Assembly: GCA_036924085.1 (NCBI GenBank)
Contig: JAVGWX010000007.1
Coordinates: 103,712,138 to 103,776,137, forward strand
Origin: Ariolimax columbianus
Lineage: Eukaryota; Mollusca; Gastropoda; Stylommatophora; Arionidae
Reading direction: 5' to 3'
Length of the DNA stretch: 64,000 nt
This document shows positions 1-64,000 of this stretch, in pieces. The notes beneath the pieces are model-generated. The model was not told the DNA's origin, searched no databases, and saw only the letters and a program-made list of their open reading frames with translations. The first letter of the stretch is position 1; the number at the start of each line of letters is the position of its first letter. A program made the translations under genes and the position numbers.

Positions 1-3000
1 GAGTGTGCCGAGAGGTTGGTGAGAGGTTGATGAGAGTGTGCCGAGAGGTTCATGAGAGTGTGCCGAGAGGTTGGTGAGAGTGTGCCGAGAGGTTGGTGAG
101 AGTGTGGTGAGAGGTAGATGAGAGTGTATCGAGAGGTTGTGAGAGTGTGACGAGAGGTTGGTGAGAGTGTGACGAGAGGTTGGTGAGATTGTGCCGAGAG
201 GTTGATGAGAGTGTGACGAGAGGTTGGTGAGAGTGTCTCGAGAGGTTTGCGAGAGTGTGTCGAGAGGTTGATGAGAGTGTGCCGAGAGGTTGGTGAGAGT
301 TTGGAGAGAGTGTGCCGAGAGGTTTGTGAGAGTGTGGAGAGAGGTTGGTGAGAGTGTGTCGAGAGGTTGGTGAGAGTGTGACGAGAGGTTGGTGAGAGTG
401 TCTCGAGAGGTTGGTAAGAGGTTGATGAGAGGTTTGTGAGAGGTTGATGAGATTGTGCCGAGAGGTTCATGAGAGTGTGTCGAGAGGTTGGTGAGAGTGT
501 GCCGAGAGGTTGATGAGAGTGTGTCGAGAGGTTGGTGAGAGTGTGCCGAGAGGTTGGTGAGAGGTTGATGAGAGTGTGCCGAGAGGTTCATGAGAGAGTG
601 CCGAGAGGTTGGTGAGAGTGTGCCGAGAGGTTGGTGAGAGTGTGGTGAGAGGTGAATGAGAGTGTATCGAGAGGTTGGTGAGAGTGTGACGAGAGGTTGG
701 TGAGAGTGACGAGAGGTTGGTGAGATTGTGTCGAGAGGTTGATGAGAGTGTGACGAGAGGTTGGTGAGAGTGTCTCGAGAGGTTGGCGAGAGTGTGTCGA
801 GAGGTTGATGAGAGTGTGCCGAGAGGTTGGTGAGAGTTTGGAGAGAGTGTGCCGAGAGGTTGGTGAGAGTGTGGAGAGAGGTTGGTGAGAGTGTGTCGAG
901 AGGTTGGTGATAATGTGTCGAGAGGTCGGTGAGAGTGTGCCGAGAGGTTGTTTAGAGTGTGACGAGAGGTTGGTGAGAGTGTCTCGAGAGGTTGATGAGA
1001 GTGTGTCGAGAGGTTTGCCAGAGGTTGGTGAGAGTGTATGGAGAGGTTGATTAGAGTGTGACGAGATGTTGGTGAGAGGTTGATGAGAGTGTGTCGAGAG
1101 AGTGTGGTGAGAGGTTTGGGAAAGTGTGTCGAGATGTTGGTGAGAGTGTGTCGAGAGGTTGGTGAGAGTGTGACGAGAGGTTGGTGAGAGTGTGATGAGA
1201 GGTTGGTGAGAGTGTGACGAGAGGTTGGTGAGAGTGTGTCGACAGGTTGGTGAGAGTGTGACGAGAGGTTGGTGAGAGGTTTGGGAAAGTGTGTCGAGAT
1301 GTTGGTGAGAGTGTGTCGAGAGGGGTTGTGAGAGTGTGTCGAGAGGTCGGTGAGAGGTTTGGGAAAGTGTGTCGAGATGTTTGTGAGAGTGTGTCGAAAG
1401 GTTGGTGAGAGTGTATCGAGAGGTTGGTGAGAGTGTGTCGAGAGGTTGTGAGAGTGTGGTGATAGTGTCTCGAGAGGTTGGTGAGAGTTTGATGAGAGTG
1501 TGGTGAGAGATTTGGGAAAGTGTGTCGAGATGTTGGTGAGAGTGTGTCGAGAGGTCGGTGAGAGTGTGTCGAGAGGTTGGTGAGAGTTTGTGAGAGTGTG
1601 TCGAGAGGTTGGTGAGAGTGTGTCGAGAGGTTGGTGAGAGTTTGTGAGAGTGTGTCGAGAGGTTGGTGAGAGTGTGTCGAGAGGTTGGTGAGAGTGTGTC
1701 GAGAGGTTGGCCAGAGGTTGGTGAGAGTGTATGGAGAGGTTGATGAGAGTGTGACGAGAGGTTGGTGAGATGTTGATGAGAGTGTGTCGAGAGGTTGGTG
1801 AGAGTGTGACGAGAGAGTGTGGTGAGAGTGTGTCGAGAGAGTGTGGTGAGAGGTTGATGAGAGTGTGTCGAGAGAGTGTGGTGAGAGGTCTATGAGAGTG
1901 TGTCGAGAGAGTGTGGTGAGAGGTTGATGAGAGTGTGTCGAGAGGTTGGTGACAGGTTGGTGAGAGTGTGTCGAGAGGCTGGTGAGAGTGTGGTGAGAGG
2001 TTGGTGAGAGTGTGTCGATAGGTTGGCCAGAGGTTGGTGAGAGTGTATGGAGAGGTTGATGAGAGTGTGACGAGAGGTTGGTGAGAGGTTGATGAGAGTG
2101 TGTCGAGAGGTTGGCCAGAGGTTGGTGAGAGTGTATGGAGAGGTTGATGAGAGTGTGACGAGAGATTGGTGAGAGGTTGATGAGAGTGTGTCGAGAGGTT
2201 GGCCAGAGGTTTGTGAGAGTGTATGGAGAGGTTGATGAGAGTGTGACGAGAGGTTGGTGAGAGTGTGGTGAGTTTGGTGAGAGTGTGTCGGGAGAGTGTG
2301 GTGAGAGGTTGATGAGAGTGTGTCGAGAGAATGTGGTGAGAGGTTAATGAGAGTGTGTCGAGAGGTTGGTGACAGGTTGGTGAGAGTGTGTCGAGAGGTT
2401 GGTGAGAGTGTGTCGAGAGGTTGGTGAGAGTGTGGTGAGAGTGTGTCGAGAGGTTGGTGAGAGTGTGTCGATAGGTTGGCCAGAGGTTGGTGAGAGTGTA
2501 TGGAGAGGTTGATGAGAGTGTGACGAGAGAGTGTGGTGAGAGGTTGATGAGAGTGTGACGAGAGGTTGATGAGAGTGTGTCGAGAGAGTGTGGTGAGAGG
2601 TTGATGAGAGTGTGTCGAGAGGTTTGTGAGAGGTTGATGAGAGTGTTTCGAGAGGTTGGTGAGAGTGTGGTGAGAGGTTGATGAGAGTGTGTCGAGAGGT
2701 TGGTGAGAGTGTGGTGAGAGGTTGATGAGAGTGTGTCGATAGGTTGGTGAGAGTTTGGAGAGAGTGTGCCGAGAGGTTGGTGAGAGTGTGGAGAGAGGTT
2801 GGTGAGAGTGTGCCGAGAGGTTGGTGAGAGTTTGGAGAGAGTGTGCCGAGAGGTTGGTGAGAGTGTGGAGAGAGGTTGGTGAGAGTGTGTCGAGAGGTTG
2901 GTGATAATGTGTCGAGAGGTCGGTGAGAGTGTGCCGAGAGGTTGTTTAGAGTGTGACGAGAGGTTGGTGAGAGTGTCTCGAGAGGTTGATGAGAGTGTGT

Positions 3001-6000
3001 CGAGAGGTTTGCCAGAGGTTGGTGAGAGTGTATGGAGAGGTTGATTAGAGTGTGACGAGATGTTGGTGAGAGGTTGATGAGAGTGTGTCGAGAGAGTGTG
3101 GTGAGAGGTTTGGGAAAGTGTGTCGAGATGTTGGTGAGAGTGTGTCGAGAGGTTGGTGAGAGTGTGTCGAGAGGTTGGATAGAGTGTGTCGAGAGGTTGG
3201 TGAGAGTGTGACGAGAGGTTGGTGAGAGTGTGACGAGAGGTTGGTGAGAGTGTGACGAGAGGTTGGTGAGAGTGTGTCGACAAGTTGGTGAGAGTGTGAC
3301 GAGAGGTTGGTGAGAGGTTTGGGAAAGTGTGTCGAGATGTTGGTGAGAGTGTGTCGAGAGGGGTTGTGAGAGTGTGTCGAGAGGTTTGGGAAAGTGTGTC
3401 GAGATGTTTGTGAGAGTGTGTCGAAAGGTTGGTGAGAGTGTGTCGAGAGGTTGGTGAGAGTGTGTCGAGAGGTTGTGAGAGTGTGGTGAGAGTGTCTCGA
3501 GAGGTTGGTGAGAGTTTGATGAGAGTGTGGTGAGAGATTTGGGAAAGTGTGTCGTGATGTTGGTGAGAGTGTGTCGAGAGGTCGGTGAGAGTGTGTCGAG
3601 AGGTTGGTGAGAGTTTGTGAGAGTGTGTCGAGAGGTTGGTGAGAGTGTGTCGAGAGGTTGGTGAGAGTTTGTGAGAGTGTGTCGAGAGGTTGGATAGAGT
3701 GTGTCGAGAGGTTGGTGAGAGTGTGTCGAGAGGTTGGCCAGAGGTTGGTGAGAGTGTATGGAGAGGTTGATGAGAGTGTGACGAGAGGTTGGTGAGATGT
3801 TGATGAGAGTGTGTCGAGAGGTTGGTGAGAGTGTGACGAGAGAGTGTGGTGAGAGTGTGTCGAGAGAGTGTGGTGAGAGGTTGATGAGAGTGTGTCGAGA
3901 GAGTGTGGTGAGAGGTCTATGAGAGTGTGTCGAGAGAGTGTGGTGAGAGGTTGATGAGAGTGTGTCGAGAGGTTGGTGACAGGTTGGTGAGAGTGTGTCG
4001 AGAGGCTGGTGAGAGTGTGGTGAGAGGTTGGTGAGAGTGTGTCGATAGGTTGGCCAGAGGTTGGTGAGAGTGTATGGAGAGGTTGATGAGAGTGTGACGA
4101 GAGGTTGGTGAGAGGTTGATGAGAGTGTGTCGAGAGGTTGGCCAGAGGTTGGTGAGAGTGTATGGAGAGGTTGATGAGAGTGTGACGAGAGATTGGTGAG
4201 AGGTTGATGAGAGTGTGTCGAGAGGTTGGCCAGAGGTTTGTGAGAGTGTATGGAGAGGTTGATGAGAGTGTGACGAGAGGTTGGTGAGAGTGTGGTGAGG
4301 TTGGTGAGAGTGTGTCGGAAGAGTGTGGTGAGAGGTTGATGAGAGTGTGTCGAGAGAATGTGGTGAGAGGTTAATGAGAGTGTGTCGAGAGGTTGGTGAC
4401 AGGTTGGTGAGAGTGTGTCGAGAGGTTGGTGAGAGTGTGTCGAGAGGTTGGTGAGAGTGTGGTGAGAGTGTGTCGAGAGGTTGGTGAGAGTGTGTCGATA
4501 GGTTGGCCAGAGGTTGGTGAGAGTGTATGGAGAGGTTGATGAGAGTGTGACGAGAGAGTGTGGTGAGAGGTTGATGAGAGTGTGACGAGAGGTTGATGAG
4601 AGTGTGTCGAGAGAGTGTGGTGAGAGGTTGATGAGAGTGTGTCGAGAGGTTTGTGAGAGGTTGATGAGAGTGTTTCGAGAGGTTGGTGAGAGTGTGGTGA
4701 GAGGTTGATGAGAGTGTGTCGAGAGGTTGGTGAGAGTGTGGTGAGAGGTTGATGAGAGTGTGTCGATAGGTTGGTGAGAGTGTGACGAGAGGTTGGTAAG
4801 AGGTTGATGAGAGTGTGACGAGAGGTTGGTGAGAGGTTGATGAGAGTGTGGTGAGAGGTTTGGGAAAGTGTGTCGAGAGGTTGGTGAGAGTGTGTCGAGA
4901 GGTTGGTGAGAGTGTGTCGAGAGGTCGGTGAGAGTGTGTCGAGAGATTGGTGAGAGTGTGTCGAGAGGTTGGTGAGAGTGTGCCGAGAGGTTGGTGAGAG
5001 TGTGCCGAGAGGTTTGTTACAGGTTGTTGAGAGTGTGTCGAGAGGTTGGTGAGAGTGTGTCGAGAGGTCGGTGAGAGTGTGTCGAGAGGTTGGTGAGTGT
5101 GTCGAGAGGTTGGTGAGAGTGTGCCGAGAGGTTCATGAGAGTGTGCCGAGAGGTTGGTGACAGGTTGGTGAGAGTGTGTCGAGAGGTTGGTGAGAGTGTC
5201 TCGAGAGGTTTGTGAGAGTGTGTCGAGAGGTTGGTGAGAGTGTGCCGAGAGGTTGGTGACAGGTTGGTGAGAGTGTGTCGAGAGGTTGGTGAGAGTGTCT
5301 CGCGAGGTTGGTGAGAGTGTGTCGAGAGGTTGGTGAGAATGTGCCGAGAGGTTGGTGAGAGTGTGCCGAGAGGTTGGTTAGAGGTTGATGAGAGTGTGAC
5401 GAGAGGTTGGTGAGAGTGTGTCGAGAGGTTGGTGAGATTGTGTCGAGAGGTCGGTGAGAGTGTGTCGAGAGGTTGGTGAGAGTGTGTCGAGAGGTTGGTG
5501 AGAGTGTGCCGAGAGGTTGGTGAGAGTGTGCCGAGAGGTTTGTGACAGGTTGTTGAGAGTGTGTCGAGAGGTTGGTGAGAGTGTGTCGAGAGGTCGGTGA
5601 GAGTGTGTCGAGAGGTTGGTGAGTGTGTCGAGAGGTTGGTGAGAGTGTGCCGAGATGTTGGTGAGAGTGTGCCGAGAGGTTGGTGACAGGTTGGTGAGAG
5701 TGTGTCGAGAGGTTGGTGAGAGTGTCTCGAGAGGTTGGTGAGAGTGTGTCGAGAGGTTGGTGAGAGTGTGTCGAGAGGTTGGTGAGAGTGTGGTGAGAGT
5801 GTGTCGAGAGGTTGGTGAGAGTGTGTCGATAGGTTGGCCAGAGGTTGGTGAGAGTGTATGGAGAGGTTGATGAGAGTGTGACGAGAGAGTGTGGTGAGAG
5901 GTTGATGAGAGTGTGACGAGAGGTTGATGAGAGTGTGTCGAGAGAGTGTGGTGAGAGGTTGATGAGAGTGTGTCGAGAGGTTTGTGAGAGGTTGATGAGA

Positions 6001-7698
6001 GTGTTTCGAGAGGTTGGTGAGAGTGTGGTGAGAGGTTGATGAGAGTGTGTCGAGAGGTTGGTGAGAGTGTGGTGAGAGGTTCATGAGAGTGTGTCGATAG
6101 GTTGGTGAGAGTGTGACGAGAGGTTGGTAAGAGGTTGATGAGAGTGTGACGAGAGGTTGGTGAGAGGTTGATGAGAGTGTGGTGAGAGGTTTGGGAAAGT
6201 GTGTCGAGAGGTTGGTGAGAGTGTGTCGAGAGGTTGGTGAGAGTGTGTCGAGAGGTCGGTGAGAGTGTGTCGAGAGATTGGTGAGAGTGTGTCGAGAGGT
6301 TGGTGAGAGTGTGCCGAGAGGTTGGTGAGAGTGTGCCGAGAGGTTTGTTACAGGTTGTTGAGAGTGTGTCGAGAGGTTGGTGAGAGTGTGTCGAGAGGTC
6401 GGTGAGAGTGTGTCGAGAGGTTGGTGAGTGTGTCGAGAGGTTGGTGAGAGTGTGCCGAGAGGTTCATGAGAGTGTGCCGAGAGGTTGGTGACAGGTTGGT
6501 GAGAGTGTGTCGAGAGGTTGGTGAGAGTGTCTCGAGAGGTTTGTGAGAGTGTGTCGAGAGGTTGGTGAGAGTGTGCCGAGAGGTTGGTGACAGGTTGGTG
6601 AGAGTGTGTCGAGAGGTTGGTGAGAGTGTCTCGCGAGGTTGGTGAGAGTGTGTCGAGAGGTTGGTGAGAATGTGCCGAGAGGTTGGTGAGAGTGTGCCGA
6701 GAGGTTGGTTAGAGGTTGATGAGAGTGTGACGAGAGGTTGGTGAGAGTGTGTCGAGAGGTTGGTGAGATTGTGTCGAGAGGTCGGTGAGAGTGTGTCGAG
6801 AGGTTGGTGAGAGTGTGTCGAGAGGTTGGTGAGAGTGTGCCGAGAGGTTGGTGAGAGTGTGCCGAGAGGTTTGTGACAGGTTGTTGAGAGTGTGTCGAGA
6901 GGTTGGTGAGAGTGTGTCGAGAGGTCGGTGAGAGTGTGTCGAGAGGTTGGTGAGTGTGTCGAGAGGTTGGTGAGAGTGTGCCGAGATGTTGGTGAGAGTG
7001 TGCCGAGAGGTTGGTGACAGGTTGGTGAGAGTGTGTCGAGAGGTTGGTGAGAGTGTCTCGAGAGGTTGGTGAGAGTGTGTCGAGAGGTTGGTGAGAGTGT
7101 GCCGAGAGGTTGGTGACAGGTGGGTGAGAGTGTGTCGAGAGGTTGGTGAGAGTGTGCCGAGAGGTTGGTGAGAGTGTGCCGAGAGGTTGGTTAGAGTGTG
7201 ACGAGAGGTTGGTGAGAGTGTCTCGAGAGGTTTGTGAGAGTGTCTCGAGAGGTTGATGAGAGTGTGACGAGAGGTTGGTGAGAGTGTCTCGAGAGGTTGG
7301 TTAGAGGTTGATGAGAGTGTGACGAGAGGTTGGTGAGAGGTTGATGAGAGGTTTGGGAAAGTGTGTCGAGATGTTGGTGAGAGTGTGTCGAGAGGTCGGT
7401 GAGAGTGTGTCGAGAGGTTGGTGACAGGTTGGTGAGAGTGTGTCGAGAGGTTGGTAAGAGTGTGTCGAGAGGTTGGTGAGAGTGTGTCGAGAGGTCGGTG
7501 AGAGTGTGGTGAGAGTGTGTCTAGAGGTTGGTGAGAGTGTGCCGAGAGGTTGGTGAGAGTGTGACGAGAGGTTGATGACAGGTTGGTGAGAGTGTGTAGA
7601 GAGGTTGGTGACAGGTTGGTGAGAGTGTGTCGAGAGGGTGGTGAGAGTGTGTCGAGAGGTCGGTGACAGGTTGGTGAGAGTGTGTCGAGAGGTTGGTT
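1..7698. repeat. 22-bp minisatellite, about 7.7 kb, with higher-order structure
   Basis: The whole stretch is tandem copies of a purine-rich 22-bp unit built around GAGAGTGTGTCGAGAGG followed by TTGGT or TTGATG variants. The minus strand has no stop codon in any phase of the common unit, and 22 is not divisible by 3, so a single frame reads all three phases in turn. This gives long open frames (for example 3283 down to 467) of His-Ser-Thr-Leu-Pro-rich peptide repeating every 22 residues. I treat these as artefacts, because there is no start context, no domain and no sequence unlike the repeat. Larger blocks recur with offsets of about 0.54, 2.0 and 1.33 kb. The array is truncated by the window start. 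Confidence 0.95.
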
Positions 7699-8303
7699 AG
7701 CGGATGAATGGACAAGAATGAGAGAAGAACTGAGAGCCAGTAATACATCAAGGGAAACAAAGTCTGTGTCATAGAAGTCCTTCACGATCTTAAACAACAA
7801 TGTCCCCTCTCTACTTGTTCTGTTTCGCTGTTAGAGCTCTGGAATGGACATTATTCAAGACCAGCAACTCCTCAGATTTCGTGCCTACGGGCTCGAACAA
7901 AAGATGCGCTGCTGTTGACTTGGTTATCGCCCTGGAAGCCCCCAGCGTCGACATGTCCTAGACTGTGAGACGTGCCGCAAAGACACAGAATAATACAACT
8001 TCAGAAAGAAAAAAACGCATAGCGGCCAAAATAAAGCTGAGGGAATTATTCGATATCGATTATTCGCGGTCCGTACTTTAATTTCTATGGAATCTAGTTA
8101 TAGGCGGAATAAATAAATGAAATTTTACATAAAAGGGAATAGAAATTAAAAAGAGACATTTCTGCACAACGGCTAGCGGTACTCAATGCAGATGTAACCT
8201 ATTTAGACTGGATCATTACTGGACCCAGCAAATCTGATGGGTTTACCTCGTAGTCTTGGACAACTGACTTGCAGGAGAGTACAAGATTGAAGTTCTGGTA
8301 GCC
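7699..8303. other. Unique sequence, nothing recognised
   Basis: Non-repetitive, fairly AT-rich sequence follows the end of the 22-bp array. No open frame of convincing length and no RNA gene or transposon motif was seen. Confidence 0.5.
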
Positions 8304-8467
8304 GAGTGCTACGTCTGCTAGTCCTAGCGTTACTCCTAACAGCTGAGTGCTACGTCTACTAGTTCTAGCGTTACTCCTAACAGCTGAGTGCTACGTCTGC
8401 TAGTCATAGCGTTACTCCTAACAGCTGAGTGCTACGTCTGCTAGTCCTAGCGTTACTCCAACAACGT
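8304..8467. repeat. 41-bp tandem repeat, 4 copies
   Basis: Four copies begin at 8304, 8345, 8386 and 8427, each starting GAGTGCTACGTCT and ending near CTCCTAACAGCT, with a few substitutions between copies. Confidence 0.9.
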
Positions 8468-8611
8468 TATGCACTATCTTGTTATCTATAGGCAACTATC
8501 ATCAAGTGTCAATCTCATTGACCATTACGATCAATTGCCTGGTCAAACAACATGTAACCATCAATTGCTGAAGGCTCCAACGGTACTGACGGGCATTAGT
8601 CGGTGCACACA

Positions 8612-8851
8612 GAAACAGGTGTGGGTTTGTTACCGAACTGGGACATAAACAGGTTTGGGTTTGTGACCGAACTGGGACATAAACAGGTTTGGGTGAGTGA
8701 CCGAACTGGGACATGAACAGGTGTGGGGGAGTGGCCGAGCTAGGACAGAAACATAAACAGGTTTGGGTGAGTGACCGAACTGGGACATAAACATGTATGG
8801 GGGAGTGACCGAACTGGGACATGAACAGGTGTGGGGGAGTGGCCGAGCTAG
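8612..8851. repeat. 34-bp tandem array, left part, interrupted by an LTR element
   Basis: Copies share CCGAACTGGGACATAAACAG with a 34-bp period; some longer copies carry GGCCGAGCTAGGACAG. The array stops at CTAG (8848-8851), where the LTR element begins, and resumes with CTAGGACAG at 14552. It was therefore one array before the insertion. Confidence 0.92.
8848..8851. other. Left target-site duplication (CTAG) of the LTR element
   Basis: CTAG directly precedes the 5' LTR and directly follows the 3' LTR at 14552-14555. The uninterrupted site, GAGCTAGGACAG, is present in neighbouring copies of the same array (about 8736 and 14657), so the pre-insertion sequence can be read directly. A 4-bp duplication fits integrase-mediated insertion. 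Confidence 0.88.
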
Positions 8852-9165
8852 TGTAACAGTTCCCGCCGGAGCAAGGGGAGTTTAGGATGCCTGAATATGT
8901 TAAAGCTTAAAGCTACATGAATGCATGTCAAGGTCACTCACTGTCTCAGCAAAGGAGAACAGAGTTGGGTTAAGGAATGTGGACAGGTAGAAACTGACCA
9001 CTGGCCTTCCGATTTTGGTAGGGGGAGATTGATTGACAGACGAAATTGGCAACGGGGCTTGCTGCGAGAGAATGAGTGACAAGTGTGCAAAGTGTTTCGG
9101 TCCAATTGGGATTGAAGATGACCATACCTGAGATCGATTGGTCAAGCTCTGGCCTTGCTTGAGGA

Positions 9166-9172
9166 TATATAA
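9166..9172 (+). promoter_or_regulatory. TATA-like box of the 5' LTR
   Basis: TATATAA lies about 310 bp into the LTR, in the position expected for a U3 promoter. The same heptamer is conserved in the 3' LTR at 13896-13902. Confidence 0.5.
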
Positions 9173-9695
9173 CTCGAGACAAAGTTTAGCTCAAGAGGCT
9201 GGATGAGAGATGGAGAGGGCTGGAGAGAGAGAGGCTGTATGGAGGAGAGGGGAGAGAGAGTGAGGCTGGAGAGAGAGAGACTGAATGTAGATAGTGTGTT
9301 TAACTCACCGACTTTAGATAGAGGAGCGATTGATAGACGGTTGGACGAATGTTTAGTGATAGAACAGGATCGCTCAAATAGGTGTGTGAGTTTTGCATTA
9401 ATAGATAATGTGAAAGTGTGTTTGTAAGCAAGGACACATTGTGAACGAGTTATGTCGAGATCGCCCGCCTGAGGGGATTTCAGTGAGGAAGAGTATTTGA
9501 TAAGGTGTGTTGAAGACGCAGTTAAGGCGATGTGTGTGTGATGCAATTGCAAGGCAATAGAACTGGGTTTTTATATGTGGGAATTCCATCAATAGCTAAT
9601 GCTTACAATTCCCGTTTTAGTAGAATGTTTAGTTAAGATATGTATTATATTGTGTTTGTAATTTCTCTACTCATTCTATGATATGAGTATGATTT

Positions 9696-9701
9696 AATAA
9701 A
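9696..9701 (+). promoter_or_regulatory. LTR polyadenylation signal
   Basis: AATAAA lies about 530 bp downstream of the TATA-like box; the 3' LTR copy is at 14432-14437. This spacing would make a long R region. Confidence 0.45.
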
Positions 9702-10012
9702 TATGCCACCTGATGTGTGATATGTCATTTACTGAGTATGGTCATGATGATGTGGATGAGTGTGAGAATGTTCTAAGTTAGATCACGGCCAGGGCAAAGA
9801 AATAGAGGATCTGTTACACGTTATTATTATTTTGGTGCCTGTTGACCACGGATAGTCGTGGTAGATTTATAAATATAGTGCGTGTGTAGCTATAGATCTT
9901 GATTTGCATGTTTAACACAAGTGTCGCAGTTAAATATAACTTGTGTGTGTAGTTAGGAATAGAGGAGTATCTAGTGTTAGAACCATAGACAGCTTTTCCA
10001 ATCATCTGACTG

Positions 10013-10104
10013 GTAAGTGTGACATTTTTCTTCCACCCATTGTTGTATTATTGACAAGACTTTGTGCGTACTTGACAGTCTTATAATTTTTTTGGGTGGG
10101 CCAG
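10013..10104 (+). other. Possible intron in the leader of the LTR element
   Basis: CTGGTAAGTGT at 10010-10020 matches the animal splice-donor consensus closely. A T-rich tract followed by CAG at 10102-10104 could be its acceptor, 15 bases before the ATG of the Gag-like frame. Splicing here would shorten the leader. This is prediction from consensus only. Confidence 0.3.
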
Positions 10105-10119
10105 ACGGGTTTATTCAGT

Positions 10120-11676
10120 ATGTCGAGGTTGGACAATGTTAAACAATGTTATCATTGTCTAGCTTTTGGACATTTGTCTATCGGATGCCCTAATATTCTT
10201 CGGAATATTAACAGTTCCTGGAGAAGAGGAGGACTGTTTGTCAAAAACAAGCCTTTCATGGCACGAGCTACAGTCAACGATAAGTGGGAGGACAAAAGTC
10301 AACTACAAAACCAGCTAAGAGAACTAACAGGCAGAGTCATTCGGCTGGAAAGACAGGAAAAAGATCTCCAATGGAAGCTGCGACAGCTGTTGCAACAGTT
10401 TGAAAACGGAGCTTTCACACCAGCTAGGAAGGAGAGAAGAAATCAAGGAATCACAGGAGTAAACACGGCCCAGTATTTTGGAAGGGGACAGAGTGGTAGG
10501 AAAGTGAGTAGGAAGCCCATCCAACTTCCACATTCCGATCCGTGGAGGGACAGAGGTGGAAATCTCAGGACGGACGCCTGTGGACGACTGGAAAGAGGTG
10601 TCAAAAAGGGGAGTTTGACCCAGGTGGAGAGGCCACGTCAAATGAGAGGAGGAGGAATGGTTGGGCAGAAGTTTGAATCGGGCAGATTCTTAGCCCACAA
10701 GAGGCCTTTTGCACGGTTACAGATGGAGAGGCAGGACAGGAGCTATCAAAGAGACTTTGAGCACGAGGCGGATGGACAGAAAGAAAGAGATACAGGTTTT
10801 GTGTATCCAGAAAAGTTAGGGACGGAGGGCAGGTTACGCAATGCAAACGAGACAAACGTTCGCTCAGAGGTCCAGATAAAATGTTACCGCATCGGACAGT
10901 GTAGGCCGAGAATTCAGGAAGAGGGTATTACGTCGATTAACATGGTCGGGCGTGCTGAAAGGAGCCAAGTTTACCAGGAACTTGTGGTCAAGCCTAGTAG
11001 AACATTAGTTAAAGTCGACGAAGAATCGAACAAGGAGATAGTCGGAGATTCGCCAGATAAAGAGGAAAGGAGAGGAGGAGGAATGGTGGCAGGACCAGCT
11101 ATGGTTTCGTGACCACCCAAGTCAGGTTCTAGCCATGCGGGAGAAGTGGTTGAACAGACCGAAAGAAGGGACAACCTTTCGGCCACCGAGGAAGGAAGTG
11201 GAAATGACGCACAGTTGGAATGCGAAACGGACGCACCAACAGCAGACAACAAAGGAGGAACAGAGTTTCTAAGGAAAACGAAGAAAAGGGAAAGACAGGT
11301 TAACCACAGCCAGTACAGCGAACCAGTCATCGAAGCAAAGATGAAAAGATCTCAGTTCGAGATAAGCCAACAGTCAAACGAACAGTGTGAAAAGTCTTTC
11401 CCACAAATAGTGAATACAGATGGACGGAAGGCTGAAGTAGCGGACGATGTAAGTGTACGTAACACTACCAGAGAACCGGTGGGTACGAACCAAACAGCTG
11501 TGAAACAAACAGACCAGACGATGGGCGTTTTACAGGAGGAAATCGCGCAGCAATCAGAGACAGCTGATGGGGCAGCGCATAGTCTGGTTAAAATAAGCAG
11601 TAGTGATAAGGAACGGTTGATACAATGTTTACTGACGCTAGCCAAAAACATGGAAATCAGAAATGGAATTAGGTAA
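10120..11676 (+). pseudogene. Gag-like zinc-knuckle protein of the LTR element, interrupted by one TGA
   Basis: The first ATG of the open frame is at 10120. The frame runs to a TGA at 11110-11112, then continues in the same frame to a stop at 11674-11676, about 518 codons in all. Near the N-terminus is a CX2CX4HX4C zinc knuckle (CYHCLAFGHLSIGC), the nucleic-acid-binding motif of retroelement nucleocapsids. After it come a charged stretch likely to form a short coiled coil (around RLERQEKDLQWKLRQLLQQ), a long Arg/Gly/Gln-rich low-complexity region and a hydrophilic C-terminal part. The knuckle lies at the start, whereas in typical Gag it follows matrix and capsid regions; these are either absent or were never there. 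The TGA could be inactivating or a read-through site. Knuckle function is known for the family; a role in packaging this element is inferred. Confidence 0.6.
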
Positions 11677-11888
11677 AGTCGTGTGGAGTACTTACACACA
11701 TGGGCTATCATGTGAAACTCCAGTTGATGTATGCATTTGCATACAATTTGTTTCATCTACCGTTATCCTTGGGAAACGGAGATTTGGATAATTAGGGGGT
11801 AGGGTATAGAGAAGGAGGAATGACCAGATGTTAATAAATTCCTTTGAATTCGTTGTCTCAAGTAAACGCCAGACAATGAGCGTACCAC

Positions 11889-12007
11889 GGACGGTCAGTC
11901 TGAAGCTAGACTGACCGAGATCAAAGGGACATTTCCGACCAGAGAAACGGACGGCCAGTCTGAAGCTAGACTGACGAGATCACAGGGACATTTCCGACCA
12001 GAGAAAC
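11889..12007. repeat. 60-bp tandem duplication inside the LTR element
   Basis: Two adjacent copies share GTCTGAAGCTAGACTGA and GGGACATTTCCGACCAGAG. Part of the unit (TCAGTCTGAAGCTAGACTGA) is an imperfect palindrome that could form a hairpin. Confidence 0.85.
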
Positions 12008-12269
12008 GGACAGAACGAACAAGAGACGCAGGATAGCTGGATGCGCCAGGTAATGATTACGTGACGCAAGGTAACACGTGGACGCGATGCTTCGGTTAAT
12101 ATCTGACCAGGTAGCTTTGATGCGGGGAATTTGGGGAAATAGCGGTGAAATAGTTAGATCACAACACTCGGCTTTGATTCCTCGGGACAAAGACTGCACC
12201 CGGACTAGTAGGGTTACAGCATGACGTAATTCGACAGGTGGACGATTCGGTTTTTGACTTTTGACTCAG

Positions 12270-12412
12270 ACATAGTTTAGTATCTGATTAAATTAGAACT
12301 TAGTCATAGTTTAGTGACATAGTTTAGTATCTGATTAAGTTACAACTTAGTCATAGTTTAGGGACATAGTTTAGTACCTGATTAAGTTAGAACTTAGTCG
12401 TAGTTTAGTATC
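12270..12412. repeat. 47-bp tandem repeat, 3 copies, inside the LTR element
   Basis: Copies begin at about 12270, 12317 and 12364, each with ACATAGTTTAGTATCTGATT or a one-base variant, and end in a partial copy. Confidence 0.85.
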
Positions 12413-13581
12413 TTATAAAGGGGGCATTAACAGGTGCTCATCTGTGGGGCACGAGCAGGAGTGAAGGTTGATGGCACTTGGTCATGAGTATGCGTGCAAA
12501 TATTTTGACATTTGTATTTGGTGTTTGGGTTTTGACTAATGGTATTACTTGCATTTTAAGTGGGTTGTATGGTCGATATAGTATGCATTGAATTTTTCTT
12601 TATTTTGTTGTTGTTTTGTTGTTTAAACATGATTACATATCCTGACAGTATCAACGTGTTATACTTGCTGACTGAAATATTGATATCATAAGTATGCGTG
12701 CAAATATTTTGACATTTGTATTTATTGTTTGGGTTTCGACATTGTATGCAATGCATTTGTCTTGTGTTTTGTTGTTGTTTTTTTGTTGTTGTTGAATCAT
12801 CATGTTTACAGGTATTTGATACAGGTTATTTAGGTGATCTACAGAGCAGTATATCTCATCCAGACTGTAGGCCTCCGCAAGCACAAGTCACCACGAGTTC
12901 CAGAATCACATGTATGTGGAGTCTTTGCAGAGAAGACTACATTGATCAGAAGTTTTAATATTGACTATGACATATGTTGTCAAATATCGTTTTTGTGGGA
13001 AACATAAAGAATTTTGCTGTTTTCTTTGAGAGGGGATAGCTGTCAAGAGAGACAATGATAACTAGCCTGAGGATAACCCACGTAAGTTCGTGGCCTCACA
13101 GGAGTTAGTATGAAGTGAATCGTCGGCCAGGCGTGTAATGAGACCGCCTGAGAAAATTGACCTGAACTGGTCGAGTGTAACAATGAAGGTTCGTGTCCTT
13201 AGAGGAAGGCACGGGAAACAGGGCGAGGTATGTTGACCTCAAATGAGTAAGGAGAATTCCTTAAGGTGTTTCTGTTTTGATGAGTTCAAGGTCCCGCAGG
13301 GACAGACTTGGGTGTATTTGACTGCAAAACGATGTAAAAGTGGTGGTTTGTGTTGTAAAAACGCCCAGCCACAGTGTTTTTCTTCTGCTTGTATTGATTG
13401 TGTATGTATTACAAAAAGTTTATATGTATCAAATGACATGTCTTTTTATGCATGTACGATGTGAGTGAAGTTGTAAACAGGAGTAGTGTTTACATTTTGG
13501 ATAGTAGAGACGAAAATGGTGGTCATTTGCCAGATGAAAAAAATGACCATCCATGTTTCGGTCTGTAGTTTAGGGAGGTAA

Positions 13582-14551
13582 TGTAACAGTTCCCGCCGGA
13601 GCAAGGGGAGTTTAGGATGCCTGAATATGTTAAAGCTTAAAGCTACATGAATGCATGTCAAGGTCACTCACTGTCTCAGCAAAGGAGAACAGAGTTGGGT
13701 TAAGGAATGTGGACAGGTAGAAACTGACCACTGGCCTTCCGATTTTGGTAGGGGGAGATTGATTGACAGACGAAATTGGCAACGGGGCTTGCTGCGAGAG
13801 AATGAGTGACAGGTGTGCAAAGTGTTTCGTTCCAATTGAGATTGAAGATGACCATACCTGAGATCGATTGGTCAAGCTCTGGCCTTGCTTGAGGATATAT
13901 AACTCGAGACAAAGTTTAGCTCAAGAGGCTGGATGAGAGATGGAGAGGGCTGGAGAGAGAGAGGCTGTATGGAGGAGAGGGGAGAGAGAGTGAGGCTGGA
14001 GAGAGAGAGAGACTGAATGTAGATAGTGTGTTTAACTCACCGACTTTAGATAGAGGAGCGATTGATAGACGGTTGGACGAATGTTTAGTGATAGAACAGG
14101 ATCGCTCAAATAGGTGTGTGAGTTTTGCATTAATAGATAATGTGAAAGTGTGTTTGTAAGCAAGGACACATTGTGAACGAGTTATGTCGAGATCGCCCGC
14201 CTGAGGGGATTTCAGTGAGGAAGAGTATTTGATAAGGTGTGTTGAAGACGCAGTTAAGGCGATGTGTGTGTGATGTAATTGCAAGGCAATAGAACTGGGT
14301 TTTTTTAGATAGTTGGGAATTCCATCAATAGCTAATGCTTACAATTCCCGTTTTAGTTGAATGTTTAGTTAAGATATGTATTATATTGTGTTTGTAATTT
14401 CTCTACTCATTCTATGATATGAGTATGATTTAATAAATATGCCACCTGATGTGTGATATGTCATTTACTGAGTATGGTCATGATGATGTGGATGAGTGTG
14501 AGAATGTTCTAAGATAGATCACGGCCAAGGCAAACAGTGGGATCTGCTACA
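13582..14551 (+). repeat. 3' LTR
   Basis: Near-identical to 8852-9818. It begins TGTAACAG and ends CTGCTACA, with one substitution relative to the 5' LTR terminus. Visible differences include a 2-bp GA expansion in a GAGA tract and a cluster of changes near the T-rich tract at about 14300. Confidence 0.92.
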
Positions 14552-14795
14552 CTAGGACAGAAACATAAACAGGTTTGGGTGAGTGACCGAACTGGGACAT
14601 AAACAGGTGTGGGTGAGTGACCGAACTGGGACATGAACAGGTGTGGGGGAGTGGCCGAGCTAGGACAGAAACATAAACAGGTTTGGGTGAGTGACCGAAC
14701 TGGGACATAAACAGGTGTGGGTGAGTGACCGAACTGGGACATGAACAGGTGTGGGGGAGTGACCGAACTGGGACATACACAGGTGTGGGTGAGAT
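14552..14795. repeat. 34-bp tandem array, right part, resuming after the LTR element
   Basis: It opens with the second CTAG target-site copy and continues the ACTGGGACATAAACAGG-type units of 8612-8851, fading out near 14795. Confidence 0.9.
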
Positions 14796-16161
14796 ATATG
14801 TAGACACAGACGTTGAAGTAAACATGAAAACAGAGATAGTGAAGGATATGAATGCGCAGGGGACCCTAGGGAACAGTTTGAGATCCATGAACAACGCGGG
14901 ACTGAAGGACACTCGTGAACCACATCAGTCTATACTTGAGTTCTCATGCCAGTCGATCAACAGAGAAGCAAGAACCCGGTACATGAAAACTTACAACTAT
15001 CAAATGATGTCCAGGTCTTTGTAAGTGGCTAGCCATTGTGAGATATCATTGAGACGTTACCAAAGGCGCCGACATAGTTCGAATTATGTCTCACCAATTC
15101 ATGTCATGCCACACCGGTGGCAAATGATGCAATATATAAAATGACTGGACTTACAATGGACTTTTATTTCATATCAAACAGTGGAAAGTCTTCTGCTCCC
15201 CGGAAACGATGTAGGGACACACTCCCCTTTCTCTCAGCTATTAAACGTCCTTGGCCTTTGTCAGGGCCACAAGGTATTTCTACAAAGACCCATAATAGAC
15301 TTGACCTCTTACAGGACCATTGCACCCACGGGGTGACCTTCACCTTCGCCGACCAGCAAGTTGTCTGCATCTTCCAAACTGGCACCCTTACACCAATTTA
15401 TCTGGCACATTCCGGCGTGGTATACTTGTCCTGTCTTATCGCCCACACCGATACTCATCGTGATATCTTCTCCCTGTCCTCCATTTGCACCCCCACCTCC
15501 CCCGCGCCCCACCTAACGCAAGTTATTTTTCGATCCTCCCCTTGTTGGTTGGTACTAAAGACGTGACAAACACCCCCAGGACTTATTGGTCATCAGTCAC
15601 ATGAACACTATACCTCGTATTAAGCATTATAATATATGTATTTAGTGTGAACATGTCGTTCACACACTTTGGGAGACTTACAACCAAGTTGATTGATATG
15701 AGTGAAAAAATTAACTAGCAAGTTCCTTAATTTTATGTGTTCGATCAATGGCCAATCGTTTGCCATAACATACACAAGCGACACTGGGCCGATCCTACCT
15801 GCACGCTTCCGGCAACACCTCAATGATCTCTCAAAGGTTTGTTTCACAGCTCGCTAATCACTTCAATAGTCCGGGGCACCATGGGAAGGTTGACATTAGA
15901 GTCACGTGTCTCTTGCTCCTATAATAATTTGCATCGATTAATGCTGGAGAATATATTGACCTTCCTAGTGGGTTTCCTTCATTCTTCAGGTATTAACATG
16001 ATTCATACCTTTGCGTAATCTCCCTCGTGCACTGGTCTGTTTTGATTTCTTTGTTCTCTTTTCTTTTACACCTCTCTTCCTCTCTCTCTCTCTCTCGTCT
16101 ATAATGACTATACATTCATTAGCTTCCCTTCTGAATAAATAAATATCTGCCTAGCCATGGA
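14796..16161. other. Unique sequence, nothing recognised
   Basis: Small open frames occur (for example 15117-15566 on the plus strand) but none shows a domain, a repeat-free conserved look or splice-bounded structure. A short CT tract lies at about 16082-16096. Confidence 0.5.
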
Positions 16162-16295
16162 TGTGTGAGCGTATTTGTGTGTTTGAGCGTATTTGTGTGT
16201 GTGAGCGTATTTGTGTGTGTGAGCGTATTTGTGTGTGTGAGCGTATTTGTGTGTGAGCGTATTTGTGTGTGTGAGCGTATTTGTGTGTGTGAGCC
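16162..16295. repeat. 18-bp tandem repeat, about 8 copies
   Basis: The unit is GAGCGTATTTGTGTGTGT; one copy is two bases short. Confidence 0.92.
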
Positions 16296-16809
16296 AGTGT
16301 GTTGGATGTATTGTATACATTGCTCTTTGTGTCTATTTATGTAAGTTTGTATTTATCAATTGGTAAAAATTGTAGTGTATATGTGTATCATATTAACCAG
16401 AGTTTGATCAACTCTTTCATAACTGACATACTACGACTGACACGGTTCTGGTCACTTTCTGGGTAATGGCCGCCAATTCAACCTCTATTTCCCGGGCCTG
16501 CTGAAGCGTTTCCGCTCACTTTAAATGTACCTTCCTCTGGTCACAAATTACCAGACAAAAATAAGGAGGAGAAGGGGGGGGGGGGGGGTTGATGAATAAT
16601 AAGGTTGGTGTGTCAAACATTCTAGGGGTTCTGACACTTTCCAGCACACTGTTCCATCAGTTTATGAGAACTAAATGCTTAGCTTTGTCTAGCGTTCGTA
16701 GTAGTAAACAATTTATTATTTGGTTATTTTATTGTATATAATTACGTCAGAAAATGGCTAAAAGTGTAAATATTTAATAATGTAACCGTTATAAAATTAA
16801 GCGCAAAAC
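16296..16809. other. Unique sequence with a 15-base G tract
   Basis: No gene was seen. A run of 15 G at 16574-16588 is the only notable element. The LINE starts at or just before 16810. Confidence 0.5.
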
Positions 16810-18951
16810 ATGAAGCGCACAGGGAATACCAGAGGGACACACCATCTCCGGCAGCAAAAGCTGCCTTCAATACTGCTCGCAAAGCTGTCCAGACCAGGCT
16901 TAGAGATGCAAGACTCCTGGCTCAGCAAAAGAGCTGACGAAATTGAGATGTTCGCCGAGGGTCATGACACCAAACGGTTTTACGAGGCACTGAAAGCTCT
17001 CTACGGCCCGCAGCCCTCTAGTAATACTCCAGTTCGCAGTGCGGATGGGGTACTGCTAACAGATAAGGTTCAGATTCTAGATAGATGGGCAGACCACTTC
17101 TGCAAAATACTAAACCACCCATCGTCCATAAATGAAGAGGCCATCCGGCGAATGCCGCAGGTGGAACTGAACCTGGCGTTGGATGAAGTCATTACTGAGG
17201 AGGAAGTCGACAGGGCAATCAGTTCACTATCTATTGGAAAAGCTCCAGGAGCTGATGCAATACCAGCAGAGGTATATAAGACAGCTGGCCCATCCCTCAC
17301 CAGAAGGATCGCTGAACTCTTCTGTCACATGTGGGCTGAAGGTAAAATTCCGCAGGAGCTAAAGGACGCCTCAATCGTTCACCTGTACAAAAGAAAAGGC
17401 AACCGTCAGGAATGCGACAATCATCGTGGAATATCGCTACTCTCTGTAGCAGGCAAGATCCTAGCGCGCTTACTGCTAAACAGGCTCAATAAACACCTTG
17501 AACAAAGCCACCACCTCCCAGAAAGCCAATGTGGATTCAGAGCCGGAAGAGGAACAGTGGACATGATTTTTGCCGCTCGTCAAGTACAAGAGAAGTGTCG
17601 AGAGCAAAATCAGGCCTTGTACACCACATTTATTGATTTGACAAAGGCATTTGATACAGTAAACAGAGGAGGGCTGTGGATGATAATGTCTAAGTTTGGC
17701 TGCCCCAACAAGTTCATAACAATGGTGAAACAGCTACAGGAAGGCATGTGTGCTCGTGTACTGGACAGCGGTGCAATTTCTAAAACGTTTCTAGTATCAA
17801 ACGGAGTAAAACAAGGATGTGTACTCGCCCCGACTTTGTTCAGTATGATGTTCGCGGCCACGATGACAGACGCCTTCAGATCATTGGAGCTTGGAATACA
17901 CATAAAGTACCGCACAGATGGCAAGTTACTCAATTCCAGAAGAATGAAGGCCAAAACCAAAGTAGCTGGCGACATAATCAGGGAACTTGTATTTGCTGAC
18001 GACTGCGCTCTAATGAGCAACTCAGAACTGAACATGTAGGTTGGAATGGACCAGTTCTCTGCCGCATGCAACAATTTTGGCCTGACCATAAATGCCAAAA
18101 AAACAGAGGTCATGTACCAACCAGCACCAGGCATGCCGTACACAAAACCAGAGACTACAGTCAGCGGGCAGACGCTGAATGCCGTAGACAAATTCACATA
18201 TCTGGGCAGCACGCTGTCGAGATCTGTCAGCCTAGACGATGAGGTGGCAAGCAGAATAGCAAAGGCCAGCACAGCCTTTGGAAGAATGCGCTCGATGGTC
18301 TGGGCACGTCGTGGCATCAGCGTCAAGACCAAACTCAAAGTCTACCGTGCAACCATCATTCCAACCCTACTATACGCTTGCGAAAGCTGGACTGTATACT
18401 CTGGACATGCAAGGAGGTTAAACCACTTCCACATAGGTTGCCTGAGGCGAATATTCCACATCCAATGGCAAGATCGTGTCACTGACATCGAGGTTCTCTC
18501 GAGGGCTAACATGCCCAGCATCCATGCACTGCTAGAAAAAGCACGACTAGGATGGGCCGGATACCTCGTCCGTATGTCAGACGAGCGGCTCCCAAAGAAG
18601 CTTCTCTACGGCGAGCTGAGAGAGGGATGGCGCGAGAGAGGGCGCCCAAAGAAACGTTTTAAAGACGGTATGAAGGACTCACTAAAAAGTTGCCAGATAG
18701 ACATCGACACCTGGGAATGTCTTGCGAAAAACAGATCTGACTGGAGAAGCGCAGTCAAATCGGGTGTAGCTGCCGGTGAAGACGACAGTGTTGTGAAAGC
18801 CCAGAACAGACGCGAGACGCGGAAATCCCGAGCAGCGGGAACACCATCCCCTTCTACAAACCTCGTGTGCCCGATATGTAGCAGATGTTTTCGTGCTCGC
18901 ATTGGTCTGTTCAGCCACATGCGCACCCACACCCAACAGGGAAATCTGTGA
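16810..18951 (+). pseudogene. 5'-truncated LINE reverse transcriptase ORF with one in-frame stop
   Basis: Two open stretches (16810-18039 and 18046-18951) lie in the same frame, separated only by a TAG at 18037-18039 and two codons. Together they encode about 710 residues of non-LTR reverse transcriptase. Visible motifs are GKAPGADAIPAEVYK, the FIDLTKAFDTVNR block with a catalytic Asp, NGVKQGCVLAPTLF, and the catalytic FADD at residues 395-398 of the first part. The C-terminal part has a LGWAGYLVRM block and ends in a C2H2 finger (Cys275, Cys278, His291, His295). The N-terminal endonuclease expected upstream is missing, as is usual for 5'-truncated copies. Coding capacity is otherwise well preserved, so the copy is comparatively young. 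The LINE clade is not certain. Confidence 0.9.
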
Positions 18952-19010
18952 CAAGGATGATGTCGGCGGTCCTCATCGACAATGATGGACAGCTATTATT
19001 ATAAAATGGA
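18952..19010 (+). mobile_element. 3' end of the 16.8-kb LINE with an ATT-rich tail
   Basis: After the ORF stop the sequence runs through CAATGATGGACAGCTATTA into TTATTAT. Short ATT-type tails are common on LINEs of this kind. No target-site duplication was identified. Confidence 0.5.
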
Positions 19011-19080
19011 AAAAAGTGTAGACAATTTACTAAGTTCGCCATTTCAGCCGAAAAATTATGGTGATCAAATAAACATTTAT

Positions 19081-19500
19081 AATGTCGGTAAACCCAGCCC
19101 TCGTCTTGAAAGTTTAGTTTCCAGTTGAATGTCGGTAAACCCAGCCCTCGTCTTGACAGTTTAGTGCCCAGTTCAATGTCGGTAAACCTAGGCTTGGTCT
19201 TGACAGTTTAGTGCCCAGTTCAATGTCGGTAAACCTAGGCTTGGTCTTGACAGTTTAGTTTCCAGTTGAATGTCGGTAAACCTAGGCCTGGTCTTGACAG
19301 TTTAGTTTCCATTTGAATGTCTGTAAACCTAGGCCTGGTTTTGACAGTTTAGTGCCCAGTTGAATGTCTGTAAACCTAGGCCTGGTTTTGACAGTTTAGT
19401 TTCCAGTTGAATGTCGGTAAACCTAGGCCTGGTTTTGACAGTTTAGTGCCCAGTTAAATGTCTGTAAACCTAGGCCTGGTTTTGACAGTTAGTTTCCAGA
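19081..19500. repeat. 47-bp tandem repeat, about 9 copies
   Basis: Units begin AATGTCGGTAAACC and contain TTGACAGTTTAGT; TTTCCAGTTG and GCCCAGTTC endings alternate. The array begins about 80 bp past the LINE 3' end. Confidence 0.93.
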
Positions 19501-20286
19501 CACAGAGATAAGAAATGTGAACACACATGACACTATATAGTGTCACAATATGATACGACAGAATTGTTGACAGGTTGTGAGATTCGATCTAAGCTTTTAT
19601 TTTGTTGGCCGTGTTTACTGTTTTCTAAAGATAGGAGAATTTGTGGCAAACGATGATTTTATTTATCAATTTCTCTTACAGAAAATTATATTCGAGTTGA
19701 TTTATAAATAAAATTGGTAAGTCATAAACTCGTTCGGGATATATTTTGTCGAAAATATTTTGAAGTTATAAAGGGCACCCTGTTTGAGATTTCACTGTAT
19801 GCCACTTGTACGCAATTGGTACGCCACTGAGAGCATGTCGGTGGTAAAAGATATTATCAGTGCGGTCTAGTGTAATTAAAGAAGAAGACGCTCGTACTCA
19901 TGGTTTACCCCCATGCATAGATGTATGTAGATGAAAGTGAAACACATTACTTATCCATAATCAATTATTTTGTCAGATAAATTCGAATATATTAGACAGA
20001 GAAATTCACGAACGGCGCAGTGAAATACCCACAAAAGGGACAGTGAAACATGCACAAACGGAGCAGTTAAACACTAGGAGATGTGATTTCTATTTGTAAA
20101 TTGAAAAAGATATTCATGAGAGTAAGAATCCATGTTAGGGATCCCATTTCTCTTGGTTTGCTGCGACGATTTACCGATCACGTTCATGGCCGCAATGCAG
20201 AGTTTTCCTCACCAGCAAAAATAATTCGTATCTGTTGATCTGTCTATACTCTTTGTCATAGTATTGATTTATCTGTCTATACTAGT
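19501..20286. other. AT-rich unique sequence, nothing recognised
   Basis: No open frame, RNA gene or transposon motif stands out. Confidence 0.5.
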
Positions 20287-20765
20287 TATTATTGTATTTG
20301 TTTATCGTTGTATTTGTTTATCGTTGTATCTGTTTATCGTTGTATCTGTTTATCGTTGTATCTGTTTATTGTTGTATCTGTTTATCGTTGTATCTGTTTA
20401 TCGTTGTATCTTTTTGTCGTTGTATCTGTTTATCGTTTTATCGTTGTATCTGTTTATCGTTGTATCTGTTTATCGTTGTATCTGTTTATCGTTGTATCTG
20501 TTTATTGTTGTATCTGTTTATCGTTGTATCTGTTTATCGTTGTATCTGTTTATCGTTGTATCTTTTTATCGTTGTATCTGTTTATCGTTGTATCTGTTTA
20601 TCGTTGTATCTGTTTATCGTTGTATCTGTTTATCGTTGTGCATCGTTACATATGTTGATCGTTGCATATATATATCTTTCTATACTGTCAGTCGTAGTAT
20701 CTGTTTGTGTCTATACTGTTTATCTTTCTGTACTGTTTATCGTTCTATACTATTTATCGTTTTCA
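20287..20765. repeat. 16-bp tandem repeat, more than 20 copies
   Basis: The unit is TATCTGTTTATCGTTG, nearly perfect to about 20640 and degenerate beyond. The plus strand lacks stops in all phases, so three overlapping hydrophobic ORFs appear; I regard them as artefacts. Confidence 0.93.
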
Positions 20766-20892
20766 AGTGCAGAAATATGCGTATATTTGTAGTGGTTGCC
20801 ATTTCCGGCAAACTTTTAAAATAAAATTATACAAATGTTCTAGTACTTGTGCGAGGGTATGTCGGTGGGAGTCAAGGACAGCACACTAGATA

Positions 20893-21493
20893 GCATACAA
20901 CAATAAGATGTACATGAAAGGGCATACAACAATTAGATGTACACGAGAGGGCATACAACAATTAGATGTACACAAGATATATCCTACAACAATAAGATGT
21001 ACACAAGATATTATACAACAATAAGATGTACACAAGATATTATACAACAATAAGACGTACACAAGATATATCCTACAACAATAAGATGTACACAAGATAT
21101 CCTACAACAATAAGACGTACACAAGATATATCCTACAACAATAAGACGTACACAAGATATATCCTACAACAATAAGACGTACACAAGATATATCCTACAA
21201 CAATAAGACGTACACAAGATATATCCTACAACAATAAGACGTACACAAGATATATCCTACAACAATAAGACGTACACAAGATATATCCTACAACAATAAG
21301 ACGTACACAAGATATATCCTACAACAATAAGACGTACACAAGATATATCCTACAACAATAAGATGTACACAAGATATTATACAACAATAAGACGTACACA
21401 AGATATATCCTACAACAATAAGATGTACACATGATATTACACAACAATAAGAAAAACATAAAAATATCATACAACAATACGATGCACACAAGA
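20893..21493. repeat. 31-bp tandem repeat, about 20 copies
   Basis: Units carry CTACAACAATAAGACGTACA plus AAGATATAT. Several copies are shorter, and ends are more diverged than the centre, where a run of units is identical. Confidence 0.93.
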
Positions 21494-21960
21494 TATGACA
21501 CAGGAATGATGTGTTCCGTAAGGATGTTCAGAAAGGCATAAGATCACACACAGAAGAGAACTATAGAGGATGTGCCAATTGAAGGCAACGCACAAGGATC
21601 ATGTAACATGGGACTGAAGTAGTTAGCTGTTTTTGTTGAGCAGCCGGTCAAAGATGAGTTTACGTGATATTACTACAACATTAAAACTAATATGAGTTGA
21701 GAAGGAAAGGATGTGGGCAAGAATGGATGCCTGACAGCTTCACGTGATGAAGTTGACAAAAGTCAGCAGTAGCGTCGATAGACACGTCCTGGTAGGGATC
21801 AGACTTTACGTACACACATCATATACGACACTCAGCTCACGAGTTCAACATTAAGAGCATCCAGAAAATATCTTTCAACTTACTTTTGTTCCCAGAAGCC
21901 ACGAGTCAAGCTTTTCATACGAATTCACACCTTCGTCTCATGAGAACGACAAATTACTTT
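21494..21960. other. Unique sequence, nothing recognised
   Basis: No gene or repeat structure was identified. Confidence 0.5.
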
Positions 21961-21962
21961 TA

Positions 21963-21993
<31 letters not shown>

Positions 21994-22165
21994 CTTCGTC
22001 TTCTTCTTCTGCGTTCGTTCTCAATCTCCCACTACCAAGCCCCGACCACAGGACTTTGCAAGCAGCAGGATGTAGTCCAGAGAACGGGGTGCGTTGTGTC
22101 GCTAGTTTACAGCCCGACTGCAATATTTGCACTTTCCGTCCGACACATCCGTCTTGGGCAGACTT
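21961..22165 (-). mobile_element. Dispersed element 3' end with a GAA-type microsatellite tail
   Basis: A CTT run (21964-22010) is followed by CTGCGTTCGTTCTCAATCTC and about 150 bp that recur, diverged, at 58552-58690. Read on the minus strand, the shared sequence ends in the GAA-rich tail, the arrangement of a LINE or SINE 3' end. The two copies stop at different 5' points. Confidence 0.7.
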
Positions 22166-22845
22166 TGAACTAAAACACTAGTGTTAGTTTTACACAGGTA
22201 AATTATATGTTGCTAAAACACTGATGTTACGTTCAGACAGGTAAATGCTGTTTTACTATAACGCTAATGTTTTCTTCAGACAGGTAAATTATATTCTACC
22301 AAAACGCTAAAGTTACCTTCAGACAAGTAAATTATATTCAACTAGAACGCTAAATATACCTTCAGACAGGTAAATTATATTCAACTAGAATGCTAATGAT
22401 TCCTTCAGACAGGTAAATTATATTCTACTAGAACGCTAAGGATACCTTCAGACAGGTAAATTATATTCTACTAGAACGCTAATGATACCTTCAGACAGGT
22501 AAATTATATTCTACTAGAACGCTAATGATACCTTCAGACAGGTAAATTATATTCTACTAGAACGCTAATGATACCTTCAGACAGGTAAATTATATTCAAC
22601 TAGAACGTTAATGATACATTCAGACAGGTAAATTATATTCAACTAGAACGTTAATGATACATTCAGACAGGTAAATTATATTCAACTAGAACGTTAATGA
22701 TACCTTCAGACAGCTAAATTATATTCAACTAGAACGCTAATGATACCTTCAGACAGGTAAATTATATTCAACTAGAACGTTAATGATACCTTCAGACAGG
22801 TAAATTATATTCAACTATAACGTTAATGATTCCTACAGGCATGCT
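22166..22845. repeat. 43-bp tandem repeat, about 15 copies
   Basis: Units contain CTTCAGACAGGTAAATTATA followed by TTCTACTAGAACGCTAATGA or TTCAACTAGAACGTTAATGA. The outer copies are degenerate and the central ones nearly identical. Confidence 0.93.
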
Positions 22846-23481
22846 AGTGCTAATTTCTTAGAAACATTTATTACACCTAGAGAAAAGAAAAGATTCCTTA
22901 AACTGAGAACACAGATGTTACCTTCACACCATGAAATGATAGGCTTAGCGGAACATTAATTCTAGAGTAACTCCCAAAGATTAGAATGTTCTACTGAAAA
23001 ACCTGGAAAAAACTCAATCTGACACGGCATAAACGCGCGACTAGACCTGAGCAACCTGGTCGACACATCAGCTCAAGAACATACCTTGGGCTGTGGATTT
23101 CCTCTTTCAACATTGGAGTTTAATAGCATCTAGTTTCCGTGGCACTGGGTTGGCTGTGAACTTGCCTACATTGATCGAAAATCGATCTCAAGGAGAGGAA
23201 GATGCGAACTCACAGCTCGGCAGCGCCATCACATAATCGAGTACTCACTGGCTGTTAATTGTTGAATGTGGCCGCGGGGCTAACACTTAGAGTGATATCG
23301 TGAGGAATACGACATTAAGCCCTTCCTAGGCATGTGTACACCCAGATCTTGTCTGCCCAATCAGTGCACATACCAAGAAATGAGGGAGAACCAACCAGAA
23401 ATGTACGTCGACCTGGTGTTGCATAGCTATAGATTTGCCTGCAATCGTATCTTCTTTTTTGTTGCCTTGTTCTTAAATCCA
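22846..23481. other. Unique sequence, nothing recognised
   Basis: An open frame at 23332-23550 runs into the next array and shows no domain. Confidence 0.5.
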
Positions 23482-24017
23482 GGAAAAGGATACATCCACT
23501 GGATTATTTATGTGATATGTGTATTACTGGCTATTGTTTCTAGTATCTAGGGAGAGGAAACATCCACTGGATTATTTATGTGATATGTGTATTACTGGCT
23601 ATTGTTTCTAGTATCTAGGGAGAGGAAACATCCACTGGATTATTTATGTGATATGTGTATTACTGGCTATTGTTTCTAGTATCTAGGGAGAGGAAACATC
23701 CACTGGATTATTTATGTGATATGTGTATTACTGGCTATTGTTTCTAGTATCTAGGGAGAGGAAACATCCACTGGATTATTTATGTGATATGTGTATTACT
23801 GGCTATTGTTTCTAGTATCTAGGGAGAGGAAACATCCACTGGATTATTTATGTGATATGTGTATTACTGGCTATTGTTTCTAGTATCTAGGGAGAGGAAA
23901 CATCCACTGGTTTATTTATGTGATATGTGTATTACTGGCTATTGTTTCTAGTATCCAGGAAGAGGACACATCCACTGGATTATGTGTGTTGTGCATGTAG
24001 TCGGCTATTGTTTCTCA
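23482..24017. repeat. 68-bp tandem repeat, about 8 copies
   Basis: Copies contain CATCCACTGGATTATTTATG and GGCTATTGTTTCTAGTATCT. The inner copies look identical by eye; the first and last are diverged. Confidence 0.95.
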
Positions 24018-24483
24018 GATCCTGGTTTGAAACTCATAAGCTACCCCACCCTTGACAGGTATCTGACCGGTGTGAATGTCCGTGAGTTAGAATGTCCTTT
24101 ACCCTAGTGCGGTCAGACAAAACTGTTAGTCACATCTGACGACTTGCTCCCAGTGTGGTACGGGGTCTATTCTCGTCACCGCCCTATCCACAGAGCTGTC
24201 ACAGAAACCACAGGGCCAGTTCCCTAGGAAATGATCATCTGATTATTTGAATGGGTATAACTTAATTACTGACTTCTCCATTCATTTGTACCTGTAAGAG
24301 GCGTGGGGAGTTTGTCTTTCTTGTGCTAAATGTGTTGTGTGTGTTGCTGTAAGCTTGTGTTGTTGTAGGATTTATGTTACATCAACTATACATATGCCAC
24401 TCGGTCTTCCTCGTGCCCTGTAACCAGATCTTCGTGCGTTGAAAGCGTAATGGGGTAACTGATCAGGTCGAGTTCTCATGAGC
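24018..24483. other. Unique sequence, nothing recognised
   Basis: No gene was seen. Confidence 0.5.
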
Positions 24484-24712
24484 TGACTAGGCCGTCGTAT
24501 GTCCTGTCTCCACATCACAATCGGTAGTTGACTAGGCCGTCGTATGTTCTGTCTCCACATCACAATCGGTAGTTGACTAGGCCGTCGTATGTTCTGTCTC
24601 CACATCACAATCGGTAGTTGACTAGGCCGTCGTATGTCCTGTCTCCACATCACCAATCGGTAGTTGACTTGGCCGTCGTATGTCCTGTCTCCACATCACC
24701 AATCGGTAGCTC
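24484..24712. repeat. 45-bp tandem repeat, 5 copies
   Basis: Units share GACTAGGCCGTCGTATGT and CTGTCTCCACATCAC. The 45-bp period keeps frame, hence a short spurious Arg/Gln-rich ORF on the minus strand. Confidence 0.92.
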
Positions 24713-24756
24713 TCATCTCTTCTAATGTCATCGGTCCTCATTCCAGCTCTGTAACT

Positions 24757-25986
24757 TTTTAGAGTCAATAATCAAAGAAAACATTGTAATGCATTTAGAC
24801 AAATTTAATCTAATTAGAAATAGTCAGCATGGGTTTACTAGAGGGAGATCATGCTGAACAAATCTATTAGAATTCATGGAGGAGATTACTAAAATTATAA
24901 ATAGAGGGGAGTCAGTGGATGTTATTTATCTAGATTTTGGCGTTGATAAAGTACCTTATCAAAGATTGTTTAGAAAGTTACAATCACATGGAATAGGTGG
25001 GGAAGTTGGCAAATGGATTGAAAATTGGTTAACGGGAAGAGGGCAGAGGCTGGGCATCAATAAGGAGTACTCTGAGTGGTATGAAGTGAAAAGTGGTGTG
25101 CCACAGGGCTCGGTATTGGGACCAATTTTATTCTTGATATATATAAATGATTTGGAAAATCATATCAGTTCCGGGAAACACATTTCGTAGATGACATAAA
25201 ACTATGCAGCAGTGCCTTATCTAAAGCAGAAGTGGATATATTGAGGTCGGATTTAGACAAAATTCAAGAATGGTCTGTCAGCTGGCAAATGGAGTTTAAT
25301 GTAGATAAATGTACAGTCATCCACATGGGTAGATCCAATTTGGAACATAATTACAGAATGGGAGAGAACAATATTAGAAACATAGAAAAAGAAAGGAACC
25401 TATGGTTTAAAATAGATCATATAGGTAAGGTGAGTGAATGAGCAAGTCTATGTAGCAGTGAAAAAGGCAAATGCAATGTTAAACATAGGAGCAAGGAAGT
25501 GATTGCCAAACTGTATAATGCATTAGAGGAAATCTAAACATGCAGGAAAGGATACAAAAAAATAACCACAAAGCTGATAGTATGATTCCAGAATTACATT
25601 TATTAGGAAAGACTCAGAAAAACCGGCCTACAGTGTCTAGAAAAGAGAAGAATTCGTGGTGACAATAACGGTTTATACGATAATCAAAGGAACGGATAAA
25701 TTAGACTATAACAAGTTTTTTTTCAAAATACAACCATGTACAAGAACAAGAGGGCATAGCTAACAATTAACTAAAGAAAGGTCCAAATTATATAGTAGAA
25801 AATATGTTTGTAGTCAGAGAGTGGGGAATGCTTGGATTTCATTGCCGCGGGAAGTAGTGGAGGCAGAGACAATCAATGCATTCAATAATACATTGGATGC
25901 ATAAGGCTTTTAGAGCTAGGAAATGTAAATGAAACTGGGTGTATACATACCCTGCAGAGTCTTCTAACTAAGTAAAACAAGTTAAC
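24757..25986 (+). pseudogene. 5'-truncated CR1-like LINE (family A), decayed
   Basis: Reverse-transcriptase sequence begins at ESIIKENIVMHLDKFNLI (about 24765) and continues through a QHGFT block, VIYLDF (catalytic Asp region), NWLTGRGQR, SGVPQGSVLGPILFLIYIND and QEWSVSWQMEFNVDKCTVIH. There is an in-frame TGA near 24855, and the FADD region at about 25190 is broken by a frameshift. The C-terminal part is decayed. It ends in the family's shared 3' terminus at 25934-25986. The SGVPQGS and FLIYIND blocks are typical of the CR1/Rex/jockey side of the LINE tree. Confidence 0.85.
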
Positions 25987-27090
25987 TTAAGTTATGGACA
26001 GATTATAGGAAAACAAAGAATTGGACGGATCAGCGAAAATAAAGAAAGGATTCCAGAGTTATGTACGCTAAACAAAATGAAGGTAACATGTTTCCACACA
26101 AGTGGGCACATAAGATTCCATGAAGAGCACGAGACCACTTGACAGAAAACCAGATTAGCCAGTGTCAGTCTAACGCTCAGAAGTACACAAGCGAGCTGAA
26201 GACGTTGCTGAGGATCTTGCAGCTCAAAGTAATAAAGCACAAAGTAAAGGAACCAAGGAGAACGAAATATAACCTACACCTTTTACAAGACCAGGAAAGA
26301 AAGACAAAATATAGGAGAGAACAGAACAATAGGTACCGTGTGCCACAATGGTTATGTGAGGACGTGGTGAGCGATATTAGAATGTGTGACCAGGCTAAAG
26401 AGATGCGGAATACGGCATGTGAGGAAAGTATATGATTCAAGAAATCTCAGCACAAGAAATGAATCACAACAGAGAGAGAGAGAGAGAAAGTGGGGGGGGA
26501 AATATTACATAAAATACAAGAAAGGAAAAAGAAGAAAGCTATACTCAACAATTGCTGAACCAGAGTCACCAAAGCAGAGCCCTGAAAAACTATACCACTA
26601 CAGGCGAAAAGGTTAAAGTATGCGTAAAGAAAAATAACCAGGAATATATTGGCACATGAGACGGAGAATACAGCAATAGGATGACATCTGAGCGATCTCT
26701 ACTCTATAATTAACAATGAAAATGACAAATCTATCTTTGTATATATGTATATAAAACAATCAAAGATAGGCAAGGTAAACTATTGACATCAGAGAGAAAT
26801 CATTGGTTGGGTATTTCAAAGAAAGCTTAAAAAGATCACCCCCACAAGAAACATAAAACACAGGAAGTCTTGAATTTAGACTGCAACCTACCAAGTAAGA
26901 TGGAATTAAAAAAGGCAGTATTAGATCTCAAGAAAGGAAAAGCAGTAGGCCCTGACAGCATATCAGCAGAAGATATAATGACAGATATGGATGTCACATA
27001 TATATTACAAGGATTATTCCAAAAGATGTGTGATTATAACAGACTGATGTTTGATTACAAGACCAGGAGGAGAGAACCATGTCGGTAATT
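25987..27090 (+). pseudogene. Heavily decayed LINE fragment (endonuclease-to-RT linker)
   Basis: Many stops and frameshifts, but translated pieces match the order of an endonuclease/RT LINE. A segment around 26070-26200 resembles the end of the endonuclease domain, followed by a basic linker. At about 26890 comes LKKGKAVGPDSISAEDIM, the block that opens the RT domain. The sequence stops before the catalytic core. It seems related to the copy at 47.06-51.17 kb. Confidence 0.6.
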
Positions 27091-27276
27091 ATGTTTATCA
27101 AACATGATCTTGTCATGAAGATGTTACAAACATGACCGCGAGCTGGACAGACATGTTGGGAGCTTAATGGAGGCATGTAATACCCAAAGAGGAAGTACGT
27201 TACCTAACAGCAGTTGAATTTATCGAACTATTCATTTGAAGTCCAAGGTCGATTTATATTGCATAATGGCGTAATG

Positions 27277-27290
27277 CGATGCTGGTGTAT
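27277..27290. other. Left target-site duplication of SINE copy 1
   Basis: CGATGCTGGTGTAT precedes the poly(T) end and is repeated exactly at 27538-27551. Confidence 0.9.
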
Positions 27291-27537
27291 TTTTTTTTTT
27301 TTTTTTTTTTTGCCTTCGCCTCATTTCTTTAATCCCCAAGGTGGTGTGCGTTTCACTGTGGTTTTTATTTTGCGCCTGTCGGCGTGCATGCATGCATTTT
27401 ATGTAAGGGTCTGCTTCCTTTTGCATTTTCTAAGGGTTTGCTTCCCCGGGGTAACGGCCGGTGCTGCAATGGGGATCGAACCCAGCACCTTCGGATTGTG
27501 AGCCCTGTCACTTAACCACTAGGCCACGCCGTCCCCC
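27291..27537 (-). mobile_element. tRNA-derived SINE, copy 1
   Basis: On the minus strand the element opens with a tRNA-like head containing box A TGGCCTAGTGG and box B GGTTCGATCCC, both matching the RNA polymerase III consensus. A unique body follows, then a poly(A) tail seen as about 23 T at 27291 onward on the plus strand. Exact 14-bp target-site duplications flank it. A second copy lies at 55254-55503. SINEs encode no protein and rely on LINE enzymes for movement; a poly(A) tail implies a LINE partner that accepts A-tails. Confidence 0.9.
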
Positions 27538-27551
27538 CGATGCTGGTGTAT

Positions 27552-28059
27552 ACTCTTACAAATGTCAGCGCGTGGGTTAGAGCCGGCATCAGTCGTGTAA
27601 CCTTCAGACAGTTAATGTTGTTAATGAGCTTAACGGTTTCCACATCAGGTGCACCCGATCTCAGTGCATGTGACCCAGATAGCATCAGTTAGCAGAGCGA
27701 AGTTATCGATAGGATCTCACTGCAGGCCTGGCTGAAAGGGGCAGGGAGACAAGCTAAGACGATCTGTCCAACTGTCACCACCCCACTAGGCACTCGTCCC
27801 TATTATCAAATTATGATATTCAGAATCGACATTGCTGCACTCCGGGCAGACCCACTGGTACTCAATCTCTCTCACCAAACGATGAAAGGTATGGATCCTG
27901 ACGGTTTCAATAGCTTACTGATTGTACACACGCCCGTACCGTCCTATATGATATCCACCCCACCTTCCCCGCTCGACCTACATTGAAAGTCAAACTCAAA
28001 GTCACGTCTGTCGATCGCCAATTCGTCAACCAGTCTTTCTGCCCAAAAGACGCTCACAT
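27552..28059. other. Unique sequence, nothing recognised
   Basis: It begins with the second SINE target-site copy. No gene was seen. Confidence 0.5.
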
Positions 28060-28712
28060 ATGTCCACTGTATCGTCTAACACATCGTCTCCACTGTATCG
28101 TCTAACTCACATGGTCTCAACTGTATCGTTTAACTCACATCGTTTCCACTGTATCGTCTAACACACATCGTTTCCACTGTATCGTCTAACACATCGTCTC
28201 TACTGTATCGTCTAACTCACATCGTCTCCACTGTATCGTCTAACACATCGTCTCTACTGTATCGACTAACTCACATCGTCTCCACTGTATCGTCTAACAC
28301 ATCGTCTCTACTGTATCGACTAACTCTCATCGTCTCCACTGTATCGTCTAACACATCGTCTCCATTGTATCGTCTAACTCATCGTCTCAACTGTATCGTC
28401 TAACTCATCGTCTCCACTGTATCGTCTAACTCACATCGTCTCAACTGTATCGTCTAACACATCATCTCCACTGTATCGTTTAACTCACATCGTCTCCACT
28501 GTATCGTTTAACTCACATCGTCTCCACTGTATCGTCTAACTCACATCGTCTCCACTGTATTATCTAACTCACATCGTCTCCACTGTATCGTCTAACACAT
28601 CGTCTCCACTGTATCGTCTAACATATCGTCTCCACTGTATCGTCTAACACATCGTCTCCACTGTATCGTCTAACACGTCGTCTCAACTGTATCGTCTAAC
28701 TCACATCGTCTC
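28060..28712. repeat. 26/28-bp tandem repeat, more than 20 copies
   Basis: Units share CATCGTCTCCACTGTATCGT followed by CTAACA or CTAACTCA; the two lengths are interspersed. Confidence 0.92.
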
Positions 28713-29865
28713 CAACAATGGCTGCTTTCAAAACCAAGGATGTCACATTTAAAGTGACAGTGACCTATAAATATTGCAACCAATGGGATTCTAGATTGGG
28801 TGGGACCAAATGAGAGTGATGGCTAACCAGCCAACTGGGGACGACTACTCGATATTCTTGTGTGTTTCTAGAGCTAAAAAACGAAATAGTTTATAAAAAA
28901 CAATGCAGAGAGAAATTCTGCAATTTTGGAGAGAGAGACTTGACGGGACGGTTATCCTATCATACACCTAGAGCCTTACATTCACGCTCAAACGGGTTGA
29001 AGGGTGGACATCCTGTAAGCAATATGAGATAGAGATCTGATCACACGCGAGTGAGAAGATTCGTCTTGGCACGATCTGACAGTTGTTCTATATAGCTGTC
29101 TGACTGTTCTCCGCAGCCATTGCATTGGTTCCTACTGGAGGAATGGTGGCTCTTCTACGATCAAAGGTAGCTGTCTCAGACAAAGTGGCTCTATAAGGAT
29201 TATGTGTAATCCTAGGGACTGCGATCCCGAAGGCACATGAGCCCTCATAGAACGGAATTGTTCGATACAGGTGTAACATGGGCACCAAAGGGGCATGTCT
29301 CAAACACTTGAGAACTGCTAACGGTTGTAAGTGAAACGTAGCTGACGTAGTTTGTACGCTTGACAGGGCAGCCTAAAGCAGTCAACTCTGACAGAGAACG
29401 GCAGATCATCACCAACGTAGACGATCCGGAGGACGACAGGAGACAACGACTGAGATAGAACTACTGGTTTGTAATACGGTTGAATTAGATTGTTTAGGAT
29501 TTATGGTATTTCAATTGAGACTTACAACCTGGGTATAACATTTTCGGAGGCACCATCAAAAGCTAGTGCTTGAATCCTCTGAGTTATTTTCATAAATGTC
29601 ATTATTTAGTTTAGGAGTTCTTTTCGTTTTTGTTGATATTATGTAACAATTATTCATGCAAATAAATTAGGTTATTCTGTCTTACTGGTTAACGATAGTT
29701 TTTGTGTTTTCTGTGATTGAAGTCGTGTCGTTGTGTAGAATATGTTGTATTTTCAGTAAACTCTTAAGATAACTAGTCAGCTAAGCTTATCCTGTCACAT
29801 ACAAAACTGGGTTTATAATTCCAGGGATTCCATTCATTCTCACTCTAAACCTCCCGAGACAGAAA
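28713..29865. other. Unique sequence before the 61-bp satellite
   Basis: About 1.15 kb without a convincing gene. An AATAAA lies at 29661, and TATAACATTTTCGGAGGCACC at about 29533 hints at retroelement sequence, but there is not enough for a call. Confidence 0.4.
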
Positions 29866-32800
29866 GATTGAGTTATTGATTAGTTAGTATTAGGCATAGA
29901 TACGCTCGGCGACTGTGCCGGCAAGAGATTGAGTTATTGATTAGTTAGTATTAGGCATAGATACGCTCGGCGACTGTGCCGGCAAGAGATTGAGTTATTG
30001 ATTAGTTAGTATTAGGCATAGATACGCTCGGCGACTGTGCCGGCAAGAGATTGAGTTATTGATTAGTTAGTATTAGGCATAGATACGCTCGGCGACTGTG
30101 CCGGCAAGAGATTGAGTTATTAGTTAATTTTAGGCATAGATTCGCTCGGCGACTGTGCCGGCAAGAGATTGAGGTATTAGTTAGTTTTAGGCATAGATTC
30201 GCTCGGCGACTGTGCCGGCAAGAGATTGAGTTATTAGTTAGTTAGTATTAGGCATAGATACGCTCGGCGACTGTGCCGGCAAGAGATTGAGTTATTGATT
30301 AGTTAGTATTAGGCATAGATACGCTCGGCGACTGTGCCGGCAAGAGATTGAGTTATTGATTAGTTAGTATTAGGCATAGATACGCTCGGCGACTGTGCCG
30401 GCAAGAGATTGAGTTATTGATTAGTTAGTATTAGGCATAGATACGCTCGGCGACTGTGCCGGCAAGAGATTGGGTTATTGATTAGTTAGTATTAGGCATA
30501 GATACGCTCGGCGACTGTGCCGGCAAGAGATTGAGTTATTGATTAGTTAGTATTAGGCATAGATACGCTCGGCGACTGTGCCGGCAAGAGATTGAGTTAT
30601 TAGTTAATTTTAGGCATAGATTCGCTCGGCGACTGTGCCGGCAAGAGATTGAGGTATTAGTTAGTTTTAGGCATAGATTCGCTCGGCGACTGTGCCGGCA
30701 AGAGATTGAGTTATTAGTTAGTTAGTATTAGGCATAGATACGCTCGGCGACTGTGCCGGCAAGAGATTGAGTTATTGATTAGTTAGTATTAGGCATAGAT
30801 ACGCTCGGCGACTGTGCCGGCAAGAGATTGAGTTATTGATTAGTTAGTATTAGGCATAGATACGCTCGGCGACTGTGCCGGCAAGAGATTGAGTTATTGA
30901 TTAGTTAGTATTAGGCATAGATACGCTCGGCGACTGTGCCGGCAAGAGATTGTGTTATTGATTAGTTAGTATTAGGCATAGATACGCTCGGCGACTGTGC
31001 CGGCAAGAGATTGAGTTATTGATTAGTTAGTATTAGGCATAGATACGCTCGGCGACTGTGCCGGCAAGAGATTGAGTTATTGATTAGTTAGTATTAGGCA
31101 TAGATACGCTCGGCGACTGTGCCGGCAAGAGATTGAGTTATTGATTAGTTAGTATTAGGCATAGATACGCTCGGCGACTGTGCCGGCAAGAGATTGAGTT
31201 ATTGATTAGTTAGTATTAGGCATAGATACGCTCGGCGACTGTGCCGGCAAGAGATTGAGTTATTGATTAGTTAGTATTAGGCATAGATACGCTCGGCGAC
31301 TGTGCCGGCAAGAGATTGAGTTATTGATTAGTTAGTATTAGGCATAGATACGCTCGGCGACTGTGCCGGCAAGAGATTGAGTTATTAGTTAATTTTAGGC
31401 ATAGATTCGCTCGGCGACTGTGCCGGCAAGAGATTGAGGTATTAGTTAGTTTTAGGCATAGATTCGCTCGGCGACTGTGCCGGCAAGAGATTGAGTTATT
31501 AGTTAGTTAGTATTAGGCATAGATACGCTCGGCGACTGTGCCGGCAAGAGATTGAGTTATTGATTAGTTAGTATTAGGCATAGATACGCTCGGCGACTGT
31601 GCCGGCAAGAGATTGAGTTATTGATTAGTTAGTATTAGGCATAGATACGCTCGGCGACTGTGCCGGCAAGAGATTGAGTTATTGATTAGTTAGTATTAGG
31701 CATAGATACGCTCGGCGACTGTGCCGGCAAGAGATTGGGTTATTGATTAGTTAGTATTAGGCATAGATACGCTCGGCGACTGTGCCGGCAAGAGATTGAG
31801 TTATTGATTAGTTAGTATTAGGCATAGATACGCTCGGCGACTGTGCCGGCAAGAGATTGAGTTATTAGTTAATTTTAGGCATAGATTCGCTCGGCGACTG
31901 TGCCGGCAAGAGATTGAGGTATTAGTTAGTTTTAGGCATAGATTCGCTCGGCGACTGTGCCGGCAAGAGATTGAGTTATTAGTTAGTTAGTATTAGGCAT
32001 AGATACGCTCGGCGACTGTGCCGGCAAGAGATTGAGTTATTGATTAGTTAGTATTAGGCATAGATACGCTCGGCGACTGTGCCGGCAAGAGATTGAGTTA
32101 TTGATTAGTTAGTATTAGGCATAGATACGCTCGGCGACTGTGCCGGCAAGAGATTGAGTTATTGATTAGTTAGTATTAGGCATAGATACGCTCGGCGACT
32201 GTGCCGGCAAGAGATTGGGTTATTGATTAGTTAGTATTAGGCATAGATACGCTCGGCGACTGTGCCGGCAAGAGATTGAGTTATTGATTAGTTAGTATTA
32301 GGCATAGATACGCTCGGCGACTGTGCCGGCAAGAGATTGAGTTATTGATTAGTTAGTATTAGGCATAGATACGCTCGGCGACTGTGCCGGCAAGAGATTG
32401 AGTTATTGATTAGTTAGTATTAGGCATAGATACGCTCGGCGACTGTGCCGGCAAGAGATTGAGTTATTGATTAGTTAGTATTAGGCATAGATACGCTCGG
32501 CGACTGTGCCGGCAAGAGATTGAGTTATTAGTTAATTTTAGGCATAGATTCGCTCGGCGACTGTGCCGGCAAGAGATTGAGGTATTAGTTAGTTTTAGGC
32601 ATAGATTCGCTCGGCGACTGTGCCGGCAAGAGATTGAGTTATTAGTTAGTTAGTATTAGGCATAGATACGCTCGGCGACTGTGCCGGCAAGAGATTGAGT
32701 TATTGATTAGTTAGTATTAGGCATAGATACGCTCGGCGACTGTGCCGGCAAGAGATTGAGTTATTGATTAGTTAGTATTAGGCATAGATACGCTCGGCGA

Positions 32801-34069
32801 CTGTGCCGGCAAGAGATTGAGTTATTGATTAGTTAGTATTAGGCATAGATACGCTCGGCGACTGTGCCGGCAAGAGATTGGGTTATTGATTAGTTAGTAT
32901 TAGGCATAGATACGCTCGGCGACTGTGCCGGCAAGAGATTGAGTTATTGATTAGTTAGTATTAGGCATAGATACGCTCGGCGACTGTGCCGGCAAGAGAT
33001 TGAGTTATTAGTTAATTTTAGGCATAGATTCGCTCGGCGACTGTGCCGGCAAGAGATTGAGGTATTAGTTAGTTTTAGGCATAGATTCGCTCGGCGACTG
33101 TGCCGGCAAGAGATTGAGTTATTAGTTAGTTAGTATTAGGCATAGATACGCTCGGCGACTGTGCCGGCAAGAGATTGAGTTATTGATTAGTTAGTATTAG
33201 GCATAGATACGCTCGGCGACTGTGCCGGCAAGAGATTGAGTTATTGATTAGTTAGTATTAGGCATAGATACGCTCGGCGACTGTGCCGGCAAGAGATTGG
33301 GTTATTGATTAGTTAGTATTAGGCATAGATACGCTCGGCGACTGTGCCGGCAAGAGATTGAGTTATTGATTAGTTAGTATTAGGCATAGATACGCTCGGC
33401 GACTGTGCCGGCAAGAGATTGAGTTATTAGTTAATTTTAGGCATAGATTCGCTCGGCGACTGTGCCGGCAAGAGATTGAGGTATTAGTTAGTTTTAGGCA
33501 TAGATTCGCTCGGCGACTGTGCCGGCAAGAGATTGAGTTATTAGTTAGTTAGTATTAGGCATAGATACGCTCGGCGACTGTGCCGGCAAGAGATTGAGTT
33601 ATTGATTAGTTAGTATTAGGCATAGATACGCTCGGCGACTGTGCCGGCAAGAGATTGAGTTATTGATTAGTTAGTATTAGGCATAGATACGCTCGGCGAC
33701 TGTGCCGGCAAGAGATTGAGTTATTGATTAGTTAGTATTAGGCATAGATACGCTCGGCGACTGTGCCGGCAAGAGATTGGGTTATTGATTAGTTAGTATT
33801 AGGCATAGATACGCTCGGCGACTGTGCCGGCAAGAGATTGAGTTATTGATTAGTTAGTATTAGGCATAGATACGCTCGGCGACTGTGCCGGCAAGAGATT
33901 GAGTTATTAGTTAATTTTAGGCATAGATTCGCTCGGCGACTGTGCCGGCAAGAGATTGAGTTATTAGTTAATTTTAGGCATAGATTCGCTCGGCGACTGT
34001 GCCGGCAAGAGATTGAGGTATTAGTTAGTTTTAGGCATAGATTCGCTCGGCGACTGTGCCGGCAAGAGA
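29866..34069. repeat. 61-bp satellite with a 480-bp higher-order unit
   Basis: About 69 head-to-tail monomers share AGATTGAG, TTAGGCATAGAT and CGCTCGGCGACTGTGCCGGC. Most are 61 bp; two variants are 57 bp and carry TAGTTAATTTTAGG or GGTATTAGTTAG. The 57-bp TAGTTAATTT variant occurs at 30121, 30601, 31386, 31866, 32529, 33009, 33428 and 33908. The recurrent spacing is exactly 480 bp, equal to two 57-bp plus six 61-bp monomers. Other spacings are 785, 663 and 419 bp, which are 480 plus five, plus three and minus one 61-bp monomer. The CGGC/GCCG core could form a short hairpin in each monomer. Confidence 0.97.
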
Positions 34070-34109
34070 ATGATGATGACCCCAGCAGTTTCACCAGACG
34101 AAGAGTCCT

Positions 34110-35190
34110 TGCAGCCCAGAGTCACGCAGAAGGATCAAGCAAATGGCCCGCCCCATCGCCGAGCTCCAGCACGTGATCCCATCTCGTATCAAACGGGACG
34201 AGAGTGACCTCCCATCTGCAGATAGAAAGAGTTATCTGCGGCTTCTAAACGAACTTATTCAAGTCATCGCTTCCTCTCCCCACCCCTATACGTCCCTCAC
34301 TAATCCCACATTTCTGACCTCAGAGATCCGAAGTGGTATTGAAAGCATGCCCTGGCAAGAACGGAATCACGGTGGAGACACTAACCGGTGTGGCCAGCCA
34401 CTCTATGCAGCACTCGTACAACGATTCACATGTTTTCTAGAATAGAAGGGAATTACACCGGACTGGCGAGGGTCGAAGACTATCTTACTGTACAAGAAAG
34501 GAGACAAAGAAGACCTGGCTAACTACCGCCCTATCACCCTCCTCTCAGTACTGTACAAAGTATTCACCAGATGCCTCCTGGCGAGGATCCGCAACACCCT
34601 CGAGGAAGCCCAACCTATAGAGTAGGCTGGGTTCAGAGGCACATACAGCATCCTGGACCACATAACCACGTGTTGTCGTTCGATTGAGGCAGCACAAGAG
34701 CACTACACACCGCTAGTGTTGACATTCATCGACTACTAAAAGGCTTTGGACTCGGTCTAACCAGAATATGTGTGGAAAGCTCTGGAAGTCGAAGCTGGTT
34801 ACACGGACATGTTGAACCGTTGCTGTGATGGATGCACGACCATCATTCGTTCATTCTCACGACCGATATCAGTCGCCACGGAGAAAGGTGTACGACAGGA
34901 CGACCCCATCTCGCCCAACCTTTTCTCTGCTTGTCTGGAGTCGACGATGGGACATTGCGACTGAAGCGAGTACGGCATCAACATAAATGGGCGACTACTC
35001 AACACCCGCCGAAGCTGACGATATCACACTTATCACAGAGACACCCACCGAAGCGACTAGCATCGCTGGAAGCGGTGGGTAAAAAAGTAGCCCTCACAAT
35101 AAATATAGAAAAAGCGAAAAGAATGTGCAACAGTTTTGGGGAGCCCAACGCCGAATGATACGCAATTGGATGATGTCGACGAAAACATCT
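34110..35190 (+). pseudogene. Decayed RTE-like reverse transcriptase fragment
   Basis: Translated blocks in order are [57 protein letters not shown], an AGFR block after a stop, VLTFIDY (a stop follows), and GVRQDDPISPNLFSACLES. At least three in-frame stops and two frameshifts (near 34960 and 35010) disable it. The block order and wording resemble RTE-type LINE reverse transcriptases. It runs straight into the 24-bp array at 35175, which amplifies the next part of the same ORF. Confidence 0.82.
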
Positions 35191-35602
35191 ACCTCGGCCA
35201 TCTCCTCCACATCTACCTCCTCAACATCTACCTCGGTCGCTTCCCCAACATCTACATCGGCCACCTCCTCAACATCTACTTCACCCACCTCCCCAACATC
35301 TACCTCGGCAACCCACCTCCTCAACATCTACCTCGGCCACCTCCTCAACATCTACCACAGTCACCTCCTCAACATCTACCTCGGTCACCTCCTGAACATC
35401 TACCTCGGCCACCCACCTCCTCAACATCTACCTCGGCCATCTCCTCAACATCTACCTCGGCCACCTCCTCAACATCTACCTCGGCCACCCACCTCCCCAA
35501 CATCTACCTCGACTACCCACCTCCTCAATATCTACCTCGGCCACCCACCTCCTCAACATCGACCTCAGCCACGTCTTCAACATCTACCTCGGTGGTGTCT
35601 GC
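35175..35602. repeat. 24-bp tandem array derived from the adjacent RT ORF
   Basis: Units of AACATCTACCTCGGCCAC plus CTCCTC encode Asn-Ile-Tyr-Leu-Gly-His-Leu-Leu, in frame. The first instance, GACGAAAACATCTACCTCGG, is the natural continuation of the RT ORF at the conserved Tyr-Leu-Gly position of the RT C-terminal region. Confidence 0.88.
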
Positions 35603-36180
35603 AGTTAGTGTTTGTTGGCTGGTGGTGTCTGTAGCTGGTGTCTGCAGTTAGTGTTTGTTAGCTGGTGGTGTCTGTGTGTCTACAGGTGGTGTTTGTTGGC
35701 TGGTGATGTCTGTGTGTCTGTATATGGTGTTTGTTGGCTGGTGGTGTCTGCAGGTGGTGTTTGTTGGATGGTGGTGTCTACAGGTGGTGTTTGTTGGCTG
35801 GTGGTGTCTGTCTGCAGGTGGTGTTTGTTGGCTGGTGGTGTCTGCAGGTGGTGTTTGTTGGTTGGTGGTGTCTGTATGTGGTGTTTGTTGGATGGTGGTG
35901 TTTGTTGGCTGGTGGTGTCTGTCTGCAGGTGGTGTTTGTTGGCTGGTGGTGTTTGTTGGCTGGTGGTGTCTGTCTGTATGTGGTGTTTGTTGGCTGGTGG
36001 TGTCTGTGTGTCTGCAGGTGGTGTTTGTTGGCTGGTGGTGTCTGTGTGTCTGCAGGTGGTGTCTACAGGTGGTGTATGTGTGTCTGCAGGTGGTGTCTGT
36101 GGGTGGTGTCTGTTGGCGTCTGCAGGTTGTGTTTGTGTGTCTGTAGGTAGTGTTTGTTGGCTGGTGGTGTATGTGTGTCT
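35603..36180. repeat. Tandem array of about 34 bp, TGGTGTTTGTTGGC type
   Basis: Units combine TTTGTTGGCTGGTGGTGTCT with GTCTGCAGGTGGTG; copy length varies. Frames on both strands stay open, giving spurious Cys/Trp-rich and His/Thr-rich ORFs. Confidence 0.9.
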
Positions 36181-36324
36181 ATAGCTGTCTGCTATCTTTG
36201 TGATAAATATAAAGATCAGTAGAAACATGTGGATGAGAACACACAAAATAAACACAGCCCAATAATAAGATTATTTATACATTCAGGTGAAAATCTGAGG
36301 GTCTACAGTAAAAAAAAAGTGTAA

Positions 36325-36355
<31 letters not shown>

Positions 36356-36837
36356 TATATATTTAAAATACCAGCTTTCCCTAACACCAGTTCCTGGAGA
36401 ATGTAACTGGGCAGGTACACAGCTCACAACATCTCTATTGGATGCTGCCAATCTGGTTGTGTACACAAGCAACAAGAAATGAGGTTCCAGTGTCACCATG
36501 GTTTGGTAATGACATAACTTAACTTCTTTATACTGGTTTAGAAGACTCTGCAGAATCTGTATACAACCAGATTCTTTTACATCTGTCAAATCTATGTGTG
36601 CCATACAGGGTAAGTACTGTGGTCAGATATCAGGAAATCAATGTTTCCAGCCTCGGAATGTCCTCCATATTTGTTAAGAGTTAGATTTCAAGATAAGTAC
36701 ATTCTAATTGTAGAACAAATGAGAGAGGTCAGTTCAATGGTCTCAGTCTAAGAAATGCACATTATCTTTCTAGTAACGGTACCAGTGTGATCTGAATGCA
36801 TAATGCAAGAAAAAATGCCAGATAATAAGTAGCAGAC
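36181..36837. other. Unique sequence with a TA/CA microsatellite and a LINE tail
   Basis: A mixed TA and CA dinucleotide tract lies at 36324-36363. A family A LINE 3' terminus on the minus strand lies at 36519-36570. No gene was recognised. Confidence 0.6.
36519..36570 (-). mobile_element. 3'-terminal stub of a family A LINE
   Basis: The reverse complement reads CTGGTTGTATACAGATTCTG and CTTCTAAACCAGTATAAAG, the conserved end also found at 25934, 40216, 55743 and 58883. Only the end survives; no ORF is attached. Confidence 0.75.
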
Positions 36838-37255
36838 AACATGGCTAACATTGCTTCCAGTCAGAGAGTAAGTACCAGACAACATGGCTGAACATTGCTT
36901 CCAGTCAGAGAGTAAGTAGCAGACAACATGGCTGAACATTGTTTTCTTGTCTAGGTTATGTTTTCTTGTCAGAGTTATGTATTCTTGTCTAGGTTATATT
37001 TTCTTGTCTAGGTTATGTTTTCTTGTCAGAGTTATGTATTCTTGTCTAGGTTATGTCTTCTTGTCTAGGTTATGTTTTCTTGTCTAGGTTATGTTTTCTT
37101 GTCTAAGTTATGTTTTCTTGTCAGAGTTATATTTTCTTGTCAGAGTTATGTTTTCTTGTCTGCGTTATGTTTTCTTGTCTAGGTTATGTTTTCTTGTCAG
37201 AGTTATGTTTTCTTGTCTATGTTATGTTTTATGTCAGGATTATGATTTCTTCTCT
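36838..37255. repeat. 45-bp duplications followed by a 19-bp array
   Basis: Two and a half copies containing CAGACAACATGGCTGAACAT (36838-36935) pass directly into about 16 copies of GTTATGTTTTCTTGTCTAG or its GTCAGA variant. Confidence 0.9.
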
Positions 37256-37311
37256 GGGATATGTTCTCCGGTATTCCAATAAGGCATCATTTGGACTACT
37301 CACCTGTCAGG

Positions 37312-37400
37312 TGAGAACATATCTGTGATATATCTACCAAAAGATGAACCACTCACCAGCCAGGTGAGAACATATATGTGACCTATCTACCCAAAGATGA
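37312..37400. repeat. Two-copy repeat of about 53 bp
   Basis: AGGTGAGAACATAT and TATCTACC and AAAGATGAACCA occur twice in order. Confidence 0.75.
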
Positions 37401-37949
37401 ACCAAAAAACACCTGCCGATGACGGGGACTAGTTGGCTGTGTGTATCATGGCCTGAACATTTCTCTCTCTAATACAGGAATTGTCACAGAACTTCTGAAG
37501 TCACTCAACATGTGAGTATTCTCACTCAATTGTTACACAGACATCAGCAGTCAAGTGTTATAATAAACAGAAGTCAGTCAATTATTATTCACAAAAATCA
37601 GCAGTCAATTACTAATGAAAACATAAGCACATTTGACACATGATATCGTCCATGGATACAAAAACCGTCCCCAGAAAATACCCCTAAAGTCATGCTCTTT
37701 TACTACTGTCTACTTGTCTAAAAACACAATCTCAACATACAACAGGCATACTTGAAGTATAGCCAGACATAAAGCAAATAGTGTCTTCTAACAATGAAAT
37801 ACATGTAATGTTCTCCATCCCGTTCTTCACAACATTGCATTCATTGTTTGTATTAATGAACAGAAAATATTCAATGACAGCAGCTTCAAAAGTCTCAATA
37901 GATTTCATACATTTGTGTTTTCCTGAATAATCCTACATTAGAAAGATAT
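37401..37949. other. Unique sequence, nothing recognised
   Basis: AT-rich, with no gene seen. Confidence 0.5.
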
Positions 37950-38695
37950 CAGAGAGGGGATCAGAAGGTGTGCACTAGGCTAGTGTGTGCTGTAATGTGT
38001 CAGAGAGGGGGTCTGATGGTGTGCACTAGGCCAGTGTGTGATGTAATGTGTCAGAAGGGGATCAGATGGTGTGCACTAGGCCAGTGTGTGATGTAATGTG
38101 TCAGAAGGGGATCAGAAGGTGTGCACTAGGCTAGTGTGTGCTGTAATGTGTCAGAGAGGGGGTCTGATGGTGTGCACTAGGCCAGTGTGTGATGTAATGT
38201 GTCAGAAGGGGATCAGATGGTGTGCACTAGGCCAGTGTGTGATGTAATGTGTCAGAAGGGGATCAGAAGGTGTGCACTAGGCTAGTGTGTGCTGTAATGT
38301 GTCAGAGAGGGAGTCTGATGGTGTGCACTAGGCCAGTGTGTGATGTAATGTGTCAGAAGGGGATCAGATGGTGTGCACTAGGCCAGTGTGTGCTGTAATG
38401 TGTCAGAAGGGGATCAGAAGGTGTGCACTAGGCTAGTGTGTGCTGTAATGTGTCAGAGAGGGGGTCTGATGGTGTGCACTAGGCCAGTGTGTGATGTAAT
38501 GTGTCAGAAGGGGATCAGATGGTGTGCACTAGGCCAGTGTGTGATGTAATGTGTCAGAAGGGGATCTGATGGTGTGCACTAGGCCAGTGTGTGATGTAAT
38601 GTGTCAGAAGGGGATCAGATGGTGTGCACTAGGCCAGTGTGTGATGTAATGTGTCAGAAGGGAATCAGATGGTGTGCACTAGGCTAGTGTGCACA
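37950..38695. repeat. 50-bp tandem array with a trimeric higher-order unit
   Basis: Units contain GGTGTGCACTAGGCCAGTGT and TGTAATGTGTCAGA. A variant with AGAGAGGGGGTCTGATGG recurs about every 152 bp, so three monomers form a larger unit over most of the array. Confidence 0.92.
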
Positions 38696-39235
38696 GTAAT
38701 GTAGTCAGAGAGCATCAGAAGTGTATGCCAGGCAGGACCAGGAAGCACAACGCCATGGTAACGCTAGGTAAAAATCTGGCAGTAAATCATCTGGTGTTAG
38801 CTCAGGGCCACTCTCTGACCGTGCTCAGTCTAACCTACGTGGCAGATTGTTGGGTTCATGCGACCTCCCTAACAGACTAACTAAACATACCCTTGAATGT
38901 CAATGGACTCAGCTACATTTCCTTACAGGTACTACAACCTGAAGGAGCAACATTATCTGTCAAACCATCATCATCACCACGTGACATGCCTAGGGGCCTT
39001 GACATCCCACACTCATGTTCATATTTCAGACCTTCAAATGTCCTAATCTTTAATCAGTCATCTTTTCATGCCTTTCCAAATTTGTTCTCCATCTTTCTAG
39101 GCCCTACTTTTTCCATTTGTTACAAGGTTTACCTGGGTTTCCTTCACAAAAAGTTACTCAATTCATTTCTCTTTATTTTCCAGGTAGCAGTCATCTTTAG
39201 CACTATTTTCTTTCCACATTTTGTCACATGATTTC
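38696..39235. other. Unique sequence, nothing recognised
   Basis: A plus-strand open frame at 38893-39231 is hydrophobic and Phe-rich but shows no domain or splice structure, so I do not call it a gene. Confidence 0.5.
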
Positions 39236-40215
39236 TTCACTATTCATAGTATGAGTTTACTGTTTATGAGATCACTGTTCATAGTATGAGTTTACTGTTT
39301 GTGGTATGAGATCACTGTTCATAGTATGGGTTTACTGTTTGTGGTATGAGATCACTGTTCATAGTATGAGTTTACTGTTTGTGGTATGAGATCACTGTTC
39401 ATAGTATGAGTTTACTGTTTATGAGATCACTGTTCATAGTATGAGTTTACTGTTTGTGGTATGAGATCACTGTTCATAGTATGGGTTTACTGTTTGTGGT
39501 ATGAGATCACTGTTCATAGTATGAGTTTACTGTTTGTGGTATGAGATCACTGTTCATAGTATGAGTTTACTGTTTATGAGATCACTGTTCATAGTATGAG
39601 TTTACTGTTTGTGGTATGAGATCACTGTTCATAGTATGGGTTTACTGTTTGTGGTATGAGATCACTGTTCATAGTATGAGTTTACTGTTTATGAGATCAC
39701 TGTTCATAGTATGGGTTTACTGTTTGTGGTATGAGATCACTGTTCATAGTATGAGTTTACTGTTTGTGGTATGTGATCACTGTTCATAGTATGAGTTTAC
39801 TGTTTGTGGTATGAGTTTACTGTTTGTGGTATGAGATCACTGTTCATAGTATGAGTTAACTGTTTGTGATGTGAGTTTACTGTTTGTGGTATGCGATCAC
39901 TGTTCATAGTATGAGTTTATTGTTTGTGGTATGAGTTTACTGTTTGTGGTATGCGATCACTGTTCATAGTATGAGTTTACTGTTTGTGGTATGAGTTTAC
40001 CATTTGTGGTATGAGATCACTGTTCATAGTATGAGTTTACTGTTTGTGGTATGAGATCACTGTTCATAGTATGAGTTTACTGTTTGTGGTATGAGTTTAC
40101 TGTTTGTGGTATGAGATCACTGTTCATAGTATGAGTTTACTGTTTGTGATATGAGTTCACTGTTTGTGGTACACGTTTGCTGTTCATAGTATGAGTTCAC
40201 TGTTCATAGTATACT
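39236..40215. repeat. 40-bp tandem array, left part, interrupted by a LINE
   Basis: Units are ACTGTTCATAGTATGAGTTT plus ACTGTTTGTGGTATGAGATC. The array resumes at 41806-41840, past the inserted LINE. Confidence 0.93.
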
Positions 40216-41805
40216 TAACTTCATTATACTGGTTTAGAAGGCTCTACATAGTCTGTATACAACCAGTTTATTTCACTCCACGGATAACGAAAATACTGTA
40301 TCAAATCAATTTTTGAATGCATTAACTGACTCTGCTTCCACTTCATCCTGCTGTAATGCATTCCAAGAATTCAGCACTATCTGAATAACAAAATATTACC
40401 TCATATCTAATCTAGACCTGTCTTTAAACAATTTGTAGCTGTGCCCTCTTGTTCTTGTAGCCGGTCGTACTTTGACAAACTTTGTATAGTCTAATTTATC
40501 CTTTCCACTTATTAATTTATACACTTGTATTAAGTCACCTCGAATTCTTCTTTGTTCGAGACATTGAAGACCAGTCTTTTTTAGTCTTTCCTCTTAACTA
40601 TAATTCTGATACACCGCGATCATTTTTGTAGCTCTTCTTTGTACCCGTTCCAGCATGTTTATATCCACTCTATTATATGGACTCCCCACCTGAACACAGT
40701 ACGCCAATTTAGGTCTCACTAATGATTTATATATCTTGAATTTTACTTCCTTGCTCTTATGTGAAATGTTTCTTTTTAGCATGCCTAACATGGCTTTATC
40801 TTCCACCTGGACTTGCTCCTGCACCTACCTGTATGATCTATTATAACTCCTAGGTCTCTTTCCTTTTCTATTGTCCTAATATTGTTCTGTCCCATCCTGT
40901 AATTATATTCATTATTGGATATTCCCATGTGGATGGATGGCTGTACATTTTTCTACATTAAATTTCATCTGCCAGCTCTCAGACCATTTTAGAATCATAT
41001 CTAAATCCGACCTCAATAGATCCACCTCTTCCACAGAAGAGACCATGCCACATAATTTTGTGTCATCCGCAAACTTTGCAATCACGGATCTGATATCAAT
41101 GTTCAAATCATTGATATATATGAAGAACAAAAATTGGTCCCAATACCGATCCCTGGGGCACACCACATCACACAAGTCAGAGTACACCCTATTTATGCCA
41201 ACTCTCTGCGTTCTACCCGTCAACCAATTTTTGATCCAGTTGGCAACTACCCCAGCTATGCTTCTGAAACAATCGTTGATGAGGTTCTCTATCAAAGACC
41301 TTTACAAAGTCCAGAGAGATAACATCCACCGGCTCTCCATCATCCAACATTTTGGTGACCTCCTCCAAGAATTCTAATAGATTGCTTAAACACGATCTTC
41401 CTTTAGTAAACCCATGCTGACTGTTTATGATTAAATTAAACTTGTCCAAGTGCAGTACTATGTTGTCCTTGTCCAAGTGCAGTACTATGTTGTCCTTGTC
41501 CAAGTGCAGTACTATGTTGTCCTTGTCCAAGTGCAGTACTATGTTGTCCTTGTCCAAGTGCAGTACTATGCTGTCCTTGTCCAAGTGTGGTACTATGTTG
41601 TCCTTGTCCAAGTGCAGTACTATGTTGTCCTTGTCCAAGTGCAGTACTATGTTGTCCTTGATAATAGAGTCTAAAATTTTGCAGAGTATGCTCGTCAAAC
41701 TCACTGGTCTATAATTGTCTGGATCTGACATCTTGCCCTTTTTAAACAAGAGGATCACGCCTGCATCTTTCCAATCCCTTGGAAAAATCCCCTCTCAAGA
41801 GTGTG
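40216..41805 (-). pseudogene. 5'-truncated CR1-like LINE (family A) inserted in an array
   Basis: Read on the minus strand from 41805, it encodes DWKDAGVILLFKKGKMSDPD, NYRPVSL, then an expanded DNIVLHLDK tract, a QHGFTKGRSCLSNLLEFL block, PVDVISLDF, NWLTGRTQRVGINRVYSD, a frameshifted PQG region, FLFFIYINDL, KFADDTKLCG and WSESWQMKFNVEKC. It ends with the RRATKMIAV-type C-terminal block and the shared 3' terminus (40216-40267). Frameshifts split the ORF. AGTATACT occurs at 40208-40215 and 41806-41813, a probable 8-bp target-site duplication. Confidence 0.9.
41440..41662 (-). repeat. 27-bp in-frame array inside the LINE ORF, about 8 copies
   Basis: On the plus strand the unit contains GTCCAAGTGCAGTACTATGT; on the minus strand it encodes DNIVLHLDK. 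The period is a multiple of three and preserves the RT frame. The related copy at 24.77 kb has a single unit (ENIVMHLDK). Confidence 0.95.
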
Positions 41806-41840
41806 AGTATACTGTTTGTGGTATGAGTTTGCTGATCACA
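41806..41840. repeat. 40-bp array remnant right of the LINE
   Basis: ACTGTTTGTGGTATGAGTTT matches the array at 39236-40215 and shows that the LINE split it. Confidence 0.8.
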
Positions 41841-42689
41841 GTAAAAGTAACATTCTTTTCAGGAACTGTACTTCTGATTCACTGTCCATCATTCCCAATG
41901 ATGTGCAACCCAAGCCAAATATAACCTTAGATCAATCAAGCTTCTTGAAACAGGAGCCAACAAAAGAATAATAGAAAGAGACACATCTCAATTCAGTCCC
42001 TCCCTCTGCTGCTCATGTCCTCTAATCTTGATCTAGAGGTTTGTAGTGTCTACAGAATCGGCTAGCCAGCCCCATGCCCAACCCTTCGCAATTGTCTCAC
42101 ATGACATGTCTGACATGTTACAGTCTTACTATTATTGTTTTCTTTTCGGACCCTGCAACACACATGTGCAGCGATATATCAATGATATTAATAAACCACT
42201 GGTGACCAATTGGACATTTTCAGATGCCAACATGTGGAAGGCAATACAGCAAGGTCTATGCATGAACTTGTGAAGACAGGTAATATGTGTGGCAGTACGA
42301 TAACACAGCTGCCTACAGTCTCTACGTCTTGTCATACGCCAACAAGTATCTCACCATCCCTGATTGGATTAGGGGATCCCGTACTAGGGATGATAGAGTA
42401 GGACCACGGCACCTCCTTGCAGGTCGGAAAAGGTGGCTGAACAGAGTTGTGTATAAGGCTAGCAAAAGTATAAATAAAAGTAAAATAAATTGCTACAGAA
42501 ACTACAACTGCAAAAGCAGACAAGAAACGTATTTCCTAAACTAAGCCCCAACTGCAGAAGTGGCCTATACTCCGAGTGGAGCAGATCCAGCAAGAATGTT
42601 ACCTGCACAATCTACAATTTAACAGAATTACATCATTCAGGTGTTCATATTTTATGATGACAAAAACAACAGTTTTCAGCACTGAATGA
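41841..42689. other. Unique sequence, nothing recognised
   Basis: Several small overlapping ORFs but no domain and no splice-bounded structure. Confidence 0.45.
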
Positions 42690-42815
42690 ACCAAAGAAAG
42701 TTTTATAGGCACAAGGTTTAACAAATGACAGATATGCAGGTACTAAGGTTTAACAACTGACAGATATGCAAGTACTAAGGTTTAACAAATGGTAGATAAC
42801 AGGTATCAAGTTAAT
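42690..42815. repeat. Degenerate 30-bp array, left of the RT fragment
   Basis: Three diverged units with AAGGTTTAACAA, TGACAGATATGCA and AGTACTAAGG resemble the cleaner array at 43535-44240. Confidence 0.75.
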
Positions 42816-42824
42816 CTAATCTTG

Positions 42825-43510
42825 CAAAATCCCGTGATCTGTTTGGTCTCACCATCAGTTTAGAAAAGACAAAAGTGATGGATCTGTGTGCAGATCCTCT
42901 AGGCATTGTCCTAAGTGATACAAATCTGGAGGTAGCAAATAATTGTAACTACCTCGGATCTATCATCACCGACAACCTTTCACTTGACGCAGAGCCGTGA
43001 AAGAGAATAGGAATGGATTGAACAGGACTTGCCAAAGTTCCAGACTCTCGCAGAGAGTGGGGCATAACAACAAACATGCTGACCATCTCCACAAAGGCTG
43101 TTGTGGGGCACATACTTGGAATTTCATGGAGTGACAGAGTGGCAAACAACGCTGTGTTGGAACATGCAAAGATTTCCAGTTTAGTTACGATCATGTATCC
43201 AAGGTACGGTGGCTCGGTCAGGTGTGCAGAATGGAGGATGGGCGAATACCAAAAGATATCCTATACGGACAGCTGACCACAGGCAAGCGTAACAAAGACA
43301 GACCCTTCCTCCGCTACAACAATGTTTGCAAGTGTGATCTGAAAGTGTTGGATATGAACTCCTGCAACTGGGAGGAACTCGTCGAAGACAGACTCGGCTA
43401 GAGGCAGGCTTTGTGTGTTGGTCTGCAGGCAGGGGAAGACAAGATGCAGACTCCAAACATATGTAGCGGAAGCAAGGGCAACAATTGACTAAGACCCCTT
43501 GAAGTCCATT
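42825..43510 (+). pseudogene. LINE C-terminal fragment with internal deletion
   Basis: Translated pieces are LFGLTISLEKTKVMDLCA, NYLGSIITDNLSLDAE, a truncated join around 43080-43110, GHILGISWSDRVANNAVLEH, then (after a frameshift near 43195) VRWLGQVCRMEDGRIPKDIL and LDMNSCNWEELVEDRL. This is the region after the RT catalytic core of a LINE similar in plan to the 16.8-kb copy. The segment that should join the Tyr-Leu-Gly and Leu-Gly-Ile blocks is shortened. Confidence 0.78.
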
Positions 43511-43534
43511 GTCTCTCGAGACTTGACAGGATGC

Positions 43535-44240
43535 CAGTCAACTAAGTTAAACAATGGCAGATACTCAGGTATTAAGTTAAACAATGGCAGATACTCAGGT
43601 ATTAAGTTAAACAATGACAGATACTCAAGTACTAAGTTAAACAATGCCAGATACTCAAGTACTAAGTTAAACAATGGCAGATACTCAAGTACTAAGTTAA
43701 ACAATGCCAGATACTCAAGTACTAAGTTAAACAATGCCAGATACTCAAGTACTAAGTTAAACAATGCCAGATACTCAAGTACTAAGTTAAACAATGCCAG
43801 ATACTACTAAGTTAAACAATTACAGATACTAAGTTAAACAATGACAGATACTCAGATACTAAGTTAAACAATGACAAATACTCAGGTACTAAGTTAAACA
43901 ATGACAGATACTCAGGTACTAAGTTAAACAATGACAGATACTCAAGTACTAAGTTAAACAATGCCAGATACTCAAGTACTAAGTTAAACAATGACAGATA
44001 CTCAAGTACAAAGTTAAACAATGCCAGATACTCAAGTACTAAGTTAAACAATGACAGATACTCAAGTACTAAGTTAAACAATGACAAATACTCAAGTACT
44101 AAGTTAAACAATGACAGATACTCAGGTACTAAGTTAAACAATGGCAGATACTCAAGTACTAAGTTAAACAATGGCAGATACTCAAGTACTAAGTTAAACA
44201 ATGACAGATACTAAGTTAAACAATGCAGGTACCAAGTTAA
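43535..44240. repeat. 30-bp tandem array, about 23 copies
   Basis: Units are AAGTTAAACAATGACAGATA plus CTCAAGTACT with single-base variants. The period is a multiple of three and both strands lack stops, so mirrored spurious ORFs appear. Confidence 0.94.
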
Positions 44241-44891
44241 ACAATCAAAATATATTTGGCACTATGGTAAACAAAGGAGACTATATAGGCAAACAAGGTT
44301 AAACAATGGAAGATATGTAAGTGGTAACCCCGTCTAGGATAGAAGACTGTCCAACTCATGGTCAGCACACTTCTCTAGTAAGAATAGCCATATAGTCTGT
44401 GCGTGGAGCAGCCTTCTGGGTTTGGAAGAAGCTCCAACCTCATATAGGATACAGGAATGAAAGAGCGGATAACTTATTTGTTTTGGATGTAGATATTCAG
44501 TTAAATAAGCAAATATATTTGGCATTGTGTGACAACAAAGAAGTCCATACAAGAATCAGGATAAACATTTGATGACATCAAACCAGCCAGTACATGCATG
44601 AACCAATGAACAATCACTGCAGAATGTTTCAAGAGTCAGGTTTCATGTTCACATCACAGACTCCTGGCTTCAGTGGGCACAACATAATGCTAGCAATGAC
44701 ATCACAACATAATGCTTCTAATGACATCACAACTTAATGCTTCAGATGCCCATCCTGTTTACAGGGTCCAATGTCGCATGTTCTGTAATACTTTCTAGTA
44801 ACCCAGCTGTAACATCCTGAATGTCAAGGCCTGTCACAGTTCAATGGAGTACTCAGATGTTTGCAGGACTCAGCTGAACATTCAAGGCAGC
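44241..44891. other. Unique sequence, nothing recognised
   Basis: A small duplicated piece (ATGACATCACAACATAATGC) lies at about 44700. No gene was seen. Confidence 0.5.
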
Positions 44892-45018
44892 AATAATCCT
44901 GTACCTCAATCTTTGACAACAATAATTGTGTACTTCAATCTTTGACAACAACAATAATTGTGTACTTCAATCTTTGACAACAACAATAATTGTGTACCTC
45001 AATCTTTGACAACAATTT
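44892..45018. repeat. 32-bp tandem repeat, about 4 copies
   Basis: AATTGTGTACTTCAATCTTT plus GACAACAACAAT recurs. Confidence 0.88.
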
Positions 45019-45954
45019 TCAATCACAGACAAAAAAATGGCCTGCATCCATGAAACCATGGAAGCAGAAGTAGAAAACCAAACTAGTTGAAGCAAGCTGT
45101 TGAGCAGCATCTGTGTAAAACAAATCATACAGCATAAGCTGTAGGGATCCCATCAGCTAAACACAAATATTATCAATACATGATCGAGAGACAGTATAAG
45201 ACACTGTGGTTATCTAAACAGTTTACATGACCAGCACAGAAATCATCACATCCACTTCTAGTGACTCTTCTAAGAAGGGGACCACAAAAACACACTTCCA
45301 GCTGCACCTCAATAATAAAAGTAAGTACAATTTAATTAACAAAAGTTAAGAAGAAGGAAGAGCAAAAACAAAACACAAGAGATTGAGACAAATATCATAC
45401 TGAGCCTTGTAACATCTGTCTCAACTCAAAACATAAGTTATCACAATTTGAGTTCCACCATTTTGAAGCTAGACGTTAGTAGTACAAGCAACAACACAAA
45501 ATTAGACCTAACCTTAACATAAAGAACACTTGCTGACTTAACTATGAGCCAACTCACATCAAAAAAGGTTATCTGTACCCAGGATACATATTTGTGCACA
45601 AGTATATTTACCCATAAATATCTCAATTATTGCCAAACTAAATAAAATTGTGAAAACAGTTTACTTAAACATCAAAATAGTTTACATACAAACCCAGGAT
45701 GAGGTTTAAACTGAGTCTTGATACTTGGGAATGCTTGTTTTAGACAAACACATCCATTGTTTCTCCTTGCCAGACAGGAAGTGACTCAGTATTATTTGCT
45801 TGTAATGTTTCTCTACCAAATTAAAACAACTTTTTAAGATATCAAATAACCATACTCTAGTATGGCTATAATACTTGCTGTGTTTATAATATACCGATCT
45901 ACACTCAAGTTAAAACAATGTTTAACAAAGAACAGCAGATTAAATGGGGAATAA
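45019..45954. other. AT-rich unique sequence, nothing recognised
   Basis: No gene was seen. Confidence 0.5.
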
Positions 45955-46248
45955 ATATCAACAAATCCCCATGGATATCCATTCAAACAAATCCCCATGG
46001 ATATCCATTCAAACAAATCCCCAAAGATATCCATTCAAACAAATCCCCATGGATATCCATTCAAACAAATCCCCAAAGATATCCATTCAAACAAATCCCC
46101 TTGGATATCCATTCAAAAAAATCCCCACAGATATCCATTCAAACAAATCCCCATGGATATCCATTCAAACAAATCCCCAAAGATATCCATTCAAACAAAT
46201 CCCCACAGATATCCATTCAAACAAATCCCCACAGATATCCGTTCAAAT
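45955..46248. repeat. 26-bp tandem repeat, about 11 copies
   Basis: Units are AAATCCCCATGGATATCCAT plus TCAAAC, alternating with AAAGATATCC and ACAGATATCC variants. The unit has no stop in any plus-strand phase, so three overlapping ORFs appear. Confidence 0.94.
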
Positions 46249-46566
46249 TATATAATCAGGCAGTTGTAAACAACATTTTGATGCCATGGGCTCACACACC
46301 TACTATTGTCTGATTTGTCGTCCATTCACAGCATCTATACACAAAACTGGGTACAAAGGTCTCTGTTTAATAAACACGTCTTTGCAGACGTCTAAAGAGA
46401 TTTCATCAGCGAAGAGTATCACCTGGAATTGTATGTTTCTGTGGAGACATTATCTTCTCTTGTTCGCACGCTGTGTATACTAGCAAATGTGACCATGAAT
46501 TGCCTTAACTTTCTGTGCCATGTCCCAGTACTGTTTGATTAATTCTAATATTGATGAATTGATGTT

Positions 46567-46822
46567 CAGTTATAGACTACCTTCAGTTGTAGGCTACCTT
46601 CAGTTGTAGACTACCTTCAGTTGTAGACTACCTTCAGTTGTAGACTACCTTCAGTTGTAGGCTACCTTCAGTTGTAGGCTACATTCAGTTGTAGACTACC
46701 TTCAGTTGTAGGCTACCTTCAGTTGTAGGCTACCTTCAGTTGTAGGCTACCTTCAGTTGTAGGCTACCTTCCGTTGTAGGCTACCTTCAGTTGTAGGCTA
46801 CCTTCAGTTGTAGGCTACCTTC
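46567..46822. repeat. 17-bp tandem repeat, about 15 copies
   Basis: The unit is CTTCAGTTGTAGGCTAC with A/G variation at one position. Confidence 0.94.
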
Positions 46823-48856
46823 TCTCATAAATACATTTGATAACACAGTCCATATTTCTTTAGCAAATAAGAGAGAGAAGATTCTAGACAGTTTAATATA
46901 ATAGCATGGATAATGCTGGCAGGCAGGTCATGAGCTGGGACAAAGGAGGGTTCAGCATGGGGCTGCCTACCACATCCTGTTAAAATGTTAAACTACAAAA
47001 ACTTCAATAAATATGGACAGGTCAACAAAATAGAAGTACAATTTGACCATCTAAAACAGAAGAATGTTATCTGTCAAATAGGATAATGAGAGAATGTAGA
47101 GAGATCCACAAGGTACCAACATCACTGACTTACCTATGCACATCTAGCAAACCTATCAGATTTGGTAGCAAACCGTTAAATGCAGCACAAGTGGCAGCAG
47201 AGATGTGAAACTATCAAATTGATTTCCTAGGACTGAAAGAAGTTGAGAGAATGTAACTGAGCACCGAGGAAATGATGTCGTCCTCGGGGCACACTGAAGA
47301 AAGCAAACTACAGTGAAGGTGTGGCTTTAATGCTATCAGAAGAGGCACAAAAAGAGGTACATCGCATGGGAAGCAGTAGTGCCTAGAATGATACTAACTA
47401 ATTTAAAAACTGCCAAAAAGAAGATAAATATTATCCAATGCACCAACCAATGGCAGAGAAGACTCAGAGAATAGATAAAAAGAGAGAGAAGGATAAAGAT
47501 GGGGGATCTGAATGCTACGGTTGGAATGATAATATTGGTTTTGAAGAGATCATGGGAAAATAAGAAAAGTGGATTAAAAAATTACAATGGAGAGTTACTT
47601 ATGAACTTATGTGCTTTTAATCAACTAGTGATGTATGGCAACATGCTCACACAAAAAAAAATAATTAATCCAACATGGTTGTCACCAGACTTCAGGACAG
47701 AAAGTCAAATTGACCATATACACATAACTAAGAAGTTGAGTTCATGAATAAACCAACTAAAAGTATGTAGAGAAGCAGATGTGGCATCAGGCCACCATCT
47801 TGTCACAGTCAAATAAAGATGAAACTTAAAAGGTATATAACATATAACCACAGCCAACAATTCAATGTAAGGTTCCTCAGGAACAAGGACGTACAAGATA
47901 CAATTAAGGCCATGATATCAAATAGGTACCAAGTGCAACAACTAGAAGAAATAGAGCGCACAGAAGAGCACTGGCAACACGTACCAAAATATTTAGAACA
48001 AGACTTGCGGAGAAGTTCTGGGCAAAAGAGAATACCAACACAAAACATGGATAACAACAGAAATTATAGCAATGATAACGGAAAGAAAAATTAAGAAAGC
48101 AGATTAGAAAAGAAACAAAAACAGAAATTATAGCAATGATAATGGAAAGAAAAATTAAGAAAGCAGATTAGAAAAGAAACAAAAACAGAAATACGAAAGC
48201 AAAGACTCAGAAAATATACTCAAAAACAAAATAAAGAAAAGGAGAGACAAGAGAAAATATACTGATGAGTTGGCAAGAAAGATGAAGCTGCAGCAAAAGC
48301 AAATATGAAAGACCGGTTCAGCTGCACAAGGAAGTTATACAGAAAATACAAGCAAGCAAATGGTGTTATCTGAGACAAGTGAGCAAATTTTGTTACGAAC
48401 ACAAATGAACCAATGAAGAGATGGGCAGAACGTTCTGTAGAACTTTGAAATTGACCAGTTCCACACGATCCCAAGACATTCAGTCAGCAAAAATGGAACT
48501 GCAACCTAATTGCAAGAAACCAATTAAAAGACCAAAAAAACTAAGAAAGCTTAATGTTTCTGAGAGATGGTGAAGTCACTGGCCCAGATAGTATCTCAGC
48601 AGAAGCAAGCAAAGCAGACACTGACACTAGCTCAGATATTGCACAAACTACTTGGTCAAGTTTGGAGAGTAAAAAAGAAAGAAGAAATACCATCACAAAG
48701 GAATGAGGGCTATGCAGTGAAGTTACCAAGTAAGAAAGATATGCAACAATGTATAAATTATAGAGGGAATATACTAGTATCAGTGCCTGGGAAAATATTT
48801 AACAGGATCCTGCTAGAGAGATTACAAGATGCCATAGACAAACAGATGAGAGAAGA

Positions 48857-49376
48857 ACAGATAGACTTCTGACAGAATGAAACTGCCCACTTCATATTGG
48901 AATCATGGACAGATAGACTTCTGACAGAATGAAACTGCCCACTTCATATTGGAATCATGAACAGATAGACTTCTGACAGAATGAAACTGCCCACTTCATA
49001 TTGGAATCATGAACAGATAGACTTCTGACAGAATGAAACTGCCCACTTCATATTGGAATCATGAACAGATAGACTTCTGACAGAATGAAACTGCCCACTT
49101 CATATTGGAATCATGAACAGATAGACTTCTGACAGAATGAAACTGCCCACTTCATATTGGAATCATGGACAGATAGACTTCTGACAGAATGAAACTGCCC
49201 ACTTCATATTGGAATCATGAACAGATAGACTTCTGACAGAATGAAACTGCCCACTTCATATTGGAATCATGGACAGATAGACTTCTGACAGAATGAAACT
49301 GCCCACTTCATATTGGAATCATGAACAGATAGACTTCTGACAGAATGAAACTGCCCACTTCATATTGGAATCATGG
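48857..49376. repeat. 52-bp tandem array inside the LINE, 10 copies
   Basis: Copies start every 52 bp from 48857 with ACAGATAGACTTCTGACAGA and differ only at a G/A near the junction. The first copy overlaps the LINE codons for EEQIDF, so the array amplifies LINE sequence. Confidence 0.96.
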
Positions 49377-49379
49377 ATA

Positions 49380-50650
49380 AGAAAGAGATGGCACTAATAT
49401 AGACAAAGTAGGAGGTACAGATAAAGAGATGGCACTAATATAGACAAAGTAGGAGGTACAGATAAAGAGATGGCACTAATATAGACAAAGTAGGAGGTAC
49501 AGATAAAGAGATGGCACTAATATAGACAAAGTAGGAGGTACAGATAAAGAGATGGCACTAATATAGACAAAGTAGGAGGTACAGATAAAGAGATGGCACT
49601 AATATAGACAAAGTAGGAGGTACAGATAAAGAGATGGCACTAATATAGACAAAGTAGGAGGTACAGATAAAGAGATGGCACTAATATAGACAAAGTAGGA
49701 GGTACAGATAAAGAGATGGCACTAATATAGACAAAGTAGGAGGTACAGATAAAGAGATGGCACTAATATAGACAAAGTAGGAGGTACAGATAAAGAGATG
49801 GCACTAATATAGACAAAGTAGGAGGTACAGATAAAGAGATGGCACTAATATAGACAAAGTAGGAGGTACAGATAAAGAGATGGCACTAATATAGACAAAG
49901 TAGGAGGTACAGATAAAGAGATGGCACTAATATAGACAAAGTAGGAGGTACAGATAAAGAGATGGCACTAATATAGACAAAGTAGGAGGTACAGATAAAG
50001 AGATGGCACTAATATAGACAAAGTAGGAGGTACAGATAAAGAGATGGCACTAATATAGACAAAGTAGGAGGTACAGATAAAGAGATGGCACTAATATAGA
50101 CAAAGTAGGAGGTACAGATAAAGAGATGGCACTAATATAGACAAAGTAGGAGGTACAGATAAAGAGATGGCACTAATATAGACAAAGTAGGAGCTACAGA
50201 TAAAGAGATGGCACTAATATAGACAAAGTAGGAGGTACAGATAAAGAGATGGCACTAATATAGACAAAGTAGGAGGTACAGATAAAGAGATGGCACTAAT
50301 ATAGACAAAGTAGGAGGTACAGATAAAGAGATGGCACTAATATAGACAAAGTAGGAGGTACAGATAAAGAGATGGCACTAATATAGACAAAGTAGGAGGT
50401 ACAGATAAAGAGATGGCACTAATATAGACAAAGTAGGAGGTACAGATAAAGAGATGGCACTAATATAGACAAAGTAGGAGGTACAGATAAAGAGATGGCA
50501 CTAATATAGACAAAGTAGGAGGTACAGATAAAGAGATGGCACTAATATAGACAAAGTAGGAGGTACAGATAAAGAGATGGCACTAATATAGACAAAGTAG
50601 GAGGTACAGATAAAGACATGGCACTAATATAGACAAAGTTGGAGGTACAG
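49380..50650. repeat. 41-bp tandem array inside the LINE, about 31 copies
   Basis: Units are ATAAAGAGATGGCACTAATA plus TAGACAAAGTAGGAGGTACAG minus overlap, 41 bp in all, nearly perfect except for isolated changes near 50193 and 50617-50640. The last copy runs on into GGTACAGATAAGGATATCAA, the start of the resumed LINE ORF. Confidence 0.96.
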
Positions 50651-51170
50651 ATAAGGATATCAAAATAAAAATACAAAAGATGAGAGGAGCTTTCATTGCA
50701 TTGGAAAGCTTAAGGAATTCACAAGAATTAAGACCAAAAATATAACTATACAACTATAATGTCAAGTTCATTCTGTTGTATGGTTCTGAAACATGGAGAA
50801 CAACAAAAAAACTGCCGAAAAGGTACAGACTTTCAAATATAGGTACCTCCGCAGAATAGAGAGATTGAATATGGTATGATAAGATCACTAATATGGAACT
50901 ATTGGAGAGAACTAGACAGATATCAGTGGAACTTGACGTGAGGAGAACGTCTGGGGTTGAGTAGGGCAGACATTAAAGATCCCAGCTAATAACACAAGGC
51001 ACGAGAAGCTGAGGCAGACAAACACACCCACAGAGAAGAGAGCCTGAGATGAAAATAAAGGAAGCAGAAAAGACAGGACATGACAGAGCTGGAACGCTTG
51101 GCTCAGGGCAAGAGGACTTGGATTTGTTGAAGACATGTGCTTCACAGGGAACTGAATACTTTCAAATGAT

Positions 51171-51596
51171 TGAATGTACAAGAGAGAAAGTGGTAGACAG
51201 CAAGTTGACTGCTGCTAAAACCTGCATACTATCGGATAATGATGAAGCTGACCATCTCCTGCATGGGGCTGGCAACTTTCCATTTTTACAGAAACCATCA
51301 GAGCATGGTTGTCACAAGGAGGCCAACAGTAGTGGTAGCCTCATGCTCAAGTGGCAGCAACAACTTACTTACTTAGTCCATCCTCTTCTACTTTGGGGTG
51401 TAGAGGTGGCAGCAGTGTATGAGGAATTATAATTAGAACCAACCATCTCTAAAAGTTACGATTCACTGAATCTGTACAGAGTCACACCACAACAAACTGA
51501 ACAAATCAATGTGACCAAATCACATGACCATGAAACTCTGGCAGCAGGATATATGTTTATGTGACCACAATGAATGTCTACATCCCATGATGCATT
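51171..51596. other. Sequence between the LINE 3' end and the PHETA stop codon
   Basis: This should include the 3' untranslated region of the minus-strand gene. I did not find a clear polyadenylation signal. Confidence 0.4.
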
Positions 51597-52349
51597 CTAC
51601 TTTTTTAATGTACTAGCCATTCTGGGTTCATCTTCATAGATTTGCTGTTTGACAAATTCATGCATCTCTGCGAATGAGCGTACACCTAGCAGTGACCAGG
51701 TGACTATCTCAACACCAGAAACTTTCAACATTGGACGAAAGGCATCCCCAGGGTCATGTTCTCCACTCAGGTCTAAATTATCAAAAGGGTTAACACGCAG
51801 CTTGCTTGCTGCAGGCTGGCTCAAGGTCACTGCAGACCTCTTGAGGAGAGCATCCGTTGACAGAGAAGAACTATGAGCCACATCACTGTAAACCCTGCCC
51901 AAAATTCGACTGTCTCGGTCAGCATTTCGTACAAGGTTTGCGTCAGCATTGGAAGAAACTTCTTCCAGTTTGCTCTGAAGTTCCGAGACCATCAGTTTCA
52001 TGTACTCGTATCCTGCGCAGGACAAAGCCTTCATCCAAGACTCCATGATTTCTTGAGAATTAGCACTGAGACAATAAGTCCTTGACCCAGTGGCAGCAAA
52101 GTTGATCATAAACATAAAGTTATCAGCATCCTCCGCAAGCTCTATTGTGCAACCTTCTAAGATGATGACTCCTAGAGGTTCTCTACAGCCTTTCTTCTCA
52201 TAATAGAATAACAGATTTCCTTTCAACACAAACCATCTCTTCTGGAAACCTTTGTTGACCTCTCCTTTTTTGTGTAAATACCCCTCCTTGTCTGCAGGAG
52301 CGCCAGATGTTGCAAAATGTGCCAAGCCTTTTTCATTTAGGATTTTCAT
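51597..52349 (-). CDS. PHETA: Sesquipedalian (PHETA) family PH-domain protein
   Basis: A single uninterrupted coding exon of 250 residues from the ATG at 52349 to TAG at 51597. The open frame reaches 52376, but the first ATG gives the family-like start MKILNEKGLAHFAT. A pleckstrin-homology domain covers about residues 20-116 with KRWFVLKGNLLFYYE and GVIILEGCTIEL. A helical stretch follows (about 117-135). The tail is Ser/Asp-rich with NPFDNLDL, and near the C-terminus is FAEMHEF, with Phe226 and His230. In vertebrate PHETA1/PHETA2 such an F&H motif binds the ASH-RhoGAP part of the inositol 5-phosphatases OCRL and INPP5B, and the proteins act in endosome-to-Golgi and recycling traffic. Length matches the family (about 250). 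It is flanked by LINE remnants on both sides but is itself intact. Family assignment is firm; paralogue is not (animals outside vertebrates usually have one). Confidence 0.93.
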   Translation of the reverse strand: MKILNEKGLAHFATSGAPADKEGYLHKKGEVNKGFQKRWFVLKGNLLFYYEKKGCREPLGVIILEGCTIELAEDADNFMFMINFAATGSRTYCLSANSQEIMESWMKALSCAGYEYMKLMVSELQSKLEEVSSNADANLVRNADRDSRILGRVYSDVAHSSSLSTDALLKRSAVTLSQPAASKLRVNPFDNLDLSGEHDPGDAFRPMLKVSGVEIVTWSLLGVRSFAEMHEFVKQQIYEDEPRMASTLKK

Positions 52350-52598
52350 TCTGTGTTTCAGCACTACTAGACTCAAAGTCAGCCTGCTACTTGTTCATCT
52401 CTGATGAATACAAATAAATAAATGCAAATGTAGAAACAAAACACTGAACAACAACAACAAAAGTATTGTCTGTAACACAAAACCTAAAGAGGTAACATTT
52501 CTCATTGATGAAAATCACTTCATGTTAAATTAGAAAGAGTGTCAAGTTGTCTTTAAATTTACTGAACCAAATTAACAGAATTTTCCAATATTTACAGC

Positions 52599-53760
52599 AT
52601 CAAGGCGTTTGACAGAGTGTGGCATGCGGCGCTACGGTCAACTATGAGGCATTATAAGTTCAACAGTGATATTGTGAGGGTAATTGCAAACCTTTATGAG
52701 CAGGCGACCAGCGAGGTCTCGGTAGAGGGAACGCTAGGCGATTGGTTCCGTACAATGGTGGGTGTTTGAGACAGGGATGTATTTATATCCCCCCCCCCCC
52801 CCCCACTCTTCAAAATATTCTTGGAGAGAATAATGGAGACGACCTTAAAAGAACATGTTGGCACGGTTAAAATAGGTGACAGGCTTATCATAAACTTCCG
52901 ATTTGCAGATGATATTGATGTATTGGCAGACACAGAGAGGGAACTCCAGGAGTTGATTGGTAAATTGGATAGAGCGGCCCTGAGTTTTGGTATGGAAATA
53001 AATGCAGATAAAACAAAGCTCATGACCAATAACATAGCAGGGTTTAAATCTGCGATAGAGGCAAATGGGCGGGAACTTGAGGTGGTAAAACATTTCAAAT
53101 ATCTGGGATCATTGATCAGCGAAGAGGGATCGAAGCCGGAGATAATTGCAAGAATAGTACAAACAACAGCGGCGCTGACTCGGCTGAAACCTATATGGCA
53201 AGACAAGCGGCTCGCCCTCGGCATAAAAGTTAGACTAATGTGCTCTCTGGTGCTATCAATATTTCTGTTTGCCTGCGAGACCTGGACCATTACAGCAGAT
53301 ATCCAGGGCAGAATACATGCAATGGAAATGAGGTGCTATAGAAAACTCCTAAATGTTACATATAAATATTGTGTCACGAACGTAGACATCCGTCAGAGAG
53401 TTGAAGACGCTATTGGCCCTTTTGAAGATCTATTCACAACTATCAAAAGGCGAAAGATGGCCTGGTGCGGGCACGTCGCGAGGTCCAACGGAATTACCAA
53501 CTCGGTACTCTTTGGTTCCGTACCGGGACAGAGAGGGCGAGGACGTCCAAGAAAGAGATGGGTGGACAACATCACTGATTGGTCAGGCCTTCGTCCCGGT
53601 GAGATACGTCAGGCGGCGACAGACAGAGAGGGATGGTGTGGGATTTTGAGAGTGTCTTCATGTGTGCCCCAACGACTTGATGGGTTACGGGATGAACTGA
53701 ACTGCATCAAAGTGACAAGAACAATATAAATTATTCTTGTGACTGTGATACTGTAAAACT
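52599..53760 (+). pseudogene. 5'-truncated LINE: RT 3' half with an intact C-terminal ORF
   Basis: It begins abruptly inside the RT core at KAFDRVWHAAL (about 52602), continues with NLYEQATSEVSVEGTLGDWF, then passes a stop or frameshift and a run of 16 C at 52789-52804 in the place of the Ser-Pro-Thr-Leu block. From 52821 to 53729 a 302-residue frame is intact. It has the catalytic FADDID, MEINADKTKLMTNN, FKYLGSLISEEGSKPEI, ACETWTI, WCGHVARSNGI and RGRGRPRKRWVDNI. The missing 5' half includes the endonuclease. It lies upstream of the PHETA coding exon, on the opposite strand, probably in a PHETA intron. Confidence 0.88.
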
Positions 53761-53924
53761 AATCTTAATCAGCTAATTAGTTTGGTACAGCTGACACATC
53801 ATCAAATCCGAACTGGATATCTGATAGAAAATGTTCCTATTTTAGCTTCCGACTGGAAGAGACGGTAGTCTCTGGAGCAGATGTTTCAATTCTGATGGCA
53901 GAAGGTAGCCAAATTCAATGGAGC

Positions 53925-55045
53925 ATGAAGTCAAGTTAATGGAGCATAGAGAGCATGCAGTCAAGTTAATGGACAATAGGGAGCATGCAGTCAAGTTTAT
54001 AGACAATCGGGAGCATGCAGTCAAATTTATAGAGCATGGGGAGCATGCAGTCACATTTATAGAGCATGGGGAGCATGCAGTCAAGTTAATGGACCATAAG
54101 GGAGCATGCAGTCAAGTTAATGGAGCATAGAGAGCATGCAGTCAAGTTAATGGACCATAAGGGAGCATGCAGTCAAGTTAATGGACCATAAGGGAGCATG
54201 CAGTCAAGTTAATGGAGCATAGAGAGCATGCAGTCAAGTTTACAGAGCATGGGGAGCATGCAGTAAAGTTTATAGAGCATGGGGAGCATGCAGTAAAGTT
54301 TATAGAGCATGGGGAGCATGCAGTAAAGTTTATAGAGCATGGGGAGCATGCAGTAAAGTTTATAGAGCATGTAGTCAAGTTAATGGAGCATAGAGAGCAT
54401 GCAGTCAAGTTTATAGAGCATGGGGAGCATGCAGTAAAGTTTATAGAGCATGGGGAGCATGCAGTAAAGTTTATAGAGCATGGGGAGCATGCAGTAAAGT
54501 TTATAGAGCATGAACTCAAGTTAATGGAGCATAGAGAGCATGCAGTCAAGTTTATAGAGCATGGGGAGCATGCAGTAAAGTTTATAGAGCATGTAGTCAA
54601 GTTAATGGAGCATAGAGAGCATGCAGTCAAGTTTATAGAGCATGGGGAGCATGCAGTAAAGTTTATAGAGCATGTAGTCAAGTTAATGGAGCATAGAGAG
54701 CATGCAGTCAAGTTTATAGAGCATGGGAAGCATGCAGTTAAGTTAATGGGGACCATGTAGTCAAGTTAATGGACAATAGGGAGCATGCAGTTAAGTTAAT
54801 GGGGCATAGAGAGCATGCAGTCAAGTTTATAGAGCATGGGGAGCATGTAGTCAAGTTAATGGAACATAGAGAGCATGCAGTCAAGTTTATAGAGCATGGG
54901 GAGCATGTAGTCAAGTTAATGGAGCATAGAGAGCATGCAGTCAAGTTAACTGAGCATAGAGAGCATGCAGTCAAGTTAATAGACCAAGGTCTACATGTAA
55001 TCAAGTTAATAGACCAAGATCTACATGCAGTCAAGTTAATAGACT
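53925..55045. repeat. 30-bp tandem array, about 36 copies
   Basis: Units are GAGCATGCAGTCAAGTTTAT plus AGAGCATGGG, alternating with AATGGAGCATAGA variants and occasional 18-bp short copies. Frames are open on both strands, so long mirrored ORFs (His/Glu/Val-rich plus, Cys/Ser/Asn-rich minus) are spurious. Confidence 0.94.
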
Positions 55046-55241
55046 AGAAATATGTTAAACTCTACCAGACTAAAAACAATAAAACAAATCTGACCACATT
55101 AGAACTACATGTAATTTGCACTCACCCATACCTGCACAACGATGTATCCGACATACGCAGGCTGGATATCAACTTAGTGAATTCTGTATCTGTGGAGCAG
55201 AAAATAACAATAAATTTGGTTTAATAGTAGGGGTTGCTTCA

Positions 55242-55253
55242 GCTATACCGTAT
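55242..55253. other. Left target-site duplication of SINE copy 2
   Basis: GCTATACCGTAT is matched by GCTATACCGCAT at 55504-55515, with one mismatch. Confidence 0.8.
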
Positions 55254-55503
55254 ATTTTTTTTTCTTGGCGCTCGGTTTATTTCTCTAATCCCGAAGGTGG
55301 TGTGCGTTGCACTGTGGTTTTTATTTTGCACCTGTCGGCCCAATGCATCCGACTTAGCATGCATTTTATGTAAGAGTCTGGTTCCTCCTGTATTTTCTAT
55401 GGGTTTGCTTCCTCGGGGTAATGGCCGGTGCTGTGATGGGGATCAAACCCAGCATCTTCAGGTTGTGAGCCACGTTACTTAACCACTAGCCATCGTCGGC
55501 CCC
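55254..55503 (-). mobile_element. tRNA-derived SINE, copy 2
   Basis: Collinear with the 27.3-kb copy over its full length: the same GTGGTGTGCGTT, ATGCATTTTATGTAAG and GGTAATGGCCGGTGCTG blocks are visible on the plus strand. Box B is altered by one base (GGTTTGATCCC) and the region around box A is shortened, so this copy is older. Its A-tail is short. Confidence 0.87.
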
Positions 55504-55515
55504 GCTATACCGCAT

Positions 55516-56791
55516 TAATTGATGAGTGGTTAATTGGACCTTATTTCTAATTAAAGTCAGCCTTGACTTTGGAGTTGTTTAAAAAACTGATGTTGAGCTG
55601 GATCTAAAACACCAGCACGTGAATGATTACATGCTGCTGAACATGTCATGTATATCAGAGACACTCAATGCATTCAAAGGTATCATCATTAAATGTGATA
55701 CAGTGGGTTGGATTGTAGCTAGTTTGACTGTGTATATGAAAACTGGTTGTATACAGACTCTGCAGAGCCTTCTAAATCGGTATAAAGATGACAAGTTTAA
55801 GATGCTGAACATCACATTCCCACAGGTAGACAAGTAGAGAACCTCAGTGCAGTTAATGCACATAGGCATAGATTCTTATGTCCATGATCCCAAAATTAGT
55901 GCAACAGTCCTATCCATCAAGGCAGCCACTATCCAGTCCACCAGCTATGAATTGTCCCTCAAACAGTAATTAGGGTCTATGTTAGATAACAATGGTCAGA
56001 CTTATAACTGTTTCTTGCCATTAATTGAAAACCTAAAAAAACAAAAACAAAATATGCAGAAGTGCCAGCTTAGCTGATCTGTACTGACATTTGTATCAGA
56101 AATGATGTGTACATCATTTAGTCGTACAATAACAATACAATGAATACATGATTAGTTCATTTATCGAGCTTTACTTTATACTTTATGCTACAGAGTACAC
56201 TCAGTGCAGTGTCAGTACAAGTGAAGCATAGGGTGATCCCTACAGCTGGGACGATTACAGAAAGAAAGCTTGTATCTGAGAATTTGCAGTGACTGGTAGA
56301 CAATCACAATCTATTTGACAATGGGTTGGGTTTACACGCGTAACTTAACCTGATGAGGTTGCTAGCTCACTCCATGTATTACAACCCGTTACCTTACTTA
56401 CCAAAGGCCTTGGTTGGCCTTTCAAGTTTTTTTTCGCCTTTTATGCATATTTGGAATGTTACAATAGCTCTAATCTTTTCAATCCGGATACCACTCGAGT
56501 GAAATGTAAAGTTTAAATAGCACTTATCAAATTAGTGTTGTAGCCCAATGCACATGATTGTACAGTGTACTTTTCATATGATATTATCTTTTACCCCATG
56601 CCCCATAGTTTATTATACTTAGTGCCCCCTTCCCCCTCCCCCGATAATAATATTTGTCAATACAATTCATTTATCGATACAAAAGAGGATCATGTGTAAG
56701 AATATACTTCCTTCGTACAGTGTTAACCTCTGATACTTGCACCTACACTACACAACTTTAGTTTGTTATTTCATTTGAGTACATATCTCAC
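55516..56791. other. Mostly unique sequence with a LINE 3' stub
   Basis: Apart from the LINE terminus at 55743-55795 I see no gene, repeat or RNA. It is AT-rich in the middle. If the putative first exon at 56792 belongs to PHETA, this is intron. Confidence 0.45.
55743..55795 (+). mobile_element. 3'-terminal stub of a family A LINE
   Basis: CTGGTTGTATACAGACTCTG and CTTCTAAATCGGTATAAAG match the family's shared end. No coding remnant was found upstream. Confidence 0.72.
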
Positions 56792-56950
56792 CTACGCCTA
56801 CTTTGGGATCTGATGTAAGCGGCCATCTTTGATTAACACAGAGAAATCAACTTCCGCTTTCGTGAAACCCATTCCGGAACCGGTTAGATCTTCAACATCT
56901 GCTGCCAGACGGACCAGAACTGACAGGTGTTAACCTCCGCCTCTAGTAAG
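56792..56950 (-). promoter_or_regulatory. Possible TATA-less promoter and first exon, minus strand
   Basis: On the minus strand this short stretch has an ETS-like GCGGAAGTTG, then AAAGATGGCCGC, close to the YY1 element that often marks the start of TATA-less genes. An ATG inside that element (56826-56824) opens MAAYIRSQSRR and meets a donor-like AGGTGAGAT at 56793-56785. It lies 4.4 kb upstream of the PHETA coding exon and could be its first exon. Splicing to an acceptor-like ATTCATCAG near 52405 would put this ATG out of frame, making it a short upstream ORF. Consensus-based only. Confidence 0.35.
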
Positions 56951-57600
56951 TTGCTGATGATAATGTTGAATGGTCACAATAAGTAAGATTACTCTTTTGT
57001 GCACCCCGAAAAGGGCGTTAAGTGGCAGGGTGCAATAGCTTTTCTCACATCTCGAGCGTGCGGATGAATGATGAAGCCTAAGAAGAAAGGTCCTCCTGTC
57101 TGTCTGTTGTCAGTGTTGATTTCATCTGGCATCTGCGTCTCGCTCACTTCACTACTGCTACTACTACTAACTAGTGCTACGGTACAGGGCACAAGGAACA
57201 CATCGAACCACCTTCTCGTTAGCCAGACTGCCATAAAAAAGTCAGTTTCCAGGGAGACCTGCTTGGAAGTGAGGTGGGGGTCCTCGCCAGTATTCAGTAT
57301 CACATAGTGACATAGTATTAGTAATTAGTATTAATACTAGTATTACTATTAGTTAGTAGTTTTAGTGGAGTATTAGTATCATGAGTATGCTTTGCCGTTG
57401 CCTGACGTGACGCTGACACAATACAATAACATAACAAGGTCTGATCAATAGTATTTAGTATGTTTGCATTGCTCACCGGACGCTAGTTTCCTCTCACCTT
57501 GCCCTAGTAAGTTGGTAGCCAACATCAGTCCCATGTAATAAACCGTTATCAAGGGACTGTTAATGAAACCTGAATGATCTGCAACTAGGCAGCCCAGATT
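56951..57600. other. Unique sequence, no gene called
   Basis: A plus-strand frame at 57068-57307 starts MMKPKKKGPPVCLLSVLIS and has a hydrophobic Leu-rich stretch resembling a signal anchor, but it is only 79 residues, unrecognised, and overlapped by an equally long minus frame. AT-rich TAGTATTA repeats lie at 57310-57380. Confidence 0.4.
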
Positions 57601-57604
57601 GACA

Positions 57605-57838
57605 AGACAGAGAGCGTCTGAGTGGTCTCGAGGTAAGACATCGGCCTCAGGTGCGAGAGGTCGGAGGTTCAAATCACGGTGTAGACCGATATTTTTTCAA
57701 GTGGACTTTCTGGTATTTCTCCTGATCTCTGGGTAGTAAGAGATCGGCCGCCCGTATGCAGTGTCACGCACGTTAAAGATCCCTTGGCAGTTCGAAATTG
57801 AAGAGAGTATGCTTAACAGCCACTGTCCGGGTAAAATT
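57605..57838 (+). mobile_element. tRNA-derived SINE candidate, second family
   Basis: A tRNA-like head (GCGTCTGAGTGGTCTCGAGG then GGTTCAAATCAC, the latter a box B match) is followed by a body with CACGTTAAAGATCCCTTGGC and ends near CTACCCAATCT. The two boxes are about 45 bp apart, suitable for Pol III. It is different from the SINE at 27.3 and 55.3 kb. No flanking duplication or A-tail was identified. Confidence 0.65.
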
Positions 57839-57984
57839 CAGTTAAAAATCTACCCAATCTATTACAGGATCCTCGCTTGTGTTACAAAGTTTGTGCTGCG
57901 ATTCTAAAAAAATCTGGAGAAGACTTATGGGTTAAACAGTGTACAATGACATTGATTCTTTGACTAAACTAAACATATCTTCTA

Positions 57985-58934
57985 ACTCTACTTTGAAGTT
58001 GAAATCACACAGAATAGGTGGGGAAGTTGCCAAATGGATAGATCATAGTCCAGGTAGCAGTCAAAACGACAAATGCAAAGTTAGGTATGATAAATATTAA
58101 ACATAGGAGCAAGGAAGTGATAGTTAAACTGAATAAAGCTTTAGTAAGACCTAGATTGGAGTACTGTGTACCGGTGTGGAGTTTTTTTCGTATAAGAGAT
58201 ATAAACATGCTGGACAGGATTCGGAGAAGAGCAACAAAAGTGATAGTGGTATTACAGTTTGAGGAAAGACTCAGAAAAACCGGCCTAGGGTGCTTAAAAA
58301 GCTGAAGAATTTCAGGCGATTTAATAGTTTTATAAAAGTTAATCAAAAGAAAGGATCAATTAGATTATAACAAGTTTTTCAAAGTGCAGCTACCTACAAG
58401 AACAAGACGGCACAGCTACAAATTAATTAAAGAAAGGTCCAGAGTAGATATTGAAAATATTTTTTAGTCTAAGAGTTGATTGGAATGAATAGTAGAGGCA
58501 GAGTGAGTTAATGCATTCAAAAATAGATTGGATGTGCTTAGTTATTTTTAGGTCTTCTGCGTTCGTTCTCAATCTCTCGCTACCAAACCCTGAAAGGGCT
58601 TAAGTAGCAGAATCTAGTCCAGAGAACGGAATGCCTTGTGTCGTAGTTTACAGCTTGACTGCAATATTTGTACCTTTCAGTCCAACACATCCTTCAGCAA
58701 GCATTTTTTGAGTACCGGGTTAGCATTCCCTCTTCGATCCCTTCTCCTTAGCCAGTCTGCTCTGCTGCAGCCTGTTATCCAGGATCACCGCGTGGAGGTG
58801 TAGAAGGGTCTTGGCAGCTCTGGTTCGCTGACCACTGCAGCTCATGCGCTGCTCAACGTCTTGATCCCATTTTTAGATCAAATTGGTTGTATACAGATTC
58901 TACAGAACCTTCTAAACCAGTATAAAGAAGTTAA
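57985..58934 (+). pseudogene. Family A LINE remnant carrying a nested insertion
   Basis: Short RT pieces are visible: SHRIGGEVAKWI (about 58003), then after a large deletion NIKHRSKEVIVKLNKALVRP, RLEYCVPVWS, DINMLDRIRRRATKVIVV and GLGCLKS. The 3' untranslated part continues to 58551, is interrupted by another element (58552-58868), and resumes to the shared terminus at 58883-58934. No catalytic core remains. Confidence 0.8.
58552..58868 (-). mobile_element. Dispersed element nested in the family A LINE
   Basis: ATTTTTAG flanks it on both sides (58544-58551 and 58869-58876), an 8-bp target-site duplication. The first 140 bp match 22008-22165 (CTGCGTTCGTTCTCAATCTC, AGTCCAGAGAACGG, GACTGCAATATTTG). 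Shared left ends and unequal right ends indicate minus-strand orientation with 5' truncation. No protein motif was seen. Confidence 0.75.
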
Positions 58935-59833
58935 TTTGGTAACCAGCAACATCAGTTATATGTAACAAGAAGCTTTTATCTCCCTATGATCTACTGCCAG
59001 ACTGACCAGAAAAACACATGACAGTCACCACTTCTGTGTAGAGTGCAATCCACGTTTATGATTGTATGGTAATAATTGTGTAACAAGAAGCTAACTTCCT
59101 ATGATCTGGTTGCTACCAGACAGACAAGAAAACACAACTTCTATGTAGTGCTAGAGTGTACTAAGTTAGTCACCAACCTGCACATGTTTGATGTAACAGG
59201 AAGCTGTTATAGTGCATTCAGAAATATATGCTGATATTTGGGGTATATATAAAAATTTACGTCATTGCTGGATAGTATTTCAAGAGTTCTACAGTAACCC
59301 ATAACAATGTGTTGGAAAGGTCCTTCATGGAACCACTTCAAATTTCACTGAGAAAGAACAACATTAATATATGTAAAACTACATTGCAGAAAACTGGGGA
59401 GCTGGCTTCACATTCATCAAGCATACAGGTGGTTGAAATATCATTGTGAGAAGCCCCACCTAGTAGCCCTTACAAGTAAATATTTACGGAAAATTAGAGA
59501 AATACGTCAAGAAAATTACGATATTGTGTAAATATTATAAGACATGGATAAATGCACACCATACTAATGAAGGACTGGCAATCTGTAGATGGAACTATAA
59601 AGAGAATTGTGCCAAGTAATAAAGGACAGCAACTGGTAATAGCCCATGTGGTTAGTAGATATAAGAGTGTTGAAGAATGGTGAACATGTATGTTTCTAAA
59701 TCTACTGACAATTAGGAGTGTCATTCAGAAATGAATGGCCACAATTTGGAAAATCATACTTCCGTCGTTAAATTGACTCTTCTGTTTGGTAATGAACAAT
59801 GTTTCCTACTATAATACAGTGTCATTGGAAGAG
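58935..59833. other. Unique sequence, nothing recognised
   Basis: A short imperfect duplication (TAACAAGAAGCT and CCTATGATCT at about 58958 and 59092) is the only structure seen. Confidence 0.5.
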
Positions 59834-59990
59834 AAGGTCCCGACATCAGCAAGTACTAAGGACGAGGTCCCGACATCAGCAAGTACTAAGGACGAGGACC
59901 CGACATCAGCAAGTACTAAGACCGAGGACCCGACATCAGCAAGTACTAAGGCCGAGGACCCGACATCAGCAAGTACTAAGGCCGAGGACA
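59834..59990. repeat. 30-bp tandem repeat, 5 copies
   Basis: Units are CCGACATCAGCAAGTACTAA plus GGACGAGGAC. The plus frame around it (59786-60049) encodes PTSASTKDED-type decapeptides; both strands are open and no wider gene structure supports coding. Confidence 0.9.
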
Positions 59991-60406
59991 AACTTTGTCT
60001 AACAAAAGAGCACATTTCATTCATTTATGAAAATGCACCTCAAACCTGAATTATTATCACTTGTAAAGAATTTACACAGGACAAAGACATTTCACATTGA
60101 CAAAATAATCCAGGACCATGGCCATATATGTTTTAAGATTTTCACTTTACCATTGACACTGAAATATTCTAGAATTGAGTAAAGGGGAATGAACAAGTGA
60201 CAACAGAACCTTCCAACTATCAGATGTCAAGAATATTGTACATGCCCCCCTCTCAGACATTGACAAACAATTCTGGGTTCAATGTGAGGGCATGTCATGA
60301 AAGAGGAAGATGGTGATTGACAGAATGATGGTTTGCAATTCATTCAGTCGACAAATTCGCCGATCTCTTTGAGTCATCCGATTCTGAATAAGATGAGTAC
60401 ATTCTA
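59991..60406. other. Unique sequence, nothing recognised
   Basis: No gene was seen. Confidence 0.5.
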
Positions 60407-60690
60407 GAGATGTGTACACTGACAACAGAAATGACATTAATGCATGCCAGCGATTGACAGGACAGAGATTTCATTCTAGAGATGTGTACACTGACAACAG
60501 AAATGACATTAATGCATGCCAGCGATTGACAGGACAGAGATTTCATTCTAGAGATGTGTACACTGACAACAGAAATGACATTAATGCATGCCAGCGATTG
60601 ACAGGACAGAGATTTCATTCTAGAGATGTGTACACTGACAACAGAAATGACATTAATGCATGCCAGCGATTGACAGGAGAGAGATTTCAT
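60407..60690. repeat. 72-bp tandem repeat, 4 copies
   Basis: Copies contain GATGTGTACACTGACAACAG and ATGCATGCCAGCGATTGACA and are virtually identical. The period is a multiple of three; the plus frame (60412-60858) reads a 24-residue unit (DVYTDNRNDINACQRLTGQR and four more) and runs on 56 residues into unique sequence. No domain or splice evidence supports a protein. Confidence 0.93.
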
Positions 60691-61505
60691 TGTGGTTATC
60701 TCAGGTTTGACGGTTGCAGTTTTGCTTGTTCAAGTCAACAATGGCAGGTACTCAGGTATTTGGCATCATCCCAAATCGAACCAAATAGTCTGTCAGCTGT
60801 TGAAGCAGGACGGGACTTTCTGCTTGGTAAACTAAACTTCAACAGGAAGATCGTCTGACCGAGGAACCTTGCTGCAAGACATTTACTGATTGATTTCTTG
60901 ACCTCATCAATGCTTGGAGGAATGTCGAGCCTATTGTTGGTTGTGACTTGTGGTACTCATGTTATGGCTTGCTTGCTGGTGGTCAAGAATTTTGCTTTGT
61001 TGCATGAACACAGCCTCAGCAGCTGGGCATGACAGTGGTCGATCGACCTAGCGGGCCTTTGATGCATACTCTATTATTATTATTATTATTGCTCAAGCTA
61101 GCTCTGTTTTAATCTGATATATATCAATCAAGGGCATAGATTTAATCGTGTTCATACACATGCAGTAACATTATATGAAGCCAACCAGCAACAGATGTTC
61201 ATGAGGAACTGTATGCTCAGCTGCCCTCATTAAACATCATTGCTGTTTATCCAGTTTGCGGGATACAAACACAACTTCAGAAATTAGTCACAAGAGAGAC
61301 AAATATAACATAAACAACAATGCATATTTGTATGATGAGCAAGATCATAGCTCTTTGGTAATTATAGCACATAATCATTACTTGTTCGTGTTAGAATTAT
61401 ACAGTTTTAATTTTGCATATTTTTATAATGATTATCATAATTGTGTTTTGATATAATTTGCTGTTTATCGTTAAAAAAAACTATTTTGTCAATTTCTTTA
61501 CCAGG
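60691..61505. other. Unique sequence before the DCAF4-like gene's first coding exon
   Basis: An ATT tract lies at 61071-61091. The stretch ends in a strong acceptor-like TTTCTTTACCAG at 61494-61505, so at least its right part is probably intron of the DCAF4-like gene. Confidence 0.5.
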
Positions 61506-61519
61506 CTTGTTATGAGAAG

Positions 61520-61808
61520 ATGAACGTAGAGCAGAAAAACAGATCAAGGACAAGAAGGAAGAGAAATACGAGGAGACAGCGGTCTCAAAGACGTTCATCC
61601 AGCAAGCAGTTTGAGAATGTTGAGTCGAACAGAGGCCTTGTTCCAGCAAGCAGCAGAGGTCTAGATCCTGTCCAGAATGACAAAAGCCAATACCAAGCTG
61701 GCATGTCTAGCCAGGAAGGTCCTAGTGGTCAACAGCCTGCTCTAACTTCAGCCTCTAGGACACAAGATGTGCCGGGCCCTCAACACTCAACCAATGTTCA
61801 GCAGTCAG
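61520..61808 (+). CDS. DCAF4: DCAF4-like protein, first coding exon (partial gene)
   Basis: An exon beginning after an acceptor at 61505 has its first ATG at 61520 and runs about 96 codons to a donor-like TCAGGTTGGT at 61808/61809. The protein begins MNVEQKNRSRTRRKRNTRRQ, a very basic start, and continues in a Ser/Gln/Pro-rich disordered region. Vertebrate DCAF4 has the same plan: a short basic start, a disordered stretch, then a conserved block before the WD repeats. DCAF4 is a WD40 substrate receptor for the CUL4-DDB1 ubiquitin ligase. The frame stays open past the donor to TAA at 61862, and the next exon is in the same frame, but the best splice sites have different phases, so the exact junction is unsettled. 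Confidence 0.65.
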
Positions 61809-61912
61809 GTTGGTCATTTGTCATGTCAGTGTTATATCATCAACATTCATTGACTGCTCTGTAAGCACTTGCAGGTTTGTTCTGCTTTGTTTGTCAATTC
61901 ATATTTTGTCAG

Positions 61913-62370
61913 GATGTTGCTGAATTATTTGATCAAAAGCCAGCACACTGCCACAAGCCAATGCCACTAAAACGTGTTTTATTTTCAGACTACCATGAAA
62001 GCGACATCCCTGGGTACTATTACGATGAAGAAGCCAAGCTCTATTTTAAAATTCAATCATACAACCTCAGCGTAGTGACTCCATTCATTACAAAGGACAA
62101 GATAGTCAGCAAGCAGAAAGAAAATCAGCGGATAATAGATACCAAAAATTTGACAAGCACAAACTTGCCAGCGCACGCATCAACTGTGGCAAGTAGATCA
62201 CACGTGAGGCCCCTTGTGAGGAGGCTGAATAATCACATTGTCAATGTTTTGAAGAGTATGCAGTGTGGACAGTTCACCTGTGAGAACATGAGAACTCACA
62301 TGATCCGTCACATGTGTTCAAGAATCCAGTCCGACGTAGACTGGGACAACTCATTACCAGGTCAACCAAG
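61913..62370 (+). CDS. DCAF4: DCAF4-like protein, second coding exon (gene continues past the window)
   Basis: The exon is bounded by an acceptor with a long pyrimidine tract (TTTTGTCAG ending 61912) and a donor CCAAGGTAAAT at 62370/62371. It encodes about 152 residues. The diagnostic block is IPGYYYDEEAKLYFKI at about 62018-62065, followed by ITKDKIVSKQKENQRI, matching in order and spacing the N-terminal conserved region of DCAF4 (Pro-Gly-[Phe/Tyr]-Tyr-[Phe/Tyr]-Asp, then a Thr-Lys-[Asp/Glu] turn and a charged helix). A second helical part from about 62210 corresponds to the stretch just before the propeller. The WD40 repeats are not in the window. An alternative acceptor at 61874 (TTGCAG) keeps phase with the 61808 donor. 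Confidence 0.78.
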
Positions 62371-63004
62371 GTAAATGCTACTTATCATCATTTGTAACTG
62401 CGCTTGATATCTTGACCTTGATCTCAAGTGCTGTTGAATGCTTGATATAAGCTGTGTATTTGTGTATATAACACTGATAACTGAACATTGTTCAAACTAT
62501 TGTCATTCCGGCTGCCAGTAGAGGACAATGCTGATATGTTATGCTTCATCTACATTTGTGATCTCTACCCATTCCCTTTCTTAGTTCTAGTGTTTTCTGT
62601 AGCTCTCTAGCTGCCTGCATTTTCCTATAAGGTACAGCTGAGACCGATTATCGACATGTCTACTTCTTGATGACCTGCAGACAGCTACACTTGCTTTCAA
62701 ATATATGCATGCAACAGCTTTAGCAGATAAGGATTAGCTTTTTGATTAGTTTGCATAGACCTTTGTATTCAGAGACTTCTAAGTTGAAATCATGGATAGT
62801 CACCAAACATACTACCACTAGCAATTGTCTGTATTTCTTACTTTAACTTTTTTCTACTATTTTCTGAATATTCATAGTCATATATATTTTGCAACACTCT
62901 TTGTCCCTGAAGACCATTGTTCTGTATATTATGAACATATTCAAATCGCAAAGGTTATTTTATGTGTGTCAACAAACAATAAGAGGGTATGAAATGCTAC
63001 ATCA
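62371..63004 (+). other. Presumed intron of the DCAF4-like gene
   Basis: It starts at the GTAAAT donor. AT-rich, with no coding exon recognised before the following array. Confidence 0.55.
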
Positions 63005-63716
63005 ACATTTTGTGTTGGGACTGTCTTGTGCATGAATACATTTTGTGTTGGGACTGTCTTGTGCATGCATACATTTTGTGTTGGGACTGTCTTGTGCATG
63101 AATACATTTTGTGTTGGGACTGTCTTGTGCATGCATACATTTTGTGTTGGGACTGTCTTGTGCATGAATACATTTTGTGTTGGGACTGTCTTGTGCATGA
63201 ATACATTTTGTGTTGGGACTGTCTTGTGCATGAATACATTTTGTGTTGGGACTGTCTTGTGCATGCATACATTTTGTGTTGGGACTGTCTTGTGCATGAA
63301 TACATTTTGTGTTGGGACTGTCTTGTGCATGAATACATTTTGTGTTTTTTGACTGTCTTGTGCATGCATACATTTTGTGTTGGGACTGTCTTGTGTTAGG
63401 ACTGTCTTGTGCATGCATACATTTTGTGTTGGGACTGTCTTGTGTTAGGACTGTCTTGTGTATGAATACATTTTGTGTTGGGACTGTCTTGTATTGGGAC
63501 TGTCTTGTGCATGAATACATTTTGTGTTGGGACTGTCTTGTGCATGCATACATTTTGTGTTAGGACTGTCTTGTGCATGCATACATTTTGTGTTGGGACT
63601 GTCTTGTGCATGCATACATTTTGTGTTGGGACTGTCTTGTGCATGCATACATTTTGTGTTGGGACTGTCTTGTGCATGCATACATTTTGTGTTGGGACTG
63701 TCGGGTGCATGCATAC
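63005..63716. repeat. 33-bp tandem array, about 20 copies
   Basis: Units are TTTTGTGTTGGGACTGTCTT plus GTGCATGAATACA, alternating with a GCATGCATACA form; three short copies of about 15 bp (TGTGTTAGGACTGTCT type) interrupt it. The period is a multiple of three and both strands are open in several phases, so up to six overlapping ORFs appear, none credible. It lies in the presumed DCAF4-like intron. Confidence 0.95.
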
Positions 63717-63879
63717 GTTTTTAAACAGCATTTATTTAAGCAACTGTAGCCACCTTCAAATGACTGAGAACACCCTGTGCATACAGAAATCTATTTGATA
63801 TCTATTTGCTGTAGTTGATAATTCATTTGTGATTATTTTTTGTCTCTGATGAAGACGTTTTGGTTTAGTTTCCATCACA

Positions 63880-64000
63880 CTTGTCCATCTTCTGTTCCCA
63901 CCACACACTTCTTCATCTTCTGTTCCCACCACACACTTCTTCATCTTCTGTTCCTACTACACACTTCTCCATCTTCTGTTCCCATCACACACTTCTTCAT
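63880..64000. repeat. 30-bp tandem array running off the window
   Basis: CATCTTCTGTTCCCACCACA plus CACTTCTT-type copies recur at least four times to the last base. Confidence 0.9.

What the first reader, a model, noticed from the sequence alone, without database searches (positions are those of the whole stretch)
41440..41662. Minisatellite born inside a LINE reverse-transcriptase ORF, with the unexpanded relative in the same window
The family A LINE at 40.2-41.8 kb has about 8 in-frame copies of a 27-bp unit encoding DNIVLHLDK, exactly at the site where the related LINE at 24.77 kb has one unit (ENIVMHLDK followed directly by FNLI). The before and after states can be compared directly, and the RT frame is kept across the expansion.
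Basis: seen in the sequence. Interest (0 to 1): 0.75.

Follow-up and report, generated by a model that had tools for sequence, protein, structure and literature searches.

The report
Recurrent minisatellites inside one retrotransposon
In this animal genome one short stretch of a dead jumping gene has turned into a tandem repeat at more than two dozen separate places, mostly near the ends of chromosome-sized contigs, while near-identical single copies are spread evenly, so the element acts like a natural reporter of where minisatellites are born.

Summary
In detail: eight in-frame 27-bp units (KDNIVLHLD) lie at 41444-41659 (minus) in a 5'-truncated, broken LINE; LINE B has one unit at 24774-24800. 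The reading needs changing. The array is not unique: 28 array loci were read here, with 2 to 63 units. Of 40 copies chosen by RT sequence downstream of the site, 24 have one unit, 9 have arrays and 7 have lost, altered or never had it. One unit is ancestral (59 of 60 relatives read).

Frame-keeping means little: the copies are broken, and L013 and L021 have units of 23 or 26 bp.

New: array copies lie near contig ends (27 loci, median 5.3 Mb; single copies 35.0 Mb, n=63; p=6e-6). A second, 43-bp site in the LINE is duplicated at five loci. The B-type unit shows no clear duplication (82 matches, one doubtful).

Best reading: repeated local birth of minisatellites from one vulnerable seed after insertion, favoured near chromosome ends; a mobile array is not excluded (AU p=0.325). 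TE-derived minisatellites are known; I saw no such position test in eight paper searches.

The parts
40216..41805 (-). LINE A: 5'-truncated, broken non-LTR retrotransposon copy carrying the array
   Evidence: blastn to LINE B 24773-25985 at 70.6%; Pfam RVT_1; ends set by where the flanking minisatellite stops and resumes
41444..41659 (-). Eight tandem 27-bp units, AAGGACAACATAGTACTGCACTTGGAC, encoding KDNIVLHLD
24745..25985 (+). LINE B, related subfamily, one unit at 24774-24800 (ENIVMHLDK)
39237..40212 (+). 20/40-bp minisatellite into which LINE A inserted, left part
41806..41846 (+). Same 20/40-bp minisatellite, right part beyond LINE A
40208..40215 (.). Candidate target-site duplication AGTATACT, left copy; weak because the flank is itself repetitive
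   Evidence: a 9-bp chance match deeper in the flanks also exists
41806..41813 (.). Candidate target-site duplication AGTATACT, right copy
58092..58533 (+). LINE C, third and more decayed relative; does not cover the 27-bp site

Best explanation
A LINE subfamily (A-type) spread in a burst; sampled copies are now about 5% from their majority sequence. One 27-bp stretch of its RT-coding region is an easily duplicated seed: it is flanked by AAG (CAAG in many copies) 27 bp apart and holds a GGACAA direct repeat 21 bp apart. After insertion, in some copies, a slippage or microhomology-mediated repair event duplicated the unit. Two or more units are unstable and grew locally, to as many as 63, by unequal exchange, gene conversion or further slippage. 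This happened separately at many loci and with much higher odds near contig (probably chromosome) ends, where recombination or break repair is presumably higher. Shown: one unit is ancestral; many copies of different 5' extent carry arrays; variants amplified within arrays are shared no more than by chance; arrays are distal while singles are spread evenly. Inferred: that each founding duplication was separate and after insertion, the microhomology mechanism, and recombination as the cause of the position effect. The window's array is one such case, in a dead copy with no sign of a protein role.
For: Position: 27 array loci against 63 single-unit loci on C1-C10 (near-duplicates merged), median 5.3 against 35.0 Mb from the nearest contig end, Mann-Whitney p=6e-6; 18/27 against 11/63 within 10 Mb, odds ratio 9.5; singles fit a uniform spread (KS p=0.36), arrays do not (2e-12); shuffling labels within contigs gave 0 of 20000 as low (unmerged 29 against 64). 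Eight of those 29 array loci I did not read and took as arrays from the match list; with only the 21 read, median 5.9 Mb, 13/21 within 10 Mb, p=2.7e-4. A second sample (40 copies picked by downstream RT similarity, sharing A, L027 and 6 singles with the first) agrees: 9 arrays 4.1 Mb, 24 singles 24.7 Mb, p=0.006; by relative distance p=0.028; without A and L027 p=0.005. Local growth: of 33 distinct variants amplified in 24 arrays, 10 occur in more than one array, 10.2 expected by chance. Different upstream extents of shared LINE sequence among array copies, judged by blast only. The closest pair in the tree, L029 and L033 (100/99), has different arrays, 18 and 8 units. A's units differ by 3 in 216 bp while its LINE piece is 8.0% off the majority. 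A second site (43-bp unit) is duplicated at 5 loci, 13 junctions. B-type unit: 82 matches to its would-be duplicate junction, none exact on the left side, one doubtful.
Against: The tree is star-like and does not decide: 7 changes for 9 arrays, 91 of 500 shuffles as low, and the AU test does not reject one array clade (p=0.325); in the larger set, which includes loci chosen for arrays, arrays cluster slightly (12 changes, 10 of 500 shuffles as low). In the 40-copy sample array units are on average as diverged as single units (0.042 against 0.045), which also fits arrays present since insertion. None of 24 arrays has a variant in 80% or more of its units, whereas late births should sometimes fix a founder mutation; 15 of the 24 were picked for a perfect unit. 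The position effect was noticed after the lists were made. Contig ends are assumed to be chromosome ends. Number of units against distance in the 20 fetched loci is only a trend (rho -0.41, p=0.07). Of the five 43-bp loci, two are interior (C3 65.7 Mb, C23 21.4 Mb), two within about 0.6 Mb of an end, and one on C20, whose length I do not know. Random 500-bp stretches did not differ clearly in tandem-repeat cover (distal 0.57, interior 0.35, 8 each, p=0.36).
Confidence: 0.6

Rival explanations
1. Mobile array: one or more source LINEs already had several units and transposed with them; single-unit copies come from other sources. Array length then drifted locally.
For: Arrays at many insertions; AU test does not reject one clade; slight clustering in the larger tree; unit divergence about equal to single-unit divergence.
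Against: Does not predict the contig-end bias, since singles of the same family are spread evenly; amplified variants are shared no more than by chance; array copies are intermixed with single copies (7 changes for 9, though branches there are weak).
Confidence: 0.16
2. The duplication happens during target-primed reverse transcription: the RT slips on the template at this direct repeat, so arrays date from insertion.
For: No array with a founder mutation in 80% of its units, and unit age about equal to insertion age in the 40-copy sample.
Against: Gives no reason for the contig-end bias; A and L027 arrays are much less diverged than their LINE pieces (0.014 against 0.080; 0.004 against 0.067).
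Confidence: 0.1
3. Exchange between or within chromosome ends: a few array-bearing copies were spread by segmental duplication.
For: C4:128048233 and C4:128134313 have the same spacing of matches (only the first was read). L029 and L033 are closest in the tree and 0.73 Mb apart on C13.
Against: Most array copies have different upstream extents of shared LINE sequence and separate tips about 0.05 long in a star tree. What L029 and L033 share upstream is LINE sequence, so they are not shown to be one duplicated insertion.
Confidence: 0.08
4. The repeat is a selected protein feature of the reverse transcriptase (extra 9-aa repeats).
For: Most of the arrays read keep the frame (27-bp units, and 21-bp steps).
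Against: None of 21 array copies has an open frame over the whole RT; L013 has 23-bp units and L021 some 26-bp steps; 59 of 60 relatives read have one unit.
Confidence: 0.02

Closest known systems
TE-derived minisatellites of the human genome with hotspots in AluS and LTR12 (Ahmed and Liang 2012, PMC3389668; section 3.3 and passages read)
   Same: Tandem repeats that recur at the same internal position of many TE copies; the paper separates repeats carried by the TE (suggested for LTR12) from those started at or after each insertion.
   Different: Here the seed lies in the RT-coding part of a LINE, is expanded in 9 of 40 sampled copies, and its expansion depends on position along the contig.
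Minisatellites born within mouse LTR elements and B1 SINEs, and from Alu (Kelly 1994, Bois 1998, Jurka and Gentles 2006; seen only as citations in passages of PMC6947457 and PMC9659126)
   Same: Minisatellites arising inside TE copies.
   Different: I did not read these papers; whether they tested position I do not know.
Minisatellite origin by slippage between short flanking repeats (Haber and Louis 1998, as described in a passage of PMC6947457; Taylor and Breden 2000, seen in the reference list of PMC3389668)
   Same: Unit bounded by a short direct repeat (AAG or CAAG).
   Different: The flanking repeat here is 3-4 bp, below the 5-10 bp quoted in PMC6947457.
Subtelomeric VNTR enrichment in human (PMC7608644; passages read)
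   Same: Tandem-repeat variation concentrated within Mb of chromosome ends, linked by its authors to recombination.
   Different: There the repeats differ in sequence and the reported 21-fold enrichment is for GC-content over 60%; here one seed of 44% GC is compared between positions.

Membership tests
Non-LTR retrotransposon (LINE) | Reverse transcriptase domain | tested here: met
   Pfam RVT_1, 32.3 bits for A's 193-aa frame and 44.5 for B, cut-off 29.6; A's other frame is below it, 23.5
Non-LTR retrotransposon (LINE) | Variable 5' truncation among copies | tested here: met
   Shared LINE sequence reaches about 130 to over 1000 bp upstream of the site, depending on the copy, judged by blast
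Non-LTR retrotransposon (LINE) | Target-site duplication | tested here: inconclusive
   8-bp candidate at A in a repetitive flank
CR1-like clade | Clade placement by RT phylogeny | not tested
   Name recalled from motif style; no tree against named clades was built
Minisatellite | Head-to-tail units of about 10-100 bp | tested here: met
   27-bp units, 8 here; 2 to 63 in the 20 fetched loci
Minisatellite | Copy-number variation between individuals | not testable with these tools
   One assembly only
TE-derived minisatellite started after insertion | Unit occurs once in some TE copies and tandemly in others | tested here: met
   24 single and 9 arrays of 40; 145 single-unit matches
TE-derived minisatellite started after insertion | Founding duplication is local, not inherited with the TE | tested here: inconclusive
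   Position bias and private variants for; tree undecided, AU p=0.325

The most novel reading that the evidence does not exclude
Chromosome position licenses minisatellite birth: one 27-bp seed, scattered over the genome by a retrotransposon, has about ten times higher odds of being an array within some 10 Mb of a chromosome end, so subtelomeric enrichment of minisatellites can reflect a higher local birth or growth rate rather than sequence composition or seeding.
Probability: 0.5. Interest if true: 0.7.

Novelty: new variant of a known kind. Interest (0 to 1): 0.55.

Why it matters
Why minisatellites crowd chromosome ends is hard to answer when each one has a different sequence. Here one TE family supplies many near-identical seeds at known places, with single-unit controls and a sister subfamily whose unit shows no clear duplication. 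That separates sequence from position and lets birth rate, unit requirements and chromosome context be measured in one genome.

Tried and rejected
Selected RT repeat: disfavoured, copies are broken. Unique locus: rejected. All members carry the array: rejected. Tree as a test of origin: built twice, undecided. Age of arrays from unit divergence: mixed. L029 and L033 as one duplicated insertion: I first took them for that; a check showed that the sequence they share upstream is LINE, and that in L033 a 300-bp repeat interrupts it, so I dropped the claim and lowered the best explanation from 0.62 to 0.60 and raised the mobile array from 0.15 to 0.16. General distal excess of tandem repeats: flank cover against distance in the 20 loci chosen for arrays, rho -0.52, p=0.018, but random 500-bp stretches showed no clear difference. 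Folding of the unit: ordinary hairpins without a control, not used. Paper searches: searches found nothing with all terms; some searches gave listings; I read passages of PMC6947457, PMC9659126, PMC3389668 (also its section 3.3) and PMC7608644, and no whole paper.

Not obtained: a genome-wide count of array loci comparable with the 145 singles (search busy) and the species by COX1. The RT family search was busy and was not repeated.

Full report
The observation. On the minus strand of 41444-41659 there are eight head-to-tail units of 27 bp, AAGGACAACATAGTACTGCACTTGGAC, six identical, one with two changes and one with one change (Tandem Repeats Finder 41441-41660, 96% matches). They lie in a 193-aa open frame that matches Pfam RVT_1. 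LINE B at 24745-25985 has one unit at 24774-24800. LINE A itself sits inside an older 20/40-bp minisatellite (39237-40212, resuming at about 41806), with an 8-bp candidate target-site duplication that is weak in such a flank.

What state is old. Of the 120 protein relatives listed (458 passed), I looked at 60; 59 could be read across the site and each has one unit; one print-out stopped short of it. LINE B and four more B-type copies met by chance in fetched loci also have one. One unit is ancestral.

Not a single birth. The window lies in a 2.29-Gb genome of 401 contigs. The unit with the end of a preceding one, up to 3 mismatches, occurs 1018 times (control 0; single copies fall in at 2-3 mismatches). 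The 100 places listed without mismatch fall, by my clustering, into 29 loci on contigs C1-C10, the window's among them, and two on C11. I fetched 20 of the 29 and have the window's own; all 21 hold two or more units at this LINE site, 2 to 63; eight were not read. To avoid choosing by array, I searched with the RT piece downstream of the site: 40 copies were scored of 7411 candidates (three further small matches lie in two of the same loci). Two were already in hand (A and L027) and I fetched 38. Result: 24 with one unit, 9 with arrays (18, 10, 8, 8, 7, 4, 4, 3, 3 units) and 7 with the unit lost, altered or cut off by truncation. In all, 28 array loci were read. A 51-base pattern across the site finds 145 single-unit matches.

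Frame. None of the 21 array-bearing copies checked has an open frame over the whole RT; the longest, 664 aa in L028, is mostly its 63 units. L013 has nine 23-bp units and L021 some 26-bp steps. The open frame over A's array reflects that 27 is a multiple of three and that the unit has no stop.

Where arrays are. Array loci on C1-C10 crowd towards contig ends. After merging near-duplicates, 27 arrays have a median distance of 5.3 Mb and 63 single copies 35.0 Mb (p=6e-6; by relative distance 1.5e-6). Within 10 Mb are 18 of 27 against 11 of 63 (odds ratio 9.5, p=1.2e-5). Singles fit a uniform spread (p=0.36), arrays do not (2e-12), and shuffling labels within contigs never reached the observed value in 20000 draws. 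Unmerged, 29 against 64 give the same picture. With only the 21 array loci that I read, the median is 5.9 Mb and p=2.7e-4. The selection differs between the groups: singles are those with 0-2 mismatches over 51 bases, for which the list was complete; arrays needed one perfect joined unit. The 40-copy sample, sharing A, L027 and 6 singles with the first set, agrees: median 4.1 against 24.7 Mb, p=0.006 (relative distance p=0.028; L033 dropped, p=0.010; A and L027 dropped, p=0.005). I noticed the pattern after the lists were made.

How it grows. Variants repeated within arrays are mostly private: 10 of 33 distinct ones occur in more than one of 24 arrays, 10.2 expected by chance. L029 and L033, the closest pair in the tree (100/99) and 0.73 Mb apart on C13, have different arrays (18 and 8 units); whether they are one duplicated insertion is not settled, since what they share upstream is LINE sequence. 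A's units carry 3 changes in 216 bp while its LINE piece is 8.0% from the majority, and L027 0.4% against 6.7%, so these two arrays grew or were homogenised late. Across the 40-copy sample, however, array units are as diverged as single units (0.042 and 0.045), which also allows birth at or soon after insertion. No array has a variant in 80% of its units, which late births should sometimes show; 15 of these 24 loci were chosen for a perfect unit. Units against distance in the 20 fetched loci is only a trend (rho -0.41, p=0.07).

Tree. Trees of a 507-column piece are star-like with tips near 0.05. In the 40-copy sample the 9 arrays need 7 changes, 91 of 500 shuffles do as well, and one array clade is not rejected (AU p=0.325). 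In the set of 52 rows, which includes loci chosen for arrays, they cluster slightly (12 changes, shuffled mean 16.2, 10 of 500 as low). So the tree does not decide between inherited and local origin; the position effect and private variants favour local.

Why this site. The single unit is bounded by AAG (CAAG in many copies) 27 bp apart and holds GGACAA twice, 21 bp apart; a joined pair makes GGACAAGGACAA, which can explain the 21-bp steps in L033 and L050 (read from sequence). The B-type unit has CAAA at both ends but no GGACAA pair. A search for its duplicate junction gave 82 matches, none with the exact left side; they read as single copies with their normal left flank, and one (C8:94859684) is doubtful. 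So the terminal short repeat alone does not seem to suffice; that GGACAA is the cause is inference. A second site in the same LINE, a 43-bp unit just downstream, is duplicated at five loci: two within about 0.6 Mb of a contig end (C18, C3), two interior (C3 65.7 Mb, C23 21.4 Mb) and one on C20 of unknown length. L020 carries both arrays.

Setting. Tandem repeats cover 41% of the window and 22% of the 20 fetched loci. In random 500-bp stretches cover was 0.35 interior and 0.57 distal, 8 each, not different (p=0.36). The genome looks minisatellite-rich throughout; the end bias is shown for this seed, not for all repeats.

Known or new. TE copies as birthplaces and hotspots of minisatellites are established (PMC3389668, PMC6947457, PMC9659126, passages read), and subtelomeric enrichment of human VNTRs is known (PMC7608644, passages read). 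In eight paper searches, of which I saw listings and these passages, I saw no report that uses copies of one TE as replicate seeds to show that position controls expansion.

Noticed in passing
L059 and L020; also C3:65697481, C20:12585183, C23:21441818: A second minisatellite site in the same LINE: a 43-bp unit just downstream of the 27-bp site, duplicated at five loci; L020 has both arrays.
   Followed up: partly
L013 (around 6282-6516 in LINE sense): At the same LINE site, nine 23-bp units (the 27-bp unit less 4 bases) followed by one normal unit: a frame-breaking amplification.
   Followed up: partly
window 1-64000: Tandem repeats cover 41% of the window, including arrays of 7.7 kb (10-7680) and 4.2 kb (29865-34073); several random stretches elsewhere are also rich.
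   Followed up: partly
L031: A single-unit copy with A-to-C at the same place in both the left and the right AAG, 27 bp apart; may be a contracted array.
   Followed up: no
window about 58560-58833 and the LINE of L033: A non-LINE repeat of about 300 bp, 93% alike in the two places, lies in or beside LINE C and interrupts the LINE of L033.
   Followed up: partly
window 36517-36580, 55740-55799, 58880-58934: Short pieces matching only the 3' end of LINE A (85-88%), perhaps a SINE using the LINE tail; the third may be LINE C's own end beyond the repeat.
   Followed up: no
window 17338-17655 and 34446-34565: Relics of two other reverse transcriptases, 30% and 49% identical to the query.
   Followed up: no
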